Shown: positions 1 through 64,000 of the stretch, piece by piece
How positions within the stretch are numbered: the stretch's first letter is position 1
How the letters are laid out: the number at the start of each line of letters is the position of its first letter
NCBI GenBank assembly: GCA_021845985.1
Contig: JAJZES010000006.1
Span: 124,001-188,000, forward strand
Source of the DNA: Pseudomonadota bacterium
Lineage (GTDB): Bacteria > Pseudomonadota > Alphaproteobacteria > Acetobacterales > Acetobacteraceae
DNA: 64,000 bases
Reading direction: 5' to 3'
Program-made: the position numbers and the translations under genes
The notes under the pieces: generated by a model
The model's database searches: none
What the model saw: the letters and a program-made list of their open reading frames with translations, nothing else
What the model was told of the DNA's origin: nothing

Positions 1-243
1 GTGCAGCAGCGCGGCGACGATCCAGTCCTCGTCCGCCCCGTCGCGCCACGCCCGCGTCGCCGATTGCAGCGCGTGATCGAGCCTGGTGATGCGGTAGCCC
101 TCGAACGTCTCGTCCGCCTGACGGCGCAGTTCGCGCAGCACCCGCCCGGCGGTGCCGGCCAGATGCGGCTTCTCCAGCCGCTGCAGCAGCAGGTATTCGT
201 CGCGTGTGCCGTCCGCCATGTGGGCGAAGCTGACCTGTTCCAT
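1..243 (-). CDS. HD-domain oxygenase, TmpB/PhnZ-like (partial)
   Basis: Only the first 81 codons are in the window; the gene runs off the left edge. The protein resembles HD-domain mixed-valent di-iron oxygenases that cleave 1-hydroxyphosphonates (PhnZ, TmpB). The first metal-ligand histidine lies in RLDHALQ (His57), and the window ends on the histidine that should start the HD motif (AALLH, His81). The ATG shares one base with the TGA of the dioxygenase gene upstream (TGATG), so the two are translationally coupled. In the known Tmp pathway, TmpB oxidises the TmpA product to glycine betaine and phosphate. The assignment rests on this pairing plus the visible motif. An HD hydrolase of another function cannot be excluded without the missing C-terminal part. 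Confidence 0.7.
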   Translation of the reverse strand, partial: MEQVSFAHMADGTRDEYLLLQRLEKPHLAGTAGRVLRELRRQADETFEGYRITRLDHALQSATRAWRDGADEDWIVAALLH

Positions 244-1355
244 CACTCGGCCGCCTGTTCCAGCGCCGGGGCGCGTTTGAGCACCCGATACAGGCTGCGC
301 GGACCATCGATGTCAATGTAGCAGCCCTGGAGATGCCGCGGTCCCTCCTGCGGGTCAAAGCCGGTGCGGCCATGCAGCAGGCGGCGGTTGTCGAACATCA
401 CGCAGTCGCCGTCCTGCAGCAGGAAACGGATGGCGAATTCGGGCGCCCGCAGCATCTGGTCGAACCGCCGCCGGGCACGATAGAACGCCTCCAGTTCGGC
501 CTCGTCGAGCAGCGGCACGTAATCGAGCCGCGGGCTGAAGCGGATGCCGACGATCTCGCCGGTGACGCTGCATTCGATCATCGGCGCGTGATCGGTCAGC
601 GCCGTCGCCGGATCGGTGTATTGGAAGCGCACCGGCACCGTGCACAGCAGGCGGTAGCCCTCCGGGTCGCGCGCCCGCATCGCCGCGGCGACGGTGACGC
701 CATCGACCAGCGTGGAATATCCGCCGGTCGAGCGGTTGACCAGGCAGTGCAGCAATTGCACCCCCGGCATCGGGTCGCGATACGGGTTGTCGTTATGGGC
801 GTCGAGCGGCAGGCCGGTATAGGCGAGGTCGATCGGCTGCGGCACCGAGCGCACGTCGAACATGATGCCGAAATTGGTGTCGCGCGGGAAGCCGAAGCGG
901 CGCGCCACCGCCAGCACCTGCCCCTCCTCGGAGGGCACGCCGCGCAGGATGACGAAGCCGAGCCGCAGCAGCGGCTCGACCAGCGGCAGCATTCCCTCCG
1001 GCCCCGGCGGCCAGGCGCGGATCGGCAGCGGCGCGAGGTCGCCCGACCACGGGTCGCGCGGCGGCAGCCCGGCATCGGGCGCCGCCTCCGCCAGCAGTCT
1101 CGCCGCCACATAGTCTATGCGCGCCCCGTCGCTGAACAGCACGCGCCAGGATTGCGCCGTCAGCGGCGTCACCTCGCGCACGGCGAGGTCGGCCGGCAGG
1201 TCGGACGGATCGTAGAGGCGCTGGCCGTTCACCGGGTCGAGGCTGGCCGGATCCTCGGCCCGCTCGCGCAGCCACAGCGGATGGATCGGCCGCACTGTTC
1301 CGTCGTCCTGCACCACCTGAAGGCCGGGGCGGGTCGGGATCGGCTCGATGCGCAT
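243..1355 (-). CDS. tmpA: Gamma-butyrobetaine hydroxylase-like Fe(II)/2-oxoglutarate dioxygenase, TmpA-like
   Basis: The 370-residue protein is a TauD/BBOX-family non-haem iron oxygenase. The iron ligands are visible as HND (His187, Asp189) and a distal His328 in LLHGRTGF, with the BBOX-typical GVQLLHC stretch between them. The N-terminal domain keeps the W-LR...GQRLYD framework of BBOX but has no cysteines there, so its zinc site is lost. The ATG at 1355 is chosen because GAGGA lies 8 bases upstream. It is coupled (TGATG) to an HD-domain oxygenase gene. That pairing matches TmpA-TmpB, which turn 2-trimethylaminoethylphosphonate into glycine betaine and phosphate. A plain gamma-butyrobetaine hydroxylase of carnitine synthesis is the alternative, but the HD partner argues against it. 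Confidence 0.75.
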   Translation of the reverse strand: MRIEPIPTRPGLQVVQDDGTVRPIHPLWLRERAEDPASLDPVNGQRLYDPSDLPADLAVREVTPLTAQSWRVLFSDGARIDYVAARLLAEAAPDAGLPPRDPWSGDLAPLPIRAWPPGPEGMLPLVEPLLRLGFVILRGVPSEEGQVLAVARRFGFPRDTNFGIMFDVRSVPQPIDLAYTGLPLDAHNDNPYRDPMPGVQLLHCLVNRSTGGYSTLVDGVTVAAAMRARDPEGYRLLCTVPVRFQYTDPATALTDHAPMIECSVTGEIVGIRFSPRLDYVPLLDEAELEAFYRARRRFDQMLRAPEFAIRFLLQDGDCVMFDNRRLLHGRTGFDPQEGPRHLQGCYIDIDGPRSLYRVLKRAPALEQAAE

Positions 1356-1390
1356 GATGACGGTCCTCGGCAATTCAGCGATGCGCTGCT

Positions 1391-1421
1391 ATTATGCGCT
1401 TAAGAACCTCGCCCTGCGCAA
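1391..1421 (-). promoter_or_regulatory. Candidate promoter for the tmpA-like/HD operon
   Basis: On the minus strand a CATAAT hexamer (1391-1396, five of six matches to the -10 consensus) lies 36 bases before the ATG at 1355. TTGCGC (1416-1421) sits 19 bases further upstream, a longer spacer than ideal. The rest of 1422-1710 shows no convincing gene: reading frames there have no ribosome binding site and no recognisable motif. Confidence 0.3.
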
Positions 1422-1710
1422 GACCTGGACGGTGGAGGTGTTTCTCGCCTGGGAGGAACACCTTATGCGCGAACTGGGCACCCATCTGCCGGGATCGCCA
1501 GCCGCCGATCGATCCATGCCGACCGCGTCGTCAGGAATGCGGAATTCCGCGCGGCCCCCGAGATCCCGTGCTGCGTCCTGCGGCAGCAGTCGCACGCCGG
1601 CGCCTCGTGTTCGCCCGCCACGACACGCTGAGGAGCGATGAGAGCGTCGCTGGAGCGGCGGGGATCATCAGCCCGCCGGAGGTCGGCAGCGAGATACCGC
1701 TCGGCCTGAT

Positions 1711-2202
1711 CTACGGCGACGCCCCGCTGGATGGCGCGGCAAGCTGAGCCAGCCGGTCCAGCGCCCCCTGCAGCATCCATGCCGCCGCCGCCCGATCGAC
1801 CACCTCGGCCCGCTTCGCCCGGCTGAGATCGGCCTCGCCGACCAGCATCCGCTGCACCGCCGCGGTGGACAGCCGCTCGTCCCACAGCGCCGCCGGCAGT
1901 CCCGCCGCCGCCGCCAGCGCATGCGTCCAGTCGCGCGCCGCCTGCGCCGCCGGCCCGGTGCTGCCGTCCAGCGACAGCGGCACGCCGACCACCAGCCCCG
2001 CCGCCCCTTCCCGCGCCGCGATGGCGGCGATCTCGGCCGCGTTCGCCCGCAGCTTGCCGCGCCTGAGACTGCCATACGGGGTCGCCAGCCGCCGCCCGAC
2101 ATCGGACAGCGCCACCCCGATCAGCTTCGCCCCCGGATCGAGGCCGAGCAGCCGCAGGCCGGGCGCGAGGTGCAGAAAGTCGCTCAGGTTGCTGATCGTC
2201 AT
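1711..2202 (-). CDS. ruvX: RuvX/YqgF family putative pre-16S rRNA nuclease
   Basis: This 163-residue protein belongs to the RNase H-fold YqgF/RuvX family, implicated in 16S rRNA 5' maturation and originally named a Holliday junction resolvase homologue. The family signature [17 protein letters not shown] is near the N terminus. The conserved GVPLSLDGS strand follows, then the WDERLST acidic motif and a C-terminal aspartate in [12 protein letters not shown] start at MTISNL (2202) rather than an upstream methionine because the family begins shortly before the LGLD strand. It diverges from gatCAB with a 47-base gap that must hold both promoters. Confidence 0.9.
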
Positions 2203-2249
2203 GGCCGCGGTTATGGTCCGTCGCATCTCCGCCACCAAGAGGACATGGC

Positions 2250-2537
2250 ATGTCGCTCGATCCCGCGACCGTGCGCCGCATCGGCAAGCTTGCCCGCATC
2301 CGTCTCGCCGAGCCGGAGGTGGTGGCGCTCGGCGCCGAGCTGAACGGCATTCTCGGCTGGATCGAACAACTCAACGAGGTCGATATCGACGGCATCGAAC
2401 CGCTGGCCGGGGCGGCGCAGATGGCGCTGCGCTGGCGCGACGACGTGGTGACGGAGGGCGGCATGCGCGACGCCCTGCTGGCCAACGCGCCCGACCGCGA
2501 AGGCGATTTCTTCGCCGTGCCGAAGGTGGTCGAGTGA
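2250..2537 (+). CDS. gatC: Asp/Glu-tRNA amidotransferase subunit C
   Basis: GatC (95 residues) wraps GatA and stabilises the GatCAB complex, which amidates misacylated Asp-tRNA(Asn) and Glu-tRNA(Gln) in the cytoplasm. The family pattern is visible: V..I.KLARI.L at the start, [10 protein letters not shown] in the middle, and a C terminus with LRWRDDVV...[18 protein letters not shown] lies 6-7 bases before the ATG. The stop TGA shares its last base with the gatA ATG, so the subunits are co-translated in order C-A-B. Confidence 0.97.
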
Positions 2538-4009
2538 TGCTCGATCTGTCACTGGCGCAGGTGCGCACCGCGCTGCGCACCCGAAAGGTGTCGGCGCGCG
2601 AACTGGCCCGCGCCCAGCTCGATGCTGTGGCGGCGCTCAACCCGCGCCTCAACGCCTTCATCACCGTCACCCCCGACCTCGCCGAACGCCACGCCGCGGC
2701 CGCCGATGCGGCGCTGGCGCGCGGCGAACACGGCCCGCTCACCGGCATTCCGCTGGCCATCAAGGACCTGTTCTGCACCGAAGGCGTGCGCACCACGGCG
2801 GCGAGCCGCATCCTCGATACGTTCGTGCCGCCCTATGAAAGCACCGTCACCGCCAATCTGCTGCGCGACGGTGCGGTGTTTCTCGGCAAGGCCAATCTCG
2901 ATGAGTTTGCGATGGGCTCGTCGAACATGACCTCGGCGTTCGGCCCGGTGGCGAACCCGTGGACGCGCACCGGCGATAACCGTCCGCTGGTGCCGGGCGG
3001 CTCCTCCGGCGGCTCGGCCGCCGCGGTGGCGGCGCGGCTGGCGTTCGGCGCCACCGCCACCGACACCGGCGGCTCGATCCGCCAGCCCGCCAGTTTCTGC
3101 GGCATTGCCGGCATCAAGCCGACCTATGGCCGCTGCAGCCGCTGGGGCGTCGTCGCCTTCGCCTCCTCGCTCGATCAGGCCGGGCCGCTCGCCCGCAGCG
3201 TCGAGGATTGCGCCATCCTGCTCGGCAGCATGGCCGGCTTCGATGCCAAGGACAGCACCTCCGCCGACCTCGCGGTGCCCGATTTCGCCGCCGCCTGCGC
3301 CCGCGGCGTCAAGGGCCTGCGCATCGGCGTGCCGCGCGAATACCGCAGCGACAGCATGGCGCCCGAGATCGAGGCGCTGTGGCAGCAGGGCGTCGGCTGG
3401 CTGCGCCAGCAGGGCGCCGAGATCATCGACGTTTCCCTGCCGCACACCAAATATGCGCTTGCTACCTACTACATCGTCGCGCCCGCCGAGGCGTCGTCGA
3501 ATCTGGCGCGCTACGACGGCGTGCGCTTCGGCCACCGCGCCGCCGGCGAGGATCTGATCGAGCTTTACGAACGCACCCGCGCCGAGGGCTTCGGCGCCGA
3601 GGTGCGCCGGCGCATCATGATCGGCACCTACGTCCTCTCCGCCGGCTATTACGACGCCTATTATCTGCGCGCGCAGAAAGTGCGGGCGCTGATCCTGCGC
3701 GACTTCACCGAGGCGTTCCGCCACTGCGATGCGCTGCTGACCCCGACCGCACCTTCCGCCGCCTTCGGACAGGGCGAGAAGATGGACGATCCGGTCACCA
3801 TGTATCTGAACGACGTGTTCACCGTACCGGCCAACATGGCGGGCATCCCCGGCCTGTCCGTGCCCGCCGGGCTGGATGCGCAGGGCCTGCCGCTGGGCCT
3901 GCAGGTGCTCGGCCGGCCGTTCGACGAGGAGACGGTGTTCGCCGTCGGCGCCGCCATCGAGCGCGCTGCGGGCTTCACCCATCGGCCCTCGATCCGCGCA
4001 GGAGCCTGA
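2537..4009 (+). CDS. gatA: Asp/Glu-tRNA amidotransferase subunit A (amidase)
   Basis: GatA hydrolyses glutamine and passes ammonia to GatB. The 490-residue protein carries the amidase-signature catalytic triad: Lys76 in AIKDLF, Ser156 in the GGSSGGS loop, and Ser180 in [11 protein letters not shown]. The ATG overlaps the gatC stop by one base. It is followed three bases later by gatB. Length and order are normal for the family and I see no damage. Confidence 0.97.
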
Positions 4010-4012
4010 GCC

Positions 4013-5464
4013 ATGAGCTACGTCGTCGAAGGCAGCAGCGGCCCGTGGGAAGTCGTCATCGGCCTCGAAGTCCACGCCCAGGTGGTCAGCCGCGCCAAGC
4101 TGTTCAGCGGCGCCGCGACGGCGTTCGGCGCCGAGCCGAACACGCAGGTCAGCTTCGTCGATGCCGCCTTTCCCGGCATGCTGCCGGTGATCAACGGCGT
4201 CTGCGTGGCGCAGGCGGTGCGCACCGGCCTCGGCCTCGACGCGCAGATCAATCTGGTCAGCCGCTTCGACCGCAAGAACTATTTCTATGCCGATCTGCCG
4301 GCCGGCTATCAGATCAGCCAATATCAGCACCCGATCGTCGGCGCCGGTTCGGTCGAGATCGAGCTTGCCGACGGCAGCACCCGGCGCATCGGCGTGACGC
4401 GACTGCATCTCGAACAGGATGCCGGCAAGAGCCTGCACGATCAGCATCCGGGCAAAAGCTACATCGACCTCAACCGCGCCGGCGTGGCGCTGATGGAGAT
4501 TGTCAGCGAACCCGATCTGCGCAGCCCCGAGGAAGCCGGCGCCTATCTGCGCAAGCTGCGCACCATTCTGCGCTATCTCGGCACCTGCGACGGCAACATG
4601 GAAGAAGGCTCGCTGCGCGCCGACGTCAATGTCTCGGTGCGCCGGCATGGCGAGCCGTTCCGTACCCGATGCGAGGTCAAGAACGTCAACTCGGTGCGCT
4701 ACGTCATGCAGGCGATCGAGGCCGAGGCAAAGCGGCAGGTTGCGGTGTGGGAGGATGGCGGCACCGTCGGGCAGGAAACACGGCTCTACGATGTGGCGCG
4801 CGGCGCCACCCGCGCCATGCGCAGCAAGGAAGATGCGCATGACTACCGCTACTTCCCCGATCCCGATCTGCTGCCGCTGGTGCTCGACGCGGCCTGGGTG
4901 GCCGAACTCGGCCGCCATCTGCCCGAACTGCCGGATGCCAAGCGCGCCCGCTTCATGCGCGACTATGGCCTGCCGGCCTACGACTCCGCGGTGCTGGTGG
5001 CCGAGCAGGCGACGGCGGATTTCTACGAGACGGTGGCGCGCGGGCGCGATGCGCGGCTGGCGGCGAACTGGGTGATCGGCGACCTGTTTGCCGCCTTCAA
5101 CCGCACCGGCCGCGGCATCGAGGACAGTCCGGTCGCCGCCGCCGCGCTCGGCGAACTGCTCGACCTGATGGCCGACGGCACAATCAACGGCCGCATTGCC
5201 AAGGACGTGTTCGAACTGATGGTCGAGACCGGCGAGGCGCCCGGCGCGATCGTCGAGAGCCGTGGCCTGCGGCAGGTCACCGATACCGGCGCGATCGACG
5301 CCGCCATCGCCGCGGTGCTCACCGCCAACGCCGACAAACTCGCCGAATACCGCAGCGGCAAAGACAAGCTGTTCGGCTTCTTCGTCGGCCAGACCATCAA
5401 GTCGATGGCCGGCAAGGCCAACCCGGCGCTGGTCAACGAGGCGCTGAAACGCGCGCTGGGATAG
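4013..5464 (+). CDS. gatB: Asp/Glu-tRNA amidotransferase subunit B
   Basis: GatB (483 residues) binds the misacylated tRNA, phosphorylates the acid side chain and completes amidation with ammonia from GatA. The cradle-domain signature [10 protein letters not shown] is near the N terminus. [20 protein letters not shown] and the RCEVKNVNS motif follow, and a YqeY-like helical tail occupies about the last 140 residues. The gene begins three bases after gatA. The next gene starts five bases after its stop, so a non-Gat passenger shares the transcript. Confidence 0.97.
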
Positions 5465-5468
5465 GCAG

Positions 5469-6500
5469 GTGATCAACCGGTTTGCGCAGCGTGCCCGGCC
5501 TGTGGCGAGGCTGCGTCAGGCGGCGCCGCTGGTGGCGCTGCTCGGCGCGACCACGCCGCTGTGGGCGGCGACGCTGCAGGTCGGCCCCGGCCAGCCCTTC
5601 GCCACCCCCTCCGCCGCCGCCAGGGCCGCGCATGACGGCGACACCGTGCACATCGCCGCCGGCACCTATTTCGATTGCGCCATCTGGCATGCCAACGACC
5701 TGACCATCGAGGGCGATGCCGCCGCGACCACGGTGCTCACCGACACCGCCTGCGCCGGCAAGGCGCTGGTCATCATCGACGGCCGCAACACCACCATCCG
5801 CCATCTGACGCTGGCCCGCGCCCGGGTGCCCGACAACAACGGCGCCGGCATCCGCTCCGAGGCGCCTGACCTGACGGTGGCAGATGTCCGCTTCATCAAC
5901 GACCAGGACGGCATCCTGAGCGGCGCCGATGGCGGATTTCTGCGCATCTCCGGCGCCAGTTTTCTCGACGACGGCGCCGCGCCGGACGGAGTGCCGACCC
6001 ATGCGGTGATCGCTGGGCATCTCGACAGCCTGCGCATCGAGGGCTCGCGCTTCGCCCAGGCGCGCGGCGGTGACGACATCGTTTCCGCAGCCATCGCCAC
6101 CGAACTGGTCGGCAACCACCTCGCCGACAGCGGCGGCAACATGGCCGGGCCGCTGGTACAGGTCGCCGGCGGCTCATTGCTGCTGGCGGGCAACGAGGTC
6201 ACGCTCGGCCCCGGCGCCGCGGCGCGGCCGGGGGTCGTGCTGCTCACCGGCGATGCCGTGGCGCTGACGGTGCGCGGCAACACGCTGAGCGGTGGGACGG
6301 TGCCGCTGGTGCGCAACTGGGGGGCGGTCAGCGCGGTTGCCGAGGGCAATATCATGCCGCCGGGCATACCCGCCGTCTCCGACCAGGGTTCGAGCTATCA
6401 CCGGCTGCGCGCCAGCCTCGCCCGGCTGCGCGATCAGGCGCGCCACACCGCCGGCGCCGCCCGGCACGCGCTGGCGGTGCTGGTCCGCGGCGTGCTGTGA
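5469..6500 (+). CDS. Exported right-handed beta-helix repeat protein
   Basis: The 343-residue product starts with GTG four bases after gatB. It has a hydrophobic N-terminal segment (about residues 17-34, ending PLWAATLQVG) consistent with a Sec signal peptide. The body shows VGPGQPFATPSAAARAAHDGD and then repeated strands such as LTIEGD, TTIRHLTL, LRIEGSRF and LTVRGNTL, the periodicity of pectate-lyase-like parallel beta-helices. No catalytic residues can be assigned, so enzyme activity is not claimed. Its placement behind gatB looks like read-through transcription rather than shared function. A helix of positive character near the C terminus (HRLRASLARLRDQARH) is unusual for the fold. Confidence 0.7.
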   Translation: MINRFAQRARPVARLRQAAPLVALLGATTPLWAATLQVGPGQPFATPSAAARAAHDGDTVHIAAGTYFDCAIWHANDLTIEGDAAATTVLTDTACAGKALVIIDGRNTTIRHLTLARARVPDNNGAGIRSEAPDLTVADVRFINDQDGILSGADGGFLRISGASFLDDGAAPDGVPTHAVIAGHLDSLRIEGSRFAQARGGDDIVSAAIATELVGNHLADSGGNMAGPLVQVAGGSLLLAGNEVTLGPGAAARPGVVLLTGDAVALTVRGNTLSGGTVPLVRNWGAVSAVAEGNIMPPGIPAVSDQGSSYHRLRASLARLRDQARHTAGAARHALAVLVRGVL

Positions 6501-6525
6501 GCGCCGCCTGGCGCCGGCCGACCGG

Positions 6526-7209
6526 CTAAACCGGCAGATCGATCAGGGTGAACAGGCCGAAGGGCGGGATCGCCCGGCGTTGCGCGCGCGCCAGCGCCTC
6601 CGGCGGCAGCAGCGCCTCGAAGCGGAAATCCGGGTGCCAGCCGAGCTTGCGCGAGGCCGGGGCGAGGGCGCGCTCGATCCACCAGCGCGGGCCGCGCTCG
6701 GCGGCGAAGTGGTTGACGAACAGGATGTGGCCGCCCGGCCGCACCACCCGCTGCATCTCGCTGAGCAGCCGGCGCGGCTGCGGCACCACCGAGGCGACGA
6801 ACATCGCCACCGCGACATCGAAACTGCCATCGGCGAAGCTGGTCGCCTCGGCGTCCATCTCCAGCAGCGCCTCGATATTGACGAGGCCGTCTTCGGCGAC
6901 GCGGTCGCGCGCCAGTGCCAGCATCTCCGGCGACAGGTCGATGCCGACCACCCGCTTGTCCGGGGCATAGCGCGGCAGCGCCAGCCCGGTGCCAACGCCG
7001 ACCTCCAGCACCCGTCGACCGGGCAGTGCATTCACCGCCGCCGCCGCGGCGCGGCGGCCCCACAGCGAGACGCCACCGAACGAGGCATCATAGATGGATG
7101 CCCAGCGCCGATAGGCAGCGCGCACCGAGGCCGCGTCGAGCGCGGTATGCGGCAACGGGGCCGCATCCTCGGACGGGGCGCGGGGTGACGTAATGGGGGC
7201 ATAGGTCAT
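6526..7209 (-). CDS. Class I SAM methyltransferase, PmtA-like (phosphatidylethanolamine N-methyltransferase)
   Basis: The 227-residue protein has the SAM-binding motif VLEVGVGTGLALP, the acidic loop VVGIDLSPEML and the motif FDVAVAMFVASVVP. The N-terminal VRAAYRRWASIYD segment is characteristic of the Rhodobacter-type PmtA that converts phosphatidylethanolamine to phosphatidylcholine at the inner membrane. Two in-frame ATGs (7209 and 7221) are possible; GAGGA directly abuts the upstream one, so I use 7209. It is convergent with the beta-helix gene. Substrate is inferred from family resemblance; a ubiquinone or other small-molecule methyltransferase remains possible. Confidence 0.75.
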   Translation of the reverse strand: MTYAPITSPRAPSEDAAPLPHTALDAASVRAAYRRWASIYDASFGGVSLWGRRAAAAAVNALPGRRVLEVGVGTGLALPRYAPDKRVVGIDLSPEMLALARDRVAEDGLVNIEALLEMDAEATSFADGSFDVAVAMFVASVVPQPRRLLSEMQRVVRPGGHILFVNHFAAERGPRWWIERALAPASRKLGWHPDFRFEALLPPEALARAQRRAIPPFGLFTLIDLPV

Positions 7210-7332
7210 CGGGCGCGGCATTCCTCGGGCACAATCGCATCGGCGCGCCGGCGGTTTACTGGCGCAACGCGCATCAAAGCTTCTGCCGCCCGCGCACGGG
7301 CGGCAGGGCAGCCACATCCTAGCCGGAAAAAC

Positions 7333-7551
7333 TCACTCCGCCGAGAGATTGGACGACAGATTCACCGCCGCAGCCCGGCCGTTTTGCTGTTGCTCGACGT
7401 CGAAGCCGATCTTCTGCCCCTCATTGAGGGTTCGCATGCCCGCTTTCTGCACGGCGCTGATATGCACGAACACGTCCTTCCCCCCGGAATCCGGGGCGAT
7501 AAACCCGTAACCCTTGGTCGGGTTGAACCATTTCACCGTTCCAGTACCCAT
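7333..7551 (-). CDS. cspA: Cold-shock domain protein (CspA family)
   Basis: This 72-residue single cold-shock domain binds single-stranded RNA or DNA. The RNP1 motif KGYGFI and RNP2 motif VFVHI are both present after [12 protein letters not shown] start at MGTGTVKW (7551), preceded by GGGAAGG nine bases upstream. The frame stays open further upstream but that stretch is basic and unlike the family. The 256-base region 7552-7807 holds no convincing gene and is probably a long 5' leader plus promoter, as is common for csp genes. It contains a strong AAGGAGG-like element near 7639 without a start codon at the right distance. Confidence 0.92.
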
Positions 7552-7807
7552 AGACGCCCGCCTTCCCTTGCTGCGGCGCCCGCCGCCGACCATGCGCAAC
7601 CTGATCTTGCCGGTCGGTCTGTTCCGGGACGCCCTCCTTTTGAGCGCACGGGGCCGCCGCGCACTCTCCGTTGCGGGCGGCTTGTTGTTGTCGTTGGACT
7701 TTCACCGCCGCCCGATCGGAACGATACGCGGCATCCGGGGCGGCCTGCAACATGAGCGGTGTGTTAATCTCCTCACTCCTTGACGAACCGGCGGGACATC
7801 GGCCGCC

Positions 7808-8287
7808 TCAGGCCGCCTCCTCACGCCGATCCCGCACTTTGACATAGGCGACCTGGGCGTGCGCGGCGCAATACGGCTTGCCCGGCAGCGCGCCGTCGTC
7901 GCAGAAGCGGAAACTGCTGGTGCCCGGCTCGCCGATCGGCCAGCAGCAGGCGACATGCCGCGGCGGGCGCGGCGGCGGCGGGCGCACCACCGCCAATGCC
8001 GGCGCGGCTGAGGCCGGGCGCCGCCGTTCCGTCACCGGCTCAGCCGGGCGGGCCACCGGCAACGGCGGCAGGGTCGGACCCAGCACGGGCCGCACCGGTG
8101 ATACATCGGCAGCAGCCAAACCCGCCATGCGCCGGATCGGCGACGGCCGCGGCGCCAGTCCCAGACGGTGCGCCTTGCCAACCACCGCGTTCTTGGAGAT
8201 ACCCATGCGCCGACCGATCTCGGCCGTCGAGTGCCCCTCGGCCCACAGCGCCTGAATCAGCGCTATGGTCTCCTCGTTCCACTCCAT
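7808..8287 (-). CDS. gcrA: GcrA cell-cycle regulator
   Basis: GcrA is an alphaproteobacterial transcription factor that binds sigma70-RNA polymerase and acts at CcrM-methylated GANTC promoters. The 159-residue protein has the N-terminal helix-turn-helix ending SKNAVVGKAHRLGL. Its conserved C-terminal cysteine-rich block CCWPIGEP...FRFCDD...GKPYCAAHAQVAY is also present, separated by a proline/alanine-rich linker. The ATG at 8287 is preceded by GGTGGAGA at good spacing. It lies downstream of tatA on the same strand with its own candidate promoter. Confidence 0.95.
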   Translation of the reverse strand: MEWNEETIALIQALWAEGHSTAEIGRRMGISKNAVVGKAHRLGLAPRPSPIRRMAGLAAADVSPVRPVLGPTLPPLPVARPAEPVTERRRPASAAPALAVVRPPPPRPPRHVACCWPIGEPGTSSFRFCDDGALPGKPYCAAHAQVAYVKVRDRREEAA

Positions 8288-8315
8288 GTCGCGGTCTCCA
8301 CCGGGTCTGACCAGC

Positions 8316-8344
8316 AGTTTAGTCGCCGGACCCGACCCGCTCAA
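8316..8344 (-). promoter_or_regulatory. Candidate sigma70 promoter of gcrA
   Basis: On the minus strand TTGAGC (8339-8344) and TAAACT (8316-8321) are separated by exactly 17 bases, 29 bases before the gcrA ATG. No GANTC site is visible between 8288 and 8422. Confidence 0.5.
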
Positions 8345-8373
8345 CCGAACAGCGGCGGAGCAGCACAAAAACC

Positions 8374-8382
8374 TGTGGACAA
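8374..8382 (-). promoter_or_regulatory. DnaA-box-like site upstream of gcrA
   Basis: The minus strand reads TTGTCCACA, one mismatch from the DnaA box TTATNCACA. It is 30 bases upstream of the proposed gcrA -35 element. In Caulobacter, DnaA activates gcrA, so the position makes sense, but a nine-base near-match can occur by chance. Confidence 0.4.
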
Positions 8383-8422
8383 CTGCCGCCCCGACCACAA
8401 CAGGTAGTGGCCGGGCGACCTC

Positions 8423-8668
8423 TCAGCCCTGGTGCGCGGCGGTCGATTGCGACGTGGCGGCGGGGCGCGTGCCGGGCGCGGCGATCGAACCGGGCGGTTT
8501 GCCGGCGGCTTCTTCCATCGAGGCGTCGGTATCCTCGGCCATGTTCTTCTTGAACGACTTGATGCCCTTGGCAAAGTCGCCCATTAGGTTGCTGACCTTG
8601 CCGCTGCCGAACAGCAGCAGCACGACCAGCAGCACGATCATCCAGTGCCAGATGCTGAAGCTACCCAT
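8423..8668 (-). CDS. tatA: Twin-arginine translocase subunit TatA
   Basis: TatA forms the protein-conducting element of the Tat system in the inner membrane. The 81-residue product has the expected layout: a short N terminus (MGSFSIWHW), one transmembrane helix ([15 protein letters not shown]) and an amphipathic helix ([16 protein letters not shown]). A charged, proline-rich tail completes it. The FGSGK hinge replaces the usual FGxxK/L-P pattern with only minor change. The start at 8668 follows GGAGA. tatB and tatC do not follow; the downstream gene is gcrA, so this tatA is separate from any tatBC in this window. Confidence 0.93.
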
Positions 8669-8794
8669 CACGCTCTCCATCGCCGGGGCATCCCCGGGTG
8701 TGTCTCAGATGGTTCGCCGGTCTGAGCGGCGCAACCGTGGTCCGGCGACTGACCTAGCGCGGAACGCCGGGCATTGCCACCATGGCCGCGGTCA

Positions 8795-10075
8795 TCAGGT
8801 GCGATCCTGGCGCAGAATGTACAGCATCAACAGCATTGCCGGCAGCGAGGCCAGCACTGCCAGCGCGTAAAATGTCGGCCAGCCGAGCGCGGCGGCGAGA
8901 AACCCCGAACCGCCGCCCACCGTACGCAGCGCCAGCGGCGCGATCGAGGTCAGCAGGGCAAACTGCGTCGCCGTATAAGCCGCCGCACACAGCCCGGACA
9001 GATAGGTCAGGAACGCCGCATCGGCGACGCCCTCGGCGAAGGCTTCGACCACCACGGTCGCATAGAGCACGCCATGATTGCCCGCCGACAGCGCCAGCAC
9101 GACATACATTCCCATCGCCGCCATTTGGCAGAACCCGGTCAGGATCAGCGACCGCTTCAGCCCGAGTCGCGCCACCGCGGCGGCGCCCACGGCATAGCCG
9201 GCGATCGTCGCCAGCATCGAAAACGGCCCGATCGCCGTCGCCACCGCGGCGCGATTAAAGCCAAGATCATGATAGAACGGCGCCAGCATGACCCCCGCCA
9301 TCGCCTCGCCGAGCTTGAACGTGGCGACATAAGCGAGAATCGCCCAGGCGTTGCGGCGGCGCAGAAATTCGCGCAGCGGCTCGAGCACGGCGACGGCAAG
9401 CCGGGCGCGCAGCCCCGCCGCCTCCAGCCGCAGCCGCGTCACCACCGGCTCGCCGGCAAGCAGCGTCACCAGCGGCCCGCCGGCGAGCAGCGCGGCGACG
9501 ATCAGCAGCGCCGCATGCCACCCGGCCGACCCGGCCAGCGCGATCACCCCGGCGCCGGAGACCAGCATCGCCATCCGATAGCCCCAGACATAGGCGGCGT
9601 TGGCGGCGCCCTGCAGCCGCTCGGGAAACGTCTCGATGCGCCAGGCGTCGATGGCGATGTCCTGCGTCGCCGACAGGAAGGCGATGACCGCGGCGCAGAG
9701 AATGGTCAGCAGCGGCCCGCGCGCCGCGTCCGACAGCGCCAGCGCCAGCACGGCCAGCGCCAGCGGCGGCTGCACCGCCAGCAGCCAGCCGCGCCGCCGG
9801 CCGAAGCGCGCGAGGCCGAACGGCGGCGCCGCATGGTCGAGCAGCGGCGCCCAGAGGAATTTGAGCGTATAGGACAGACCGATATTGGCGGTCAGCCCGG
9901 TGGCGCCGAGCGACAGATGCGCCTCGGTCAGCCATTGCCGCAGGGTAAAGCCGGACAGGGCGAGCGGCAGGCCGGAGAGGAAGCCGAACGCCCCCATCAG
10001 CCACAGCCGCCGGTCGGCGAACACCGGCCGCGCGGCGGCGTCGAGCGGGGCGGCGTCGAGCGGGGCGGCATCCAT
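8795..10075 (-). CDS. AmpG-family MFS transporter (muropeptide permease-like)
   Basis: The 426-residue inner-membrane protein has about twelve hydrophobic segments. Its AmpG-type N-terminal half contains GFLSGLPLALSGFTLRQWL, KFLWAPLLD and the loop motif SATQDIAIDAWRIE. AmpG proteins import anhydro-muropeptides for peptidoglycan recycling; related members carry other solutes. I start at MDAAPLD (10075); the N terminus contains a short duplicated APLDA element. A DNA stretch of 114 bases before tatA (8681-8794) shows nothing recognisable. Confidence 0.8.
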   Translation of the reverse strand: MDAAPLDAAPLDAAARPVFADRRLWLMGAFGFLSGLPLALSGFTLRQWLTEAHLSLGATGLTANIGLSYTLKFLWAPLLDHAAPPFGLARFGRRRGWLLAVQPPLALAVLALALSDAARGPLLTILCAAVIAFLSATQDIAIDAWRIETFPERLQGAANAAYVWGYRMAMLVSGAGVIALAGSAGWHAALLIVAALLAGGPLVTLLAGEPVVTRLRLEAAGLRARLAVAVLEPLREFLRRRNAWAILAYVATFKLGEAMAGVMLAPFYHDLGFNRAAVATAIGPFSMLATIAGYAVGAAAVARLGLKRSLILTGFCQMAAMGMYVVLALSAGNHGVLYATVVVEAFAEGVADAAFLTYLSGLCAAAYTATQFALLTSIAPLALRTVGGGSGFLAAALGWPTFYALAVLASLPAMLLMLYILRQDRT

Positions 10076-10131
10076 CGCCCCACAGTGGCCGCAGGCGGCC
10101 GGAAGGGGCAAGCCCCTCCCGGCCGGCGGTG

Positions 10132-12543
10132 TCAGGCCCAGTGGATGGCGCTGGTGTTGAACGCCGCGACACCCTTGAGCAGGATGCTGTGGCTGGCGTC
10201 GGCGAAGTTCAGCAGCGTGCTGCCGCCCGCCACCGCCGTCTCGTGCAGCGAGGCTTGCAGCGTGTGGTCGATGGACAGTACGTCGGTCGCCATGCTGAAG
10301 CCGGTGATCGTCTCGGCGCCGAGGTCGGCGGCAAAGGCGAACGTCGCGCTGCCCGGACCGGAGAGCGTGATGCTGTCGTTACCGCTGGTGAAAACAAAGT
10401 GCGCCGTGGCCGTGGCACCGACCGTCGCCGCCGTCACCGCATAGCTGCCGGCGCCAAGACTGACGCTGGCGGTAGTGACTGCGTCGAGGTTGAGCGTGCC
10501 GGCGCTCGCCCCGGCCAGCGTCGCCGTGACATTGGCGAAACCGTCGGTCTGGTAGGAACCGCCGGCGGCATCGCTGATGACGACGCTGGTGACGCCGCTG
10601 CCCGCCGCGGCGGTGATCTGGTGGGCACCGGCCGAGACGATCTCGCTGACCGCGCCACTGAGGCCGGTGGCGCTGGCGGCATAGGTATGCGTTCCGCTGA
10701 CCAGCACCGGCAGCGCGGCGCTGTGTCCGACGGCATCGGTGACGGTGATGCCGGCGGCGGGGATGGCGGGGGCGGGACCGGCAGCGGCGGCAGGCGCCGT
10801 CCCCGGCGCGTTGACCGCGACCTGTATTTCCTGGGTCGCATACTGCCCCGCGGCATCGACGGCGATGATACCGACCTGATACGACCCGGCGGCAGGGGTC
10901 GGCATGTTCTTGTTGAGCAGCAGCTTGTTGGCGTCGATTGAGAACAGATGCGAGGCGTTGTCGCCGAGTGCGAACTGAACGCTGCCGCTGTCGGTCGCCG
11001 AGAGCAGGCCAACGAGGCTCCAGGCGGTGCTGTTGGTATAGAGATTGTCGCCGGTCAGGGTGATGTTGCTCGGCCCCGCCGCGGGAAGGGTGGCCGGCGG
11101 CGTTGTGGCCCCGCCCGTCGTGGTCCCGCCCGTCGTGGTCCCGCCCGTCGTGGTTCCGCCCGTCGTGGTCCCGCCGGTGGTCGGCGTCGGGGTGCTCACC
11201 GCGACCTGTATTTCCTGGGTCGTATACTGGCCCGTGGCATCGACGGCGATGATACCGACCTGATACGACCCGGCGGCAGGGGTCGGCATGTTCTTGTTGA
11301 GCAGCAGCTTGTTGGCGTCGATTGAGAACAGATGCGAGGCGTTGTCGCCGAGTGCGAACTGAACGCTGCCGCTGTCGGTCGCCGAGAGCAGGCCAACGAG
11401 GCTCCAGGCGGTGCTGTTGGTATAGAGATTGTCGCCGGTCAGGATGATGTTGCTCGGCCCCGCCGCGGGAAGGGTGGCCGGCGGCGTTGTGGTCCCACCG
11501 GTGGTGGTTCCGCCGGTCGTCGTCGTCGGTTCGGTGATGGTGACCGGCGCGGACGTGCCGGTTACGGTGATGGCGGAGGGGATGTTGACCGCCTCCACAT
11601 AGTCGCCGCTGTGGGCGAAATGGGCCGAGAAGCTGCCGTTGCCGGACTGATCGAGCGCCACCGTGGTCCAACCCGTCTCGGCGACGTTGGCCGAGGTGAA
11701 CACCGCCTCATAGATCGCCGTGAGGCCGGGCGCGGATGCCGTCTCGGTGACCGTCACGCCGGCGCCGAGGCTCGGCTCCTGCACCGAGCCGGGGGCCGAC
11801 AGGGCGATCGTGGTCGCGGTTGTACCGCCGGTGGTCGTGGTCGGCGGCGGGGTTGTACCGCCGGTGGTCGTCGTGGTGCCTTTGTAGGCGGAATAGCTCA
11901 TGTCATAGAGATGCAGCGACACGCTGGAGCTGATCGGGGCGCTGCCGGCGGCCGTCACCTCGGCGCCGAAGGCCTCGTTGACGCCGCCCTGGGCCGCGTC
12001 CTTCGGCACCTCCGCCCCGGTGACCTGAAAAATCTCCTTGCCGTCGATGTAGTAGGTCAGCGACCCCGGCTCCCAGTCCATCGCAAAGGTATGCGGCTTG
12101 GTCAGATCGATGGTGAACTGGTGGATGTCCTGGCCGTTCGAGTTGTTCGCCCCCTTCCAGTGGATGGTGGCATAGCCGGTCTGGCGCGTCGGGTCGTTCC
12201 AGTCTTCCAGCAGGTCGATCTCCGGCCCCGGCCAGTTGTTGTCGGCCGGCCACATCACCGCGCAGATGCCCACGCCCTCGCCGGCATTGGCCGAGGCGGT
12301 GACGGAATAGAGGCCGTAGCCCTGGCCGGCCGTGGCGCCGGTAGCGGCCTGCATGAAACCAGTCGCCGCCCAACCCTGGGATGCATAGCTGGTCAGCGTC
12401 AGCGAGCCGTTGGCGAAGACGAAATCGTTGCCGTAGCCCCAGGCGACGGGAAATTGTGTGTAATTTAGGTTTGAATCGGTCGCGAAATTGTCATTCCATA
12501 CCGTGGTATAATTCGCGAGATTAAGGGTTGCTGAATTGCTCAT
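10132..12543 (-). CDS. Multidomain GH16 glucanase-like secreted protein with cadherin-like repeats
   Basis: The 803-residue protein begins with a glycoside hydrolase family 16 domain (about residues 10-228). The catalytic motif E-I-D-L-L-E (Glu108, Asp110, Glu113) marks a retaining beta-glucanase/laminarinase-type fold. Low-complexity Thr-Gly-Pro linkers join a beta-sandwich module (about 245-340). Two nearly identical cadherin-like modules follow (about 351-449 and 479-577), then a Thr/Ala/Ser-rich C-terminal region. That region has GNDSITLSG and LGAETITGF strands like the ends of type I-secreted proteins. There is no N-terminal signal peptide, which agrees with C-terminal type I secretion, although canonical GGxGxD repeats are absent. 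GGAG precedes the ATG. The likely target is an extracellular or self-made beta-glucan. Confidence 0.8.
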   Translation of the reverse strand: MSNSATLNLANYTTVWNDNFATDSNLNYTQFPVAWGYGNDFVFANGSLTLTSYASQGWAATGFMQAATGATAGQGYGLYSVTASANAGEGVGICAVMWPADNNWPGPEIDLLEDWNDPTRQTGYATIHWKGANNSNGQDIHQFTIDLTKPHTFAMDWEPGSLTYYIDGKEIFQVTGAEVPKDAAQGGVNEAFGAEVTAAGSAPISSSVSLHLYDMSYSAYKGTTTTTGGTTPPPTTTTGGTTATTIALSAPGSVQEPSLGAGVTVTETASAPGLTAIYEAVFTSANVAETGWTTVALDQSGNGSFSAHFAHSGDYVEAVNIPSAITVTGTSAPVTITEPTTTTGGTTTGGTTTPPATLPAAGPSNIILTGDNLYTNSTAWSLVGLLSATDSGSVQFALGDNASHLFSIDANKLLLNKNMPTPAAGSYQVGIIAVDATGQYTTQEIQVAVSTPTPTTGGTTTGGTTTGGTTTGGTTTGGATTPPATLPAAGPSNITLTGDNLYTNSTAWSLVGLLSATDSGSVQFALGDNASHLFSIDANKLLLNKNMPTPAAGSYQVGIIAVDAAGQYATQEIQVAVNAPGTAPAAAAGPAPAIPAAGITVTDAVGHSAALPVLVSGTHTYAASATGLSGAVSEIVSAGAHQITAAAGSGVTSVVISDAAGGSYQTDGFANVTATLAGASAGTLNLDAVTTASVSLGAGSYAVTAATVGATATAHFVFTSGNDSITLSGPGSATFAFAADLGAETITGFSMATDVLSIDHTLQASLHETAVAGGSTLLNFADASHSILLKGVAAFNTSAIHWA
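10814..11108. repeat. 295-bp direct repeat, copy A (inside GH16 gene)
   Basis: This copy differs from 11198-11492 at only a handful of positions over 295 bases and lies exactly 384 bases away (128 codons), so the duplication keeps frame. It encodes the second cadherin-like module. Such identity at the DNA level means a recent duplication or continuing gene conversion. Confidence 0.9.
11111..11170. repeat. 15-bp tandem repeat array (four units)
   Basis: Four consecutive copies of CCGCCCGTCGTGGTC (one with a final T) encode five-residue GGTTT linker units on the minus strand. Degenerate units flank the array. Because the period is a multiple of three, copy-number change would alter linker length without breaking the frame. 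Confidence 0.9.
11198..11492. repeat. 295-bp direct repeat, copy B (inside GH16 gene)
   Basis: This is the partner of the repeat at 10814-11108 and encodes the first cadherin-like module. Among the few differences are CATACTGCCCC versus TATACTGGCCC near the left end and a G/A change near 11443. Confidence 0.9.
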
Positions 12544-12636
12544 CTGGCACTCCGCTCTCGGTTCGTTGAAACACGAGTTTGTGAATTGGCGTCGTGACCC
12601 GTCCTACCCGCCTTGAAACATGAAATGGAACCCAAA

Positions 12637-12654
12637 ACTGGCTCACTAGCCAGT
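12637..12654. promoter_or_regulatory. Inverted repeat upstream of the GH16 gene
   Basis: ACTGGCT-CACT-AGCCAGT is a perfect seven-base inverted repeat with a four-base spacer. It sits in the AT-rich 280-base gap between the divergent GH16 and transketolase genes. It could be an operator for either. The gap holds no gene. Confidence 0.35.
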
Positions 12655-12823
12655 GATTTAAGACCGCCGTAATCAAAACCTCAGCCGGTATTGTTGCATT
12701 ATACTGATACTGTCGTTTCCGTTTTGCGACAGACTCGGCCCCTCGCCGGTGGCGAAAGGGGGGCAGCCGATCGGCCCGCTTGCGCGTAGAGTGTAGCGCC
12801 ACACGAACCGAGGGGACACGACC

Positions 12824-14861
<2,038 letters not shown>

Positions 14862-14872
<11 letters not shown>

Positions 14873-16412
14873 TGCGCAATTGCGGGCGCTCGACGCGACG
14901 CTGGCGCGCGACCCGGCGACGCTGTCCGGCGCGCCTCCGGCGCCGGCGGCGACGCTGGTGATCTTCGGCGGCAGCGGCGACCTGACCAAGCGGCTGCTGA
15001 TGCCGGCGCTCTATAATCTGTCGGCGGCGAAGCTGCTCGACCCCGGTTTCGCGGTGCTCGGCGTCGATCGGGTGGAGGGCGACGACGCGAGCTGGCGGCA
15101 CAGCCAGACCGAGACGATCACCAGCTTTCTGGCGGCGCGCGGCCATGCCAGCAATCTCGACAATGACGCATGGGTGTGGGTATGCGACCGCCTCGCCTAT
15201 CTGCAGGGCGATCTCGAAGACCCGGCGACCTACGCGGCCATCGGCAAGAAACTCGAACAGGGCAGCGCGGTATTCTACCTCGCCGTGTCCGACCGGTTCT
15301 TCGCGCCGATCATCGACCATCTGGCCGAGGCCGGGCTGCTGAGCGAGCCGGAGGGGCATTGCCGCCGGGTGGTCATCGAAAAACCGTTCGGCCATGATTT
15401 GATCTCGGCGCAGGCGCTCAATCAGCGCATCCTGAAAGTGATGGACGAGAACCAGGTGTTCCGCATCGACCATTTCCTCGGCAAGGAAACGGTGCAGAAC
15501 ATCATGGCGCTGCGCTTCTCCAACGGCATTTTCGAGCCGCTGTGGAAGCGCGACCACATCGACCATGTGCAGATCACCGCGCTGGAAACCGTCGGCGTCG
15601 AGAAGCGCGGACATTTCTACGAGCACACCGGGGCGCTGCGCGACATGGTGCCCAACCATATGTTCCAGTTGCTGGCGATGACGGCGATGGAGGCGCCGAA
15701 CTCGTTCGATGCCGACGCGGTGCGCAGCGAGAAGGCCAAGGTGATCGAGGCGATCCGCCCGCTGAGCGCGGCGCAGGCGATGGCCGATGTGGTGCGCGGC
15801 CAGTATGCCGCCGGCACGCTGAACGGCACCACCCTGCCCGGCTACCGCCAGGAGCCGGACGTGGCGCCGGATTCGACGGCGGAGACCTATGTTGCCTTGA
15901 AACTCGGCATCGACAACTGGCGCTGGGCCGGGGTGCCGTTCTACATCCGCACCGGCAAGCGGACCCATACCCGCAAGACCGAAATCGCCATCCATTTCAA
16001 ACAGGCGCCCTATGCGCTGTTCCGCGACACGCCGGTCGAGCGGCTGACGCCGAACATCCTGACGCTGCACATCCAGCCGCGCGAAGGGGCGTCGCTGCAG
16101 TTCAGCGCCAAGGTGCCGGGGCCGAAAGTGCATCTCGGCCCGGTGACGATGGATTTCAGCTACGCCGATTATTTCGGCGCCTCCAACAGCACCGGCTACG
16201 AGACCCTGCTCTATGACGTGTTCATCGGCGACAACACGCTGTTTCAGCGCGCCGACAATATCGAGGCGGGGTGGGCGGCGGTGCAGCCGATCCTCGATGC
16301 CTGGGCCGAGACCGAGGGCGAAGTGCATCCGTATTACGCCGGCACCGCCGGCCCGACGCAGGCCGACCGGCTGCTGGCGCGCGACGGGCGAAGCTGGATG
16401 AAGCTGACGTGA
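14862..16412 (+). CDS. zwf: Glucose-6-phosphate 1-dehydrogenase
   Basis: This enzyme oxidises glucose 6-phosphate to 6-phosphogluconolactone with NAD(P)+, feeding the pentose-phosphate or Entner-Doudoroff route. The 516-residue product has the nucleotide-binding IFGGSGDLTKRLL motif at about residues 31-43, VIEKPFGHD, and the substrate-binding RIDHFLGKE signature. It overlaps tkt by 11 bases and the gluconokinase GTG by four (GTGA). No 6-phosphogluconolactonase or edd gene follows here. Confidence 0.97.
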
Positions 16413-16930
16413 GCGCGGTCGAGGCGCCCTGTGTCCTGCTGGTGATGGGCGTTGCCGGCAGCGGCAAGACCAGCGTGGCGGAGGCGCTGGCGGCGCGGCT
16501 GCACTGGCCGTTCCAGGAGGGCGATGCGCTGCACCCGGCGGCCAACGTCGCCAAGATGCAGGGCGGCACGCCGCTGACGGATGCCGATCGCTGGCCATGG
16601 CTCGACCGGCTCGCCGACTGGATCGCGGCGCGGCTGGCGGCGGCGGAGAACGGCATCCTGACCTGCTCGGCCCTCAAGCGTACCTATCGCGCCCGGCTGG
16701 TGCGGCCAGGGGTGCGGCTGGTGTATCTGTGGGGCGAGCGCGAGCTGCTGGCGGCGCGGCTCGGCGCCCGGCGCGGACATTTCATGCCGCCGGCGCTGCT
16801 GGACAGCCAGCTTGCCACGCTGGAACCACCGGGCGCGGACGAGCACCCGATCACGCTGCATATCGCGCCGACGCCGGCGGAGCTGGCCGGGCAGGTGGCG
16901 GCGGCGCTGGCCGTCATTCGGCAGGATTGA
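16409..16930 (+). CDS. gntK: Gluconokinase
   Basis: GntK phosphorylates gluconate to 6-phosphogluconate, meeting the zwf route at the same intermediate. The 173-residue protein has a P-loop MGVAGSGKTSV. The family's FQEGDALHPAANVAKM...GTPLTDADRWPWL block and TCSALKRTYR follow. I place the start at the GTG overlapping the zwf stop (GTGA). Acetic-acid-type bacteria make gluconate in the periplasm, so a linked gluconokinase fits such a host, though that is inference. Confidence 0.93.
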   Translation: MSAVEAPCVLLVMGVAGSGKTSVAEALAARLHWPFQEGDALHPAANVAKMQGGTPLTDADRWPWLDRLADWIAARLAAAENGILTCSALKRTYRARLVRPGVRLVYLWGERELLAARLGARRGHFMPPALLDSQLATLEPPGADEHPITLHIAPTPAELAGQVAAALAVIRQD

Positions 16931-16979
16931 CGCTCTCCCCAACCGATGCAAGTCGAGCAGCGTGGCCGAGGTGAAACCC

Positions 16980-17156
16980 ATGCCGATCGACACGCCGGAA
17001 CCGATCATGCACACTATCGTCGGCGCCGACGGAAAGCGCGTGCCGATCCTGCGTGAGGACACCTTCCGCAAGGCCCTGCTGGCGACAGAACAGGCGATGC
17101 GTGACGATCATCGCGCGCTGGAGGAAGCGGTTGAGCGTGCCAGAAAGCCCGCCTGA
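16980..17156 (+). CDS. Small hypothetical protein (58 aa)
   Basis: I do not recognise this small protein. It starts MPIDTPEPIMHTIVGADGKRVPILRED and ends in a charged helix (QAMRDDHRALEEAVERARKP). GAGGTG lies seven bases before the ATG, which supports translation. It follows gluconokinase by 49 bases, and its 3' end overlaps the start of the frameshifted membrane-protein gene by 26 bases, so the two may be coupled. No membrane segment or cysteine is present. Confidence 0.5.
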   Translation: MPIDTPEPIMHTIVGADGKRVPILREDTFRKALLATEQAMRDDHRALEEAVERARKPA

Positions 17157-17585
17157 CGCGGGCTACAGCAAGGCGTTTCCGAACTTCGTCGCGCATCAGG
17201 ACGACATCGTAGGCCTGCTCGCCTATGCGCTTTACAAACGGACCATCAACGAACAACGCACCACAATCAGCCGGTCACTCCGCCCGGCCAGCGCAATCCG
17301 CAACAACATGAGATCGACATCTACCGGCGGCGGGCGGATTCCTACCTCCGTACATTGGCTCGGGCAGCGATCGAGGATCAGACGCCCGAGATTTTGGCCG
17401 TGGGGATACGGCATGCGGCAACCGGCGACCTGAGAGCGGCGATCAGATCGGCCACCGGCTTTTGGTGGCCGGGCGTCGTCATCGGCATCGTGGCGTGGAT
17501 GATATCGATCGTCATAACGATCCTGGCCGTCTATAGCGCCCCGCAATGGGTGCGTAACCTCGCCGGGCATCTTGGCGCCGGCTGA
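17131..17585 (+). pseudogene. Frameshifted small membrane protein gene
   Basis: The first part reads YSKAFPNFVAHQDDIVGLLAYALYKR in one frame, from a TTG preceded by GGAGGA at five bases. Past about 17254-17310 the sensible reading moves to the -1 frame. That frame continues YRRRADSYLRTLARA, then AAIEDQTPEILAVG, and a transmembrane helix around GVVIGIVAWMISIVITILAVY. Together they look like one roughly 150-residue protein with a DDIVGLxAYxLYK N-terminal segment and a C-terminal anchor. A single-base loss explains the split. No classical slippery heptamer is visible in the overlap, so mutation or sequence error is more likely than programmed frameshifting. Confidence 0.6.
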
Positions 17586-17592
17586 ACCGGCC

Positions 17593-19359
17593 TTACCGCA
17601 CGAACCCCACCGACAGCCACGGCACCGCGGCGACCACCACCAGCCCGGCTACCAGCACCGCCAGATAGGGCAGCACCGGACGCAGCCCGGCATCCGGGGC
17701 GATGCGCGCAATTGCCGCGGCGGCGTAGTAGCCGACGCCGAACGGCGGGGCGAACAGACCGGTGCCCATCGCCAGCACCACCACCATCGCATACTGCACC
17801 TCCGGCACCCCCAGGCCGCGGGCGATCGGGAACAGCAGCGGGCCGAACAGCACCACCGCCGGTATTCCCTCCAGCACGCTGCCGAGCACGATGAAGCCCC
17901 CCGCCGAGACCGCCAGGAAACCGCCCCGGCCGCCCGGCAGCGCCGCCATCCATGCCGTCAGCGCCTGCGCGAAGCCCGATTGCGTCAGCGCCCAGGACAT
18001 GCCCGTTGCCGCGCCGATGATCAGCAGGATGGCGCCGGAGAGCGACGCCGCGGCGGTCAGCATCGGCCCGATCCGCCGCCACTCGAAGCGGCGATAGACC
18101 ACCGCCCCGGCCAGCGCCGCATAGGCGATGCCCACCGTGGACACCTCGGTCGCGGTGGTCGCGCCGCTGATCACCGCGCCGCGGATCAGCAGCGGCAGCG
18201 CGAGGCCGGGCAGCGCCGCGACCAGCGCGCGCGCCATCTGCCGCCGGCCGACTGGCGCGCCCGACACCGCCGCTCCGGCACGCAGCCGCACCACCACACA
18301 CAGCATGACCCCGAGCAGCAGCGCCGGCAGCAGCCCGCCGGTGAACAGCGCCGCGATCGACACCCCGGTCACCGAGCCGATGGTGATCAGCACGAGGCTG
18401 GGCGGGATGGTTTCGGTCTGCGCCCCGGTGGCGGCGAGCAGGGCCAGCATCTCGCCCTCGGCGGCGCCGCGCGCGCGCATCTCCGGCAACAGCACCGGCG
18501 CCACCGCCGCCATGTCCGCCGCCTTCGACCCGGAAATGCCGGACACCAGATACATCGCGCCGACCAGCACGAACGACAGGCCGCCGCGCAGCCGGCCGAC
18601 CAGCGCCGCCAGAAACACCACGATCGCCCGGGCGATGCCGGTCATCTCCATCAGCAGCCCGAGCAGCACGAACAGCGGCACGGCGAGCAGCAGGACCTGA
18701 CCCATCCCCTCGCCGATGCGCCCGACCAGGACCACCTCCGGCACCCCGGTCGCCAGCGCCAGATAGCCATAGGTCGCGGTGCCGAAGGCGAAGGCGATCG
18801 GCACGCCGGCCAGCACCAGCGTCCCGGCGACGCCGGCGAAGAAGATCAGCAGATCGCCATTGCCGAGCGGCGGGAACAGCGGCCCGGCCAGCGCGAAGCC
18901 GCCAGCCAGCAGCGCCACCAGCAGCACCGCCGCGCCCGCCGCCCGCCGCGGCGCCCGCCACAGCCGCAGCAGCGCCACCACCAGCATCAGCCCGACACCG
19001 ACCGGAAAGGCCGCCGCCTGCCAGGCCCCGGACAGATCCAGCGCCGGGGTGCTGACGAAACCCTGGTCCTGCGCATAGTCCACGCCCGGCCACAGCATCA
19101 GCCCGAGAAACAGCACCGGCACCGCCAGCGCCAGCGCCTCCAGCACCGCGCGCAGCGGCGGCGCGGCGCGGCTGACCAGCGCCGCCATGCGCATATGCTC
19201 GCCGCGCCCGAGCGCCAGCACCGCGCCGAGCATGGCCAGCCACTGAAACAGGATGCCGGCCAGTTCGTCCGACCAGATCAGCGGCACATGCAGCAGATAG
19301 CGCGCGACGACGCCGGCCAGCAGCAGCGCCACCTCGGCCAGCAGCAGCGCCGCCGCCAC
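17593..19359 (-). CDS. Fused TRAP transporter DctQ-DctM membrane protein
   Basis: The 588-residue inner-membrane protein joins a small DctQ-like domain (about residues 1-160, with WSDELAGILFQWLAMLGA) to a large DctM domain. DctM landmarks are GVPIAFAFG, VPLFVLLGLLMEMTGI, SGISGSKAADMAAVAP and GATTATEVSTVGIAYA. TRAP transporters import organic acids or sialic-acid-like solutes with a sodium gradient and need a DctP binding protein, which is not in this window. The start is uncertain: the GTG at 19359 has no clear ribosome site and the frame is open into the regulator gene upstream, which ends 30 bases before. It is the last gene of a long minus-strand run. Confidence 0.88.
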   Translation of the reverse strand: MAAALLLAEVALLLAGVVARYLLHVPLIWSDELAGILFQWLAMLGAVLALGRGEHMRMAALVSRAAPPLRAVLEALALAVPVLFLGLMLWPGVDYAQDQGFVSTPALDLSGAWQAAAFPVGVGLMLVVALLRLWRAPRRAAGAAVLLVALLAGGFALAGPLFPPLGNGDLLIFFAGVAGTLVLAGVPIAFAFGTATYGYLALATGVPEVVLVGRIGEGMGQVLLLAVPLFVLLGLLMEMTGIARAIVVFLAALVGRLRGGLSFVLVGAMYLVSGISGSKAADMAAVAPVLLPEMRARGAAEGEMLALLAATGAQTETIPPSLVLITIGSVTGVSIAALFTGGLLPALLLGVMLCVVVRLRAGAAVSGAPVGRRQMARALVAALPGLALPLLIRGAVISGATTATEVSTVGIAYAALAGAVVYRRFEWRRIGPMLTAAASLSGAILLIIGAATGMSWALTQSGFAQALTAWMAALPGGRGGFLAVSAGGFIVLGSVLEGIPAVVLFGPLLFPIARGLGVPEVQYAMVVVLAMGTGLFAPPFGVGYYAAAAIARIAPDAGLRPVLPYLAVLVAGLVVVAAVPWLSVGFVR

Positions 19360-19388
19360 CGCGCCGACCGCGCGGTCGAGCCGGCGGA

Positions 19389-20192
19389 TCAGGCGGCGCC
19401 CTCGGCGCCGAGGCCGGCACGCTGGCGGCGGATCAGCGATTCGCGCACGTCCTCACTCGCCGAGCGCAGCAACTGGGTCATCACCGCATAGGCGTCGGCG
19501 CCGCGCTGCTCGCGGATTGCCTCGGTGACGCCCTGGTGCTGGCGCAGCGAATATTCCGGCGTGTGGTGGCCGGAATCCCAGCTCAACTGAAACGAGGCCA
19601 CCAGCGAGCTTTCGATCACCGCGCCGAAGGAGGCGAGGAAGTGGTTGCCGGTGGCGTCCAGGATGCTCTGATGGAAGCGCAGATCGGCCTCGGTCAGCCG
19701 CCCGGAACCGTCCTGGAAGCGGTACATGTCGGCCAGCGCCGCGTCGATCCGCGCCATCGCCTCGGGCGTGCGGCGCTCCGCCGCCAGCGCCGCGGCGGAG
19801 GGTTCGACGATCTTGCGCACCTCAAACAGGCCGGTGACGAAACCGTCGGTCGGGTTGGCGCGCAGATGCCAGGCCAGCACCTCCGGGTCGAGCATGTTCC
19901 AGTCGGCACGTGGGCGGACCAGCGTGCCGACCTTCTGGCGGCTGACGATGAGACGCTTGGCGGCCAGCAGCTTGAACGCCTCACGCAGCGCCGAGCGCGA
20001 CACCGACAGGCTGGCGCAGAGTTCGATCTCGGTCGGCAGCGAGCGGCCGGGCGGCGGCGCGCCGCCGACGATACGCTCGCCGAGCGTGTTGGCGATGCGT
20101 TCATGCAGGTTGCGTCCAGCCGCCTCACCGAGCTTGGCCGGCGCGGCGCGCACGCCGCGGCCGGGACGCAGCGGCGTGGGGACGCCGCTCAC
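19389..20192 (-). CDS. GntR-family regulator, FadR/FCD subfamily
   Basis: The 267-residue protein has an N-terminal winged helix (about residues 28-95; LPTEIELCASLSVSRSALREAFKLLAAKRLI) and a C-terminal FCD ligand domain. The FCD domain shows the metal-ligand pattern EVRKIVEP...DLRFHQSILDATGN...HQGVTEAI. Such regulators usually repress sugar-acid or organic-acid uptake and respond to the substrate or its first metabolite. The GTG start overlaps the permease stop (GTGA), so it is the fourth gene of the ABC operon and probably controls it. A candidate operator lies at 23798-23815. Confidence 0.88.
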   Translation of the reverse strand: MSGVPTPLRPGRGVRAAPAKLGEAAGRNLHERIANTLGERIVGGAPPPGRSLPTEIELCASLSVSRSALREAFKLLAAKRLIVSRQKVGTLVRPRADWNMLDPEVLAWHLRANPTDGFVTGLFEVRKIVEPSAAALAAERRTPEAMARIDAALADMYRFQDGSGRLTEADLRFHQSILDATGNHFLASFGAVIESSLVASFQLSWDSGHHTPEYSLRQHQGVTEAIREQRGADAYAVMTQLLRSASEDVRESLIRRQRAGLGAEGAA

Positions 20193-21199
20193 GTCTCCAG
20201 CCTGCCGCCAACCAGCGGCGCCGCCACCGCCGAGCGCGCCGCTCCGGCCGTTGCCGCCGCCAGCTTGCGTCGCGCCTGCAATTGCTGATCGGCCAGCACG
20301 CCGAGCAGAATCACTGTGCCCATCACCGCGAAATTGAGCGAACTCGGAATGCCCAGGATGTTGACCAGGTTCTGCAGCACCTGCAGCAAGGCGGTGCCGA
20401 GCACGATGCCGAGGATCGAGCCTTCGCCGCCGCGCAGCGAACAGCCGCCGAGTACGGCAGCGGCAATCGCATACAGCTCGTACGAATTGCCAAACGAGCT
20501 GGGCGAGACGGAGTTGGTGTAAAATACCAGCAGAACCGTCGAAATGCCGGCCAGCCCGCCGCTGATGATGTAGGCGCCGGAGATCACCGTATAGGTGCGA
20601 ATGCCGGAAAACCGCGCCGCCTCCTCGTTCTTGCCGACCGCGTACAGCCAGCGGCCGTATACCGAACGATGCAGCACCACGCCCATAATCAAAGCCAGTA
20701 CGATGAGGAAAATGAACGTGTTCGGAACGCCATAGACGTGGCCGGCCGCCAGCGTGCGCAGCATGTCCGCCTCGTCGCCATAGCCGAAGCCGCGGGTGGA
20801 GTCGGTCGTGTAGTAGCGCGCCGCACCGCGATAAATCAGCAGCCCGCACAGCGTCACGATGAACGGCTGCATGCGCAGGCGGGTAATCAGGAAGCTCTGC
20901 ACGCCGCCCAGCACCACGCCACCGGCGATGACGCATAACAGCGCCAGCGGCCAAGCGATTTCGTAGGTGGTCAGCAGATCGACGAACACCACGCCGAGCA
21001 GGGCGAACATCGAGCCAACCGACAGGTCGATGCCGCCGCTGATGATGACAAGTCCCTGACCGATCGAAAAAACGCCGAACAAGCCGATCAGATTGGCCAT
21101 GTCGAGCAGGTTCACGGTGGACAGGAACAGCGGGTTGATGATCGCCGTGACCGCTGACACCAGCAGCAGCAAAAGGAGAAGCCCGAGTTCCTTCCTCAT
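20189..21199 (-). CDS. Sugar ABC transporter permease (RbsC-like)
   Basis: The 336-residue inner-membrane protein has about ten hydrophobic segments. The BPD_transp_2 signature is GLVIISGGIDLSVGSM, with AVGKNEEAARFSGI in the cytoplasmic coupling loop and AAVLGGCSLRGGEGS near the end. It pairs with the double ATPase and the binding protein upstream as a ribose/xylose-type importer. The ATG overlaps the ATPase stop (ATGA), and its own stop overlaps the regulator start. Confidence 0.93.
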   Translation of the reverse strand: MRKELGLLLLLLLVSAVTAIINPLFLSTVNLLDMANLIGLFGVFSIGQGLVIISGGIDLSVGSMFALLGVVFVDLLTTYEIAWPLALLCVIAGGVVLGGVQSFLITRLRMQPFIVTLCGLLIYRGAARYYTTDSTRGFGYGDEADMLRTLAAGHVYGVPNTFIFLIVLALIMGVVLHRSVYGRWLYAVGKNEEAARFSGIRTYTVISGAYIISGGLAGISTVLLVFYTNSVSPSSFGNSYELYAIAAAVLGGCSLRGGEGSILGIVLGTALLQVLQNLVNILGIPSSLNFAVMGTVILLGVLADQQLQARRKLAAATAGAARSAVAAPLVGGRLET

Positions 21200-22719
21200 G
21201 CTGCGTTCTCCGCCGCGTCCGGTAGCTGTCCGATTGCCAGTCGCATCACATTGTACTCGCTGAAGTGTTCGCGTTCGAGCAGGCCGCTGATCCGCCCTTC
21301 GTGCATCACCGCGATGCGGTCGGACACGCCGATCACCTCCTCCATGTCCGACGAGATCATCACGATTGCCACGCCACGGTCGGCCAGGCTGCGCATCAGC
21401 GCGTAAATCTCGTTCTTGGCGCCGACGTCGATGCCGCGCGTCGGCTCGTCGAAGATCATCAGGCGGGGCTGCATCGACAGCCATTTCGCCAGCACGACTT
21501 TCTGCTGGTTGCCGCCCGACAGGGTAATCACCTGCGTCTCGATGCTCGGTGCCTTGATCCCCAGACTCGCCGCCTGGGCGCGCGCCACGCTGGATTCCGA
21601 GCTACGATCGAGCAGCAGCAGCCGAGCGTGATGCAGCAGGTTGGCCAGCGTGATGTTTTCGCGAATCGGCATTTCCAGGATCAGGCCGCTGCGCTTGCGA
21701 TCCTCCGGCACCAGATAGATGCCTTGACGGATCGCGGCGCGTGGGTTGCCGATCTGCACCTTGCTGCCATCGAGGCGGATTTCGCCGCTCAATAGACGGT
21801 CGATACCGAAGACGGTGCGTGCGAGCGAGGTGCGGCCGGCGCCGACCAGCCCGGCCAGCCCGAGGATTTCGCCGTGCTGCACCGACAGGCTGACACTGCG
21901 GTCGGGAAAGGCCGCTGTCACCAGATCGACGATATCGCAGCCTCCGGCGCGGGGCCGAACCGCCGGCGGGATATACAGCGATTTCAAATCGCGTCCGATC
22001 ATCAGCCGGATCATCGCCGCGTGGCTCAGGTCTTCGCGCCCCAGTTCGCCCACCGTATGCCCATCGCGCAGCACCACCACCCGATCGGCGCAGGTGATGA
22101 TCTCGCCCAAACGGTGGGAAATATAGATCACGGCAACACCCGCCGCCTTCAGCGCGGCGATCACCGACAGCAGCCGCTCGGTCTCCGTCAGCGTCAGGCT
22201 GGAGGTCGGTTCGTCCATGATGATGACGCGCGCGTCGATCGACAGTGCCTTGGCGATCTCGACCATCTGCCGCTGCGCGATCGACAGGTTCTCGACCAGC
22301 GTGTCGGGCGTGAAATCGGCCTTCAGACGGTCGAGCAAGCTCGCGGCGCGGGTCCGCAGGCCGGCATTGTCCACCAGCATCAGCGGGCCGCCCATTTTCT
22401 TCTCGCGACCGATAAAGATGTTCGCCGTCACATCCAGGTTCTCGAACAGATTGAGTTCCTGATGGACAAAGGCGATACCGGCGCGCGTCGCCGCCTGCAC
22501 GGTCAGCGCCGTATGGTCGTGCGCGTCGATGCGGATAATGCCGGCGGTCGGTTCGGTGACGCCGCCGAGGATTTTCATCAAGGTCGATTTGCCGGCGCCA
22601 TTCTCACCAATCAGCCCCAGTACCTCGCCCCGCGTCACGCGCAGGCCGACATTATCGAGCGCCACCACGCCGGGATAGGTCTTGGTAATCCCGGTCAGTT
22701 CCAACAGGGTTTCGGTCAA
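21196..22719 (-). CDS. Sugar ABC transporter ATP-binding protein (double NBD, RbsA-like)
   Basis: The 507-residue protein carries two nucleotide-binding domains. The first has a complete Walker A (GENGAGKST), signature NLSIAQRQMVEIAKAL and Walker B IIMDEPTSSL. The second has a degenerate Walker A region (GLVGAGRTSLARTVFG), signature LSGGNQQKVVLAKWL and Walker B MIFDEPTRGIDVG, as usual for RbsA/MglA/XylG. I choose TTG at 22719 because GGGAGG lies five bases upstream and homologues start just there (TETLLELTGITKTYPGV). Confidence 0.93.
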   Translation of the reverse strand: MTETLLELTGITKTYPGVVALDNVGLRVTRGEVLGLIGENGAGKSTLMKILGGVTEPTAGIIRIDAHDHTALTVQAATRAGIAFVHQELNLFENLDVTANIFIGREKKMGGPLMLVDNAGLRTRAASLLDRLKADFTPDTLVENLSIAQRQMVEIAKALSIDARVIIMDEPTSSLTLTETERLLSVIAALKAAGVAVIYISHRLGEIITCADRVVVLRDGHTVGELGREDLSHAAMIRLMIGRDLKSLYIPPAVRPRAGGCDIVDLVTAAFPDRSVSLSVQHGEILGLAGLVGAGRTSLARTVFGIDRLLSGEIRLDGSKVQIGNPRAAIRQGIYLVPEDRKRSGLILEMPIRENITLANLLHHARLLLLDRSSESSVARAQAASLGIKAPSIETQVITLSGGNQQKVVLAKWLSMQPRLMIFDEPTRGIDVGAKNEIYALMRSLADRGVAIVMISSDMEEVIGVSDRIAVMHEGRISGLLEREHFSEYNVMRLAIGQLPDAAENAA

Positions 22720-22781
22720 CCGCACCTCCCAACGCAAGAAGCTCCCGACGGCGCCAGCCGCCGGGATGCCGCGGCCGCAGA

Positions 22782-23738
22782 TTACTTCGCGAGCAGCTTC
22801 TTCACATATGCGGTGAACTCGACGACGTTGGACTTGTCGATCACGCGCGTCGGCACGATGATCTTGCCGTCGGCGGGCAGGAAGGATTTGTCGCCATTGA
22901 TGTATTTGATCATGTCGATCATCGACTGGTAGCCGAACTCGAACGGCTGCTGCACAATCGTCGAGATGACGCAGCCCTCGGAGATGCCGCGCAGGGTACG
23001 AGCGTCTTCGTCGAAGCCGACGATCTTGACCTTGCCGCATTTGCCGGCGTTCTTCACGGCGTCGTAGATCTCGGGCGTGTTGTAGCTCCACAGCCCGCTC
23101 AGCAGCGCGATGTCGGGGTATTTGGCCAGCGTGTCCTCGACGTTGCTCTTGGCCTTGGTGAAATCGACCTGATCGGTACGCACGTCGATGATCTCGACCT
23201 TGCTGCCCTTCAGCGCTTCGCGAATGCCCTGCACCCGCTCGCGCGCGTTATCGGCATCGAGCGTGCCGACGAACAGCATGATCTTGCCGCCATCCGGCAG
23301 CGCCTGCTTGATCTGCTCGCCCGCCTGGCGGCCGGCGGCGACGTTGTCGGTGCCGATATAGGCCACGCGCTTGCTCTGCGGCGCGTCGCTGTCGGTGGTG
23401 AACAGCACCGCCTTGGAGGCAACCTTGTTCAGTTCCTCTGTCGCATGCGCCGCGTCGTCCACCGAGATCGAGATGCCCGACACGCCACGCGCCAGCAGAT
23501 CGTCCAACTCGCGGCGCTGCCCCGCGGCGGTGCCCTCGTTGGTGACGATCATCTCCATGTTGTAGGAGGGATTTTCCTTCTGTGCCTTCTCGATGCCGCG
23601 GCGGGCGAAGGTCCAGAAATCGGCGGGGACGTTGGTGACGAACACCAGCGATTTCTTCTGCTGCGCCTCGGCGGGGACGCCGATGAACAGGGCAGCGGCG
23701 AGGGCGCCGGCCAGGATCGGCGCGAACAGTTTTTTCAT
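22782..23738 (-). CDS. Sugar ABC transporter periplasmic binding protein
   Basis: The 318-residue protein has a clear Sec signal peptide (MKKLFAPILAGALAAALFIGVPAEAQ). A Peripla_BP_4/ribose-binding-protein fold follows: VTNVPADFWTFARRGIEKAQ, DDLLARGVSGISISVDD, and VAYIGTDNVAAGRQAGE. The C-terminal lobe contains KIVGFDEDARTLRGI and IVQQPFEFGYQSM. A textbook AAGGAG precedes the ATG by seven bases. As first gene of the ABC operon it should be the most strongly expressed. The sugar or polyol bound cannot be told from sequence. Confidence 0.93.
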   Translation of the reverse strand: MKKLFAPILAGALAAALFIGVPAEAQQKKSLVFVTNVPADFWTFARRGIEKAQKENPSYNMEMIVTNEGTAAGQRRELDDLLARGVSGISISVDDAAHATEELNKVASKAVLFTTDSDAPQSKRVAYIGTDNVAAGRQAGEQIKQALPDGGKIMLFVGTLDADNARERVQGIREALKGSKVEIIDVRTDQVDFTKAKSNVEDTLAKYPDIALLSGLWSYNTPEIYDAVKNAGKCGKVKIVGFDEDARTLRGISEGCVISTIVQQPFEFGYQSMIDMIKYINGDKSFLPADGKIIVPTRVIDKSNVVEFTAYVKKLLAK

Positions 23739-23797
23739 GCGTTTGCTCCTTGAACGTTCCAGCCTGCGAGACGGCCACAGATCACAGCGCACCCAGC

Positions 23798-23815
23798 CAA
23801 TTGCTCATGCAATTG
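23798..23815. promoter_or_regulatory. Candidate GntR operator upstream of the ABC operon
   Basis: CAATTGC-TCAT-GCAATTG is a perfect seven-base inverted repeat, 60 bases before the binding-protein ATG. A related half-site, TCATGCAAATGC, lies at 23859-23870. The position and symmetry suit the GntR/FCD regulator encoded in the same operon. Confidence 0.45.
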
Positions 23816-23899
23816 CCCCTGGCTGCCGCTTGTTTCCTCCCGCACGCGGCGGATTAAGTCATGCAAATGCCCGGAAGGGAAGCCCCTTTGCGCCGCTGT

Positions 23900-24853
23900 T
23901 CAGCGCAGCGCCGGCTCCGGCGCCTTCCCGGCCAACGCCTCCGGCGCGGGCGGCACGGTGGGGGCGACGCCGGCAAGGTCGATCGGCACCACCAGCGGCG
24001 GATCGCCGCGCCGCACCTCGGCGCCGACCAGTAGGTCGATGATCCCCGCACGCGCCGCCTGACGCAACCGCCCGGCGAGGCGCAGCCGGCGGAAATCGAC
24101 CCGCGCGAGGTATTCGGCCCCGGTCGTCTCGTCGGTGACGCGCCAGTCGGCGCAATCGCGATCGAGGCAGGGAATATCGCTGCGCGACAGCCGCAGCGCC
24201 GCTGGCGCGGCGCGCACCGGCTCGGCGCCGGGGAACAGCACATGCGCGGCAATGTTCTGTTCCGGCGCATCGGCGGCGACCGGCGGGCATTGCCAATCGC
24301 CCGCCACATCGAGCGTGGCGCCGCCGGCGCCGTCCTCGTGCAGCGCGTGGGCGACAAAGCCGCCGCCCTGCCGGTCGTCGCGGTAAGTGGTGACGAAGCG
24401 GTAGCCGGGATCGCGCAGCTCGGCATGGCCGACAAAATGCCGCCCGTCGATTACCAGTTCGAGACTGTCGTTGACCAGATCGGCATGGACGTGAGCGGCG
24501 GCGAAATAGTTCGACAGCACGAGGCCAATTGACGGGCCGGGGCGCGCCAAGTCGGCGCCCGACGCGGGCTGGCCGAACACAAGACGATAGAATGGATAGG
24601 GCGCCGCCCGCGGGTCCGGCGCCGCCCGGTCGGTCCAGGGATCGGCGGCGGCGGAGCAGAAATGCGCGCCATCGACCAAATGCGTCACCGTCACCTCGGC
24701 ATGCAGCGCGCCCTCGGTGCGCAGGTGCAGGGTCACCGCATCGGCCCGCGCGGCGGACGCCGCCAGCATTGTGACTGCGGCGGACGCCGCCAGCATTGTG
24801 ACTGCGGCGGACGCCGCCAGCATTGCAACAGCGGCGAGATGCACCGGCCGCAT
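23900..24853 (-). CDS. Exported hypothetical protein with repeated signal-peptide unit
   Basis: I do not recognise this 317-residue protein. Its N terminus is an elongated hydrophobic leader made of three nine-residue units (MLAASAAVT twice, then MLAASAARA) before a probable cleavage near ARADAVTLHL. The mature part is acidic, rich in His/Asp, with a pattern of beta-strands. It contains DRDCADWRV with paired cysteines (PCLDRDCADW), and FCSAAADPW and QCPPVAAD earlier. That gives four cysteines that could form disulphides in the periplasm. It lies alone between the sugar ABC operon and yicC. Confidence 0.6.
   Translation of the reverse strand: MRPVHLAAVAMLAASAAVTMLAASAAVTMLAASAARADAVTLHLRTEGALHAEVTVTHLVDGAHFCSAAADPWTDRAAPDPRAAPYPFYRLVFGQPASGADLARPGPSIGLVLSNYFAAAHVHADLVNDSLELVIDGRHFVGHAELRDPGYRFVTTYRDDRQGGGFVAHALHEDGAGGATLDVAGDWQCPPVAADAPEQNIAAHVLFPGAEPVRAAPAALRLSRSDIPCLDRDCADWRVTDETTGAEYLARVDFRRLRLAGRLRQAARAGIIDLLVGAEVRRGDPPLVVPIDLAGVAPTVPPAPEALAGKAPEPALR
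24750..24830. repeat. 27-bp tandem repeat (three units) in a signal-peptide coding region
   Basis: Three consecutive 27-base units start GCGGCGGACGCCGCCAGC. The first two are identical and the third differs only in its last bases. They encode the nine-residue hydrophobic repeat at the N terminus of the exported protein on the minus strand. Confidence 0.92.
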
Positions 24854-24972
24854 GCTGCCTCCGTCAAAATTGCGGTCGGCCGGATCATACCGGCGGCGTG
24901 CCTGGACCGGTGATCCCGATGACGTGACAGACGCATCGCGCGCCCGCCACGGTGCTGCTAAAAGCCCGCCGC

Positions 24973-25881
24973 ATGAACCATCCCCTTCCCCCCTTGCTGG
25001 CCTCGATGACCGGCTTCGCCCGCAGCGCCGGCAGCGAACCGGGCCTGACCTGGGCCTGGGAGCTGCGCAGCGTCAACGGCCGCGGCCTCGATCTGCGGCT
25101 GCGCCTGCCGCCCGGCTTCGACGCGCTGGAAGCCGGGCTGCGCGACGCCGCCGGCAAGCTGTTGCGGCGCGGTAACATCACCGCCAACCTGAGCATCCAG
25201 CGCGACGATGCGCCACGTCTGGCGCCGGACCCGGCGGCGCTGGAACAGGTGCTGGCGCTGGCCAGTGCCCTCGCCGCCCGCATCCCCGGCGCGCCGCCGC
25301 CGCGTGCCGAGGCGCTGCTGGCGCTGCCCGGCGTGCTGCGCCCGACCGCCGCCGTCGAACCGGACGCCGCCCTGGCCGAGGCACAGCTTCATGCCGTGCG
25401 CGACGGCTTCGCCCAGGCGCTCGACGGCCTCGCCGCATCGCGGCGCGCGGAAGGAGCGCGGCTGGCGGCCACCCTGGCGGCGCAGCTCGACGAGATCGCG
25501 GCGCTGCATGCCGCGGCGGCAGCACAGGCGGCGGACCAGCCGGCGCAGCAGCGCGCCCGCATGCTGGATGCGCTGCGCGATCTGCTGCGCGAGGCGCCGG
25601 GTCTGCCGGAGGAGCGGATCGCCCAGGAAGTGGCGCTGCTCGCCGCACGCTCCGATGTGCGCGAGGAGCTGGACCGGCTGACCAGCCATATCGCCGCCGC
25701 CCGCGCTTTGCTCGCCGAGGGTGCGCAGGTCGGGCGCCGGCTCGATTTCCTGGTGCAGGAGTTCAACCGCGAGGCCAATACGCTGTGCAGCAAGTCCGCC
25801 TCGGTGGCGCTGACGGCGACCGGGCTGGCGCTGAAGGCGGCGATCGAGCAGTTGCGCGAACAGGTGGCCAATATCGAATGA
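24973..25881 (+). CDS. yicC: YicC-family endoribonuclease
   Basis: YicC/YloC proteins are endoribonucleases; E. coli YicC takes part in small-RNA turnover. The 302-residue protein has the family start SMTGFAR and ELRSVNGRGLDLRLRLP. The conserved C-terminal block also shows: EELDRLTSHIAAA, GRRLDFLVQEFNREANTLCSKS. The start is either 24973 or the internal ATG at 25006, which is closer to the canonical N terminus; neither has a strong ribosome site. Its stop overlaps the gmk start (ATGA), the usual yicC-gmk pairing. Confidence 0.92.
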   Translation: MNHPLPPLLASMTGFARSAGSEPGLTWAWELRSVNGRGLDLRLRLPPGFDALEAGLRDAAGKLLRRGNITANLSIQRDDAPRLAPDPAALEQVLALASALAARIPGAPPPRAEALLALPGVLRPTAAVEPDAALAEAQLHAVRDGFAQALDGLAASRRAEGARLAATLAAQLDEIAALHAAAAAQAADQPAQQRARMLDALRDLLREAPGLPEERIAQEVALLAARSDVREELDRLTSHIAAARALLAEGAQVGRRLDFLVQEFNREANTLCSKSASVALTATGLALKAAIEQLREQVANIE

Positions 25882-26507
25882 GCATCGCCCGCCGCGGCCT
25901 CTGCCTCGTGCTCGCCGCACCCTCGGGCGCCGGCAAATCGTCGATCACCCGGGCGCTGCTCGACGCCGAGCCGGCGCTGCAGCTCTCGGTCAGCGTCACC
26001 ACGCGGGCGCCACGGCCAGGCGAGCGAGAGGGCGTTCACTATTATTTCCGCAGCCCCGAGGCGTTCGACCGCATGGCCGCGGCGGGCGAGTTGCTGGAAT
26101 GGGCGCGGGTGTTCGGCCGCGGCTATGGCACGCCGCGCGCCCCGGTGGAGGCGGCGCTGGCGGACGGGCAGGACGTGGTGTTCGACATCGACTGGCAGGG
26201 ATATCGGCAATTGCGCGCGGCGCTGCCGGGCGACGTGGTCGGCCTGTTCATCCTGCCGCCGTCGCTGCCGGAACTGGAGGCGCGGCTGCGCGCCCGCGGC
26301 GCCGACGATGCCGATGAGATCGCCCGGCGCATGCGCGAGGCGCTGAGCGAGATCAGCCATGCCGGCGAGTTCGACCATGTGCTGGTCAACCGCGATTTCG
26401 CCGAGTCGGTGGCGGCGGCGCGCGCCCTGCTGATGGCGGCGCGGCTGGCAACGCGGCGGCTGACCGGTCTCGGCCCGTTCCTGGCCCGACTCGGCGCCGG
26501 CGGATGA
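25878..26507 (+). CDS. gmk: Guanylate kinase
   Basis: Gmk phosphorylates GMP to GDP in the cytoplasm. The 209-residue protein shows the P-loop APSGAGKSSI, the GMP-binding SVSVTTRAPRPGEREGVHYYF block, and FDIDWQG. It overlaps yicC by four bases. It is convergent with rsmA, separated by 79 bases containing a hairpin. Confidence 0.96.
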   Translation: MSIARRGLCLVLAAPSGAGKSSITRALLDAEPALQLSVSVTTRAPRPGEREGVHYYFRSPEAFDRMAAAGELLEWARVFGRGYGTPRAPVEAALADGQDVVFDIDWQGYRQLRAALPGDVVGLFILPPSLPELEARLRARGADDADEIARRMREALSEISHAGEFDHVLVNRDFAESVAAARALLMAARLATRRLTGLGPFLARLGAGG

Positions 26508-26566
26508 CCGGCGACGAGGCGCAATGCCGGGCCGGGCAGGATGCGCCATCGGGCGGGCGGTGGGCG

Positions 26567-26585
26567 GCCGGCGTGGCCCGCCGGC
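26567..26585. terminator. Hairpin between convergent gmk and rsmA
   Basis: GCCGGCG-TGGCC-CGCCGGC forms a perfect seven-base-pair GC stem with a five-base loop, immediately after the rsmA stop codon. There is no T-run on either side, so this is at most a weak or Rho-assisted bidirectional terminator. Confidence 0.35.
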
Positions 26586-26586
26586 T

Positions 26587-27405
26587 TCAGCCTGCGGTGA
26601 GCCGCCGGGCCAGGGTGTCGAACTCGGCGACGCTCAGCGTCTCGGCCCGCCGTTCCGGGGCGATGCCGGCGGCGGCGAGCAGCGCCGCGCCGCCGAGCGC
26701 GCGCAGCGCGCCGCGCAGCATTTTCCGCCGCTGGCCGAAAGCGGCGGCGGTCAGCCGCTCCATCGTGGCGAACAGCGCCGCGTCCGGCTGCACCGCATGC
26801 GGCGTCAGCACCACCACCGCCGACCAGATCCTGGGCGGCGGCACGAACGCCGCCGGCGGGATGCGCAGGCGCAATTCCGCCCGTGCCACCCATTGCGCCA
26901 GCACCGCCAGCCGTCCGTAGGCCGGGGTGTCGGGGGCGGCGCAGATGCGCTCGGCCACCTCCAACTGAAACATCAGCGTCAGCCGCTCCCACGCCGCCGC
27001 CTGCCGCAGCCAGCGCACCAGCAATGGCGAGGCGACGTTGTAGGGCAGGTTCGCCACCACCTGCCGCGGCGCCGGCACCAGCGCCGCGAGGTCGAGCGTC
27101 AGCGCGTCAGCTTCGATCACCCGCAGCCCGGCCACCGACGCCGCCAGCTCCTCGACCGCGGCGACCGCGCGCGGGTCGATTTCCACCGCCGTCACCGCGG
27201 CGGCACCGGCGGCCAGCAGCGCCCGCGTCAGCCCGCCCGGCCCCGGCCCGACCTCCACCACCTGCCGCCCGGCGAGGTCGCCGGCCTGGCGGGCAATGCG
27301 GGCGATCAGGTGTTCATCCAGCAGGAAATGCTGGCCGAGCGAGCGGCGCGCATCCAGCCCGTGCCGCGCAATGACCTCGCGCAGCGCCGGCAGCCCCGCC
27401 GGCAT
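26587..27405 (-). CDS. rsmA: 16S rRNA (adenine1518/1519-N6) dimethyltransferase RsmA/KsgA
   Basis: RsmA dimethylates two adjacent adenines in helix 45 of 16S rRNA late in 30S assembly. The 272-residue protein has LGQHFLLDEHL, the SAM motif VEVGPGPGGLT, and catalytic motif NLPYN. I use the ATG at 27405; a TTG at 27414 is also possible. It follows surA by about 24 bases and is the last gene of the lptF-lptG-lptD-surA-rsmA run. Confidence 0.95.
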   Translation of the reverse strand: MPAGLPALREVIARHGLDARRSLGQHFLLDEHLIARIARQAGDLAGRQVVEVGPGPGGLTRALLAAGAAAVTAVEIDPRAVAAVEELAASVAGLRVIEADALTLDLAALVPAPRQVVANLPYNVASPLLVRWLRQAAAWERLTLMFQLEVAERICAAPDTPAYGRLAVLAQWVARAELRLRIPPAAFVPPPRIWSAVVVLTPHAVQPDAALFATMERLTAAAFGQRRKMLRGALRALGGAALLAAAGIAPERRAETLSVAEFDTLARRLTAG

Positions 27406-27428
27406 CGCCGGCAAATCCGCGGGCAGGG

Positions 27429-28706
27429 TCAGGACCGCTGATCGAGCTGCGCCCGCCGCTCCAGGTCGCGCATCAGTTGCCGCGACGCCAGTTCGATCCG
27501 GTCATTGAGGATTTTGCTGGTCAGTTCCTCCTTGCTCGGAATGCCGAAATTCTTCTGCTCGCGCGAACAGATCATGATCACCAGGATGCCGTCGTCGGAG
27601 ACCAGCGGCTGGCTCGGCTTGTTGTCCGGCAATTTCTCCAGCACGCCGCGCATTGCCGCCGAGATGGTGTCGAGCCGCACCGCGCCGGGATTGCCCGGCC
27701 GTATCGAGCCGGCCGCCTTGTTGGCCGCCTCCAGCGCGTCGCAGGTCTGCACCGAGGCCGACAGTTGCTGCGCCTGCTGCAGCACCTGTTTCTGCTGATC
27801 GGTCGGGTTGGCCGGATCGAGCCGGCTGGTGAACGGCAGGAAGGCCTGGCGCAGGGAGACGACGGTGGCCATGTCGTTGCCGATTTCGCGCTTGGCGCGC
27901 AGCGTCACCACGTCGAGGCCGCCGGGCACCGCGATCGGATTGCTGACCGCGCCGGGCGGCATCTCGTTGAGCACGCGCAGCACCGCCGGATCGAGTTCCG
28001 GCGCCTGCACCCAGCCGAGATCACCGCCGGTCAGCGCCGTCTGGCTCTGGCTGAACTGCGCGGCGACGACGGCGAACGGGGCGCCGGCGCGCAATTGCTG
28101 GATCACCGCGTCGGCGAAGCGGCGCGCTTCCTCGGTGGCCAGCGGGTTCTCGACGGGCACGAAAATCTCGCCGACGCGGAACTCCTCCTGACCGACCTCC
28201 CCTTTCAGCACCTGCAGCTGCTCGGCAATATCCGCCGCCGTCACCTGCGACTGGGCGCCGAGTTGCTGGCGCAGCACCCGCGTCCAGCCAAGCTGCACGC
28301 GGATCTGATCGACCAGCGTGCGATAGGCGACGCCGTCGCTGGCCAGCCGATCGCGCAGGGTGCCCGGCGCCATGCCGTTGCGCTGCTCGACCTCGGCGAT
28401 GGCGGCGGCGATGTCCTTGTCGGAAACCAGGATGCGGCGACGCTGCACCTCCTGCAGCCGCAGCCGCTCGTCGATGAGCTGCTTGGTGATCTGCGGCGTC
28501 AGCCGGTCCAGCACCTCGGGGCTGAGCGGCAGGCCGGTGGACAGCGCGAACAGCCGGCGGCGGTTGTCCACGTCCTCGCGGCTGATGATGTCGCCGTTGA
28601 CGATGGCGACGATCTTTGCCGCATCCTGGTCCGGCACCGGCGGCGGCGGCGCGGCCGCGAGCAGCGTGGCCAGGGCGAACAGGGCGAGCAGGATGCGCGG
28701 TGACAT
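27429..28706 (-). CDS. surA: Periplasmic chaperone/peptidyl-prolyl isomerase SurA
   Basis: SurA escorts outer-membrane proteins such as LptD through the periplasm. The 425-residue protein has a signal peptide (MSPRILLALFALATLLAAAP), then the SurA N-domain KIVAIVNGDIISREDVDNR. One clear parvulin domain follows (about residues 168-265; FAVVAAQFSQSQTALTGGDLGW). A second, degenerate parvulin-like region and a C-terminal helix complete it. The ATG at 28706 is preceded by GGGAG at eight bases. It lies between lptD and rsmA; pdxA, often found in this gap, is absent. Confidence 0.93.
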   Translation of the reverse strand: MSPRILLALFALATLLAAAPPPPVPDQDAAKIVAIVNGDIISREDVDNRRRLFALSTGLPLSPEVLDRLTPQITKQLIDERLRLQEVQRRRILVSDKDIAAAIAEVEQRNGMAPGTLRDRLASDGVAYRTLVDQIRVQLGWTRVLRQQLGAQSQVTAADIAEQLQVLKGEVGQEEFRVGEIFVPVENPLATEEARRFADAVIQQLRAGAPFAVVAAQFSQSQTALTGGDLGWVQAPELDPAVLRVLNEMPPGAVSNPIAVPGGLDVVTLRAKREIGNDMATVVSLRQAFLPFTSRLDPANPTDQQKQVLQQAQQLSASVQTCDALEAANKAAGSIRPGNPGAVRLDTISAAMRGVLEKLPDNKPSQPLVSDDGILVIMICSREQKNFGIPSKEELTSKILNDRIELASRQLMRDLERRAQLDQRS

Positions 28707-28726
28707 GGACAATACTCCCGGACGGA

Positions 28727-30964
28727 TCAGAGGCCGGTGAAACCGAAGGTGCCGACCGTTTTCAGCGTCACCTGAAACAGCAACATGGAGGCGCCGTTAT
28801 CGAAGTTGATCGACGTGTAGCGACGGAAGTAGTTCAGCCCGAAGATGAAGCACTCGTCCTCGTAGGTGAGTGTGGCGCCGGTATCAACCAGCTTTTGCAA
28901 CTGCATGTCGCGGCGGGCGAAGGTGGCGATGGTCCAGCGCCCCCAGGTGCTGTTCAGCCCGACGGTGACTTCGTTGCGGGGCGCCGTGTTGAGCACGCCG
29001 GTCGGCACCGTGTCATAATAGGTATAGGGGTTGTAGTCACTGTAAAGATAACCGGTGGAAAACTTCAGCCATGACGGGCCGGCGGTGGCCAGCGCGTCGA
29101 TGAAGCGCAGGCTGAAATCCTGGTGGCTGAAGCGCTGGCGCGAGGTCAGATCGAAAAACTGGTTGGGCGTGTAGTCGAGATGGCTGACGATGTCGGTTCG
29201 CGTGCCGCGCAGGCCCGAGCCGACCGGAAAGGCGAGGTCCGGGGCGCTGCGGAAGCCCTCGCCGATCAACCCGTCCAGCGTCTGCCCGTCGCCGAAATAC
29301 CAGGCGCTGTGCAGCGCCACATTGGCCCGCATGCCGCCCTCCAGCCGGTCGATGCCGGGGAAACGGTTGAGCGCAAACAGGTTGGCGTCGGTGAAGTTGA
29401 AGTCGAAGCTGTCTTCGTTGGGGATCAGCGTCCGCAGATAGGTAGAAGTGCCGGCGTTGAGCGGCGCATAGCTGCTGCCCTGCGGCGCCGCGATCACCTG
29501 CATGATCGGTTCGATGATCTGCGACCCGGCCTTGCCTGCATCGCGCATCAGCGGCCAGCGCATCTCCAGCGCCGCCGTCGGCATCGCCTGCTCCGAGCTG
29601 GCCGCCGTCATCTGGCCCCAGGTCGGCTGCTGGTTGATGCCGGTCGAGTTGTAGGCGGCGCTGTCAACATGCAGCACCAGTTTCCACAGATCGCCGAGCG
29701 CGCCGGTGGCCGGGCGCTCCCAGTTCATGCTCAGGCTGGCGCGCTGGGTGTTGGTGCCCTGCTGGCGCAGCACGTTGAAGGCGCCGGCATCGAGACCGAA
29801 GCGGCCGCCGAGCGGGTCCGGCTCGCCGACGAAGCTGTATTCATAGCGCGGCAGCACCACCGGGATCTTGGCGGTGTCGAGGCTGGAGACGAGGCCCTGA
29901 TAGGTGCTGGCGTCGAGCCGGGAATACGACCCCTGGCCGAACCCCTCCAGATAGAGGTTGCTGCTCAGCACGTCGATCAGGCCGGGCAGGTGAAAGTCGC
30001 GCATATAGTTCACCGACGACGCGCGCTGGATGTTGAAGCCCCAGCGCCATTCGTCGTCGATGGCGAATTGTGCGGTCGAGAACAGATCCCCGGCGAGCGA
30101 TTTCTCGTCGTAGCCCATCGAGGTGTTGATGGTCACCGTGCCGCTGTTGAACGCATGGCGCACCTGCAGCCCCAGGCCGGGACCGTTGCTGCCCGAGGTG
30201 ATCATCGGCGCGATCGTCGCGTCGGTGGTGCCGTCGATTACCCAGTAATACGGCACCTGCAGGAAGGCGCCGAGATATTTGGAATAGCCGAGCGAGGGTA
30301 CGAGAAAGCCGCTGGCGCGCTTTTCCGACGGGTCGGGATGGGTGAAATAGGGCAGGTACATCACCGGCACGCCGAACAGATCGACCACCGCGTCGCGGTA
30401 CTCGATGCGCTTGTCTTCGAGGTCCTGCACCGCGGAGCGGGCGCGGATGTCCCAGATCAGCGGGAAGTTCGGGTTGGTCTTGCAGGCGTCGCAGGTCGAA
30501 TAGATGACACGGCTCAGCTCGTTGACCCGCGCCTCGGTGCGGCGCGCACCGTTGGCCGCAAGGTGACCGTTCTCGGCAAGCTGGCCGCGGATGTTGGTCA
30601 GGATGCCGTTCTTCATCCCTTCCGACAGTTCGGCGTAATCGGCGAACGTCACCTGCCCGCTGGGGTCGAGCAGCACGACATGGCCGCTGGCCGCGGCGAC
30701 GCCGGTGTTGCGGTCATAGGTCACCTTGTCGCCGCGCATGACCCGATCGCCCTGCCAGATCTCGACATGCCCGGTGAGCGTGACGAAGCCGCGGTCGCGG
30801 TCGTATTCCACCTGATCGGCCTGATAATAAACCGGCTGATCGCGCTGCACCGGCGTCGATTTGGCGCTGCGCAGCCCGCTCAACTGCGCCTGCGCCGCCA
30901 CCGGCAGCACGGCCGCCAGCGCCGCGCCGAGCAGCAGCGCTGGTGCTGCGGTCGGTCGTCGCAT
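28727..30964 (-). CDS. lptD: LPS-assembly protein LptD
   Basis: LptD is the outer-membrane barrel that inserts lipopolysaccharide into the outer leaflet. The 745-residue product has a signal peptide (ALLLGAALAAVLPVAAQAQ). An OstA/LptA-like jellyroll follows at about residues 45-150 (VTLTGHVEIWQGDRVMRGDKV), then a C-terminal beta-barrel. The conserved IYSTCDACKTNPNFPLIWDI and VPVMYLPYFTHPDP blocks of alphaproteobacterial LptD are present. The ATG shares a base with the lptG stop (TGATG), linking the inner-membrane and outer-membrane export components. Confidence 0.96.
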   Translation of the reverse strand: MRRPTAAPALLLGAALAAVLPVAAQAQLSGLRSAKSTPVQRDQPVYYQADQVEYDRDRGFVTLTGHVEIWQGDRVMRGDKVTYDRNTGVAAASGHVVLLDPSGQVTFADYAELSEGMKNGILTNIRGQLAENGHLAANGARRTEARVNELSRVIYSTCDACKTNPNFPLIWDIRARSAVQDLEDKRIEYRDAVVDLFGVPVMYLPYFTHPDPSEKRASGFLVPSLGYSKYLGAFLQVPYYWVIDGTTDATIAPMITSGSNGPGLGLQVRHAFNSGTVTINTSMGYDEKSLAGDLFSTAQFAIDDEWRWGFNIQRASSVNYMRDFHLPGLIDVLSSNLYLEGFGQGSYSRLDASTYQGLVSSLDTAKIPVVLPRYEYSFVGEPDPLGGRFGLDAGAFNVLRQQGTNTQRASLSMNWERPATGALGDLWKLVLHVDSAAYNSTGINQQPTWGQMTAASSEQAMPTAALEMRWPLMRDAGKAGSQIIEPIMQVIAAPQGSSYAPLNAGTSTYLRTLIPNEDSFDFNFTDANLFALNRFPGIDRLEGGMRANVALHSAWYFGDGQTLDGLIGEGFRSAPDLAFPVGSGLRGTRTDIVSHLDYTPNQFFDLTSRQRFSHQDFSLRFIDALATAGPSWLKFSTGYLYSDYNPYTYYDTVPTGVLNTAPRNEVTVGLNSTWGRWTIATFARRDMQLQKLVDTGATLTYEDECFIFGLNYFRRYTSINFDNGASMLLFQVTLKTVGTFGFTGL

Positions 30965-32076
30965 CAGCCGTCTTCCAGATGCAGCAGCAGGGCGAGCGAG
31001 AGCATCAGGCCGGAGGCGGCCGGCGCCCAGGCGGCCAGCAGCGGCGGCAGGGCGCCGCTCTGGCCAAACTCCTCGGCCAGCTTGGAGACGACGAACAACG
31101 CGAAGCCGGCGGCGACACCGCTGCCGATCATCTGCGCCACGCCGCCGCGGCGCTGCGGCCGCATCGAGAACCCGGCGCCGAGCAGGCACATCGTGCCGCT
31201 CAGCAGCGGCAGCGCCAGCAGGGTCTGGAAGTGCAGCCGGTGGCGGATGGAGGAGAAGCCGGAGCGGTCGAGCAGGGCGATGAAGCCGGGCAGCGCCCAT
31301 ACCGAGAACGTATCGGGCGCGGCAAAACTCTCCTGCACCCGGCTGACCGTCAGGTCGGTGGGCAGCTCGAGGGTACGCGGCGCGTCCGGCAGATGCCCCG
31401 GCGTCAGCGTGCGGGCGCCCTGCAACTCCCAGGCGCCGCTGATCAGCCGCGCCGAGGCGGCTTCGATGCGCTGGATCGGCCGGTCGCGGGTATCGAGCCG
31501 GAAGATGCTGACCGCCTGGGCATCAAGCTCCTTGGTATGGGCCGAGACCGTTTCGGCATGCAGCACGGCGACGCCCTGCGGCACCAGCCCGTGATCGGCC
31601 TGCCGCAGCCAGAGCTGGCCGCCGTTGAGCGCCATGGCGCCGTTGCCGCTGCGCAGATAGGTGTCCTCCAGCGACTCGGCGCGCCCTCGCATCACCGCCG
31701 ACACCGGCGTCACCGCCGCGGTGGCGAAGCCGCCGAGCAGGATGGCGCAGAGTGTCGGCGTCGCCAGGAACTGCCACGCCGAGACTCCGGCGGCGCGCGC
31801 CACCACCAGCTCCGACGAACGGGTCAGCCGCCAGAACGCGACGATGGCGCCGAGCAGCACGGCGAACGGCAGGATCTGCATGCCGACCCAGGGCAGCCGC
31901 AGCGCCGCGATCTCGCTGACGATGCCGAACGTCGCCTCCGGCCGCGTCGCCGAGCGGCGCAGCAGTTCGATGAAGTCGAACAGCGCCACGAGGCCGGTGA
32001 GGGCCGCCAGCATGCCCAGCACGGCAGCCATGAACACGCGCGCGACATAGAGCGACAAGGTAACGGCGAAGGTCAC
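30964..32076 (-). CDS. lptG: LPS export permease LptG
   Basis: LptG pairs with LptF in the LptB2FG ABC transporter that extracts LPS from the inner membrane. The 370-residue protein has the YjgP/YjgQ layout: three N-terminal membrane segments, a periplasmic jellyroll (about residues 135-270), and three C-terminal segments. The N-terminal part shows LVALFDFIELLRR and SSELVVARAAGVS. It starts with GTG four bases after lptF and overlaps lptD. Confidence 0.95.
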   Translation of the reverse strand: MTFAVTLSLYVARVFMAAVLGMLAALTGLVALFDFIELLRRSATRPEATFGIVSEIAALRLPWVGMQILPFAVLLGAIVAFWRLTRSSELVVARAAGVSAWQFLATPTLCAILLGGFATAAVTPVSAVMRGRAESLEDTYLRSGNGAMALNGGQLWLRQADHGLVPQGVAVLHAETVSAHTKELDAQAVSIFRLDTRDRPIQRIEAASARLISGAWELQGARTLTPGHLPDAPRTLELPTDLTVSRVQESFAAPDTFSVWALPGFIALLDRSGFSSIRHRLHFQTLLALPLLSGTMCLLGAGFSMRPQRRGGVAQMIGSGVAAGFALFVVSKLAEEFGQSGALPPLLAAWAPAASGLMLSLALLLHLEDG

Positions 32077-32080
32077 GGGA

Positions 32081-33223
32081 TCAGGCGGCCCCGAGCGGAA
32101 CCAGCTTGCCGCGCGGCGCGATATACGCCTGTGGCCCGAACAGGATGACGCTGCCGATCAGCCCCGGCAGGATCGCCTGCACCCATACCAGCGGCAACAG
32201 CACCAGATCGCGGGTCGCCAGATTGGTGATGACGAGGCCGAGCGCCAGCAGCCCGACCACGGCCAGCACCGCGACCACCGGGCGCAGCAGGCCGCCATGG
32301 CGGCGGAATGAGCCGGTCAGCGAGGCGACCAGCGCCACGATGGCGAAGCTGAAACAGGTGAACGGCGCCGCCAGCCGGCGATGCGCCTCGACCACCAGCT
32401 TGCCGAGGTCACGATCGGCGACGGCGCCGGGCAACGGATGCAGCAATTCCTCGATCGACATTTCGGTCGGATCGCGCATGCGCGTTTCCTCGGTCTTGCC
32501 GCTGGGCGCGAGATCGACCGAGTTCTCCTTGAAGGTCAGCACGTTGAGCCGGCCGGTTTGGTGGTCGATCTCCTCCCGCGAGCCGTCGATCAGCAGCACG
32601 CGCGGCGCGCCGGCGGAGGCGATCAGCCGGCCGCGTTCGGCGAAAATGGTGGCGTGGCTGGATTTCTCGCGCGCGTCATCGACGACGATGCCGCGCAGCG
32701 TGCCGTCGCGGTCACGGCTGCGGACATAGACGGTCAGGTCATCGGAAACCGGGGTGAACACGCCTTCCTGCAGCAGAAAGGCGGCGATCCGGTTGCGGAT
32801 CTCGAACTGGAACTGGCGGAACGAGGTGAAGCTCGCCGGCACCACCCAGATGTTGAGCACGAAGCAGGACGCCATGGCGAAGGCGGCGAGCAGCAGGGCC
32901 GGGCGCGCCAGCGCCGTCTGCGACAGCCCGGCGGAGCGCATCACCGTCAGCTCGCGGTCGCCGGCGAGCCGCTGATAGACGAACTGCACCACGACGAAGG
33001 TGGTGATCGGCAGGATGACGGCAACGAAATTGGGGATCAGCAGACTGGTGAGCTGGAAGAACACGCGAAAGGACAGACCGCGATTGACCACCAGCTCGAC
33101 GAAGCGCAGCGACTGGGTCAGCCAGATCAGCGCCACCAAGCCGCCGGCAACGGCGATCTGCGCCAGCAGAAGCTGCCGCAGCACGTAGCGGTCGATGCGG
33201 GAGAGCGATGCGGCGGCGAACAT
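32081..33223 (-). CDS. lptF: LPS export permease LptF
   Basis: LptF is the partner permease of LptG. The 380-residue protein shows RIDRYVLRQLLLAQ at the start. The coupling-helix region LAGDRELTVMRSAGLSQ follows, then the periplasmic jellyroll (about 145-290) and C-terminal membrane helices. It heads the lptF-lptG-lptD-surA-rsmA run and has its own candidate promoter just upstream, separate from the MFS gene before it. Confidence 0.95.
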   Translation of the reverse strand: MFAAASLSRIDRYVLRQLLLAQIAVAGGLVALIWLTQSLRFVELVVNRGLSFRVFFQLTSLLIPNFVAVILPITTFVVVQFVYQRLAGDRELTVMRSAGLSQTALARPALLLAAFAMASCFVLNIWVVPASFTSFRQFQFEIRNRIAAFLLQEGVFTPVSDDLTVYVRSRDRDGTLRGIVVDDAREKSSHATIFAERGRLIASAGAPRVLLIDGSREEIDHQTGRLNVLTFKENSVDLAPSGKTEETRMRDPTEMSIEELLHPLPGAVADRDLGKLVVEAHRRLAAPFTCFSFAIVALVASLTGSFRRHGGLLRPVVAVLAVVGLLALGLVITNLATRDLVLLPLVWVQAILPGLIGSVILFGPQAYIAPRGKLVPLGAA

Positions 33224-33237
33224 GGCGGGCGCGACGG

Positions 33238-33258
33238 CTCCCCTTCGGTGTCGGGGAG
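33238..33258. terminator. Hairpin between the MFS gene and lptF
   Basis: CTCCCC (33238-33243) and GGGGAG (33253-33258) form a six-base-pair stem with a nine-base loop. It may end MFS transcription. It also lies in the predicted lptF leader, where the GGGGAG arm could otherwise act as a distant ribosome-binding element. Confidence 0.3.
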
Positions 33259-33286
33259 TTTAGCCGGCGGAGGGGGGCGGTGGCAA
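33257..33286 (-). promoter_or_regulatory. Candidate promoter of the lptF operon
   Basis: On the minus strand TTGCCA (33281-33286) and TAAACT (33257-33262) are 18 bases apart, 34 bases before the lptF ATG. The -10 hexamer is the same as the one proposed for gcrA. Confidence 0.45.
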
Positions 33287-33306
33287 AACTGTCGCTCGGC
33301 GGGCGG

Positions 33307-34524
33307 CTAGGCGCGCGCCCGCTCCAGGTTCGGCAGGAACGCCGTCAGCACGCCGATGGCCGGCAGATAGGCACAGACCCGGTACACCGTATCCACGCTG
33401 GTCATATCCGCCAGTTGGCCAAGCACGGCGGCGCCGAGGCCGCCCATGCCGAACGCGAAGCCGAAGAACAGGCCGGAAATCATCCCCACCTTCCCCGGCA
33501 CCAGTTCCTGCGCATAGACCACGATGGCGGAAAAAGCCGAGGACAGGATCAGCCCGATCGGCACCGACAGCGCGATGGTCCAGGCCAGCCCGACATGCGG
33601 CAGCGCCAGGGTGAACGGCAGCACGCCGACGATCGACGCCCAGATGACGTATTTCCGTCCGACCCGGTCACCGATCGGCCCGCCGAAGAACGTGCCGACC
33701 GCGGTTGCCGCCAGGAACACGAACAGACAAAGCTGCGCCGACTGCACCGGCAGCGCGAAATGCTGCATGAGGTAGAAGGTGAAATAGGTGTTGATGCTGG
33801 CAAGATAGAAGAACTTGGAGAACATCAGGGCGATCAGGATGGCGATCGACACGCCGACCCGGCGCGACGACAGCGCCGGCCGCAGCACCGAGGCGGCCCG
33901 CCGCGTCCGTCCGGCGCGCGCCGCCTGCCGGCGCACGTACCAGCGCCCGACATTGGCCAGGATCGCCATGCCGAGCAGGGCGACGGCGGAGAAATAGGCG
34001 ACGCTGCGCTGGCCGCCCGGCAGCACGACGAAGGCCGCCAGCAGCGGGCCGAGCGCCGAGCCGGCATTGCCGCCGACCTGGAACACCGATTGGGCCAGGC
34101 CATGCCGCCCGCCCGAGGCATAGCGCGCCATGCGCGACGCCTCGGGATGGAACACCGCCGAGCCAAGACCGATGGTCGCCGCCGCCACCAGCACCGCCGG
34201 CAGGCTGGTCGCGACCGACAGCAGCACCAGCCCGACCAGGGTGAACCCCATGCCGACGGACAGCGAATAGGGCATCGGCCGGCGGTCGGTGACGATGCCG
34301 ACGAGCGGCTGCAGCAGCGAGGCGGTGAGCTGAAAACACAGCGTGATCAGGCCGACCTCGCCGAAGCTCAGCGCCAGATTGCCCTTCAGCATCGGGTAGA
34401 GCGCCGGCAGCAGCGACTGCATCGTGTCGTTGAGCATGTGCGATACCGACAGGGCGGCCAGCACCGCCACCGTGGTACCCTCGGCGTCCATCCCGACGAC
34501 CGGCGCCGTCACCTGCTTCTGCAT
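33307..34524 (-). CDS. MFS transporter, fosmidomycin-resistance (Fsr) family
   Basis: The 405-residue inner-membrane protein has twelve predicted hydrophobic segments. Family hallmarks are SHMLNDTMQSLLPALYPMLK near the N terminus, FHPEASRMARYA after helix 4, and GDRVGRKYVIW between helices 8 and 9. Fsr pumps export fosmidomycin in E. coli, but the physiological substrate in alphaproteobacteria is unknown. The ATG at 34524 follows GGGGAA at about eight bases. It diverges from the yfgM-like gene. Confidence 0.85.
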   Translation of the reverse strand: MQKQVTAPVVGMDAEGTTVAVLAALSVSHMLNDTMQSLLPALYPMLKGNLALSFGEVGLITLCFQLTASLLQPLVGIVTDRRPMPYSLSVGMGFTLVGLVLLSVATSLPAVLVAAATIGLGSAVFHPEASRMARYASGGRHGLAQSVFQVGGNAGSALGPLLAAFVVLPGGQRSVAYFSAVALLGMAILANVGRWYVRRQAARAGRTRRAASVLRPALSSRRVGVSIAILIALMFSKFFYLASINTYFTFYLMQHFALPVQSAQLCLFVFLAATAVGTFFGGPIGDRVGRKYVIWASIVGVLPFTLALPHVGLAWTIALSVPIGLILSSAFSAIVVYAQELVPGKVGMISGLFFGFAFGMGGLGAAVLGQLADMTSVDTVYRVCAYLPAIGVLTAFLPNLERARA

Positions 34525-34682
34525 TGCACCATTCCCCGACCGGGGGAGTATCGCCAAACCGGCGGCGGCGTCCAACCGGACAGTTGCAGTGGGCGCTGCA
34601 ACGCTGGGCTGCGCCGATTTGCCCGCCACCGGCGCCGCCGCTATGGTCCGGGGCCGCCGACCGAACAAGGATTGCTCCCCAG

Positions 34683-35336
34683 GTGCCCGACATTTTCGAT
34701 GAGGTCGAGGAAGACCTCCGCGCGGATCGCGCCCGGGCGCTGCTGGTGCGGTATGGCGGGGCGCTGTTCGCCGCCGCGCTGCTGGCGGTGGCGGCGGCCG
34801 GCGGTTGGCAGGTCTGGCGCTCGTACGACGCCAGGCGGGTGGCCGTGGTCGCCAAGACCTATCTGGCCGGCATGCGCATCGCCGATGAACAGAAGGGCGC
34901 CGCGCGCGCCGCCGCGGTGACTGATTTCGCCACCGTCGCGGCGACCGGCGCCGACGGCTACCGCACGCTGGCGCGGCTGCGCGCGGCGGCGCTGAAGGCC
35001 GAGAGCGGCGACCTCGCCGGCGCCGACGCACTGTGGAACGCGGTGTCCAGCGACGGCAGCGCCGATCCGCTGCTGCGTGACCTCGCCACGCTGCAATGGG
35101 CGCAGCATCATATCGACGCGGGCGATCCGGCGGCGGTGGCGCAGCGGCTGGCGGTGCTCGCCTCGCCGGTCAATCCGTGGCACGCGCTGGCCGAGGAGGC
35201 GCAGGCGGAACTGTCGCTGCGCCAGGGCAACACCGATGCGGCGCGGGCGACGTTGACCGCGCTGACCCAGGACATGTCCAGCCCCGCCGGTGTGCGTCGC
35301 CGGGCGGGCGGGCTGCTCGCCCGGCTGGGCGGCTGA
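34683..35336 (+). CDS. YfgM-like membrane-anchored tetratricopeptide protein
   Basis: The 217-residue protein has an N-terminal cytoplasmic segment (PDIFDEVEEDLRADRARALL), one transmembrane helix (about residues 24-44) and a periplasmic TPR-like helical region. This is the architecture of YfgM (TPR_21), an ancillary SecYEG/periplasmic chaperone-network protein. The GTG start is supported by this N terminus. It stands directly before bamB and der, an order conserved in many proteobacteria, with two bases between it and bamB. Confidence 0.85.
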   Translation: MPDIFDEVEEDLRADRARALLVRYGGALFAAALLAVAAAGGWQVWRSYDARRVAVVAKTYLAGMRIADEQKGAARAAAVTDFATVAATGADGYRTLARLRAAALKAESGDLAGADALWNAVSSDGSADPLLRDLATLQWAQHHIDAGDPAAVAQRLAVLASPVNPWHALAEEAQAELSLRQGNTDAARATLTALTQDMSSPAGVRRRAGGLLARLGG

Positions 35337-35338
35337 GC

Positions 35339-36673
35339 ATGGCGCAGGAGGTTCGGCTGAGCCGTCGAGCGGCGCTGCTGCTGCCGCTCGCCGCCACTGG
35401 CTGCGTGACGATCGACAACTGGTTCGGCACCAAGAAGACGCCGCTGACCGGGCAGCGCGTCGCCATCATCGCCGCCGGCCACGGACTGACCGTCGATAAC
35501 CCGCCGACGCGCAAAGTCGAGTTGCCACCGGCGGCGGACAACCCCGACTGGACGCAATCGGGCGGCAACCCGGCGCATGCCTCCGGCCATCCGGCGCTGG
35601 CCAGCCAATTGACCGAGGCATGGTCGGTCAAGCTCGGCGCCCCGGCGGGCTATCGCCGGCGGCTGACGGCAACGCCGGTGGTCGGCAGCGGGCGCGTCTT
35701 CGCCATGGATGTCAATGCCGTGGTCAGCGCCTTCGCACTGAAAACCGGCGCCCGGCTGTGGAGCGTCAAGACGGCGTTGCCCGACGACCACAGCACCAAT
35801 CTGGGCGGCGGCCTCGCCGTCGATGGCGACACGCTGTACGTGTCCACCGGCCTCGACCGGCTGATCGCGCTCGACGCCCGCAGCGGCAAGCTGCGCTGGC
35901 GCCAGCAGCTTCCCGCCCCGGCCCGGGCGGCGCCGACGATCGCCGGGGAGCTGCTGTTCCTGCCGACGCTCGACCAGCAGGTGCTGGCGATGTCGCGCGA
36001 CGACGGCGCCCGGCAATGGGCGCATCAGGGCGTCACCGCGCCGACGGTGATGCTCGGCCTGCCGTCGCCCGCGTTTGCCGACGGGCTGGTGGTGGCGGGC
36101 TTTGATTCGGGCGAACTGGTCTGCCTGCGCGCCGCCTCCGGCTCGGTGATCTGGAGCGACAGCGTCGCCTCACGCGGCGGCGGGCATATCTCGCTTGCCG
36201 ATTTTACCTCCATTGGCGGGTTGCCGGTGCTGGCCGATGGCGTGGTCTATGCGGTCAGCCTGGGTGGGCTGTTCGTCGCCCTCGATCTGCGCACCGGCCG
36301 GCGGCTGTGGTCGCGCGAAATCGCCTCCGACCAGACGCCATGGCTGGCCGGCGAGTGGCTGTTCGTGATGACGCCCGATCAGCAACTGGTCTGCCTCAAC
36401 CGCCGCGACGGACAGGTCGCCTGGGTCACCCAATTGCCGCTGTACCGCAACGAGAAGACCAAGGAAGACCCGGTCACCTGGCTCGGCCCGACGCTCGCCG
36501 GCGAGCGGCTGATCGTCTCGGGCAACGGGCGGGAGGCGCTGTCGGTCAACCCCTATAACGGGGCCATCCTCGGGCGGCAGAAGCTGCCGGCGCCGGCGCC
36601 GCTGCCGGCGGTGGTGGCCGGGCGCACCATGCTGCAAGTCACCGAGGACGCGACGCTGCTCGCGCTGCGTTAG
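35339..36673 (+). CDS. bamB: Outer-membrane assembly lipoprotein BamB
   Basis: BamB is the beta-propeller lipoprotein of the BAM complex that supports BamA in outer-membrane protein insertion. The 444-residue protein has a lipoprotein-type leader ending AATGC; it also contains SRR before the hydrophobic stretch, so Tat export is possible. PQQ-type propeller blades recur, for example LYVSTGLDRLIALDARSGKLRW and GLFVALDLRTGRRLWS. The lipobox has Ala rather than Leu at -3, slightly unusual. It sits between the yfgM-like gene and der. Confidence 0.92.
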   Translation: MAQEVRLSRRAALLLPLAATGCVTIDNWFGTKKTPLTGQRVAIIAAGHGLTVDNPPTRKVELPPAADNPDWTQSGGNPAHASGHPALASQLTEAWSVKLGAPAGYRRRLTATPVVGSGRVFAMDVNAVVSAFALKTGARLWSVKTALPDDHSTNLGGGLAVDGDTLYVSTGLDRLIALDARSGKLRWRQQLPAPARAAPTIAGELLFLPTLDQQVLAMSRDDGARQWAHQGVTAPTVMLGLPSPAFADGLVVAGFDSGELVCLRAASGSVIWSDSVASRGGGHISLADFTSIGGLPVLADGVVYAVSLGGLFVALDLRTGRRLWSREIASDQTPWLAGEWLFVMTPDQQLVCLNRRDGQVAWVTQLPLYRNEKTKEDPVTWLGPTLAGERLIVSGNGREALSVNPYNGAILGRQKLPAPAPLPAVVAGRTMLQVTEDATLLALR

Positions 36674-36682
36674 GTCCACATC

Positions 36683-38017
36683 ATGCTCCCCACCGTGGTC
36701 ATCGCCGGTCGGCCAAATGTCGGCAAATCGACCCTGTTCAACCGTCTCGCCGGGCGGCGCGCGGCGCTGGTCGCCGACACGCCGGGGGTGACGCGCGACC
36801 GCAAGGAAGCCGAGGCGATGCTGCGCGGCCGCATGGTGCGGCTGGTCGATACGGCGGGGCTGGAGGAGGCGCCGGCCGGGTCGCTGGCCGGGCGGATGCA
36901 CGCCTCCGCCGCCGCGGCGGTGGCGGAAGCGGCGCTGGTGCTGTTCGTCATCGACGCGCGCGCCGGGGTGACGCCGGCGGACGCGCATTTCGCCGCCTGG
37001 CTGCGCCGCCAGGGGCGGCCGGTGCTGCTGATCGCCAACAAGGCCGAAGGGCGGTCCGGCGCGACCTCGGCGCTCGATGCCTATTCGCTCGGCCTGGGCG
37101 ACCCGCTCGCCGTCTCGGCCGAGCATGGCGAGGGGCTGAGCCAATTGATGGCCGAGGTCGCCGACCGGGTGCCGGAGATGGTGGCCGCAGAGACGACCGA
37201 GCGGCCCTTGCAACTGGCCATCGTCGGCCGCCCGAACGCCGGCAAATCCACCCTGGTCAACCGGCTGCTCGGTACCGAGCGGATGATCACCGGGCCGGAA
37301 CCGGGGCTGACGCGCGACGCGGTGACGGTGCGGCTGTTCGACACCGACGGCACCGCGATCGACCTCGTCGATACGGCCGGGCTGCGGCGGCGGGCGCGGA
37401 TCGAGGAGCATTTGGAAAAACTCTCCACCGGGGCGGCGATCCAGGCGCTGAAGATGGCCGAAGTGGTGGTGCTCGCCGTCGATGCGACGGAGGGGCTGCA
37501 CGAGCAGGATCTGACGCTCGGGCGGCTGATCGAGCGCGAGGGCCGGGCGATGGTGCTGGCGCTGACCAAGTGGGACGCGGTGGCCGAACGCGGCGCGCTG
37601 ACCCGCGCGGTGTCCGACCGGCTGGAGACGAGCTTCGCGCAGATCAAGGGCCTCGCGGTGGTGAAGCTGTCGGCGCTGACCGGCGAGGGCCTGGACAAGC
37701 TGCTGCCGGCGGTGCGGCAGGCGCATGCGCTGTGGAACCTGCGCGCCGGCACCGCCGAGCTGAACCGCTGGTTCGAAGATGCGCTGGCCCGCCATGCGCC
37801 GCCGCTGGTCAGCGGGCGGCGGCTGAAGCTGCGCTACATCACCCAGGCCAAGGCTCGGCCGCCGACCTTCGTGGTGTTCGGCACGCGGGCCGAGCAGACG
37901 CCGGAGGATTACCGGCGCTATCTGGTCAACGGGCTGCGCGAGGCGCTGGCGCTGCCGGGCACGCCGATCCGGCTCGAATTCCGCGGAACGAAGAACCCGT
38001 TCGCCGAGGGGGCTTAG
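36683..38017 (+). CDS. der: Ribosome biogenesis GTPase Der (EngA)
   Basis: Der is a tandem GTPase needed for 50S subunit maturation. The 444-residue protein has a first G1 motif GRPNVGKST with DTPGVTRD, and a second, GRPNAGKST with DTAGLRRRAR and NKAE/TKWD specificity motifs. A C-terminal KH-like domain ends GTPIRLEFRGTKNPF. It starts nine bases after bamB. The usual full-length family form is present. Confidence 0.97.
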   Translation: MLPTVVIAGRPNVGKSTLFNRLAGRRAALVADTPGVTRDRKEAEAMLRGRMVRLVDTAGLEEAPAGSLAGRMHASAAAAVAEAALVLFVIDARAGVTPADAHFAAWLRRQGRPVLLIANKAEGRSGATSALDAYSLGLGDPLAVSAEHGEGLSQLMAEVADRVPEMVAAETTERPLQLAIVGRPNAGKSTLVNRLLGTERMITGPEPGLTRDAVTVRLFDTDGTAIDLVDTAGLRRRARIEEHLEKLSTGAAIQALKMAEVVVLAVDATEGLHEQDLTLGRLIEREGRAMVLALTKWDAVAERGALTRAVSDRLETSFAQIKGLAVVKLSALTGEGLDKLLPAVRQAHALWNLRAGTAELNRWFEDALARHAPPLVSGRRLKLRYITQAKARPPTFVVFGTRAEQTPEDYRRYLVNGLREALALPGTPIRLEFRGTKNPFAEGA

Positions 38018-38028
38018 CCGGCGCCCTA

Positions 38029-38072
38029 CCCGCCCGGCGCGCCGCCAAGCAGCCTGTTAGCGGCCGGGCGGG
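38029..38072. terminator. Inverted repeat between convergent der and the alcohol dehydrogenase gene
   Basis: CCCGCCCGGC (38029-38038) and GCCGGGCGGG (38063-38072) are perfect ten-base inverted arms with a 24-base loop, one arm inside the end of the dehydrogenase gene. No T-run follows. It could serve as a bidirectional, Rho-assisted end signal. Confidence 0.3.
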
Positions 38073-39103
38073 ATCAGCACCACCCGGCCAGCCACCTGCC
38101 CGCTCTCCACCATCCGATGCGCCGTTGCCGCGGCGTCGAGCGGCAGCGTCGCGGCGATCACCGGACGCACCCGGCCCTGTGCCACCAGCCGCAATGATGT
38201 CTCCAGTTGCGCCCGCGAGGCCCCCTTCGCCCCCAGCAGCGACAGGCCGCGCAGGAACAGTTGCGCCGGGCTGAAGCTGGCGAATTCGCCGCCGAGCTGG
38301 CCGACCAGCACGATCCGCCCGCCCTCCGCCATGCTGCGGCGGAGCGGGTGGAACAGCGTGCTGCCGACATTGTCGATGGCGATGTCGGCGCCCTCGCCAG
38401 CGGTCCGGGCGCGCACCTCGGCGGAAAAGTCGGCGCCCGGCGACGTCACCACCACCGCATCCGCTCCGGCCGCGGCGATCTGCGCCGCCTTCGCCGCGGT
38501 CGTGGTGATGCCGATGGTGAAGGCGCCGCCGAGGCGGCAGAGCTGCACCCCATGCAGTCCCAGGCCGCCGCCGGCGCCGGTGACCAGCGCCCGTTCGCCG
38601 GCCATCAACCGGCCGACATCGACGATGGCGTTCAGCTCGCTGCCGATGGCGCAGCCGGTCACCGCGGCCTCGGCGAAGCCGACCCCGTCGGGGATCGCCA
38701 CGACGTTTTCGGCGCCGATCGTCACCAGCTCGGCATAGCCGCCGTTCAGCCCGGCATCGCCGAGGAACACCCGCTCGGCACACAGCGTCTCCCGCCCGCC
38801 GCGACAATGGCGGCAGGCGGTGCAGACATGCCGGTGATGCGTCGCCGCCACCCGGTCGCCGAGCGCGAAGCCGCTCACCTGCGCCCCAAGCGCCTCGACC
38901 ACGCCGGCCACCTCATGGCCCAGGATCACCGGCAGGCCGACGCCACGGCGGAATGTGCCGTTGCGCACGACGATGTCGTGGAAGCACACGCCGCAGGCGG
39001 CAACGGCGATGCGCACATCGCCGGGGCCAACCGCCGGCGGCGCCACCTCGGTCAGGCTCAGCAGATCGGCGGCGCCGGTGCGCCCGAGCACCACCGCGTG
39101 CAT
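38057..39103 (-). CDS. Zinc-dependent alcohol dehydrogenase (MDR family)
   Basis: The 348-residue protein is a medium-chain dehydrogenase/reductase. Catalytic-zinc residues are seen in ACGVCFHD and GHEVAGVV, and the four structural-zinc cysteines in CTACRHCRGGRETLC. The Rossmann motif is VTGAGGGLGLHG. It would oxidise an alcohol or reduce an aldehyde or enone with NAD(P). The ATG shares a base with the binding-protein stop (TGATG), so it is the last gene of the first Liv-type operon and probably acts on the imported compound or an intermediate. Substrate is unknown. Confidence 0.88.
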   Translation of the reverse strand: MHAVVLGRTGAADLLSLTEVAPPAVGPGDVRIAVAACGVCFHDIVVRNGTFRRGVGLPVILGHEVAGVVEALGAQVSGFALGDRVAATHHRHVCTACRHCRGGRETLCAERVFLGDAGLNGGYAELVTIGAENVVAIPDGVGFAEAAVTGCAIGSELNAIVDVGRLMAGERALVTGAGGGLGLHGVQLCRLGGAFTIGITTTAAKAAQIAAAGADAVVVTSPGADFSAEVRARTAGEGADIAIDNVGSTLFHPLRRSMAEGGRIVLVGQLGGEFASFSPAQLFLRGLSLLGAKGASRAQLETSLRLVAQGRVRPVIAATLPLDAAATAHRMVESGQVAGRVVLIPPGR

Positions 39104-40275
39104 CAGGCGGGTTTCATCCAGCCGCTGACGACATGCCATTTGCGGTCCCGCGCCTGCATCATCGCGCAGGAGAGGCTGCCGGCATGCTGATCGTGGCTGA
39201 AGGTGATCGGCCCCATCAGCCCGGTGTCGAACTCGGAAATCCCCTCCAGCGCCGCCACCAGAGCATCGGGCGCGGTGTTACCGCCGGCGCGCCGCACCGC
39301 CTCGGCGAACAGCCGGCCGCTGTTGTAGCCGTGCATGCTGTAGGTCGTCGGGTGGGTGCTCGGCAGGTATTTCGCCTGTGCCGCCAGCATCGCCTTGACC
39401 GCCGGCTTGTCAGAATCGAGCGGCTCCATCACCGCGACGGCGAGGGCGCCCTCGGCCAGGGCGCCGGCCAGGGCGAAGGTCTGCGGATCACCAAGCGCGT
39501 TGTGGCCGCTGAACTGCGGATGCCAGCCGAGCTTGTTGGCCTCCCGCATGACCAGCGCCGCGTCGCGCGGGATGCCGAGGAACACGACATGCTCCGCCCC
39601 CGCCTCGCGGGCCTGGGCCACCACGCCGCTGAAATTGGTGGTGCCACGGTCGAACGGCAGGCGCTGCACGACGACGCCGGCGCGCTTGAGCTGCGCCTCC
39701 AGGCCGATGATGGCGTCCTGGCCGAAATCGTCATTCTGATAGACCGCAGCGATATGCGACTGTTTCAGCGTGCCGGTGATGTAGTCGGCCAGCACCGCCA
39801 TCTGCACCCGCACTTCCGGCAGCGTGGTGAAGGCGTAGGTCTTGGTCGGGCTGGTCAGTGCATGGCTGAACGCATACGGGAACAGCAGCGGCAGCCGGCT
39901 TTCCTGCACCAGCGGCAGCAGCGCCGCGGTGCCGGCGGTGCCGGCCGGGGCGACGATGGCAACCACCTTGTCCTGCTCGGCCAGCTTGCGCCCGGCGGCG
40001 ACGGTGCGCGAGGGATCGTAGCCGTCATCCTCGGCGATCAGCGTCACCGGGCGGCCGCCGAGGCCGCCGCCGTCATTGGCCTCCGCCACCCAGGTTTTCA
40101 GCCCGTCGCGCACCCCGGCGCCAAGCAACGACAGCGAGCCGGAGAGCGGGCCGACGAAGCCGATGGTGATCGGCCCATCCGCCGCCCGCGCCCGCGCCGG
40201 CACTGCCAGCGCCGCGGCGGCGGCGGCAAGCTGGCCGAAATGGCGTCGCGACAGCAGCCTTGATGTATTCTGCAT
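39103..40275 (-). CDS. ABC transporter substrate-binding protein, branched-chain amino acid type (system 1)
   Basis: The 390-residue protein has a twin-arginine-like leader (SRRHFGQLAAAAAALAVPARARA). A Peripla_BP_6 fold follows: ITIGFVGPLSGSLSLLGAG, VTLIAEDDGYDPSRTVAAGRKL, and HIAAVYQNDDFGQDAI. LivK-like proteins of such catabolic clusters bind aromatic or aliphatic acids as often as amino acids. GGGAGGG precedes the ATG. It follows the acyl-CoA ligase by 26 bases in the same transcript. Confidence 0.9.
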   Translation of the reverse strand: MQNTSRLLSRRHFGQLAAAAAALAVPARARAADGPITIGFVGPLSGSLSLLGAGVRDGLKTWVAEANDGGGLGGRPVTLIAEDDGYDPSRTVAAGRKLAEQDKVVAIVAPAGTAGTAALLPLVQESRLPLLFPYAFSHALTSPTKTYAFTTLPEVRVQMAVLADYITGTLKQSHIAAVYQNDDFGQDAIIGLEAQLKRAGVVVQRLPFDRGTTNFSGVVAQAREAGAEHVVFLGIPRDAALVMREANKLGWHPQFSGHNALGDPQTFALAGALAEGALAVAVMEPLDSDKPAVKAMLAAQAKYLPSTHPTTYSMHGYNSGRLFAEAVRRAGGNTAPDALVAALEGISEFDTGLMGPITFSHDQHAGSLSCAMMQARDRKWHVVSGWMKPA

Positions 40276-40301
40276 GATGACCCTCCCGTTGCCCTTTTTG
40301 C

Positions 40302-41874
40302 TCACCGCGTCAGCGAGATGCCCTCGCGTTCGCGGTCCCACAACTCGGCGCGGTGCGCCTCGGCCCACGCCTTGAGCTTGTATTTCTCGATCTTCTCGCT
40401 GGCGGTCTTGGGCAGCGCCTCGATCAGGGCGACGAAGCGCGGCACCATGAAATACGGCATGCCGGCATTGGCGAAATGGACGATCTCCGGCTCCGTCAGC
40501 GTCGCGCCCGGCAGCGCCACGACGAACACCATCACCTCGTCCTCGCCGAGTTCGGCGGCGATCGGCACCGCGGCGACTTCGAGCACGTTCGGGTGCCGCC
40601 CGATCAGCATCTCGACTTCATAGGCGGAAATATTCTCGCCGCGGCGGCGGATGGCTTCCTTGCGGCGATCGACGAAGGAGAGGAAGCCGTCTGCGTCGAG
40701 CGAGCCGCGGTCGCCGGTGTGAAACCACAGCGTCCGGCACTCGCGCAGCGTCGCCTCCGGCATCTCGAAATAACCGAGCATCATCGCCGCCGGCTCGCTC
40801 GGGCGCACGGCGATCTCGCCGACCACGCCCGGCGGCAGCACGCGGTCGGCCTCGTCGAGAATGGCGACCTCGGCCAGCCCGCGCGCCCGCCCGGCGGTGG
40901 CGCCCTTGTCCGCCGGATCGTCGGGCAGCAGCATGGTGGCGGGAAATGTCTCGGTCATGGCGTAAAGCGACGTCACCTGCACATTGTAGCGGGAGGCGAT
41001 GGCGCGATGGGTCTGGCTGGTCAGCGGAATCACCATCGCCTGACGCACCCGATGCGCGGTGTCGGCGGGTGAGGCCGGCTGTTTCAGCAGGATATTGGTC
41101 ATCGCGCCGAGCGCGTTGAACTGGGTTGCGCCGGTGCGGCTTATGTCGTCCCAGAACTGGCTGGCGGAGAAGCGCGGCGCCAGCGCCAGCGTCGCATCCG
41201 CCCACAGCGCGGCATAGCACGAGTACCAGAGCGCATTGCCGTGAAACAGCGGCAGGCAGGTGTAAAGCACGTCGTCGGCGCGGTAGCCGAAATGCTGCGC
41301 CAGATGCCGCCCGACGGCGTGCGCCTGCGCATGCGGACTGACTACCCCTTTCGACGGGCCGGTGGTGCCCGATGTATAAAGGATGCAGTGCGGATCATCG
41401 TAGCGCACCCGCGCGGCATCGGGCGGCGTGTCCGGCGCGGCGGCGAACGCCTCCAGCGGCTGACCGGCGCCGCCGCCGCCGAGGCGGAACCACAGCGTCA
41501 CCAGATCAAGTCCGGCGGCGATCTCGCCGACGCGGGCTGCCCAGTCGGCGCCGACGACGACGGCGCGGCTTTTCGACTGGGTCAGGAAATAGCGCAGCAG
41601 ATCGCCGCGCGCCGCGGTGTTGACCGGCACCGCGACGGCGCCGATCTTGCCGAGGCCCCACAGCGTGTAGAGAAACTCCGGGCCGTTCGACAGCAACATC
41701 GCGACATGATCGCCGCGCGCGATGCCGGCGGCAGCAAATCCGTTGGCATAGCGGTTGGTCCACGCGTCAAGCTCGGCATAGGTGATGCGTTGGTCGTGCC
41801 ACAGCAACCAGGTCCGCTCGCCGACGCGCCGCGCCTTGTCGGCGAGCATGTGGCCGACGGTGCGATGCTCCAGA

Positions 41875-41888
<14 letters not shown>
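40302..41888 (-). CDS. Acyl-CoA ligase (AMP-binding, system 1)
   Basis: The 528-residue protein activates a carboxylic acid to its CoA thioester through an acyl-adenylate. The adenylate-forming motifs are complete: ILYTSGTTGPSKGV, YAMTETFPAT, WFHTGDRGSLDADGF with DRRKEAIRRRGENIS, and a C-terminal EALPKTASEKIEKYKL with the catalytic lysine. The ATG overlaps the preceding ATPase gene by 14 bases. Its place inside a transporter operon suggests that the imported acid is trapped as the CoA ester. The acid cannot be named from sequence. Confidence 0.9.
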
Positions 41889-42598
<710 letters not shown>

Positions 42599-42606
<8 letters not shown>

Positions 42607-43372
42607 CGGCCGGCGCCTCACCGAGATAGGCGGCCATCACCGCACGGTCGCGCAGCACCGCCTGCGGCACGTCATGGGCGATGACGCGCCCGGCATCCAG
42701 CACCACCACCTCGTCGCAGAGCCGCGCCACCAGCGCCATGTTGTGCTCGACCAGCACGATGCCGAGGCCGCGCACATCGCGCAGTTCGCGCAGCATGTCG
42801 GCAAGGCGGTCGATCTCGGCGTCGTTCAGCCCGGCCACCGGCTCGTCGAGCAGCAGGAAGCGCGGCGCCGCCATCAGACTGCGCGCCAGATCGACCAGCT
42901 TGCGATGGCCATAGGGCAGCAGCGCCATGTCGCGGTCGGCATCGGCGGCGAGGCCGATGGCGTCGAGCGCGGCCAGCGCGCGGTGGCGCGCCGCCGCCTC
43001 CTGCCGCCGCGCAGCGGGCAGCGCGAACAGCTCGGCCAGCAGCCCGTAATGCAGGTCGCGGTGGCAGCCGGCGCGCAGCGTATCCAGCGCGGTGAAGCCG
43101 GCGACCAGCTCCGGGTGCTGGAACACCCGGCCGATGCCGCGCGCGGCGATGCGGTGCATCGACAGGCCGGCAAGCTCGGTGCCGTCGAGCCGGATGGAGC
43201 CGGCACTCGGCCGGGTGATGCCGGAGATGCAGTTGAGCAGTGTGCTCTTGCCGGCGCCGTTGGGGCCGATCAGACCGAGGATGCGGCCGGGCGCGGCGGT
43301 GAACCCGACATCGCGCACCGCGGTCAGCCCTCCGAACCGCACCGTCAGCCGGGTGATGGCCAGTCCGCTCAT
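42599..43372 (-). CDS. livG: ABC transporter ATP-binding protein LivG-like (system 1)
   Basis: The 257-residue ATPase shows Walker A GPNGAGKST, the Q-loop GIGRVFQHPELV, signature-region LLPYGHRKLVDLARSL (a degenerate LSGGQ, common in LivG), and Walker B FLLLDEPVAGLND. The C-terminal VVLDAGRVIAHDVP is LivG-like. It overlaps the permease stop (ATGA). Confidence 0.92.
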
Positions 43373-44289
43373 GTCAGCCGCCACGACCGCGGCGCGATTC
43401 CGGCGAGGCCGCGCGGCAGGAAAATCATCGCCAGCACCAAAGCGAGGCCGAACACCAGGCCCGGCGCATCCTTGATGCCGCGGAACGCCTCCGGCAGCAG
43501 CACGAAGAACACCGCCCCCAGCACCGGCCCGGCGCGGCTGCCGAGACCGCCGACGACAACCATGCCGAGGAAGCTGATCGACAGGCCAAGGCCGAAACTC
43601 TCGGGATTGATGTAGCGCACCAGATAGGCATAGAGGCCACCGGCGATGGCGGCGTAGAAGGTGCTGAGCGCGAAGGCGGCGACGCGGAAGCGGGCGATGC
43701 CGATGCCGAGCGTGCCGGCGGCGATCTCGCTGTCGCGCAACATCAGCATCGCCCGGCCGGTGCGCATGCGCGCGACATTGCCGGCGCACCACAGCCCGAG
43801 CGCCAGCACCGCCAGGGCAACATAGTAGAGCGCACGGCCATTGTTGAGCACGAGGCCGGCGATGTGCGGCGGCGCCAGCTCCAGCCCGGCGCCGCCGCCG
43901 GTCAGCCCGCGCCACTCGAACAGCGCCTTCTGCACCACTGTACCGAAGCCCAGCGTGGCGATGGCAAGATAGAGATTGCGCAGCCGCAGCGCCGGCAGCG
44001 CGGCGAGCGCGCCGATGCCGGTGGACAGCAGCGCCGCGGCGAGCAGCGCCAGCGGGAACGGCAGCAGCCCGCGCTGCGTCAACAGGCCGGTGGCATAGGC
44101 ACCGATGGCAAAGAACGCTGCATGACCCAGGCTGATCTGTCCGGCTAATCCGGTCAGCAGATTCATCCCGATGGCGACCAGCGCATAGATGAAGGTCAGC
44201 GTCAGCAGATAGGTGACATAGCCGCCGACACCCCACGGCAGCGCCAGCAGCGCCGCAGCGAGCGGCAGCAGCAGGCGGCGGCCGGTCAT
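43369..44289 (-). CDS. livM: ABC transporter permease LivM-like (system 1)
   Basis: The 306-residue inner-membrane permease has about nine hydrophobic segments with LLTGLAGQISLGHAAFFAIGAY, LRLRNLYLAIATLGFG, and the coupling loop AMLMLRDSEIAAGTLGI. It overlaps livH by four bases (ATGA) and livG likewise, so all four membrane/ATPase subunits are translated in series. Confidence 0.92.
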   Translation of the reverse strand: MTGRRLLLPLAAALLALPWGVGGYVTYLLTLTFIYALVAIGMNLLTGLAGQISLGHAAFFAIGAYATGLLTQRGLLPFPLALLAAALLSTGIGALAALPALRLRNLYLAIATLGFGTVVQKALFEWRGLTGGGAGLELAPPHIAGLVLNNGRALYYVALAVLALGLWCAGNVARMRTGRAMLMLRDSEIAAGTLGIGIARFRVAAFALSTFYAAIAGGLYAYLVRYINPESFGLGLSISFLGMVVVGGLGSRAGPVLGAVFFVLLPEAFRGIKDAPGLVFGLALVLAMIFLPRGLAGIAPRSWRLT

Positions 44290-45158
44290 ACCTTGCGCAT
44301 CCGCACCCGGCCGAGCAAACCCTCCGGCCGGATGGTCAGCACGGCGATCAGCACGATGAAGGTGAGCGCATCGCCGAATGACGGCGACAGATAGGCGCCG
44401 ACCAGATTTTCCAGCACGCCGAGCACGAGGCAGCCGCCAAACACGCCCCACAGGCTGGACAGCCCGCCGAGCACGCCGCCGGCAAACCCCTTGATCAGCA
44501 ATGCGCCCATCATGTTGGTGTCGAGGAACAGCGCCGGCGCCACCAGCACGCCGGCGATGCCGCCGGCCAGTCCGCCCAGCCCCCAAGCAAGGGCAAACGA
44601 ACGGCCAATCGGGATGCCGACCAGCCGCGCCATCACCGCGTCCTGGCTGGTGGCGCGCAGCGCCAGCCCGGCCCAGGAGTAGCGCAGCAGCAGCGTGACC
44701 CCAAGGATCACCGCCAGCGCCACGCCGATATTGGCAACGCTGTCGAGCGGCAGCGGCACGCCGGCGACGAACACTGGCGGCGCATCGCCGAGCGGCGAGG
44801 GAAAGATATGCGTCTCGTGTCCCCAGATCATTCCGGCGATCGAATTGAGCACGATATTGAGGCCGAGCGTGGCGATCACCGCCGACAGCACCGGCCCGCC
44901 GATCAGCGGGCGGATCACCAGAATCTGCACCGCGACCCCCTGCAGCACGGCGAAACCGAGCGCCAGGGCCACCGCCGCCCACCAGCCGAGGCCGTAGCGA
45001 TCCAGCAGCGAATAGGCGACGAAGGTGCTGACCATCGCCATTTCGCCCTGGGCGAAATTGGGGATGTCGGTGACCCGGATGACGATGGCGAGCGCGATTC
45101 CGACCAGCGCATAAAGGCTGCCCGCGGCCAGTCCGCCGAGAATGAGGTTGCCGATCAC
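44286..45158 (-). CDS. livH: ABC transporter permease LivH-like (system 1)
   Basis: The 290-residue permease starts with GTG (VIGNLILGGLAAGSLYALVGIALAIV). It carries NFAQGEMAMVSTFVAY, LRATSQDAVMARLVGI and FAGGVLGGLSSLWG, typical of LivH. AAGGTG lies eight bases upstream; a stronger GGAGG further upstream instead serves a three-codon ATG frame that stops at once. It is the first gene of the operon livH-livM-livG-livF-ligase-binding protein-dehydrogenase. Confidence 0.9.
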   Translation of the reverse strand: MIGNLILGGLAAGSLYALVGIALAIVIRVTDIPNFAQGEMAMVSTFVAYSLLDRYGLGWWAAVALALGFAVLQGVAVQILVIRPLIGGPVLSAVIATLGLNIVLNSIAGMIWGHETHIFPSPLGDAPPVFVAGVPLPLDSVANIGVALAVILGVTLLLRYSWAGLALRATSQDAVMARLVGIPIGRSFALAWGLGGLAGGIAGVLVAPALFLDTNMMGALLIKGFAGGVLGGLSSLWGVFGGCLVLGVLENLVGAYLSPSFGDALTFIVLIAVLTIRPEGLLGRVRMRKV

Positions 45159-45190
45159 GGCGCCATCACCTTTGTTTCCTCCCCCGACGC

Positions 45191-45210
45191 TCCGGCGCAG
45201 GCGCGCCGGA
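45191..45210. terminator. Hairpin between the TetR gene and livH (system 1)
   Basis: TCCGGCGC-AGGC-GCGCCGGA is a perfect eight-base-pair stem with a tetraloop, just after the TetR stop codon on the minus strand. No U-tract follows, so termination is uncertain. It may partly insulate the transporter operon from the regulator gene. Confidence 0.35.
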
Positions 45211-45218
45211 TGCCGCCG

Positions 45219-45911
45219 CTATTTGGCCGTCGTCAGCGGCATCAGACCGACATCGCGCGCCAGCGCCGGCGCCGGCGCGCTGCTCAGCATGCGTTCAAAC
45301 AGATCGCTGACCGCGGCCGTGGTCTGCGTCGCGGTCCACGGCCCGCTGTGGCGGAACCATTTGGGGATCCAGTTGAGCGCGCCAAGAATGGTGAACATCG
45401 CCAGTTTCGGGTCGCAGGCGACGATGCTGCCGTCGGCGATGCCGTCGCGCACCAGATCACGCAGCGCCTGCTCGAAGCGGTCGCGCATCTGCACCATGCG
45501 CGCATGGTCCGGCGGCGTCAGCGCGTTTTCCTCCATCAGCACGACGCAGGCGCTGAGTTCATCCAGCATCTGTTCGAGATAGAGCGCCAGCGTCAGCCGC
45601 AGCCGGCCGCGCCCGGTGGCTTCCTGTTGCCGCGCGCGGGCGAGGCTGTCGAAGGCGACATCCATCGCCTTCTCGAAGCAGGCCATCAGCAGCGTCTGCT
45701 TGTTGGGGAAATAGTGGTACAGCGCCGCCTTGGTGACGCCGAGGTTCTGCGCGATCTCATCGAGCGACGTGGCATGAAAGCCGCGCCGGTTGAACGCCGC
45801 CGCCGCCTCGCGCAGCAGCGCCGCGCGCTTGCTCTCGTACAATTCGTCCTTGCTGGGAACGGTGTTCTTCCAGACCGCCATGGGCGCTGCAATCACCTCG
45901 CTTGTCTGCAT
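45219..45911 (-). CDS. TetR-family transcriptional regulator
   Basis: The 230-residue protein has the TetR helix-turn-helix at about residues 30-80 (AAAAFNRRGFHATSLDEIAQNLGVTKAALYHYFPNKQTLL split over helices 1-4). A long helical ligand domain follows. Regulators of this type beside acyl-CoA genes commonly repress them and release DNA on binding an acyl-CoA, which is inference here. The start may be 45911 or the internal ATG at 45881. A palindrome covers the upstream start codon, which would fit autoregulation if the downstream start is used. It is divergent from the MaoC hydratase gene. Confidence 0.88.
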   Translation of the reverse strand: MQTSEVIAAPMAVWKNTVPSKDELYESKRAALLREAAAAFNRRGFHATSLDEIAQNLGVTKAALYHYFPNKQTLLMACFEKAMDVAFDSLARARQQEATGRGRLRLTLALYLEQMLDELSACVVLMEENALTPPDHARMVQMRDRFEQALRDLVRDGIADGSIVACDPKLAMFTILGALNWIPKWFRHSGPWTATQTTAAVSDLFERMLSSAPAPALARDVGLMPLTTAK

Positions 45912-45920
45912 ACAGACTAG
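45901..45920. promoter_or_regulatory. Candidate TetR operator between divergent genes
   Basis: The 20-base imperfect palindrome centres on GTCTG-CATA-CAGAC and extends to CT...AG on the outside (seven of eight arm pairs match). It lies 60 bases before the MaoC ATG and at the 5' end of the TetR gene, a usual place for a TetR site. Confidence 0.45.
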
Positions 45921-45979
45921 AGGCTAGGCTACTTTCTGGCAAGCGGGCCGACCGCCCGTTCAATCCGACGGAGGCTGCG

Positions 45980-46432
45980 ATGGGTCTGCATGTCGAAGAG
46001 TTCGTGCCGGGCCATGTCACCATCACCCGCGGTCGCACCGTCGGCGAAGGTGATATTTCGCTGTTCGCCGGTCTGTCGGGCGATCACAACCCGCTGCATG
46101 TCGATGCCGCCTTCTGCGCCGAAACCGAATATGGCGGGCGGATCGCGCATGGGCCGCTCAGCCTGTCGATGGCGATAGGGCTGATGTCGCAACAGAATCT
46201 GATCGACGGCACGGCCATCGGTCTGCTCAACGTCAACTGGAACTTCGTTGGCCCGGTCAGGATCGGCGACACCATCCACGCCTGCGTCACCGTCCAGCAG
46301 GCGCGTCTGAGCCGCAAGCCGGGCCGCGGCGTGGTCACTCTGCGGCTGGAGGTGATCAACCAGCATGGCGCCACGGTGCAGGATGGCACCATGACGCTGC
46401 TGATGAAGGCGCGGGATCAGGCGAGTTCGTAG
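45980..46432 (+). CDS. MaoC-family (R)-enoyl-CoA hydratase
   Basis: The 150-residue hot-dog-fold protein carries the hydratase-2 motif GDHNPLHVDAAF with the catalytic Asp and His (about residues 34-41). The downstream GRIAHGPLSLSMAIGL segment is also present. It would hydrate a 2-enoyl-CoA to an (R)-3-hydroxyacyl-CoA. GGAGG precedes the ATG. It is the only plus-strand gene of the island interior, and its 3' end overlaps the DUF35 gene tail-to-tail by 16 bases. MaoC and DUF35 proteins associate in steroid side-chain degradation, so this neighbour may be a functional partner. Confidence 0.88.
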   Translation: MGLHVEEFVPGHVTITRGRTVGEGDISLFAGLSGDHNPLHVDAAFCAETEYGGRIAHGPLSLSMAIGLMSQQNLIDGTAIGLLNVNWNFVGPVRIGDTIHACVTVQQARLSRKPGRGVVTLRLEVINQHGATVQDGTMTLLMKARDQASS

Positions 46433-46884
46433 TGAAAATCGGTGATCCGTCCGGCGCGCTGGGCGCCGAACACGACGTTCACCCGGGTTCCCGGCCGCAG
46501 CCGCGCCGCCGCCGCCGGCACATCGCTCAATGCGAGGCCGCGGACGAAATTGACCATCGCGGTGCTGACGCCGTCCAGCCGGACATAGGCGATGGCATAG
46601 GGCGGCGGCGGCAGATGCTCAAACGCGGCGGTGACGATCGTTGCCGCCTCGATCTCGCCGGCCAGCCCCGCCTCGACCCAGCCGTCGCAGGGCTGGAAGG
46701 AGCGTTCGCAATAGGCGCGCGGCGGCAGATAGACGAGGCCCGAGTCGCTGCAGCGTGAGGCCAGGATGCGGCCCTCACGCAGCGCCGCAAAGAACGTGCC
46801 GGCGACCTTGCCGACCGAGTAGGTGTAGCGGACGTGCCATTCGCCATGGATCACGTCGTCATCGACGGCCTGGGTTGTGGTCAT
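46417..46884 (-). CDS. DUF35 OB-fold/zinc-ribbon acyl-CoA-associated protein
   Basis: The 155-residue protein has an N-terminal degenerate zinc ribbon (Cys45, Cys59, Cys66; the usual second cysteine is Ser48). A C-terminal OB-fold follows (VEAGLAGEIEAATIVT...PPYAIAYVRLDGV). DUF35 proteins bind thiolase-fold enzymes as scaffolds, for example the ChsH2 DUF35 domain with the Ltp2 aldolase. It is 12 bases downstream of a thiolase-fold gene, the last of a twelve-gene minus-strand run. Partial loss of zinc ligands suggests a structural role without bound metal. Confidence 0.85.
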   Translation of the reverse strand: MTTTQAVDDDVIHGEWHVRYTYSVGKVAGTFFAALREGRILASRCSDSGLVYLPPRAYCERSFQPCDGWVEAGLAGEIEAATIVTAAFEHLPPPPYAIAYVRLDGVSTAMVNFVRGLALSDVPAAAARLRPGTRVNVVFGAQRAGRITDFHYELA

Positions 46885-46896
46885 GGTCTGTCTCCC

Positions 46897-48090
46897 TTAT
46901 GCGTGGTCGTCGCCGAGCACTGTGCAGGTGAAGAATTGCGTCGAGCCGCCGATCGCGGTGGCGACGGCGGCGTGGACGTTGCTGACCTGATTGGCGCCGG
47001 CCTCACCCATGATCTGCAGCGCGGCGTCCGCGGCACGCACCAGACCGGTGACGCCGATCGGATTGGCGCACAGCGTGCCGCCGGACGGATTGACCGCCAG
47101 CATCCCGCCATCGAGGTCGAAGCCGCCGGCATCGCTGATCGCCGCGGCGGCGCCACGGCCGCAGAAGCCGAGCGATTCGAGCTGCGGAAACTGGAACGAG
47201 CTGAACGGATCATAAATCTCGGCAACCTGGATCTGGCGCAGCGGATCGACGATGCCGGCCTGCCGATAGGCGGCCCAGGCGGCGTGATGAAACCCGTCAT
47301 GATCGGCAAATTCGCTGTCCGACCAGTAGGTCATCCGGTCACCCATGAACACGCTGTGCGAAATGCCGGAGGCGCCGCGCACCCAGGCCGGGCGGGTGCA
47401 GCGCGTGCGCGCCACCATGTCGCCGGCGCACAGCACCATCGCCGCCGCACCGGAGGATCGCGGGCAGATGTCGAACCGCTTGAACGGCCAGGAAACCCGC
47501 GGACTGTCCATCACCTCGGCGACCGTCACCGGCTTGCGCAGATGGGCGTTGGGGTTGCCGGCGGCGTTGCGGCGGGCGCGCACCACGACGCGGGCGAACT
47601 GCTCCTCGGTGACGCCGTAGCGGTGCATGTAGCGCTGCGCCGCCAGCGCCGTCATCGTCACCGTGTTGAGGGCGAAATCATGCTCATAGAAGCGGTCCCA
47701 GATCAGGTTCAGCACATGCTGGGCGTCCGGCGTCTCGGCAACGCGGTCGGCGCCGACCACCAGGACGCAGCGGAACATGCCGCTGGCGATATGCTGATAC
47801 GCCGCCTGAAACGCCGATCCGCCGGTGGCGCCGCCGGTGCTGACGCGCATGAACGGCTTGCCTTGCGCCCACACGGCATCGACCGCCCATTTGTCGGCAT
47901 CGTTGACGCCCATGAACTGCGTCGGCGCCAACGAGAAGACGACGGCATCGACATCGTCCGGCGCCAGCCCGGCATGGCGCAGCGCCGCCAGCGTCGCATC
48001 CTGCGCCAACTCGACATAGGTGCGGTCGGCGTGGTGCGTCCGATACGGCAGTTGCCCGACCCCGACCACCGCGACATTGCGTTGTGTCAT
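46897..48090 (-). CDS. Thiolase-fold protein lacking the catalytic cysteine (Ltp/SCP-x-like)
   Basis: The 397-residue protein is full length for SCP-x-type thiolases. The position of the nucleophilic cysteine is glycine (VSTGGATGGSA, Gly87), and the GHP histidine is asparagine (SGGTLCANPIG, Asn343). A cysteine remains near the end (FFTCTVLG). Without the nucleophile it should not perform ordinary thiolysis. Thiolase-fold aldolases such as Ltp2, which lack this cysteine and work with DUF35, are the nearest functional model. It abuts a second thiolase-fold gene (one base between them) and the DUF35 gene, so a heteromeric complex is likely. Reaction and substrate are unproven. Confidence 0.85.
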   Translation of the reverse strand: MTQRNVAVVGVGQLPYRTHHADRTYVELAQDATLAALRHAGLAPDDVDAVVFSLAPTQFMGVNDADKWAVDAVWAQGKPFMRVSTGGATGGSAFQAAYQHIASGMFRCVLVVGADRVAETPDAQHVLNLIWDRFYEHDFALNTVTMTALAAQRYMHRYGVTEEQFARVVVRARRNAAGNPNAHLRKPVTVAEVMDSPRVSWPFKRFDICPRSSGAAAMVLCAGDMVARTRCTRPAWVRGASGISHSVFMGDRMTYWSDSEFADHDGFHHAAWAAYRQAGIVDPLRQIQVAEIYDPFSSFQFPQLESLGFCGRGAAAAISDAGGFDLDGGMLAVNPSGGTLCANPIGVTGLVRAADAALQIMGEAGANQVSNVHAAVATAIGGSTQFFTCTVLGDDHA

Positions 48091-48091
48091 C

Positions 48092-49183
48092 TCAGACCCT
48101 TTCAAACACGGCGACGACCTGACCCTGCTGGGCGTAGCCGTGCGCCCCCTGCGCCGCCGCCCAGGCCGGGCGCGGACGCTGCACCGGCCCGGCGCGCTGC
48201 GCGGTCTGCAGCACCGCTTCGGCGGCGCCGACAAGGCCGGTGCAGAAATACGGATTCTGCGCGAAGGCGCCGCCGGAGGGCGACAGCGCCGCCGGGTCCG
48301 CCGCGGCAAAGACGCGGCGATAGGCGGCGTCGTGCCAGCCGGTCTGGCTGTCGAGTTCGAGCACGTCGAGCGCCGCGAGGTCGATGCCGGCCATGCCAAG
48401 CGCCCGGCTGCTCGCCTCATGCAGCGACGACAGCCCGGCAAGCCGCTCGCGGCCAAGCTGGTAGGACGCCACCGACCAGCCGAGGCCGGCGATGCGGGCC
48501 AGCGGCCGGGCCGCCGGATGGCGCGCCAGCCAGTCGCCGCTCGCCAGCACCATCGCCACCGCGCCGTCCGACAGTGGCGCGCGATGTCCCTGGCGCAGCG
48601 GGTAGGCGAGATAGGGCGAGGCGGCGATGGCCTGTTCCGAGGGCGCCGGCTTCGTCGCCGCGCGCGGGTTGCGGGCGGCGCGGGCGGCGTTGTCGAGCAC
48701 CTGCCGGGTTGCGTCATGCTCGGAAAATCCGTACGCGGCGGCGACGGCGCCGGCGAACAGGCCATCGGCAATCGCCGCATTCAGCCCGATCGGCCGGGTG
48801 AAGAACGGCTCGGCGCGCATCCGCATGACATCCTCGAACGGCGCCGTCGAGGATTTGTTCCAGCTTACCACAAGGCCGAGGCCGAACGGCCCGGCCGCCA
48901 GCCGGGTCGCGCCGAGACACAGCCCGGTCAGGCCGGAATCGGTACACTTCATCTCGTCCTTCAGATAGGCGCCGGCCGGCATCGCCAGCAGCATGCTGGA
49001 GATGCTGCGTCCATCCAGCTCGTCGCAAGCGGCGAGCGTGACCTGGTCGATGGCGGCGCGTTCGACGCCGGCATCGTCGAGCGCCGCACGCGTCACCGTG
49101 AACACCATCTCCTCCAGCCGCTCGCCGGCGGCCCTGGTGCGCGCCGGTGCGAGTGCCAGCCCGAGCACGAATACGTCCATCAT
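48092..49183 (-). CDS. Second thiolase-fold protein, divergent active site
   Basis: The 363-residue protein resembles thiolases over its length (VTRAALDDAGVERAAIDQVTLA; SDGAVAMVLASGDWLA; SPSGGAFAQNPYFCTG). The nucleophile position holds threonine, with a cysteine one residue early (Cys80 in KCTDSG). The GHP histidine is asparagine (Asn310), the same change as in its neighbour. It is shorter than most thiolases. The two genes are separated by one base and probably form a heteromer in which one subunit may be mainly structural. I use MMDVFV at 49183; the second Met is equally possible. Confidence 0.8.
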   Translation of the reverse strand: MMDVFVLGLALAPARTRAAGERLEEMVFTVTRAALDDAGVERAAIDQVTLAACDELDGRSISSMLLAMPAGAYLKDEMKCTDSGLTGLCLGATRLAAGPFGLGLVVSWNKSSTAPFEDVMRMRAEPFFTRPIGLNAAIADGLFAGAVAAAYGFSEHDATRQVLDNAARAARNPRAATKPAPSEQAIAASPYLAYPLRQGHRAPLSDGAVAMVLASGDWLARHPAARPLARIAGLGWSVASYQLGRERLAGLSSLHEASSRALGMAGIDLAALDVLELDSQTGWHDAAYRRVFAAADPAALSPSGGAFAQNPYFCTGLVGAAEAVLQTAQRAGPVQRPRPAWAAAQGAHGYAQQGQVVAVFERV

Positions 49184-49202
49184 CCCTCCTTCGCGGTGCC
49201 GC

Positions 49203-50012
49203 TCAGCCGAGCCAGCGCTTGCGCCGCTTGTAGTGTTTGACCTCGCGATAGCTGCGCCGCGCCTGCGTCAGTGACAGGCCGAGATAGAAGGCGCGCATGT
49301 CCTCGTTGGCCAGCAGCGCGGCACGGTCGCCGTGCAGCACGACGCGGCCGGTCTCCATGACATAGCCGTGGTCGCAAATCTCCAGTGCCGCCGCGGCATT
49401 CTGCTCGACCAGCAGGATCGCCATGCCCTCGGCACGGTTGATGCGGCGGATGGTGGCGAACAATTCCTGGGCGATCCGCGGCGCCAGCCCCATCGACGGC
49501 TCGTCCAGCAGCATCAGCCGTGGCCGCGCCATCAGCGCGCGGCCGACCAGCAGCATCTGCATCTCGCCGCCGGACAGATAGCCGGCGGTGCGCCGCATCA
49601 GCCGCTCCAGCGCAGGGAAGTAACCGAGCACCCGCGCCAGTTCCGCCGGCTCGTCGAAATCGCGGCGAAAATGTGCGCCGGCGCGCAGATTCTGCGCCAC
49701 GCTCAGATGCGCCAGGACGCGCCGGCCGTCGAGCACCTGCACCAGCCCGCGGGCGACGATCGCGCACGGGTCGGCATTGGTGATGTCGGCGCCGGCGTAG
49801 CCGATATGGCCGGCGGTGACGCGGCCTTGCTCGGTCGCCAACAGGCCGGAGACGGCGCGCAGCGCCGTCGTCTTGCCCGCCCCGTTGGCGCCGAGCAGCG
49901 CCACCACCGCGCCCGCCGGAACCGTCAGGCTGGCGCCGCGCAACACCTGGATGACGCCGTTGAACACGACATCGACGTTGCGCAACTCCAGCAGCGGCGG
50001 ATCGGCGGACAT
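49203..50012 (-). CDS. livF: ABC transporter ATP-binding protein LivF-like (system 2)
   Basis: The 269-residue ATPase has Walker A GANGAGKTT, LVQVLDGRRVLAHLSV, signature YLSGGEMQMLLVGRAL and Walker B LMLLDEPSMGLAP. A basic C-terminal extension (YREVKHYKRRKRWLG) is longer than in standard LivF. It lies between its binding protein (ten bases) and the thiolase-fold gene, tying transport system 2 to the unusual thiolase module. Confidence 0.9.
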   Translation of the reverse strand: MSADPPLLELRNVDVVFNGVIQVLRGASLTVPAGAVVALLGANGAGKTTALRAVSGLLATEQGRVTAGHIGYAGADITNADPCAIVARGLVQVLDGRRVLAHLSVAQNLRAGAHFRRDFDEPAELARVLGYFPALERLMRRTAGYLSGGEMQMLLVGRALMARPRLMLLDEPSMGLAPRIAQELFATIRRINRAEGMAILLVEQNAAAALEICDHGYVMETGRVVLHGDRAALLANEDMRAFYLGLSLTQARRSYREVKHYKRRKRWLG

Positions 50013-50021
50013 GTGGTGCCG

Positions 50022-51239
50022 TCACCACTTCGTCAGTGCGGGCGCCGGCATCCAGTCCGCGGTCAGCGGCACGATCGCGCCGTTGCGCACGGTCAGCGCC
50101 TTGGCGCGCACTTCGCCCGCCGGGAACGGCCGGCTGCGGTCGAAATGCAGCGTCGGGGTGAGGCCGAGCATCTCGGTCTCGCTGTAATCGTGCCCGAGCA
50201 GCGCGTCGTACATCGCCTGACCGGTCACCGCGCCCTTGCCGGTGCCGGCAATCGCCTGTTCCAGCACCCGACAGGCCAGCAGCGTCTGCGCCGCCGCCTG
50301 CGCCGCGACGATGCCCCAACTGCCCTTGCCGTCATGGTATTTCCCATACGCATCGGCCGCCGCAAGGCCCGGCTGGTTGTACGGGGCGAAGGCAAACACC
50401 GAGAAATCGCCTTCCAGATCGGCCAGCGGGATCGCCTTTGCCGCCTCGGTCAGCCCGTTATGCGACGATGAGGCGATCGGTACGCTGATGCCGAGATCCT
50501 TGCGCGCCCGCGCCACCGCGACGACCTGGGCCGTCGTCGCGCCGATCATGATGATGTCCGGCTGATGGCTGGCCATGCGGCGAATCTGATCGGTGGCATC
50601 GACCGGACTGTCATCGACCCATTGCTGATCGGCGATGACGAAGCGGTCGGGATAGGTATTGGCCAGATGCACCACACCTTTGACCTGATCCTCATAGCCG
50701 GCGCGGCCCTGCGTGCTGACGGTGCCGATGCGCAGCGCCCGCTTGTCCGGCAGCGCCTGCTGCAGATGCGCAAACAGGGCGGCGAACTCCTGGCTGTAGG
50801 TCGGGCGGAACGAATAGCCCCAGCGGTCGGGTGCCCAGACCAGCCCGACCATCGCCGTCGGCATGATCATCGGCACTTTGTCCTCCGGCAGCCGCTTCAT
50901 CAGCGCCACCAGATCGGGCGTGCCCATGCCGAGATACATCACCGGCTTCTCGCTGCTCAGAATGCCTGGCCAGCTCTGCGCGACGACGCTGGTGTCGTAG
51001 CGCATGTCGTGCACCTTGAGCACAATGCGGGTGCCGAGACGCGGCCCCTGTGTCGCGTTCCACCACGCGGCGATGGCGCGATGGCCGCTGTGCCAGCTTG
51101 GCATCACATCGGCGAACGGGCCGGTGAAATCGACGGCGGTGCTGAATGTATAGACGGTGTCCTGCGCCCGCGCGGCGCTCGCGGCAAGGACCAGGGCGGC
51201 GGCGGGGGCGGCGGCGAGCAGGCGGCGGCGCGTCAGCAT
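50022..51239 (-). CDS. ABC transporter substrate-binding protein, branched-chain amino acid type (system 2)
   Basis: The 405-residue protein has a Tat-like leader (TRRRLLAAAPAAALVLAASAARAQ). A divergent Peripla_BP_6 fold follows: FSTAVDFTGPFADV, RIVLKVHDMRYDTSV, and IGTVSTQGRAGYEDQVKGV. It differs strongly from the system 1 binding protein, so the two importers probably take different compounds. It is followed by the LivF-like ATPase. Confidence 0.88.
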   Translation of the reverse strand: MLTRRRLLAAAPAAALVLAASAARAQDTVYTFSTAVDFTGPFADVMPSWHSGHRAIAAWWNATQGPRLGTRIVLKVHDMRYDTSVVAQSWPGILSSEKPVMYLGMGTPDLVALMKRLPEDKVPMIMPTAMVGLVWAPDRWGYSFRPTYSQEFAALFAHLQQALPDKRALRIGTVSTQGRAGYEDQVKGVVHLANTYPDRFVIADQQWVDDSPVDATDQIRRMASHQPDIIMIGATTAQVVAVARARKDLGISVPIASSSHNGLTEAAKAIPLADLEGDFSVFAFAPYNQPGLAAADAYGKYHDGKGSWGIVAAQAAAQTLLACRVLEQAIAGTGKGAVTGQAMYDALLGHDYSETEMLGLTPTLHFDRSRPFPAGEVRAKALTVRNGAIVPLTADWMPAPALTKW

Positions 51240-51270
51240 GGCGTTTCTCCCGTTTTTGATGAGTCCCGCA

Positions 51271-52323
51271 TCATCGGTGCGGGTACGGCCAGATCCGGTA
51301 GGCGGCGACGACGAGGCCCCAGCGATGCGCCAGCCCGCGCGGCTCGAAGATCAGGCCGGCAAGGATGACGCTGCCGAGCAGAACATTGGTGGCGGCAAAG
51401 ATGGCGCCGCCCTGCAGCCCGACATCGGCATCGAGCAGGGCACCGCCGGCGCTGCGCAGCATCTCCTGCAGCAGCGTGACGAACAGCGTGCCGAGAATGG
51501 CGCCGAGCGGTTGGGTCATGCCGCCGACCAGCAGCATGCCGACGTACCACACCGATTGCCACAGGGTAAATTGCTCGGTGGTGACGTAGCGCACCTGATA
51601 GGCATAGAGCGCGCCGGCCACTCCGGCGAAGAACGCGCCGGCGAAGAACGCCGCCAGCTTAGTGCGCAGCGGGTCGATACCGAGCACGCGCGCCGCATTG
51701 TCGTTGTCGCGCATGGCGCGGAACGCCCGGCCGGCACGGCTGCGGCCGACGTTGAACGCCGCCGTCGCCATCACCACCAGCACGCCGAGGCAGAGCAGAT
51801 ACATCGCCGTGGCGCCGCCGAGCCTGATGCCGGCGACCGTGGGCGGATCGACGCCCAGCCCATCGGCGCCGCCGAACCACGCCGCCGGCAGGCGGATGAT
51901 CAGGATCGGAAACATCACCTGCGCCGCCAGCGTCGTCAGCGCCAGATAGAACCCCTTCACCCGCATCGCCGGCAGCGCGAAGGCGACGCTGCCGGCCGCC
52001 GCCGCGAGACCGGCCAGCGGCAGCACCAGCGGCAGCGGCAGCCCGGCCAGCGCCAACCGGGCCGCGACAAAGGCGCCAGCGCCGACAAACGCCGACTGGC
52101 CGAGATTGACCTGACCGGCCATGCCGGTGGTGATCTGCAGGCCGAGCACGGCGATGGCGGTGATGCACAGCATGGTCAGCAGGCCGATGAGATGCGCCCC
52201 GGCAACCAGCGGCAGCAGCACCAGCGCCGCGAGCAGCGCCGCCAGCCACAGACGCTGCGGCAGGGTGCGCAACAGCCCGGCCTCGGCCGCATGATCGGTG
52301 AAGAAAACCCCTGACGGCAGCAT
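51271..52323 (-). CDS. livM: ABC transporter permease LivM-like (system 2)
   Basis: The 350-residue permease has LQITTGMAGQVNLGQSAFVGAGAF, MRVKGFYLALTTLAAQ and the coupling loop FRAMRDNDNAARVLGI. Its N terminus is about 40 residues longer than in system 1. The ATG shares a base with the livH stop (TGATG). Confidence 0.92.
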   Translation of the reverse strand: MLPSGVFFTDHAAEAGLLRTLPQRLWLAALLAALVLLPLVAGAHLIGLLTMLCITAIAVLGLQITTGMAGQVNLGQSAFVGAGAFVAARLALAGLPLPLVLPLAGLAAAAGSVAFALPAMRVKGFYLALTTLAAQVMFPILIIRLPAAWFGGADGLGVDPPTVAGIRLGGATAMYLLCLGVLVVMATAAFNVGRSRAGRAFRAMRDNDNAARVLGIDPLRTKLAAFFAGAFFAGVAGALYAYQVRYVTTEQFTLWQSVWYVGMLLVGGMTQPLGAILGTLFVTLLQEMLRSAGGALLDADVGLQGGAIFAATNVLLGSVILAGLIFEPRGLAHRWGLVVAAYRIWPYPHR

Positions 52324-53207
52324 CACAGCCGCTCGATCACGCGCCAGCCGAACAGGCCCTGCGGCCGGATCAGCAGCACGATCACCATCAGCGCGAACGG
52401 GAAGATCGGCGACATCGCGCCGTTGGTCAGCGGATCGAGATAGGCCGAGGCCAGCGCCTCGCCGACCCCGACGATGACGCCGGCGAGCGCCGCGCCGCGC
52501 ACCGATTCCAATCCGCCGAGCAGCGCCACCGGCAGCGCCACGAAGCCGATGCCCGCCGCCGAGGCGCCGAGCAATCGGCCCGACAGCAGCACCATCGCCG
52601 CGAGGCAGGCCAGCGCGCCGCCGAGCAGCCAGGCGATCGTCGTCGCCCGCCGTACCGATATCCCCATCGACAGCGCGGTGAAATGGTCCTCCGCCACCGC
52701 CGCCAGCCGCAATCCCTCGCGCGTGTGCAGAAAGAACCAGTGCAGCACTTCGGTCAGCAGCACGGTCAGCACGCCGCCGAGCAGCAGAGTGCGATTGAGC
52801 CGGAACGGGCCGAGATGCAGGCTGCCGCTCGGCAACACGGCGGGAAACGGCCGCGTCTCGGCGCCCCACAGCAGTTGCACCAGCCCCTGCAGCAGCACCA
52901 GCAGGGCGATCGTCGCCAGTACAATGGTGAAGCCCGACTGGCCGACCAGCGGGCGGAACACCAGCCGCTCCAGCACCACGCCGAGCAGCCCGGTGCCGGC
53001 CAGCGCCGCCGGCACGGCGAGCCACAGCGGCAGTCCGAGCGCGGATGCCGCCGTCCACAGCAGGAAGGCGCCGACCAGAACGAGTTGGCCCTGCGCCACA
53101 TTGACGATGCGGGCGGCGCGATAGATGACGACGAAGGACAGCGCCACCAGACCATAGACGAGGCCGGTCAGCACGCCGCCGATCGTCGTCTGCGCCAGTT
53201 CGATCAT
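52323..53207 (-). CDS. livH: ABC transporter permease LivH-like (system 2)
   Basis: The 294-residue permease shows GVLTGLVYGLVALSFVVIYRA, NVAQGQLVLVGAFLLW, and LRLAAVAEDHFTALSMGI. It starts by overlapping the stop of the long-chain-type acyl-CoA ligase (ATGA). With the LivM, LivF, LivG and binding protein nearby, importer 2 is complete though its genes are interleaved with catabolic genes. Confidence 0.92.
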   Translation of the reverse strand: MIELAQTTIGGVLTGLVYGLVALSFVVIYRAARIVNVAQGQLVLVGAFLLWTAASALGLPLWLAVPAALAGTGLLGVVLERLVFRPLVGQSGFTIVLATIALLVLLQGLVQLLWGAETRPFPAVLPSGSLHLGPFRLNRTLLLGGVLTVLLTEVLHWFFLHTREGLRLAAVAEDHFTALSMGISVRRATTIAWLLGGALACLAAMVLLSGRLLGASAAGIGFVALPVALLGGLESVRGAALAGVIVGVGEALASAYLDPLTNGAMSPIFPFALMVIVLLIRPQGLFGWRVIERL

Positions 53208-55117
53208 GCCGCCGCCACGTCATTCAGCGCGACGCGGGCCACCAGCGCGGAGATCTGCCCGTCCTGATAGCGCACCTTGATATGCGCCTCGCACTCGGCG
53301 CTGTCGTCGTACAGTGCGGCGATGATGTCGCGGAAGCTCTCCTCGATCTGGCCGCGCCGCAGCTTGCGCGAGCGCGTCAACTCGGCGTCGTCGGCGTCCA
53401 GCTCTTTCGGCAGAGTGGCAAACCGGCAGACCCGCGCAGCCGGCTCCAACAACATGTTCACCTGCCCGACCAGCGCCGCGACGCGGGCGCGGATTTCCGG
53501 CAACTGGCTGAGTTCGGTGAAAGTGCCGTAGGACAGTCCGCATTTCTCGGCGAAGCGGCCGGCGATCTCGGCATTAATGTTGACCAGCGCGGTGACAAAG
53601 CGTCGGCTTTCATCGCCGATCACCATCGCATCCCTGACGAAGGGCGAGGCGCGCAAATGGTTCTCGATGAATTGCGGCGGAAACGCGCGGCCATCGGCCA
53701 GCCGCCGCATATCGGCCAGCCGGTCGAGAAACACCATTTCGCCGTCGTCGCGCAACCGTACCGCGTCGCCGGTGCGCAGCGCCGTGCCGCAGTAAAACGC
53801 CGCCGAAGCGGCAGCGTCGCGCCAGTAGCCGTTGAACTGACCGCCCTGCTCGACCAGCAACTCGCCGGCGTCCGACAGCGCCACCGTCAGCGCCGCGCCA
53901 CCCGGATCGCTCGGCAGCAGCCGACCCATCGTCGTCGGATCGACGCTCTCGGCCCAGTGTGCCGCGATCAGGCCAAGCTCGGTCGAGCCATAAAGATTGG
54001 ACAGGCGCACGCCGAAGGCACGGAACAGCCGGAACACCTCGGCCGACATGCCGGCGCCGCCGCTGAGCGCGGCGACGCAGCGCGACAGGCCGAGATTGTC
54101 GCGAATGCCCGCCAGCACCAGCCGATCGGCCAGCGCCGCGCCGATGCCGCCGCGGCGGCCGGCGCGCACCGCCCAGTCAAACAGCGCCCGCCGCCACGCC
54201 CGCGCATCGCTCATCTGCGCCTGCACGTCGGCCGCCATCATCTCCCATTGCCGCGGCGTGAACAGCAGAAACGCCGGCGCCAACTCGCGCAGATCGGCGC
54301 GCACCGTCTCCGGCTTTTCGGCGAAAGCGACGGTCAGCGGCGCCAGCAGACCGAGCGCCAGGCCGGTGATCTGTTCCGCCGCCCAGGCCGGGGAGATGTA
54401 CGACAGATAATCGGCGCCGGCCGGCAGCCGAAACGCCGCCATCAGCCGGTAGGCGTTCTCCAGCAGATAGCGGTGCGTCAGCACCACGCCCTTCGGCAGG
54501 CCGGTGGTGCCCGACGTATAACACAGCACTGCTGCGTCATCGGCACGGCCGGCATCGACCATGCGTTCGAACCATGCCGGGTCCGCCGCGTCACGTTGCC
54601 GCCCGTCGTCGAGCAGCGCGGCGCAGGCGATCAGCCGCGCATCCTGGTAATGCCACAGCCCGCTGCCATCGACGAAGACGATGCGTCGCAGGCCGCTCAG
54701 CGCGCCGGCGGCAAGCGCCTTGTCCACCTGCTCCTGATCCTCGGCGACCAGCAGCCGGGCGCCACTGTGCTCGACGATATGGCGCAGCTCCGCCGCGGTG
54801 GCATCGGGATAGAGGCAGACCACGCGGGCACCGGCGCACAACGCGGCATATTCGATCCAGTAGGTCTCGACGATGTTCTCGCTGATCACGGCAACCACTT
54901 CGCCGGGGGCGAGGCCGGCGCCGGCCAGCCCGGCGGCAAGCGCGCGCACCGTCGCCAGCACCTCGCGCCAGCTCCAGCCATGCCACACGCCATGATGTTT
55001 GCGCCGCATCGCCACGCGGTCGGCATGGTCGCGGCAGCGGTCGCGCAGCAAATGCGGCAGCGTGCGGCCCGCCGCGCTGCGCGGGTCGCTGCCGGGCACG
55101 CCGTGCAGCCGCCGCAT
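53204..55117 (-). CDS. Long-chain-type acyl-CoA synthetase (AMP-binding, system 2)
   Basis: The 637-residue ligase belongs to the larger FadD15/bubblegum-like class. It shows CYTSGTTGLPKGVVLTH, a tyrosine-containing LYGSTELGLIAAH, ALRTGDAVRL with LDRLADMRRLADGR, and a C terminus with TRSRKLRRGQIEESFRD. That class activates bulky or long acyl chains, including steroid- and terpenoid-type acids, but the substrate is not known here. It lies between the LivG-like ATPase and LivH, three and minus four bases away. Confidence 0.9.
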   Translation of the reverse strand: MRRLHGVPGSDPRSAAGRTLPHLLRDRCRDHADRVAMRRKHHGVWHGWSWREVLATVRALAAGLAGAGLAPGEVVAVISENIVETYWIEYAALCAGARVVCLYPDATAAELRHIVEHSGARLLVAEDQEQVDKALAAGALSGLRRIVFVDGSGLWHYQDARLIACAALLDDGRQRDAADPAWFERMVDAGRADDAAVLCYTSGTTGLPKGVVLTHRYLLENAYRLMAAFRLPAGADYLSYISPAWAAEQITGLALGLLAPLTVAFAEKPETVRADLRELAPAFLLFTPRQWEMMAADVQAQMSDARAWRRALFDWAVRAGRRGGIGAALADRLVLAGIRDNLGLSRCVAALSGGAGMSAEVFRLFRAFGVRLSNLYGSTELGLIAAHWAESVDPTTMGRLLPSDPGGAALTVALSDAGELLVEQGGQFNGYWRDAAASAAFYCGTALRTGDAVRLRDDGEMVFLDRLADMRRLADGRAFPPQFIENHLRASPFVRDAMVIGDESRRFVTALVNINAEIAGRFAEKCGLSYGTFTELSQLPEIRARVAALVGQVNMLLEPAARVCRFATLPKELDADDAELTRSRKLRRGQIEESFRDIIAALYDDSAECEAHIKVRYQDGQISALVARVALNDVAAA

Positions 55118-55119
55118 GC

Positions 55120-55884
55120 TCAGGCCTGCCCGAGATAGGCGGAGATGACGCGCGGATCGCCGCGCACCGCGTCGGGCGCTCCGTCGGCGATGACGCGCCC
55201 CCATTCCAGCACCATGACGCGATCGGAAATGTCCATCACCACGTCCATGTCGTGCTCGACCAGCACGACGGGAATGCCGCGGGCGTCGCGGATGTCGAGG
55301 ATGAAGCGGGCGAGGTCGGCCTTCTCCTCGGCGTTCATCCCGGCCATCGGCTCATCGAGCAGCAGCAGCTCCGGACGCAGGCCGAGCGCGCGGCCGAGAT
55401 CAGTCCGCTTGCGCAGGCCATAGCTCAACGCCCCGACCGGAGCGTGACGCAGCTCCTCCAGTTCAAGAAAGGCGATGATTTCCTCAGCTAACTCGGTGAA
55501 GCGTGCCTCCTCCTGGCGGGCCCGCGGCCAGTACAGCATGGCGTCGAGCAGGCCGGCGCGCATGTGGACATGCATGCCGCTCAGCACATTTTCGCGGACC
55601 GTCATCGAGTCGTAGGTCTGCAGCCCCTGAAACGTGCGGCCGAGGCCGGCGGCGGCGCGTCGATGCGGCGGCAGCGCAGTGATGTCGCGCCCGGCAAACA
55701 GGATGCGCCCGCGCTGCGGCCGATAAAACCCCGACAGGCAGTTCAGCAGGCTGCTCTTGCCGGCGCCGTTAGGGCCGATCAGCGAGACGATCTCGCCCGC
55801 CTGCACCGTCATCGCCACATCGCTCAGCGCCACCACCTGACCAAAGCCGAGCGTCAGGCCCGACACGTCGAGCACCGCACTCAT
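55120..55884 (-). CDS. livG: ABC transporter ATP-binding protein LivG-like (system 2)
   Basis: The 254-residue ATPase has Walker A GPNGAGKSS, Q-loop LGRTFQGLQTYD, the degenerate signature ALSYGLRKRTDLGRAL and Walker B LLLLDEPMAGMNAEE. Its ATG overlaps the stop of the PaaK-like gene (ATGA). It completes importer 2 with LivF at 49203-50012. Confidence 0.92.
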   Translation of the reverse strand: MSAVLDVSGLTLGFGQVVALSDVAMTVQAGEIVSLIGPNGAGKSSLLNCLSGFYRPQRGRILFAGRDITALPPHRRAAAGLGRTFQGLQTYDSMTVRENVLSGMHVHMRAGLLDAMLYWPRARQEEARFTELAEEIIAFLELEELRHAPVGALSYGLRKRTDLGRALGLRPELLLLDEPMAGMNAEEKADLARFILDIRDARGIPVVLVEHDMDVVMDISDRVMVLEWGRVIADGAPDAVRGDPRVISAYLGQA

Positions 55885-57014
55885 CCGCGGCAGTCGCGGA
55901 CGGCCGGGCCGGCGGCGACACCGGCCGGCAAGATGGCGTCGAGCGTCAGACGACACAGCGCGGCAAAGCGGGCGGCGAAGGCGGCCGACGCCGCCTCGCT
56001 GTCGGTGACCAGAAAGGCGGTCAGCCGGTCGCGACCATCCGGCCGCGTCACCTCGATCCAGCCGCCGGCAATCGCCGGATGCACCGCCAGCGCCTCGCGC
56101 ACGGCGCCCTCGTGCAGCAGCAGCCCGCGCACCCGCGCCGAGGCATCGACGCGGCCGAGCAGCGCCCGGATGCTGCGCCCGTCGTTTGACAGGGTCGCCA
56201 GATCGCCGGTCGCCAGCCGCAGCATCGGATAGTCCGGGTTATCGACGCTGAGCACGAGCTGCCCGGCCTCACCAGCGGGCAGCCGGCAGCCATTCGCCGG
56301 ATCGACGATTTCGGCGATCACACCGTCGAACAGCGCCAGCGCCCCGTCGCTGCCGCCGGCAACGACGCCGACATCGGCGGTGCCGTAATAGTCGAAACAG
56401 GCGACGCCGAAGCGCGCGGTCAGCTCGGCACGCAGCGGGGCGCCGAAAGGCTCGCCGCCAGCCAGCGCCACGCGCAGCCGCGGCGCCTCGCCCAACTCGG
56501 CAGCGCGGGTCAGCAGAATGCGCAGATGCCCGGCAATGCCGACGAAGCCGCTGGCGCCGCTGCGGCGTGCCAGCTCCAGTGTCGCGTCGGTGTTCTGCGG
56601 GCCGCAGGGCAGCACGCGGCAGCCGGCCAGCAGCAGGGCATTGTGAAACAACAACCCCGCCGGCGTCAGATGATAGCTGAAACCGTTGATCACCACGTCG
56701 CCGGCGCCCAGCCCGCAGCCACGCATGAAAGCCGCAAGCCGCCGCTCCGCCGCCGGCAAATCCGGCTCCATGGTGCCGCCGGTGGAGAGAAACAGGCAGT
56801 TGCCGGCGACATCGCCCATCGCCAGCGGCGGCGCGGCGTGCTGCGCCGCCGCCAGCGCCGGCTTGCCGAGCACGGCAACGCGCGTCATGTCTTCGCCATC
56901 CGGCCAGCGTCCGGGACCGAAGCCGGCGCGACGCAGTCGCTCGGCGGCTTCCGGCATCCGCTGCCATGCCTGCCGGCAAATGCGTCCGAGTATGGCGGCT
57001 GCGTCGTGTTCCAC
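55881..57014 (-). CDS. PaaK-like adenylate-forming protein
   Basis: The 377-residue protein resembles phenylacetate-CoA ligase/coenzyme F390 synthetase-type enzymes: an STGGTMEPDLP nucleotide loop, CFDYYGTADVGVVAGG, and LRLATGDLATL. The C-terminal domain is short. I start at GTG 57014, preceded by AAGG at seven bases, rather than the upstream GTG inside the hydratase gene. It is the third AMP-binding protein of the island. It could activate an aromatic or small acid arising during breakdown, or transfer an acyl group without CoA. Function is uncertain. Confidence 0.75.
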   Translation of the reverse strand: MEHDAAAILGRICRQAWQRMPEAAERLRRAGFGPGRWPDGEDMTRVAVLGKPALAAAQHAAPPLAMGDVAGNCLFLSTGGTMEPDLPAAERRLAAFMRGCGLGAGDVVINGFSYHLTPAGLLFHNALLLAGCRVLPCGPQNTDATLELARRSGASGFVGIAGHLRILLTRAAELGEAPRLRVALAGGEPFGAPLRAELTARFGVACFDYYGTADVGVVAGGSDGALALFDGVIAEIVDPANGCRLPAGEAGQLVLSVDNPDYPMLRLATGDLATLSNDGRSIRALLGRVDASARVRGLLLHEGAVREALAVHPAIAGGWIEVTRPDGRDRLTAFLVTDSEAASAAFAARFAALCRLTLDAILPAGVAAGPAVRDCRG

Positions 57015-57039
57015 GTCGTCACCTTCCCCGCCGGATCGC

Positions 57040-57837
57040 TCAGTCGAAGTTGGGGCGGCGCTTTTCACGAAACGCCGCCATGCCCTCCTGCCATTCGGCG
57101 CCGCCGATCAGCGTCGTCAGCGCCTCCAGGCCAAAGCGCCGGGCGCTGCGCAGATCGACATCGCCGGCGACATGCACGGCCGCCTTGGCCTGCGCCACCG
57201 CCAGCGGCCCGAGATCGAGGAAGCGCCGCGCCAGATCGAGCGCCGCACCGGCCAGTGCCTCCGGCGCATGCACCGCATTGGCGAAGCCGGCGCGCAGCGC
57301 CGCTTCCGCCCCGACATGGGCGCCGAGCATGATCCATTCGAGCGCGATGCCGCGGCCGACCAGCCGATGCAGTTTCTGCACCCCGCCAGCGCCGGGAATG
57401 GCGCCGATGCGCGTCTCCGGCAGGCCGATCGTCGCCGTCGCCGCCATCAGCCGGATGTCGCAGGACAGCGCCATCTCGCAGCCGCCGCCGAGCGCGAAGC
57501 CGTTGATCGCCGCGATCACCGGAAACGGCATCGCCTCAAGCCGGTCGAACAGCAGCGCGATCGGCAGCAGATAGCGGTCGCGCACGGCGACCGGGGCGCG
57601 GCCGATCGGCGGATCGGCGTCGGTGAAATAGCGCAGATGCGCGCCGCAGCAGAACGCCCGCTGGCTGCCGGTGATGATCAGCGCCCGCGCCCGCCCTGCC
57701 AGCGCCGCATCCAGCGCCGCGTTCATCTCGTCGATCAGGCCGAGCGTCAGCGTGTTCATCTCGCCGCCACGGATCATCGTCGCCAGCGCGATGCGCGGCT
57801 CCGGCCAGCTCAGCGCGACCGCGTCAGAACCGGACAT
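57040..57837 (-). CDS. Enoyl-CoA hydratase/isomerase (crotonase family)
   Basis: The 265-residue protein has the oxyanion-hole segment AFCCGAHLRYF and both catalytic glutamates of true hydratases, in GGGCEMAL and LPETRIG. GAIPGAGGVQKLHRLVG follows. It would hydrate a 2-enoyl-CoA to an (S)-3-hydroxyacyl-CoA, opposite in stereochemistry to the MaoC enzymes. Its ATG overlaps the acyl-CoA dehydrogenase gene by 14 bases, so it takes the product of that enzyme. Confidence 0.9.
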   Translation of the reverse strand: MSGSDAVALSWPEPRIALATMIRGGEMNTLTLGLIDEMNAALDAALAGRARALIITGSQRAFCCGAHLRYFTDADPPIGRAPVAVRDRYLLPIALLFDRLEAMPFPVIAAINGFALGGGCEMALSCDIRLMAATATIGLPETRIGAIPGAGGVQKLHRLVGRGIALEWIMLGAHVGAEAALRAGFANAVHAPEALAGAALDLARRFLDLGPLAVAQAKAAVHVAGDVDLRSARRFGLEALTTLIGGAEWQEGMAAFREKRRPNFD

Positions 57838-58981
57838 CGAGACCAAGCTCGCGGGCGATGATAAGTTTCTGAATCTGGCTCGATCCGTCGCCGATGGTAC
57901 AGATGCGGTTGTCACGGTAATAGCGCGACACCGGACAATCATCCATGAAGCCCCAGCCGCCATGCACCTGCACCGCCAGATCGGCGCATTCGCTGCCGAT
58001 CTCGGTCGCATAGTATTTCGCCGTCGCCAGATCCTTCAGCGTGGCGCGCCCCTGATCGGCCAGCCACGCCGCCTTGTAGGTCAGCAGCCGCGCCGCATCG
58101 ACGCGCACCGAGATGCGCGCCACCATGTCCTGAACCATCTGCAGCCGGCCGAGCGGGCCGCCAAACGCCTGCCGCTCCTTGGCATAGGCCACCGAATGAT
58201 CGAGGCAGGCCTGCGCCAGCCCGAGCGAACTGGCGGCGAGGAAGACGCGCGCCTGCTGATAGCCTTTGTGCAGCAGATGCCGCCCGTGCCCGACCTCGCC
58301 CACCACCATCTCGTCACCGAGCCGGCAATCGGCAAAGTAGAGCGGGCGGGTGTCGGAGGAATGCCAGCCCATCTTGCGATAGCGTTCGCCGGGGGTGAAG
58401 CCGGGCGTCCCGGCGGGCACCAGAAAGAGCGAGAATGTCTTGCGTTCGGCGTCACGGTCGCTGGTGATGACGAGCACCAGCGCGAACGAAGTGATCTCCG
58501 TCCCGCCATTGGTGATGTAGGCTTTCTGGCCGTTGATCGCCCAGCCGGCATTGGTGCGCGTGGCGCGGGTCTTGAAACCGGCGGTGTCGGAGCCGGCATC
58601 CGGCTCGGTGCCGGCAATGGCGCAGATTTTCCGTCCGGCGACGATATCGGGCAAAAATTGCTGCTTCTGCGCCGCCGTGCCGAAGCGTTGCAGCGTCAGC
58701 CCGGAGGCGATGCTGACCATGACGCTGACCGCCAGCGACTGGTCGGCGCGCGCGATCTCCTCGATGGCCAGTGCGGTGTCGAATGTGCCGAGGCCGAGGC
58801 CGCCCCATTCCTCGGCGAACGGCAGCGCCATCACCCCGAGATCACCCACGCGACGGAACAGCGCGGTCGGAAATGTGCCGTCCCGATCAAGGCTTTCGGC
58901 GACCGGGGCGATTTCGCGCCGGGCAAAGTCAGCGATGGTCTGCTGCAGCTTGCGCTGCTCGTCGTTGAGCAGGAAGTCCAC
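57824..58981 (-). CDS. Acyl-CoA dehydrogenase with Asp at the catalytic-base position
   Basis: The 385-residue flavoprotein shows the ACAD motifs ICAIAGTEPDAGSD and YITNGG, and an intact C-terminal flavin-binding VHGGWGFMDDCPVSRYYRD. At the MCAD-type catalytic glutamate (usually YEGTSEIQ) it has IGDGSSQIQ, giving Asp365. The alternative IVD-type helix-G position holds alanine (QQARVFLA). GGGAGG precedes the GTG start. It heads the twelve-gene run down to the DUF35 gene and should introduce the 2,3 double bond. Whether Asp acts as base is not known. Confidence 0.9.
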   Translation of the reverse strand: MDFLLNDEQRKLQQTIADFARREIAPVAESLDRDGTFPTALFRRVGDLGVMALPFAEEWGGLGLGTFDTALAIEEIARADQSLAVSVMVSIASGLTLQRFGTAAQKQQFLPDIVAGRKICAIAGTEPDAGSDTAGFKTRATRTNAGWAINGQKAYITNGGTEITSFALVLVITSDRDAERKTFSLFLVPAGTPGFTPGERYRKMGWHSSDTRPLYFADCRLGDEMVVGEVGHGRHLLHKGYQQARVFLAASSLGLAQACLDHSVAYAKERQAFGGPLGRLQMVQDMVARISVRVDAARLLTYKAAWLADQGRATLKDLATAKYYATEIGSECADLAVQVHGGWGFMDDCPVSRYYRDNRICTIGDGSSQIQKLIIARELGLDVRF

Positions 58982-59071
58982 CGCGTCCTCCCGATGGCGG
59001 CCTTGCTGCCGCCGTTTCCCTTGCCGTCAGCCTACGCCGATGGGCCGCCAACCTGCAATATGGCAAACTAA

Positions 59072-59126
59072 CCGCGCGGTAGATTTGTCGGCGCGACGGG
59101 CGCGCCGCCGACAATCCGCCGCGCGG
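59072..59126. terminator. Nested inverted repeat ending the carboxylase-MaoC unit
   Basis: TTGTCGGCG (59085-59093) and CGCCGACAA (59106-59114) are perfect nine-base arms, flanked by outer CCGCGCGG elements (59072-59079, 59119-59126). The structure begins directly after the MaoC stop codon on the minus strand. A strong GC stem here suggests a transcript end and separates this unit from the acyl-CoA dehydrogenase operon. Confidence 0.5.
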
Positions 59127-59579
59127 TCAGGCCGGGCGGCGGCGCATCAGCGCGATGCGGCGGCAGGTGGCGACCTCGGTGCCGTCCTGATTCAACGCAC
59201 GATGGAGAAACTCGACGATGCCGTCGGCGGGGCGGGATTTGCTGGCGCGCGTGGCCAGTACTTCGGTGCGGGCGCGCAGCGTGTCGCCGTGGAACACCGG
59301 CCGCGGGAAGCGCACCTCGGTCATGCCGAGATTGCCGACCGTCGTGCCCAGAGTGGTGTCGTTGACCGTCATGCCGATCAACAGCCCGAGGGTGAACAGG
59401 CTGTTGACCAGCGGCCGGCCGAACTCCGTCGTCGCCGCGAAATGGGCGTCGAGATGCAGCGGTTGCGGGTTCATCGTCATCGTGCTGAACAGCACGTTGT
59501 CGGTTTCCGTGACGGTGCGGGTCCAGGCGTGCTCGAACACCATGCCGACGGCGAACTCTTCAAACCACAGACCGGCCAT
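59127..59579 (-). CDS. MaoC-family hydratase (itaconyl/mesaconyl-CoA hydratase-like)
   Basis: The 150-residue hot-dog protein begins [25 protein letters not shown]. It has [13 protein letters not shown] in place of the classical GDxNPxHxD motif, so His and the final Asp remain but the first Asp is replaced. This variant is common in hydratases of branched or dicarboxylic acyl-CoAs. It follows the carboxylase alpha subunit by five bases, so it may hydrate the carboxylated enoyl-CoA product. Confidence 0.82.
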
Positions 59580-59584
59580 GCGTC

Positions 59585-61531
59585 TCACTCCTCCGTCGGG
59601 GTGACGGCGACCAGCACGGCGCCCCCCGCCACTGTCTGCCCGACCCGGCACGGCACCGCGCGCACCGTGCCATCGGCCGGCGCCGGCAGGCTGAGCACCA
59701 GCTTCATCGCCTCCATCACCGCCAGCACCTCGCCCTTGCGCACCACCTGCCCCTCGGCGGCGTGCAGCGCGGTGACCAGCCCCGGCATTGGCGCCGTCAC
59801 GTCGGACCCGGCGGCGCCGGCGCGCTCGGCCCGCTCGGCCATCGCCTCCAGCAGCGGGCGGACGGTGAAGCTCCAGGCGCGGCCGGCGGCGAACAGCCAG
59901 ACATGATCCCCCTCGATCGCCTGCGGCGCCGACAGATCCACGGTGAACCGGCGGCCGTCGATCTCGGCGGCATAGCCCGCGCCCGCCGCCAGTACATCGA
60001 CGACGACCGGCTCACCGCTCTCGGCCAGCACCGACATGCGGCAGCGCCCCGGCAGGCCGGCCTGGGTCAGCGTGCGGAATCCGGCCAGCGCCGTCCACGG
60101 CCCCGCCACGGCGCCGCGCAAGGCCGCCACCCTGGCCGCGGCGGCGCGGGCGAGCAACGCCGGCTCGGGCGCCGCCGCCTGCCAGCCGCCGGGGAACGTC
60201 TCGGCCAGGAAGCCGGTGGTCAGCACCGCCTCGGCAAAGTTCCGGCTGCGCAGAATGTCGCGCAGAAACGCCTGGTTGCTGCCGACGCCGAGCAGCACCA
60301 GCCGATCGAGCGCGGCGCGCAGCCGTTGCGCCGCCTGCGCCCGATCGGCGCCGCTGCCGATCAGCTTGAGCAGCAGCGAGTCGTAATAGGGCGTCACCTC
60401 GCTGCCGGCGCCGACGCCGCTGTCGGCACGCACCCCCTCGCCCAGCGGCGCGGTGTAGTTCAGCACGCGGCCGAGCTGGGGGCGATAGCCGGCGCCGGGA
60501 TCCTCGGCATTGAGCCGCACCTCGATCGCCGCGCCCTGCGCGCGCACCTCGTCCTGGGTGAAGGGCAGCGCCTCGCCGGCGGCGATGCGCAGCTGCAGCT
60601 CAACCAGATCGAGCCCGGTAATCGCCTCGGTGACCGGATGCTCGACCTGCAGCCGGGTGTTCATCTCCAGGAAATACGGCGCCTCGCCGCCCGCCTCCAG
60701 GATGAACTCGACGGTGCCGAGCGACTCATAGCCGATCGCCCGGCCGAGCCGCACCGCCGCTTCCAGCAGCCGCGCCCGCACCGCCGGCGGCAGATGCGCC
60801 GCCGGCGCCTCCTCGACCAGCTTCTGATAGTTGCGCTGGATCGAGCATTCGCGTTCGAACAGATGCACGACATTGCCGTGCAGGTCGCCGGCAAGCTGCA
60901 CCTCCAGATGGCGCGGGCGGGCGATGAAGCGTTCCAGCAGCACCCGGTCGTCGCCGAACGCCGCCATCGCCTCGCGCCGCGCCGCGGTCAGCGCGGCGGC
61001 GAAATCGACCGGCGCATCGACCCGCCGCATGCCCTTGCCGCCGCCGCCGGCGCTCGCCTTGATCAGCAGCGGGAAGCCGATCTCCGCCGCCTCGGCGCGC
61101 AGCCGCGCCTCCGACTGGTCGGCGCCGAGATAGCCCGGCACCCCGGCCACCCCGGCGGACTGGGCCAATATCTTGCTTTCGATCTTCGACCCCATCGCCG
61201 CGATGCAGCGTGGCGACGGCCCGACCCAGACGATGTCGTGGGCGGCGCAGAGTTCGGCCAGTTCCACCCGTTCGGAGAGGAAGCCGTAGCCGGGATGGAT
61301 CGCCGCCGCGCCATGCGCCTGCGCCGCAGCGATGATCGCCTCCGGGCGCAGATAGCTGCGCGCCGCTTCCGCCGGCCCGATGCGCTGGCGCGCGTCGGCC
61401 ATCGCGACATGCAGCGCGCCGGCATCGGCATCGGAATAGACGGCGATGCTGCGGATGCCGAGCCGGCGGCAGGTGCGGATGATGCGGCAGGCGATCTCGC
61501 CGCGATTGGCGATCAGTACCGATTCGAGCAT
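59585..61531 (-). CDS. Acyl-CoA carboxylase alpha subunit (biotin carboxylase-BCCP fusion)
   Basis: The 648-residue protein has a biotin carboxylase domain (about residues 1-445: [54 protein letters not shown]). A middle BT domain and a C-terminal biotinyl domain follow, with the biotin lysine in [11 protein letters not shown] (EAMKL rather than EAMKM). It carboxylates biotin with ATP and bicarbonate. It resembles methylcrotonyl-CoA and geranyl-CoA carboxylase alpha subunits. It starts nine bases after the beta subunit gene. Substrate choice lies with the beta subunit. Confidence 0.93.
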
Positions 61532-61539
61532 GGCCGGCC

Positions 61540-63138
61540 TCACATCCGATAGACGGGCGACATGCCCGTCACCCGCTCCGACCGCGCCGCCAGCGCGAGG
61601 CACAGGCCGATCACATCGCGGGTGTCCTGCGGCTCGATGATGCCATCGTCCCACAGCCGCGCCGTGGCGTAATAGGGGTCGCTCTGCTCGGTGAACTGCC
61701 GCCGTGTCTCGGCATCCAGCGCCGCCAGTTCCCCCGCCGAGGCGTCGCCGCGCAGACTGCGCCCGCGCAGCGTCACCAGCACGTTGCTGGCAACCTCCGG
61801 GCTCATCGTGGCGATGCGTGCATTCGGCCAGGCGAACAGGAAGCGCGGGCGAAAGCCGCGGCCGCACATGCCGTAATTGCCGGCGCCGTAGCTGCCGCCG
61901 ATGATCACCGTGAAGCGCGGCACCCGCGCGGTGGACACGGCATAGACCAGCTTGGCGCTGTGCTTGGCGATGCCGGCGCGCTCACTTTCGCTGCCGACCA
62001 TGAAGCCGGTGACGTTTTGGAGGAACAGCAGCGGAATGTTGCGCTGATTGCAGATTTCGATGAAATGCGCGCCCTTGACCGCCGACTCGGCAAACAGCAC
62101 GCCGTTGTTGGCCAGGATGCCGACCGGGTGGCCGTGCACATGCGCGGTGCCGCACACCAGCGTCGATCCCCACAGCGGCTTGAACTCCTGGAAGTCGCTG
62201 TCATCGACCATGCGGGCGATGACCTCGCGCACGTCATAGGGGGTGCGCGGATCGGCCGGGATGATGCCGGGGATTTCCTCCGGCGGGTGGCGCGGCGGGC
62301 GGATCGGCGCCAGCGTCTGGTGCTGCGCCGCCGGCCAGTTCAGCTTGGCGACGATGTTGCGCAGCATCAACAGCGCCTCCGCCTCGGTCTCCGCCAGATA
62401 GTCGGAGACGCCGGAGACGGTGCTGTGCATCTCCGCCCCGCCCAGCGTCTCGCCATCGACCACCTCGTTGATCGCCGCCTGGACGATCTCCGGGCCGCCG
62501 AGATGGATGCGGGCATTGCCGCGCACCATCACCACCTCGTCGGACAGCGCCGGGATATAGGCGCCGCCGGCGGTGCAGCCGCCAAACACGGCGGAAAGCT
62601 GCGGCAGCCCCTCGGCGGACATGCGGCACTGGTTGAGAAACGTGTTGCCGAAATGATCCTTGTCGGGGAACACCCGGTCCTGCTCGGGCAGATAGGCGCC
62701 GCCGCAATCGACCAGATACAGGCACGGCAGCCGGTTCTCCCAGGCGACTTCCTGGGCGCGGATATGCTTCTTGACCGTCTCGTGAAAAAAGCTGCCCCCC
62801 TTCACGGTGGCGTCATTGGCGATGATCATGCACGCCACCCCCTGCACCATGCCGATGCCGGTGATGACGCCGGCGGCCGGCACCTCGTTGCCATACAGCT
62901 CCCAGGCGGCGAGCGGGGCGAGTTCGAGGAACGGGCTGAGCGGGTCGATCAGCAGGTCGATGCGGTCACGCACGAAAATCTTCTTGCGCGCCTGATGGCG
63001 CTGCCGCAGCGCCGCGCCGCCGCCGCTGCCGGCATGGGCCAGCCGCTCCCGCAGCGTCCGCAGCAGCGCCGCGTAGGCTTCGGCGTTGACGGCAAAGGAC
63101 GGTGCCGCCGGGTCAATCCGGCTATCGAGGTGTGGCAT
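61540..63138 (-). CDS. Acyl-CoA carboxylase beta subunit (carboxyltransferase, MCC-like)
   Basis: The 532-residue carboxyltransferase matches the MCC/GCC beta family: RQRHQARKKIFVRDRIDLL, FGGCTAGGAYIPALSDE, QNVTGFMVGSESERAGIAKH, and IIGGSYGAGNYGMCGRGF. The usual GPPLVKAATGE segment reads GPEIVQAAINEVVDGETLGG, a noticeable change near the acyl-CoA site. An ordinary leucine pathway would add HMG-CoA lyase and an isovaleryl-CoA dehydrogenase beside it, and these are not seen. Substrate is therefore open: 3-methylcrotonyl-, geranyl- or another branched enoyl-CoA. Confidence 0.9.
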   Translation of the reverse strand: MPHLDSRIDPAAPSFAVNAEAYAALLRTLRERLAHAGSGGGAALRQRHQARKKIFVRDRIDLLIDPLSPFLELAPLAAWELYGNEVPAAGVITGIGMVQGVACMIIANDATVKGGSFFHETVKKHIRAQEVAWENRLPCLYLVDCGGAYLPEQDRVFPDKDHFGNTFLNQCRMSAEGLPQLSAVFGGCTAGGAYIPALSDEVVMVRGNARIHLGGPEIVQAAINEVVDGETLGGAEMHSTVSGVSDYLAETEAEALLMLRNIVAKLNWPAAQHQTLAPIRPPRHPPEEIPGIIPADPRTPYDVREVIARMVDDSDFQEFKPLWGSTLVCGTAHVHGHPVGILANNGVLFAESAVKGAHFIEICNQRNIPLLFLQNVTGFMVGSESERAGIAKHSAKLVYAVSTARVPRFTVIIGGSYGAGNYGMCGRGFRPRFLFAWPNARIATMSPEVASNVLVTLRGRSLRGDASAGELAALDAETRRQFTEQSDPYYATARLWDDGIIEPQDTRDVIGLCLALAARSERVTGMSPVYRM

Positions 63139-63233
63139 ATGCGCACCCTATGGGCTTCCGGGCTGGTTTGCCAACGCCCGGTCTTGACGCGGCCGGCGCA
63201 ATACCCCATCTCGCGGCCATACAGTACTGCACA

Positions 63234-63252
63234 GGTCCGGTTAGACCGGGCC
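63234..63252. promoter_or_regulatory. Candidate operator before the Rrf2-suf genes
   Basis: GGTCCGGT-TAG-ACCGGGCC is an imperfect palindrome (seven of eight arm pairs) 15 bases before the regulator ATG. An Rrf2 protein binding here would block its own operon. The 129-base gap to the divergent carboxylase gene must hold both promoters. Confidence 0.4.
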
Positions 63253-63267
63253 GCCAAAGGCGGCGCG

Positions 63268-63732
63268 ATGCTCAGGCTATCGAAGCTCACCGACTATGCC
63301 GTGGTGGTGCTGATCCGCCTGTCGGACAGCGATTGCGGGCGCGTCTGCGGCGGGGATGGGGTGCAGACCTCGCCCGGCATTGCCGCCGCGACCGGGGTGC
63401 CGGAGCCGACGGTGGCGAAGGTGCTGAAGGCGCTGGCGGCGGCCGGGCTGGTGGCGTCCCTGCGCGGGGCGCGGGGCGGCTATCGGCTGGACCGATCGCT
63501 GGCGGCGATTTCGGTGGCCGACGTGATCGCCGCGGTTGATGGGCCGATCGCGCTGACCGCCTGCGTCGATGGCGGGGCCGGCGGTTGCGATGTGCAGAAC
63601 CGCTGCGCCGTCAAGGGCCGCTGGGATGTGGTCAATGATGCCATCCGCGGCGCGCTGCATGGCATAACGCTGGCCGACATGCGGCAGGCCTCGGTGCCGC
63701 CGGCGTTCCGCGTGCCGCAAGCTGCCGAATAG
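63268..63732 (+). CDS. Rrf2-family regulator of the SUF operon
   Basis: The 154-residue protein starts MLRLSKLTDYAVVVLIRL and has the winged-helix segment GVPEPTVAKVLKALAAAGLVASLRGARGGY. Three cysteines able to ligate an iron-sulfur cluster follow (Cys99, Cys107, Cys113; spacing C-x7-C-x5-C, against C-x5-C-x5-C in IscR). Such proteins sense Fe-S status and repress suf genes. sufB starts nine bases downstream. Two further cysteines (Cys23, Cys27) sit in a short insertion near the N terminus. Confidence 0.9.
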   Translation: MLRLSKLTDYAVVVLIRLSDSDCGRVCGGDGVQTSPGIAAATGVPEPTVAKVLKALAAAGLVASLRGARGGYRLDRSLAAISVADVIAAVDGPIALTACVDGGAGGCDVQNRCAVKGRWDVVNDAIRGALHGITLADMRQASVPPAFRVPQAAE

Positions 63733-63741
63733 GAACCCAAG

Positions 63742-64000
63742 ATGTCGCAAGTCGCCGACCCGATGCAGGCCGTCCACGATGCCACCACCTCCAACTACAA
63801 GTGGGGGTTCTCGACCGATATCGAGATGGAGCTGGCGCCGCGCGGGCTGAGCGAAGACACTATCCGGCTGATCTCGGCGCACAAGCAGGAGCCGGCGTGG
63901 CTGCTCCACTGGCGGCTGGCGGCCTATGCGGCATGGCAGATGATGACCGAGCCGCACTGGGCGCGAGTGGAGCATGCAGCGATCGACTACCAGGACCTGC
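63742..64000 (+). CDS. sufB: Fe-S cluster assembly scaffold SufB (partial)
   Basis: The first 86 residues are in the window; the gene continues past the right edge. YKWGFSTDIEMELAPRGLSEDTIRLIS and KQEPAWLLHWRLAAY are diagnostic of SufB, the core scaffold of the SufBCD complex. AGGA lies eight to nine bases before the ATG. With the Rrf2 regulator just upstream it begins a SUF operon, whose sufC, sufD and sufS would be expected beyond the edge. Confidence 0.95.
   Translation, partial: MSQVADPMQAVHDATTSNYKWGFSTDIEMELAPRGLSEDTIRLISAHKQEPAWLLHWRLAAYAAWQMMTEPHWARVEHAAIDYQDL

Follow-up and report, generated by a model that had tools for sequence, protein, structure and literature searches.

Two abutting genes within a 64,000-nucleotide stretch of an Acetobacteraceae genome (the window) encode thiolase-fold proteins without the nucleophilic cysteine, which raises the question of what reaction such a pair could catalyse. 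An earlier note on this DNA had described the two genes, here called A and B, as followed by a DUF35 gene and, tail to tail, by a MaoC hydratase gene. We found all four genes intact and in this arrangement: A is separated from B by 1 nt, B lies 12 nt from the DUF35 gene, and the stop ends of the DUF35 and MaoC genes share 16 nt. The block and its surroundings read as follows:

45219-45911, minus strand: TetR-family regulator, with a relative in the neighbourhood of A/B/DUF35 at 8 of 24 ortholog loci
45980-46432, plus strand: MaoC-family hydratase of 150 aa, oriented convergently to DUF35; this linkage is not conserved
46417-46884, minus strand: DUF35 protein (zinc ribbon and OB), 155 aa
46897-48090, minus strand: B, thiolase-fold subunit of the Ltp3-type clade, 397 aa; Gly87 (Cys position), Tyr293 in YDPF (HDCF His), Asn343 (GHP His), Cys341; predicted catalytic subunit
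48092-49183, minus strand: A, short thiolase-fold subunit of the Ltp4-type clade, 363 aa; Gly84 (Cys position), Asp278 (HDCF His), Asn310 (GHP His); predicted non-catalytic partner
49203-50012, minus strand: LivF-like ATPase of a Liv-type ABC transporter
50022-51239, minus strand: Liv-type substrate-binding protein, as judged from its sequence, with relatives at 3 of 24 loci
51271-52323, minus strand: LivM-like Liv-type permease
52323-53207, minus strand: LivH-like Liv-type permease
53204-55138, minus strand: AMP-binding acyl-CoA ligase; start codon uncertain
55120-55884, minus strand: LivG-like ATPase of a Liv-type ABC transporter
55881-57068, minus strand: PaaK-like AMP-binding protein; relatives at 0 of 24 ortholog loci
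57040-57852, minus strand: crotonase-type enoyl-CoA hydratase, start uncertain; by linkage the likelier hydratase partner
57824-58981, minus strand: acyl-CoA dehydrogenase
59127-59576, minus strand: second MaoC protein, nearest to RipB/Ich but below cut-off; belongs to the neighbouring carboxylase block
59585-61531, minus strand: biotin carboxylase subunit
61540-63138, minus strand: acyl-CoA carboxylase carboxyltransferase, most like methylcrotonyl-CoA carboxylase; the block is apparently no fixed neighbour of A/B/DUF35

Fold and phylogenetic placement of A and B

Pfam searches detected Thiolase_N and Thiolase_C_1 above cut-off in B, both thiolase domains just under cut-off in A (22.6 versus 26.4 and 25 versus 28 bits), and DUF35 (OB_ChsH2_C, zf-ChsH2) and MaoC domains above cut-off in the neighbouring proteins. 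The predicted models of A and B adopted the thiolase fold with 6esq/6et9 as best match (Z 54 for B, Z 43 for A), and structural matches also included Ltp2-ChsH2 (Z 46.8) and Sal-Shy (Z 46.0).

A first tree was built from 71 rows after removal of 24 near-duplicates, fragments and paralogs. There the A clade had a support of 88 (SH-aLRT only), and one Natrinema and one Cupriavidus protein took a basal position among the A types, with supports of 87 and 91. Before a second tree of 65 rows, six further long or odd rows were taken out, namely the Natrinema pair, the Cupriavidus pair, a Cys paralog from the window's genome and a Salipiger protein; five of these carry Gly and one carries Cys at the nucleophile position. 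In the second tree, 28 A-type rows formed one clade (100/99) that includes the Ltp4-type proteins, and 28 B-type rows formed another (99/94) that includes the Ltp3-type proteins, and in each the corresponding proteins of Tsukamurella, Nocardia and Streptomyces were found. Separate clades were formed by the Cys thiolases (97/93) and by the Ltp2/Sal types (100/99; three rows, with 6ok1 as the only characterised protein). The branching order was alike on both sides (the pair at C44 with the Ltp3/Ltp4 types; type ii; Syntrophales; window type), as expected if the two genes were inherited jointly.

Both proteins therefore fall outside the Cys thiolases; a placement among these would, according to the earlier note, have refuted its reading. 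Its choice of Ltp2 as the nearest model is not supported, since the NCBIfam matches and the tree identify the Ltp3/Ltp4 pair as the nearest named kind. Because A groups with the Ltp4 type and B with the Ltp3 type, apart from both Cys thiolases and Ltp2/Sal, we regard them as a divergent branch within the heteromeric 'aldol-lyase' kind of Ltp3/Ltp4, and apparently a non-sterol one.

Could the pair nevertheless act on sterol or bile-acid side chains, as an aldolase similar to Ltp3/Ltp4, Ltp2 or Sal? The best NCBIfam matches, PRK07937 for A and PRK08313 for B, are the families of the Ltp4/Ltp3-type pair of Tsukamurella, the model folds lie near Ltp2-ChsH2 and Sal-Shy, and among the related loci L072, L073 (Roseovarius amoyensis) and L077 hold gene types that are known from the degradation of steroid rings. 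However, the scores are far under cut-off (108.4 versus 419 bits for A, 302.7 versus 514 for B), whereas the Tsukamurella pair passes (593.4 for PRK07937, 734.3 for PRK08313). A scan of ten window proteins, A, B and DUF35 included, gave no steroid family over cut-off among the matches listed. Moreover, the same genome encodes at C44 a second A/B-type pair with a double DUF35 gene, closer to the sterol arrangement than the window pair. A sterol or bile-acid role for the window pair is thus very unlikely.

Active-site residues

The earlier note had placed Thr81 of A and Gly87 of B where the nucleophilic cysteine of thiolases is found. Neither subunit has a cysteine there and Gly87 of B stood, but the equivalent residue of A is Gly84: three MAFFT modes, the first MAFFT run and a profile-profile comparison of A with B agreed on this, the last matching Gly84 directly with Gly87. 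Thr81 is the residue that an ungapped register yields, which the MAFFT modes and the profile comparison overrule. The cysteine was absent from all 28 A-type and all 28 B-type rows of the second tree, which rules out a sequencing error, and every B-type row carried Gly instead. The histidine of the GHP motif is replaced by Asn310 in A and Asn343 in B, as had been described. A and B thus lack both residues, nucleophilic Cys and GHP His, that characterise SCP2, degradative and biosynthetic thiolases. Among the relatives, the GHP histidine was found in none of the B-type and one of the 28 A-type rows. The His-to-Asn change had been proposed as the mark of a distinct subfamily, which is not supported: Asn occurs in 28/28 B-type and 25/28 A-type rows, including the Ltp3/Ltp4-type proteins of Tsukamurella and Nocardia, and is general to the Ltp3/Ltp4 kind.

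At the position of the HDCF histidine, B-type rows carry Tyr (26/28) or Gln (2/28), and Tyr is also present in the three Ltp2/Sal-type rows. One of the two Gln-bearing proteins comes from the window's own genome, where it is part of the second pair. The tyrosine equivalent to Tyr293 of B is the base in TcLtp2 and essential in CtSal, where the second catalytic residues are Tyr344 (Ltp2) and the motif residue Cys304 (Sal) (PMC12329534). Two of three MAFFT modes set Asn343 of B against Tyr344, the acid of TcLtp2, while the third had a gap there; Pro295 aligned with the essential Cys304 of Sal. B therefore shares the combination of Gly and Tyr with Ltp2 and Sal but neither their second catalytic residue nor their clade; judged by these alignments, it is without the known Ltp2/Sal acid residues though Tyr293 is kept. 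Cys341 of B was invariant in a 21-row ortholog alignment; yet Ser, Thr or Gly replaced it in 6 of the 28 B-type rows, Ltp3-type ones included, so that Cys341 is not a general answer to the question of the acid. The B frame of L069, a draft bin, is broken.

A-type rows vary where the HDCF histidine would be (Asp, Glu, Ser, Ala or His), and a loop D...GR..S is found in 27/28 of them versus 0/28 B-type rows.

Conserved neighbours and the proposed reaction

Relatives of the module occurred in Alpha-, Beta- and deltaproteobacterial-type genomes; none was found in the viral contigs scanned. B lies near A at 23 of 24 ortholog loci and DUF35 at 22 of 24, with contig ends accounting for the misses, and A and B overlap or are at most 35 nt apart in the 21 loci where both were measured. 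A crotonase is present at 13/24 loci, an acyl-CoA dehydrogenase at 10/24 and a Liv ATPase at 10/24, with short contigs counted as misses in these neighbour counts. A MaoC relative (BLAST E 1e-12), by comparison, was seen at one of the 24 loci, and in the window MaoC lies on the opposite strand; we therefore rejected it as a conserved partner. Of the hydratase-aldolase module that had been proposed, the Cys-free two-subunit core with its DUF35 protein thus remains, for which an aldolase is the simplest reading as B keeps the tyrosine, while MaoC as the linked hydratase does not.

Alternatively, the Cys-free dimer may decarboxylate, condense or merely scaffold. This would agree with the incomplete acid-base set identified in the pair and with the degenerate zinc ribbon of DUF35, in which two of four Cys are changed to Ser and one extra Cys is present in the window protein, and the fourth ribbon Cys is absent in 19/19 window-type proteins. 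Conservation of the B tyrosine where the catalytic tyrosine of Ltp2 and Sal sits, together with the frequent adjacency of a dehydrogenase and a hydratase for the preceding steps, makes a function other than aldol cleavage unlikely.

The carboxylase block next door suggested a further role. In this organism, the upstream carboxylase and MaoC might make HMG-CoA, which A/B/DUF35 would cleave to acetyl-CoA and acetoacetate. In the PDB the carboxyltransferase matches methylcrotonyl-CoA carboxylase best (3u9r, E 5.6e-199; geranyl-CoA carboxylase 5ikl, 2.1e-140), it has no second genome copy at E 1e-30, and in the window's genome (98.9% complete) nothing scores above the NF004283 cut-off for HMG-CoA lyase. 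The block and the missing lyase make the replacement idea attractive. However, 18 of 21 module-bearing genomes encode HMG-CoA lyase with a score over the cut-off. A carboxyltransferase resembling that of the window lies near A at only 3/24 loci, with 29-43% identity, and the closest orthologs of the window's enzyme (72-74%, in three genomes) are on contigs other than A's, in one case as judged from absence in L079. Acetyl-/propionyl-CoA carboxylase entries (4q0g, 9tps) match the carboxyltransferase almost equally, the nearest PDB match of the acyl-CoA dehydrogenase is not isovaleryl-CoA dehydrogenase, and five CitE-like (PF03328) genes in the window's genome are a possible source of (R)-HMG-CoA lyase. 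A literature search on methylcrotonyl-CoA carboxylase with HMG-CoA lyase and Rv2498c found no paper in the collection searched. HMG-CoA lyase replacement as a general role is thus unsupported, and we give it little chance in this organism too.

We consider it likely that A and B, together with DUF35, make up a heteromeric aldol-lyase that acts on a beta-hydroxyacyl-CoA and closes a beta-oxidation round for acids of the 3-branched type. B and A would pair as a thiolase-type dimer with the active site in B, where Gly87 in the emptied nucleophile position would leave space for the beta-hydroxyl carbon. Tyr293 would deprotonate the beta-hydroxyl, and the Calpha-Cbeta bond would break, releasing acetyl- or propionyl-CoA as the acyl-CoA together with a ketone or aldehyde. 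A may be the degenerate partner that completes the dimer and contributes the interface loop, and DUF35 would dock onto the thiolase-fold core. The remaining operon (Liv-type transporter, CoA ligase, acyl-CoA dehydrogenase, crotonase) fits such a round with retro-aldol cleavage: it could import a carboxylic acid, convert it to the CoA ester, desaturate and hydrate it, which would put the lyase at the end. A lyase would suit substrates whose beta-carbon cannot become a ketone, for example 3-branched acids. A Baeyer-Villiger-type monooxygenase gene was found at two loci, which fits a ketone product.

More tentatively, the module may represent a general non-steroid route for beta-branched acids: a widespread lyase with one dead and one live subunit, a new acid catalyst and a ketone product, passed in some hosts to a Baeyer-Villiger monooxygenase. 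Such a wide role is possible but doubtful. The acid might be supplied by Cys341 of B, for instance, or by the conserved D...GR..S loop of A, one residue of which would extend over the interface. The module could then be the unassigned lyase type required for cycloalkylacetic or other 3-branched acids. (1-Hydroxycyclohexyl)acetyl-CoA lyase is an orphan activity, and our literature search on cyclohexylacetyl-CoA and its lyase found no paper in the collection searched.

Comparison with known thiolase-fold systems

Ltp3/Ltp4, the actinobacterial aldol-lyase for C24-branched sterol side chains, was reportedly studied genetically by Wilbrink in 2012. The window shares with Ltp3/Ltp4 and its DUF35 partner the same two clades, adjacent genes, Cys-free subunits, a B subunit with YxPF and NP, and DUF35 alongside. 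In contrast, it has a single rather than a double DUF35, a Liv-type transporter operon rather than sterol genes, and an A subunit that is shorter between the two active-site motifs than the Ltp4 type; identity to the Tsukamurella pair is 36% for B and 29% for A (over 268 residues). When searched against the PDB, the Tsukamurella pair matched other thiolase-fold proteins best (E 1.2e-35 and 1.2e-15), so the Ltp3/Ltp4 type is without a close solved structure. The window pair and its relatives show this enzyme type, known from actinobacterial sterol breakdown, to be a wider kind. The relatives sit in compact operons, that of the window does not resemble a sterol locus, and they are tractable systems for the acid-base chemistry of a Cys-free thiolase fold without the known acid residue; they also bear on why a subunit with a vanished active site is retained. 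A review names Ltp3-Ltp4 a heteromeric aldol-lyase (PMC6678751).

Ltp2 with ChsH1-ChsH2 (6ok1) has the thiolase fold, Gly for Cys, Tyr at the HDCF His position and a DUF35 partner in common with the window, and its core is described as a central Ltp2 dimer with two DUF35 chains (PMC11321319). Unlike the window pair, it has the motif His and the acid Tyr344, its DUF35 is part of the MaoC-type ChsH2, and it belongs to a separate clade. Sal with Shy (9myr, Comamonas) resembles the window in its catalytic Tyr, its DUF35 partner and a proteobacterial beta-oxidation context, but its essential Cys304 corresponds to Pro295 of window B. Sal is described as a central dimer, with DUF35 fused to MaoC in Shy (PMC12329534, PMC11321319).

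The archaeal acetoacetyl-CoA thiolase/HMG-CoA synthase complex (6esq/6et9), the best structural match of both models, is also multi-component, but catalytic Cys and both His are present in 6esq, unlike in the window. We take this complex to include a DUF35 protein; PhlB of the PhlABC acyltransferase and BbsA of the benzoylsuccinyl-CoA thiolase BbsAB are presumably DUF35-type partners as well. PhlABC and BbsAB would then resemble the window in combining a thiolase-fold core with such a partner. PhlC was both a structural and a sequence match, whereas the BbsB row, with Cys and both His, was classed with the Cys thiolases. IpfD/IpfE of ibuprofen degradation, compared by description only, is another thiolase-plus-partner lyase (PMC9195938).

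Gene layout in the window

The four genes placed together by the earlier note were all found there intact: those for A and B, two abutting thiolase-fold proteins that both lack the nucleophilic cysteine, a DUF35 gene and a tail-to-tail MaoC gene. A, B and DUF35 end a run of minus-strand genes that starts, in reading direction, with an acyl-CoA carboxylase block and a second MaoC gene, separated by 145 nt from an acyl-CoA dehydrogenase gene. Past the crotonase gene, the run holds a PaaK-like protein, Liv-type transporter genes (named mostly by similarity to annotated Simplicispira genes) with a putative substrate-binding protein, assigned by reading its sequence, and a CoA ligase.

Genes in and around the A/B/DUF35 set
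61540-63138 and 59585-61531, minus strand, acyl-CoA carboxylase block
59127-59576, minus strand, second MaoC
57824-58981, minus strand, acyl-CoA dehydrogenase
57040-57852, minus strand, crotonase
48092-49183, minus strand, A, intact
46897-48090, minus strand, B, intact
46417-46884, minus strand, DUF35, intact
45980-46432, plus strand, MaoC, intact, tail-to-tail with DUF35

Beyond the TetR gene lies a second Liv-type transporter run (38057-45158) with its own substrate-binding protein, a gene that we read as a putative zinc alcohol dehydrogenase, and a CoA ligase whose nearest family, PRK06155, was matched below cut-off. A ligase near the A/B/DUF35 genes of Simplicispira is 49% identical to this one.

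Active sites, fold and phylogeny

Residue columns were set with MAFFT in three modes, using Cys thiolases of known structure. All modes placed Gly87 of B and Gly84 of A in the nucleophile column, Tyr293 and Asp278 in the HDCF His column, and Asn343 and Asn310 in the GHP His column. Gly87, Asn343 and Asn310 had been read in the same way before; Thr81, previously named as the Cys-equivalent of A, was a product of an ungapped register, and profile comparison also pairs Gly84 with Gly87. The conclusion for A is unchanged by this correction.

In a second tree of 65 rows, the B-type proteins had Gly (28/28), Tyr (26/28, Gln in 2) and Asn (28/28) in the three columns. The 28 A-type proteins had Gly (25) or Ala (3) in the nucleophile column and Asn (25), Asp (2) or His (1) in the GHP column; Cys-thiolase rows showed Cys, His and His (6/6), and Ltp2/Sal-type rows Gly and Tyr (3/3). 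In ortholog alignments, which count the window row and include several near-identical rows, Gly87, Tyr293, Cys341 and Asn343 of B were invariant (21/21), as was Asn310 of A (22/22). Across the second tree, Cys341 was present in 22 of the 28 B rows. The HDCF and GHP columns lie 32 residues apart in window A against 50 in B (MAFFT numbering). A D...GR..S loop occurs in 27/28 A rows and 0/28 B rows; from thiolase anatomy, in which this region is expected near the dimer interface, the loop of A should lie there.

The same genome has, on a different contig (C44:30666-33903, equal to L059:7666-10903), another thiolase-like pair, here accompanied by a double DUF35 gene. Its A has Asp for Asn and its B has Gln for the catalytic Tyr, so that even this Tyr is not universal.

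The predicted models of B (mean pLDDT 82.3, pTM 0.88) and A (84.4, 0.89) both matched thiolases over nearly their full length. The best NCBIfam matches fell below cut-off (B, PRK08313, 302.7 bits versus 514; A, PRK07937, 108.4 versus 419), while an adjacent thiolase pair on a Tsukamurella plasmid cleared both cut-offs (734.3 and 593.4 bits). A double DUF35 gene adjoins that pair, and the surrounding genes encode a crotonase, a CoA ligase, a P450 and a protein annotated as a steroid 3-ketoacyl-CoA thiolase; we take the pair to be Ltp3/Ltp4 from this context and known gene order rather than from a database label. Identity to this pair is 36% for window B and 29%, over 268 residues, for window A. 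In the second tree, A-type (support 100/99) and B-type rows (99/94) formed separate clades, each with its own Tsukamurella, Nocardia and Streptomyces counterpart. Both fell outside the Cys-thiolase clade (97/93) and stood apart from the Ltp2/Sal types (100/99). Branching order was similar in the two clades, as expected if the pair was inherited together.

Distribution and linkage

A has close relatives at 23 loci in the genome contig collection, mostly metagenome bins, and at a 24th on a Simplicispira plasmid. Hosts were Rhodospirillales, other Alphaproteobacteria, Rhodobacteraceae, Comamonadaceae, other Betaproteobacteria and Sphingomonas, along with a single Acidobacteria bin; four Syntrophales/Deltaproteobacteria bins hold relatives at about 40%. 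Occurrence among whole genomes is patchy: at E 1e-10, which takes in distant pairs too, matches numbered 4/289 in the class, 17/395 in the order and 1/398 in the phylum sample, the last being the window's own genome.

B adjoins A at 23 of the 24 loci and DUF35 accompanies A at 22; contigs stop inside A at L089 and inside B at L070, and the B frame is broken in the draft bin L069. Scored by BLAST at E 1e-12, with short contigs counting as misses, relatives of the window's other neighbours were found less widely: crotonase at 13/24 loci, acyl-CoA dehydrogenase and Liv ATPase at 10 each, TetR at 8, carboxyltransferase at 3, and the second MaoC and PaaK-like protein at none. The tail-to-tail MaoC, put forward as the hydratase partner, had a relative at one locus only, so the partner is more often a crotonase.

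All four Syntrophales/Deltaproteobacteria bins (L085-L088) have, by our reading, putative sensor and response regulator genes upstream of A/B/DUF35. Downstream, three have a methylmalonyl-CoA-mutase-like mutase and a GTPase (L085, L086, L088) and three have putative CoA-transferase genes (L085, L086, L087). At L072, L073 and L077, CoA-transferase-family and nitronate-monooxygenase-family genes, kinds met in steroid ring degradation, lie downstream, at L072 and L073 with an acyl-CoA carboxylase.

Proposed reaction and relation to known aldolases

The CoA ligase, acyl-CoA dehydrogenase, hydratase and then the lyase would form a beta-oxidation round closed by retro-aldol cleavage, the reaction that we infer for A/B/DUF35; such an ending is useful where the beta-carbon is tertiary. 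At L075 and L089 lies a monooxygenase gene of Baeyer-Villiger type in the same orientation, with the fingerprint motif and with PtlE as its best family, though below cut-off; it fits a ketone product. Other loci have an indolepyruvate-type 2-oxoacid ferredoxin oxidoreductase (L068, L070, L071, the last the same contig as L055), and an FMN 2-hydroxyacid dehydrogenase (L068, L071), and at L074, L075 and L078 a pyruvate-dehydrogenase-like complex is encoded; the acyl-CoA may therefore come from different acids.

The idea of HMG-CoA as substrate was checked and was not borne out as a general role. The window's carboxylase block with its MaoC gene (59127-63138) is most like methylcrotonyl-CoA carboxylase; the window's genome has no HMG-CoA lyase above cut-off and five CitE-like genes, which might supply that step.

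In TcLtp2, Tyr294 (YDHF motif) is the base and Tyr344 the acid. Window B shares the Tyr and Gly of Ltp2 but has Pro295 and Asn343 at two other catalytic places of Ltp2/Sal, so its acid must differ from the known ones; Cys341 is a candidate, for part of the clade only. A lacks the catalytic residues (Tyr and acid positions).

The window's DUF35 has Ser at two of the four zinc-ribbon Cys and one relocated Cys. Window-type DUF35 proteins (19/19) have Ser, Thr or Ala in place of the fourth Cys, with a Cys four positions beyond it; the Syntrophales proteins keep the usual four (4/4). As the DUF35 zinc finger is described in a passage on Sal-Shy as shaping the substrate cleft (PMC12329534), the altered ribbon may tune specificity.

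The primary paper on Ltp3/Ltp4 is reportedly Wilbrink 2012. Cleavage of C24-branched sterol side chains is ascribed to a 'heteromeric aldol-lyase (Ltp3-Ltp4)' in a passage of a review (PMC6678751), and ltp3 and ltp4 are named aldol lyases in passages of two further papers (PMC6593523; PMC8708139). An excerpt on Mycolicibacterium neoaurum reports that 4-HBC is still formed after deletion of ltp3 or ltp4 and that atf1 is required (PMC10398937), which counts against a role in that one step. A/B/DUF35 is a real, conserved proteobacterial variant of the Ltp3/Ltp4 kind, apparently a non-sterol one.
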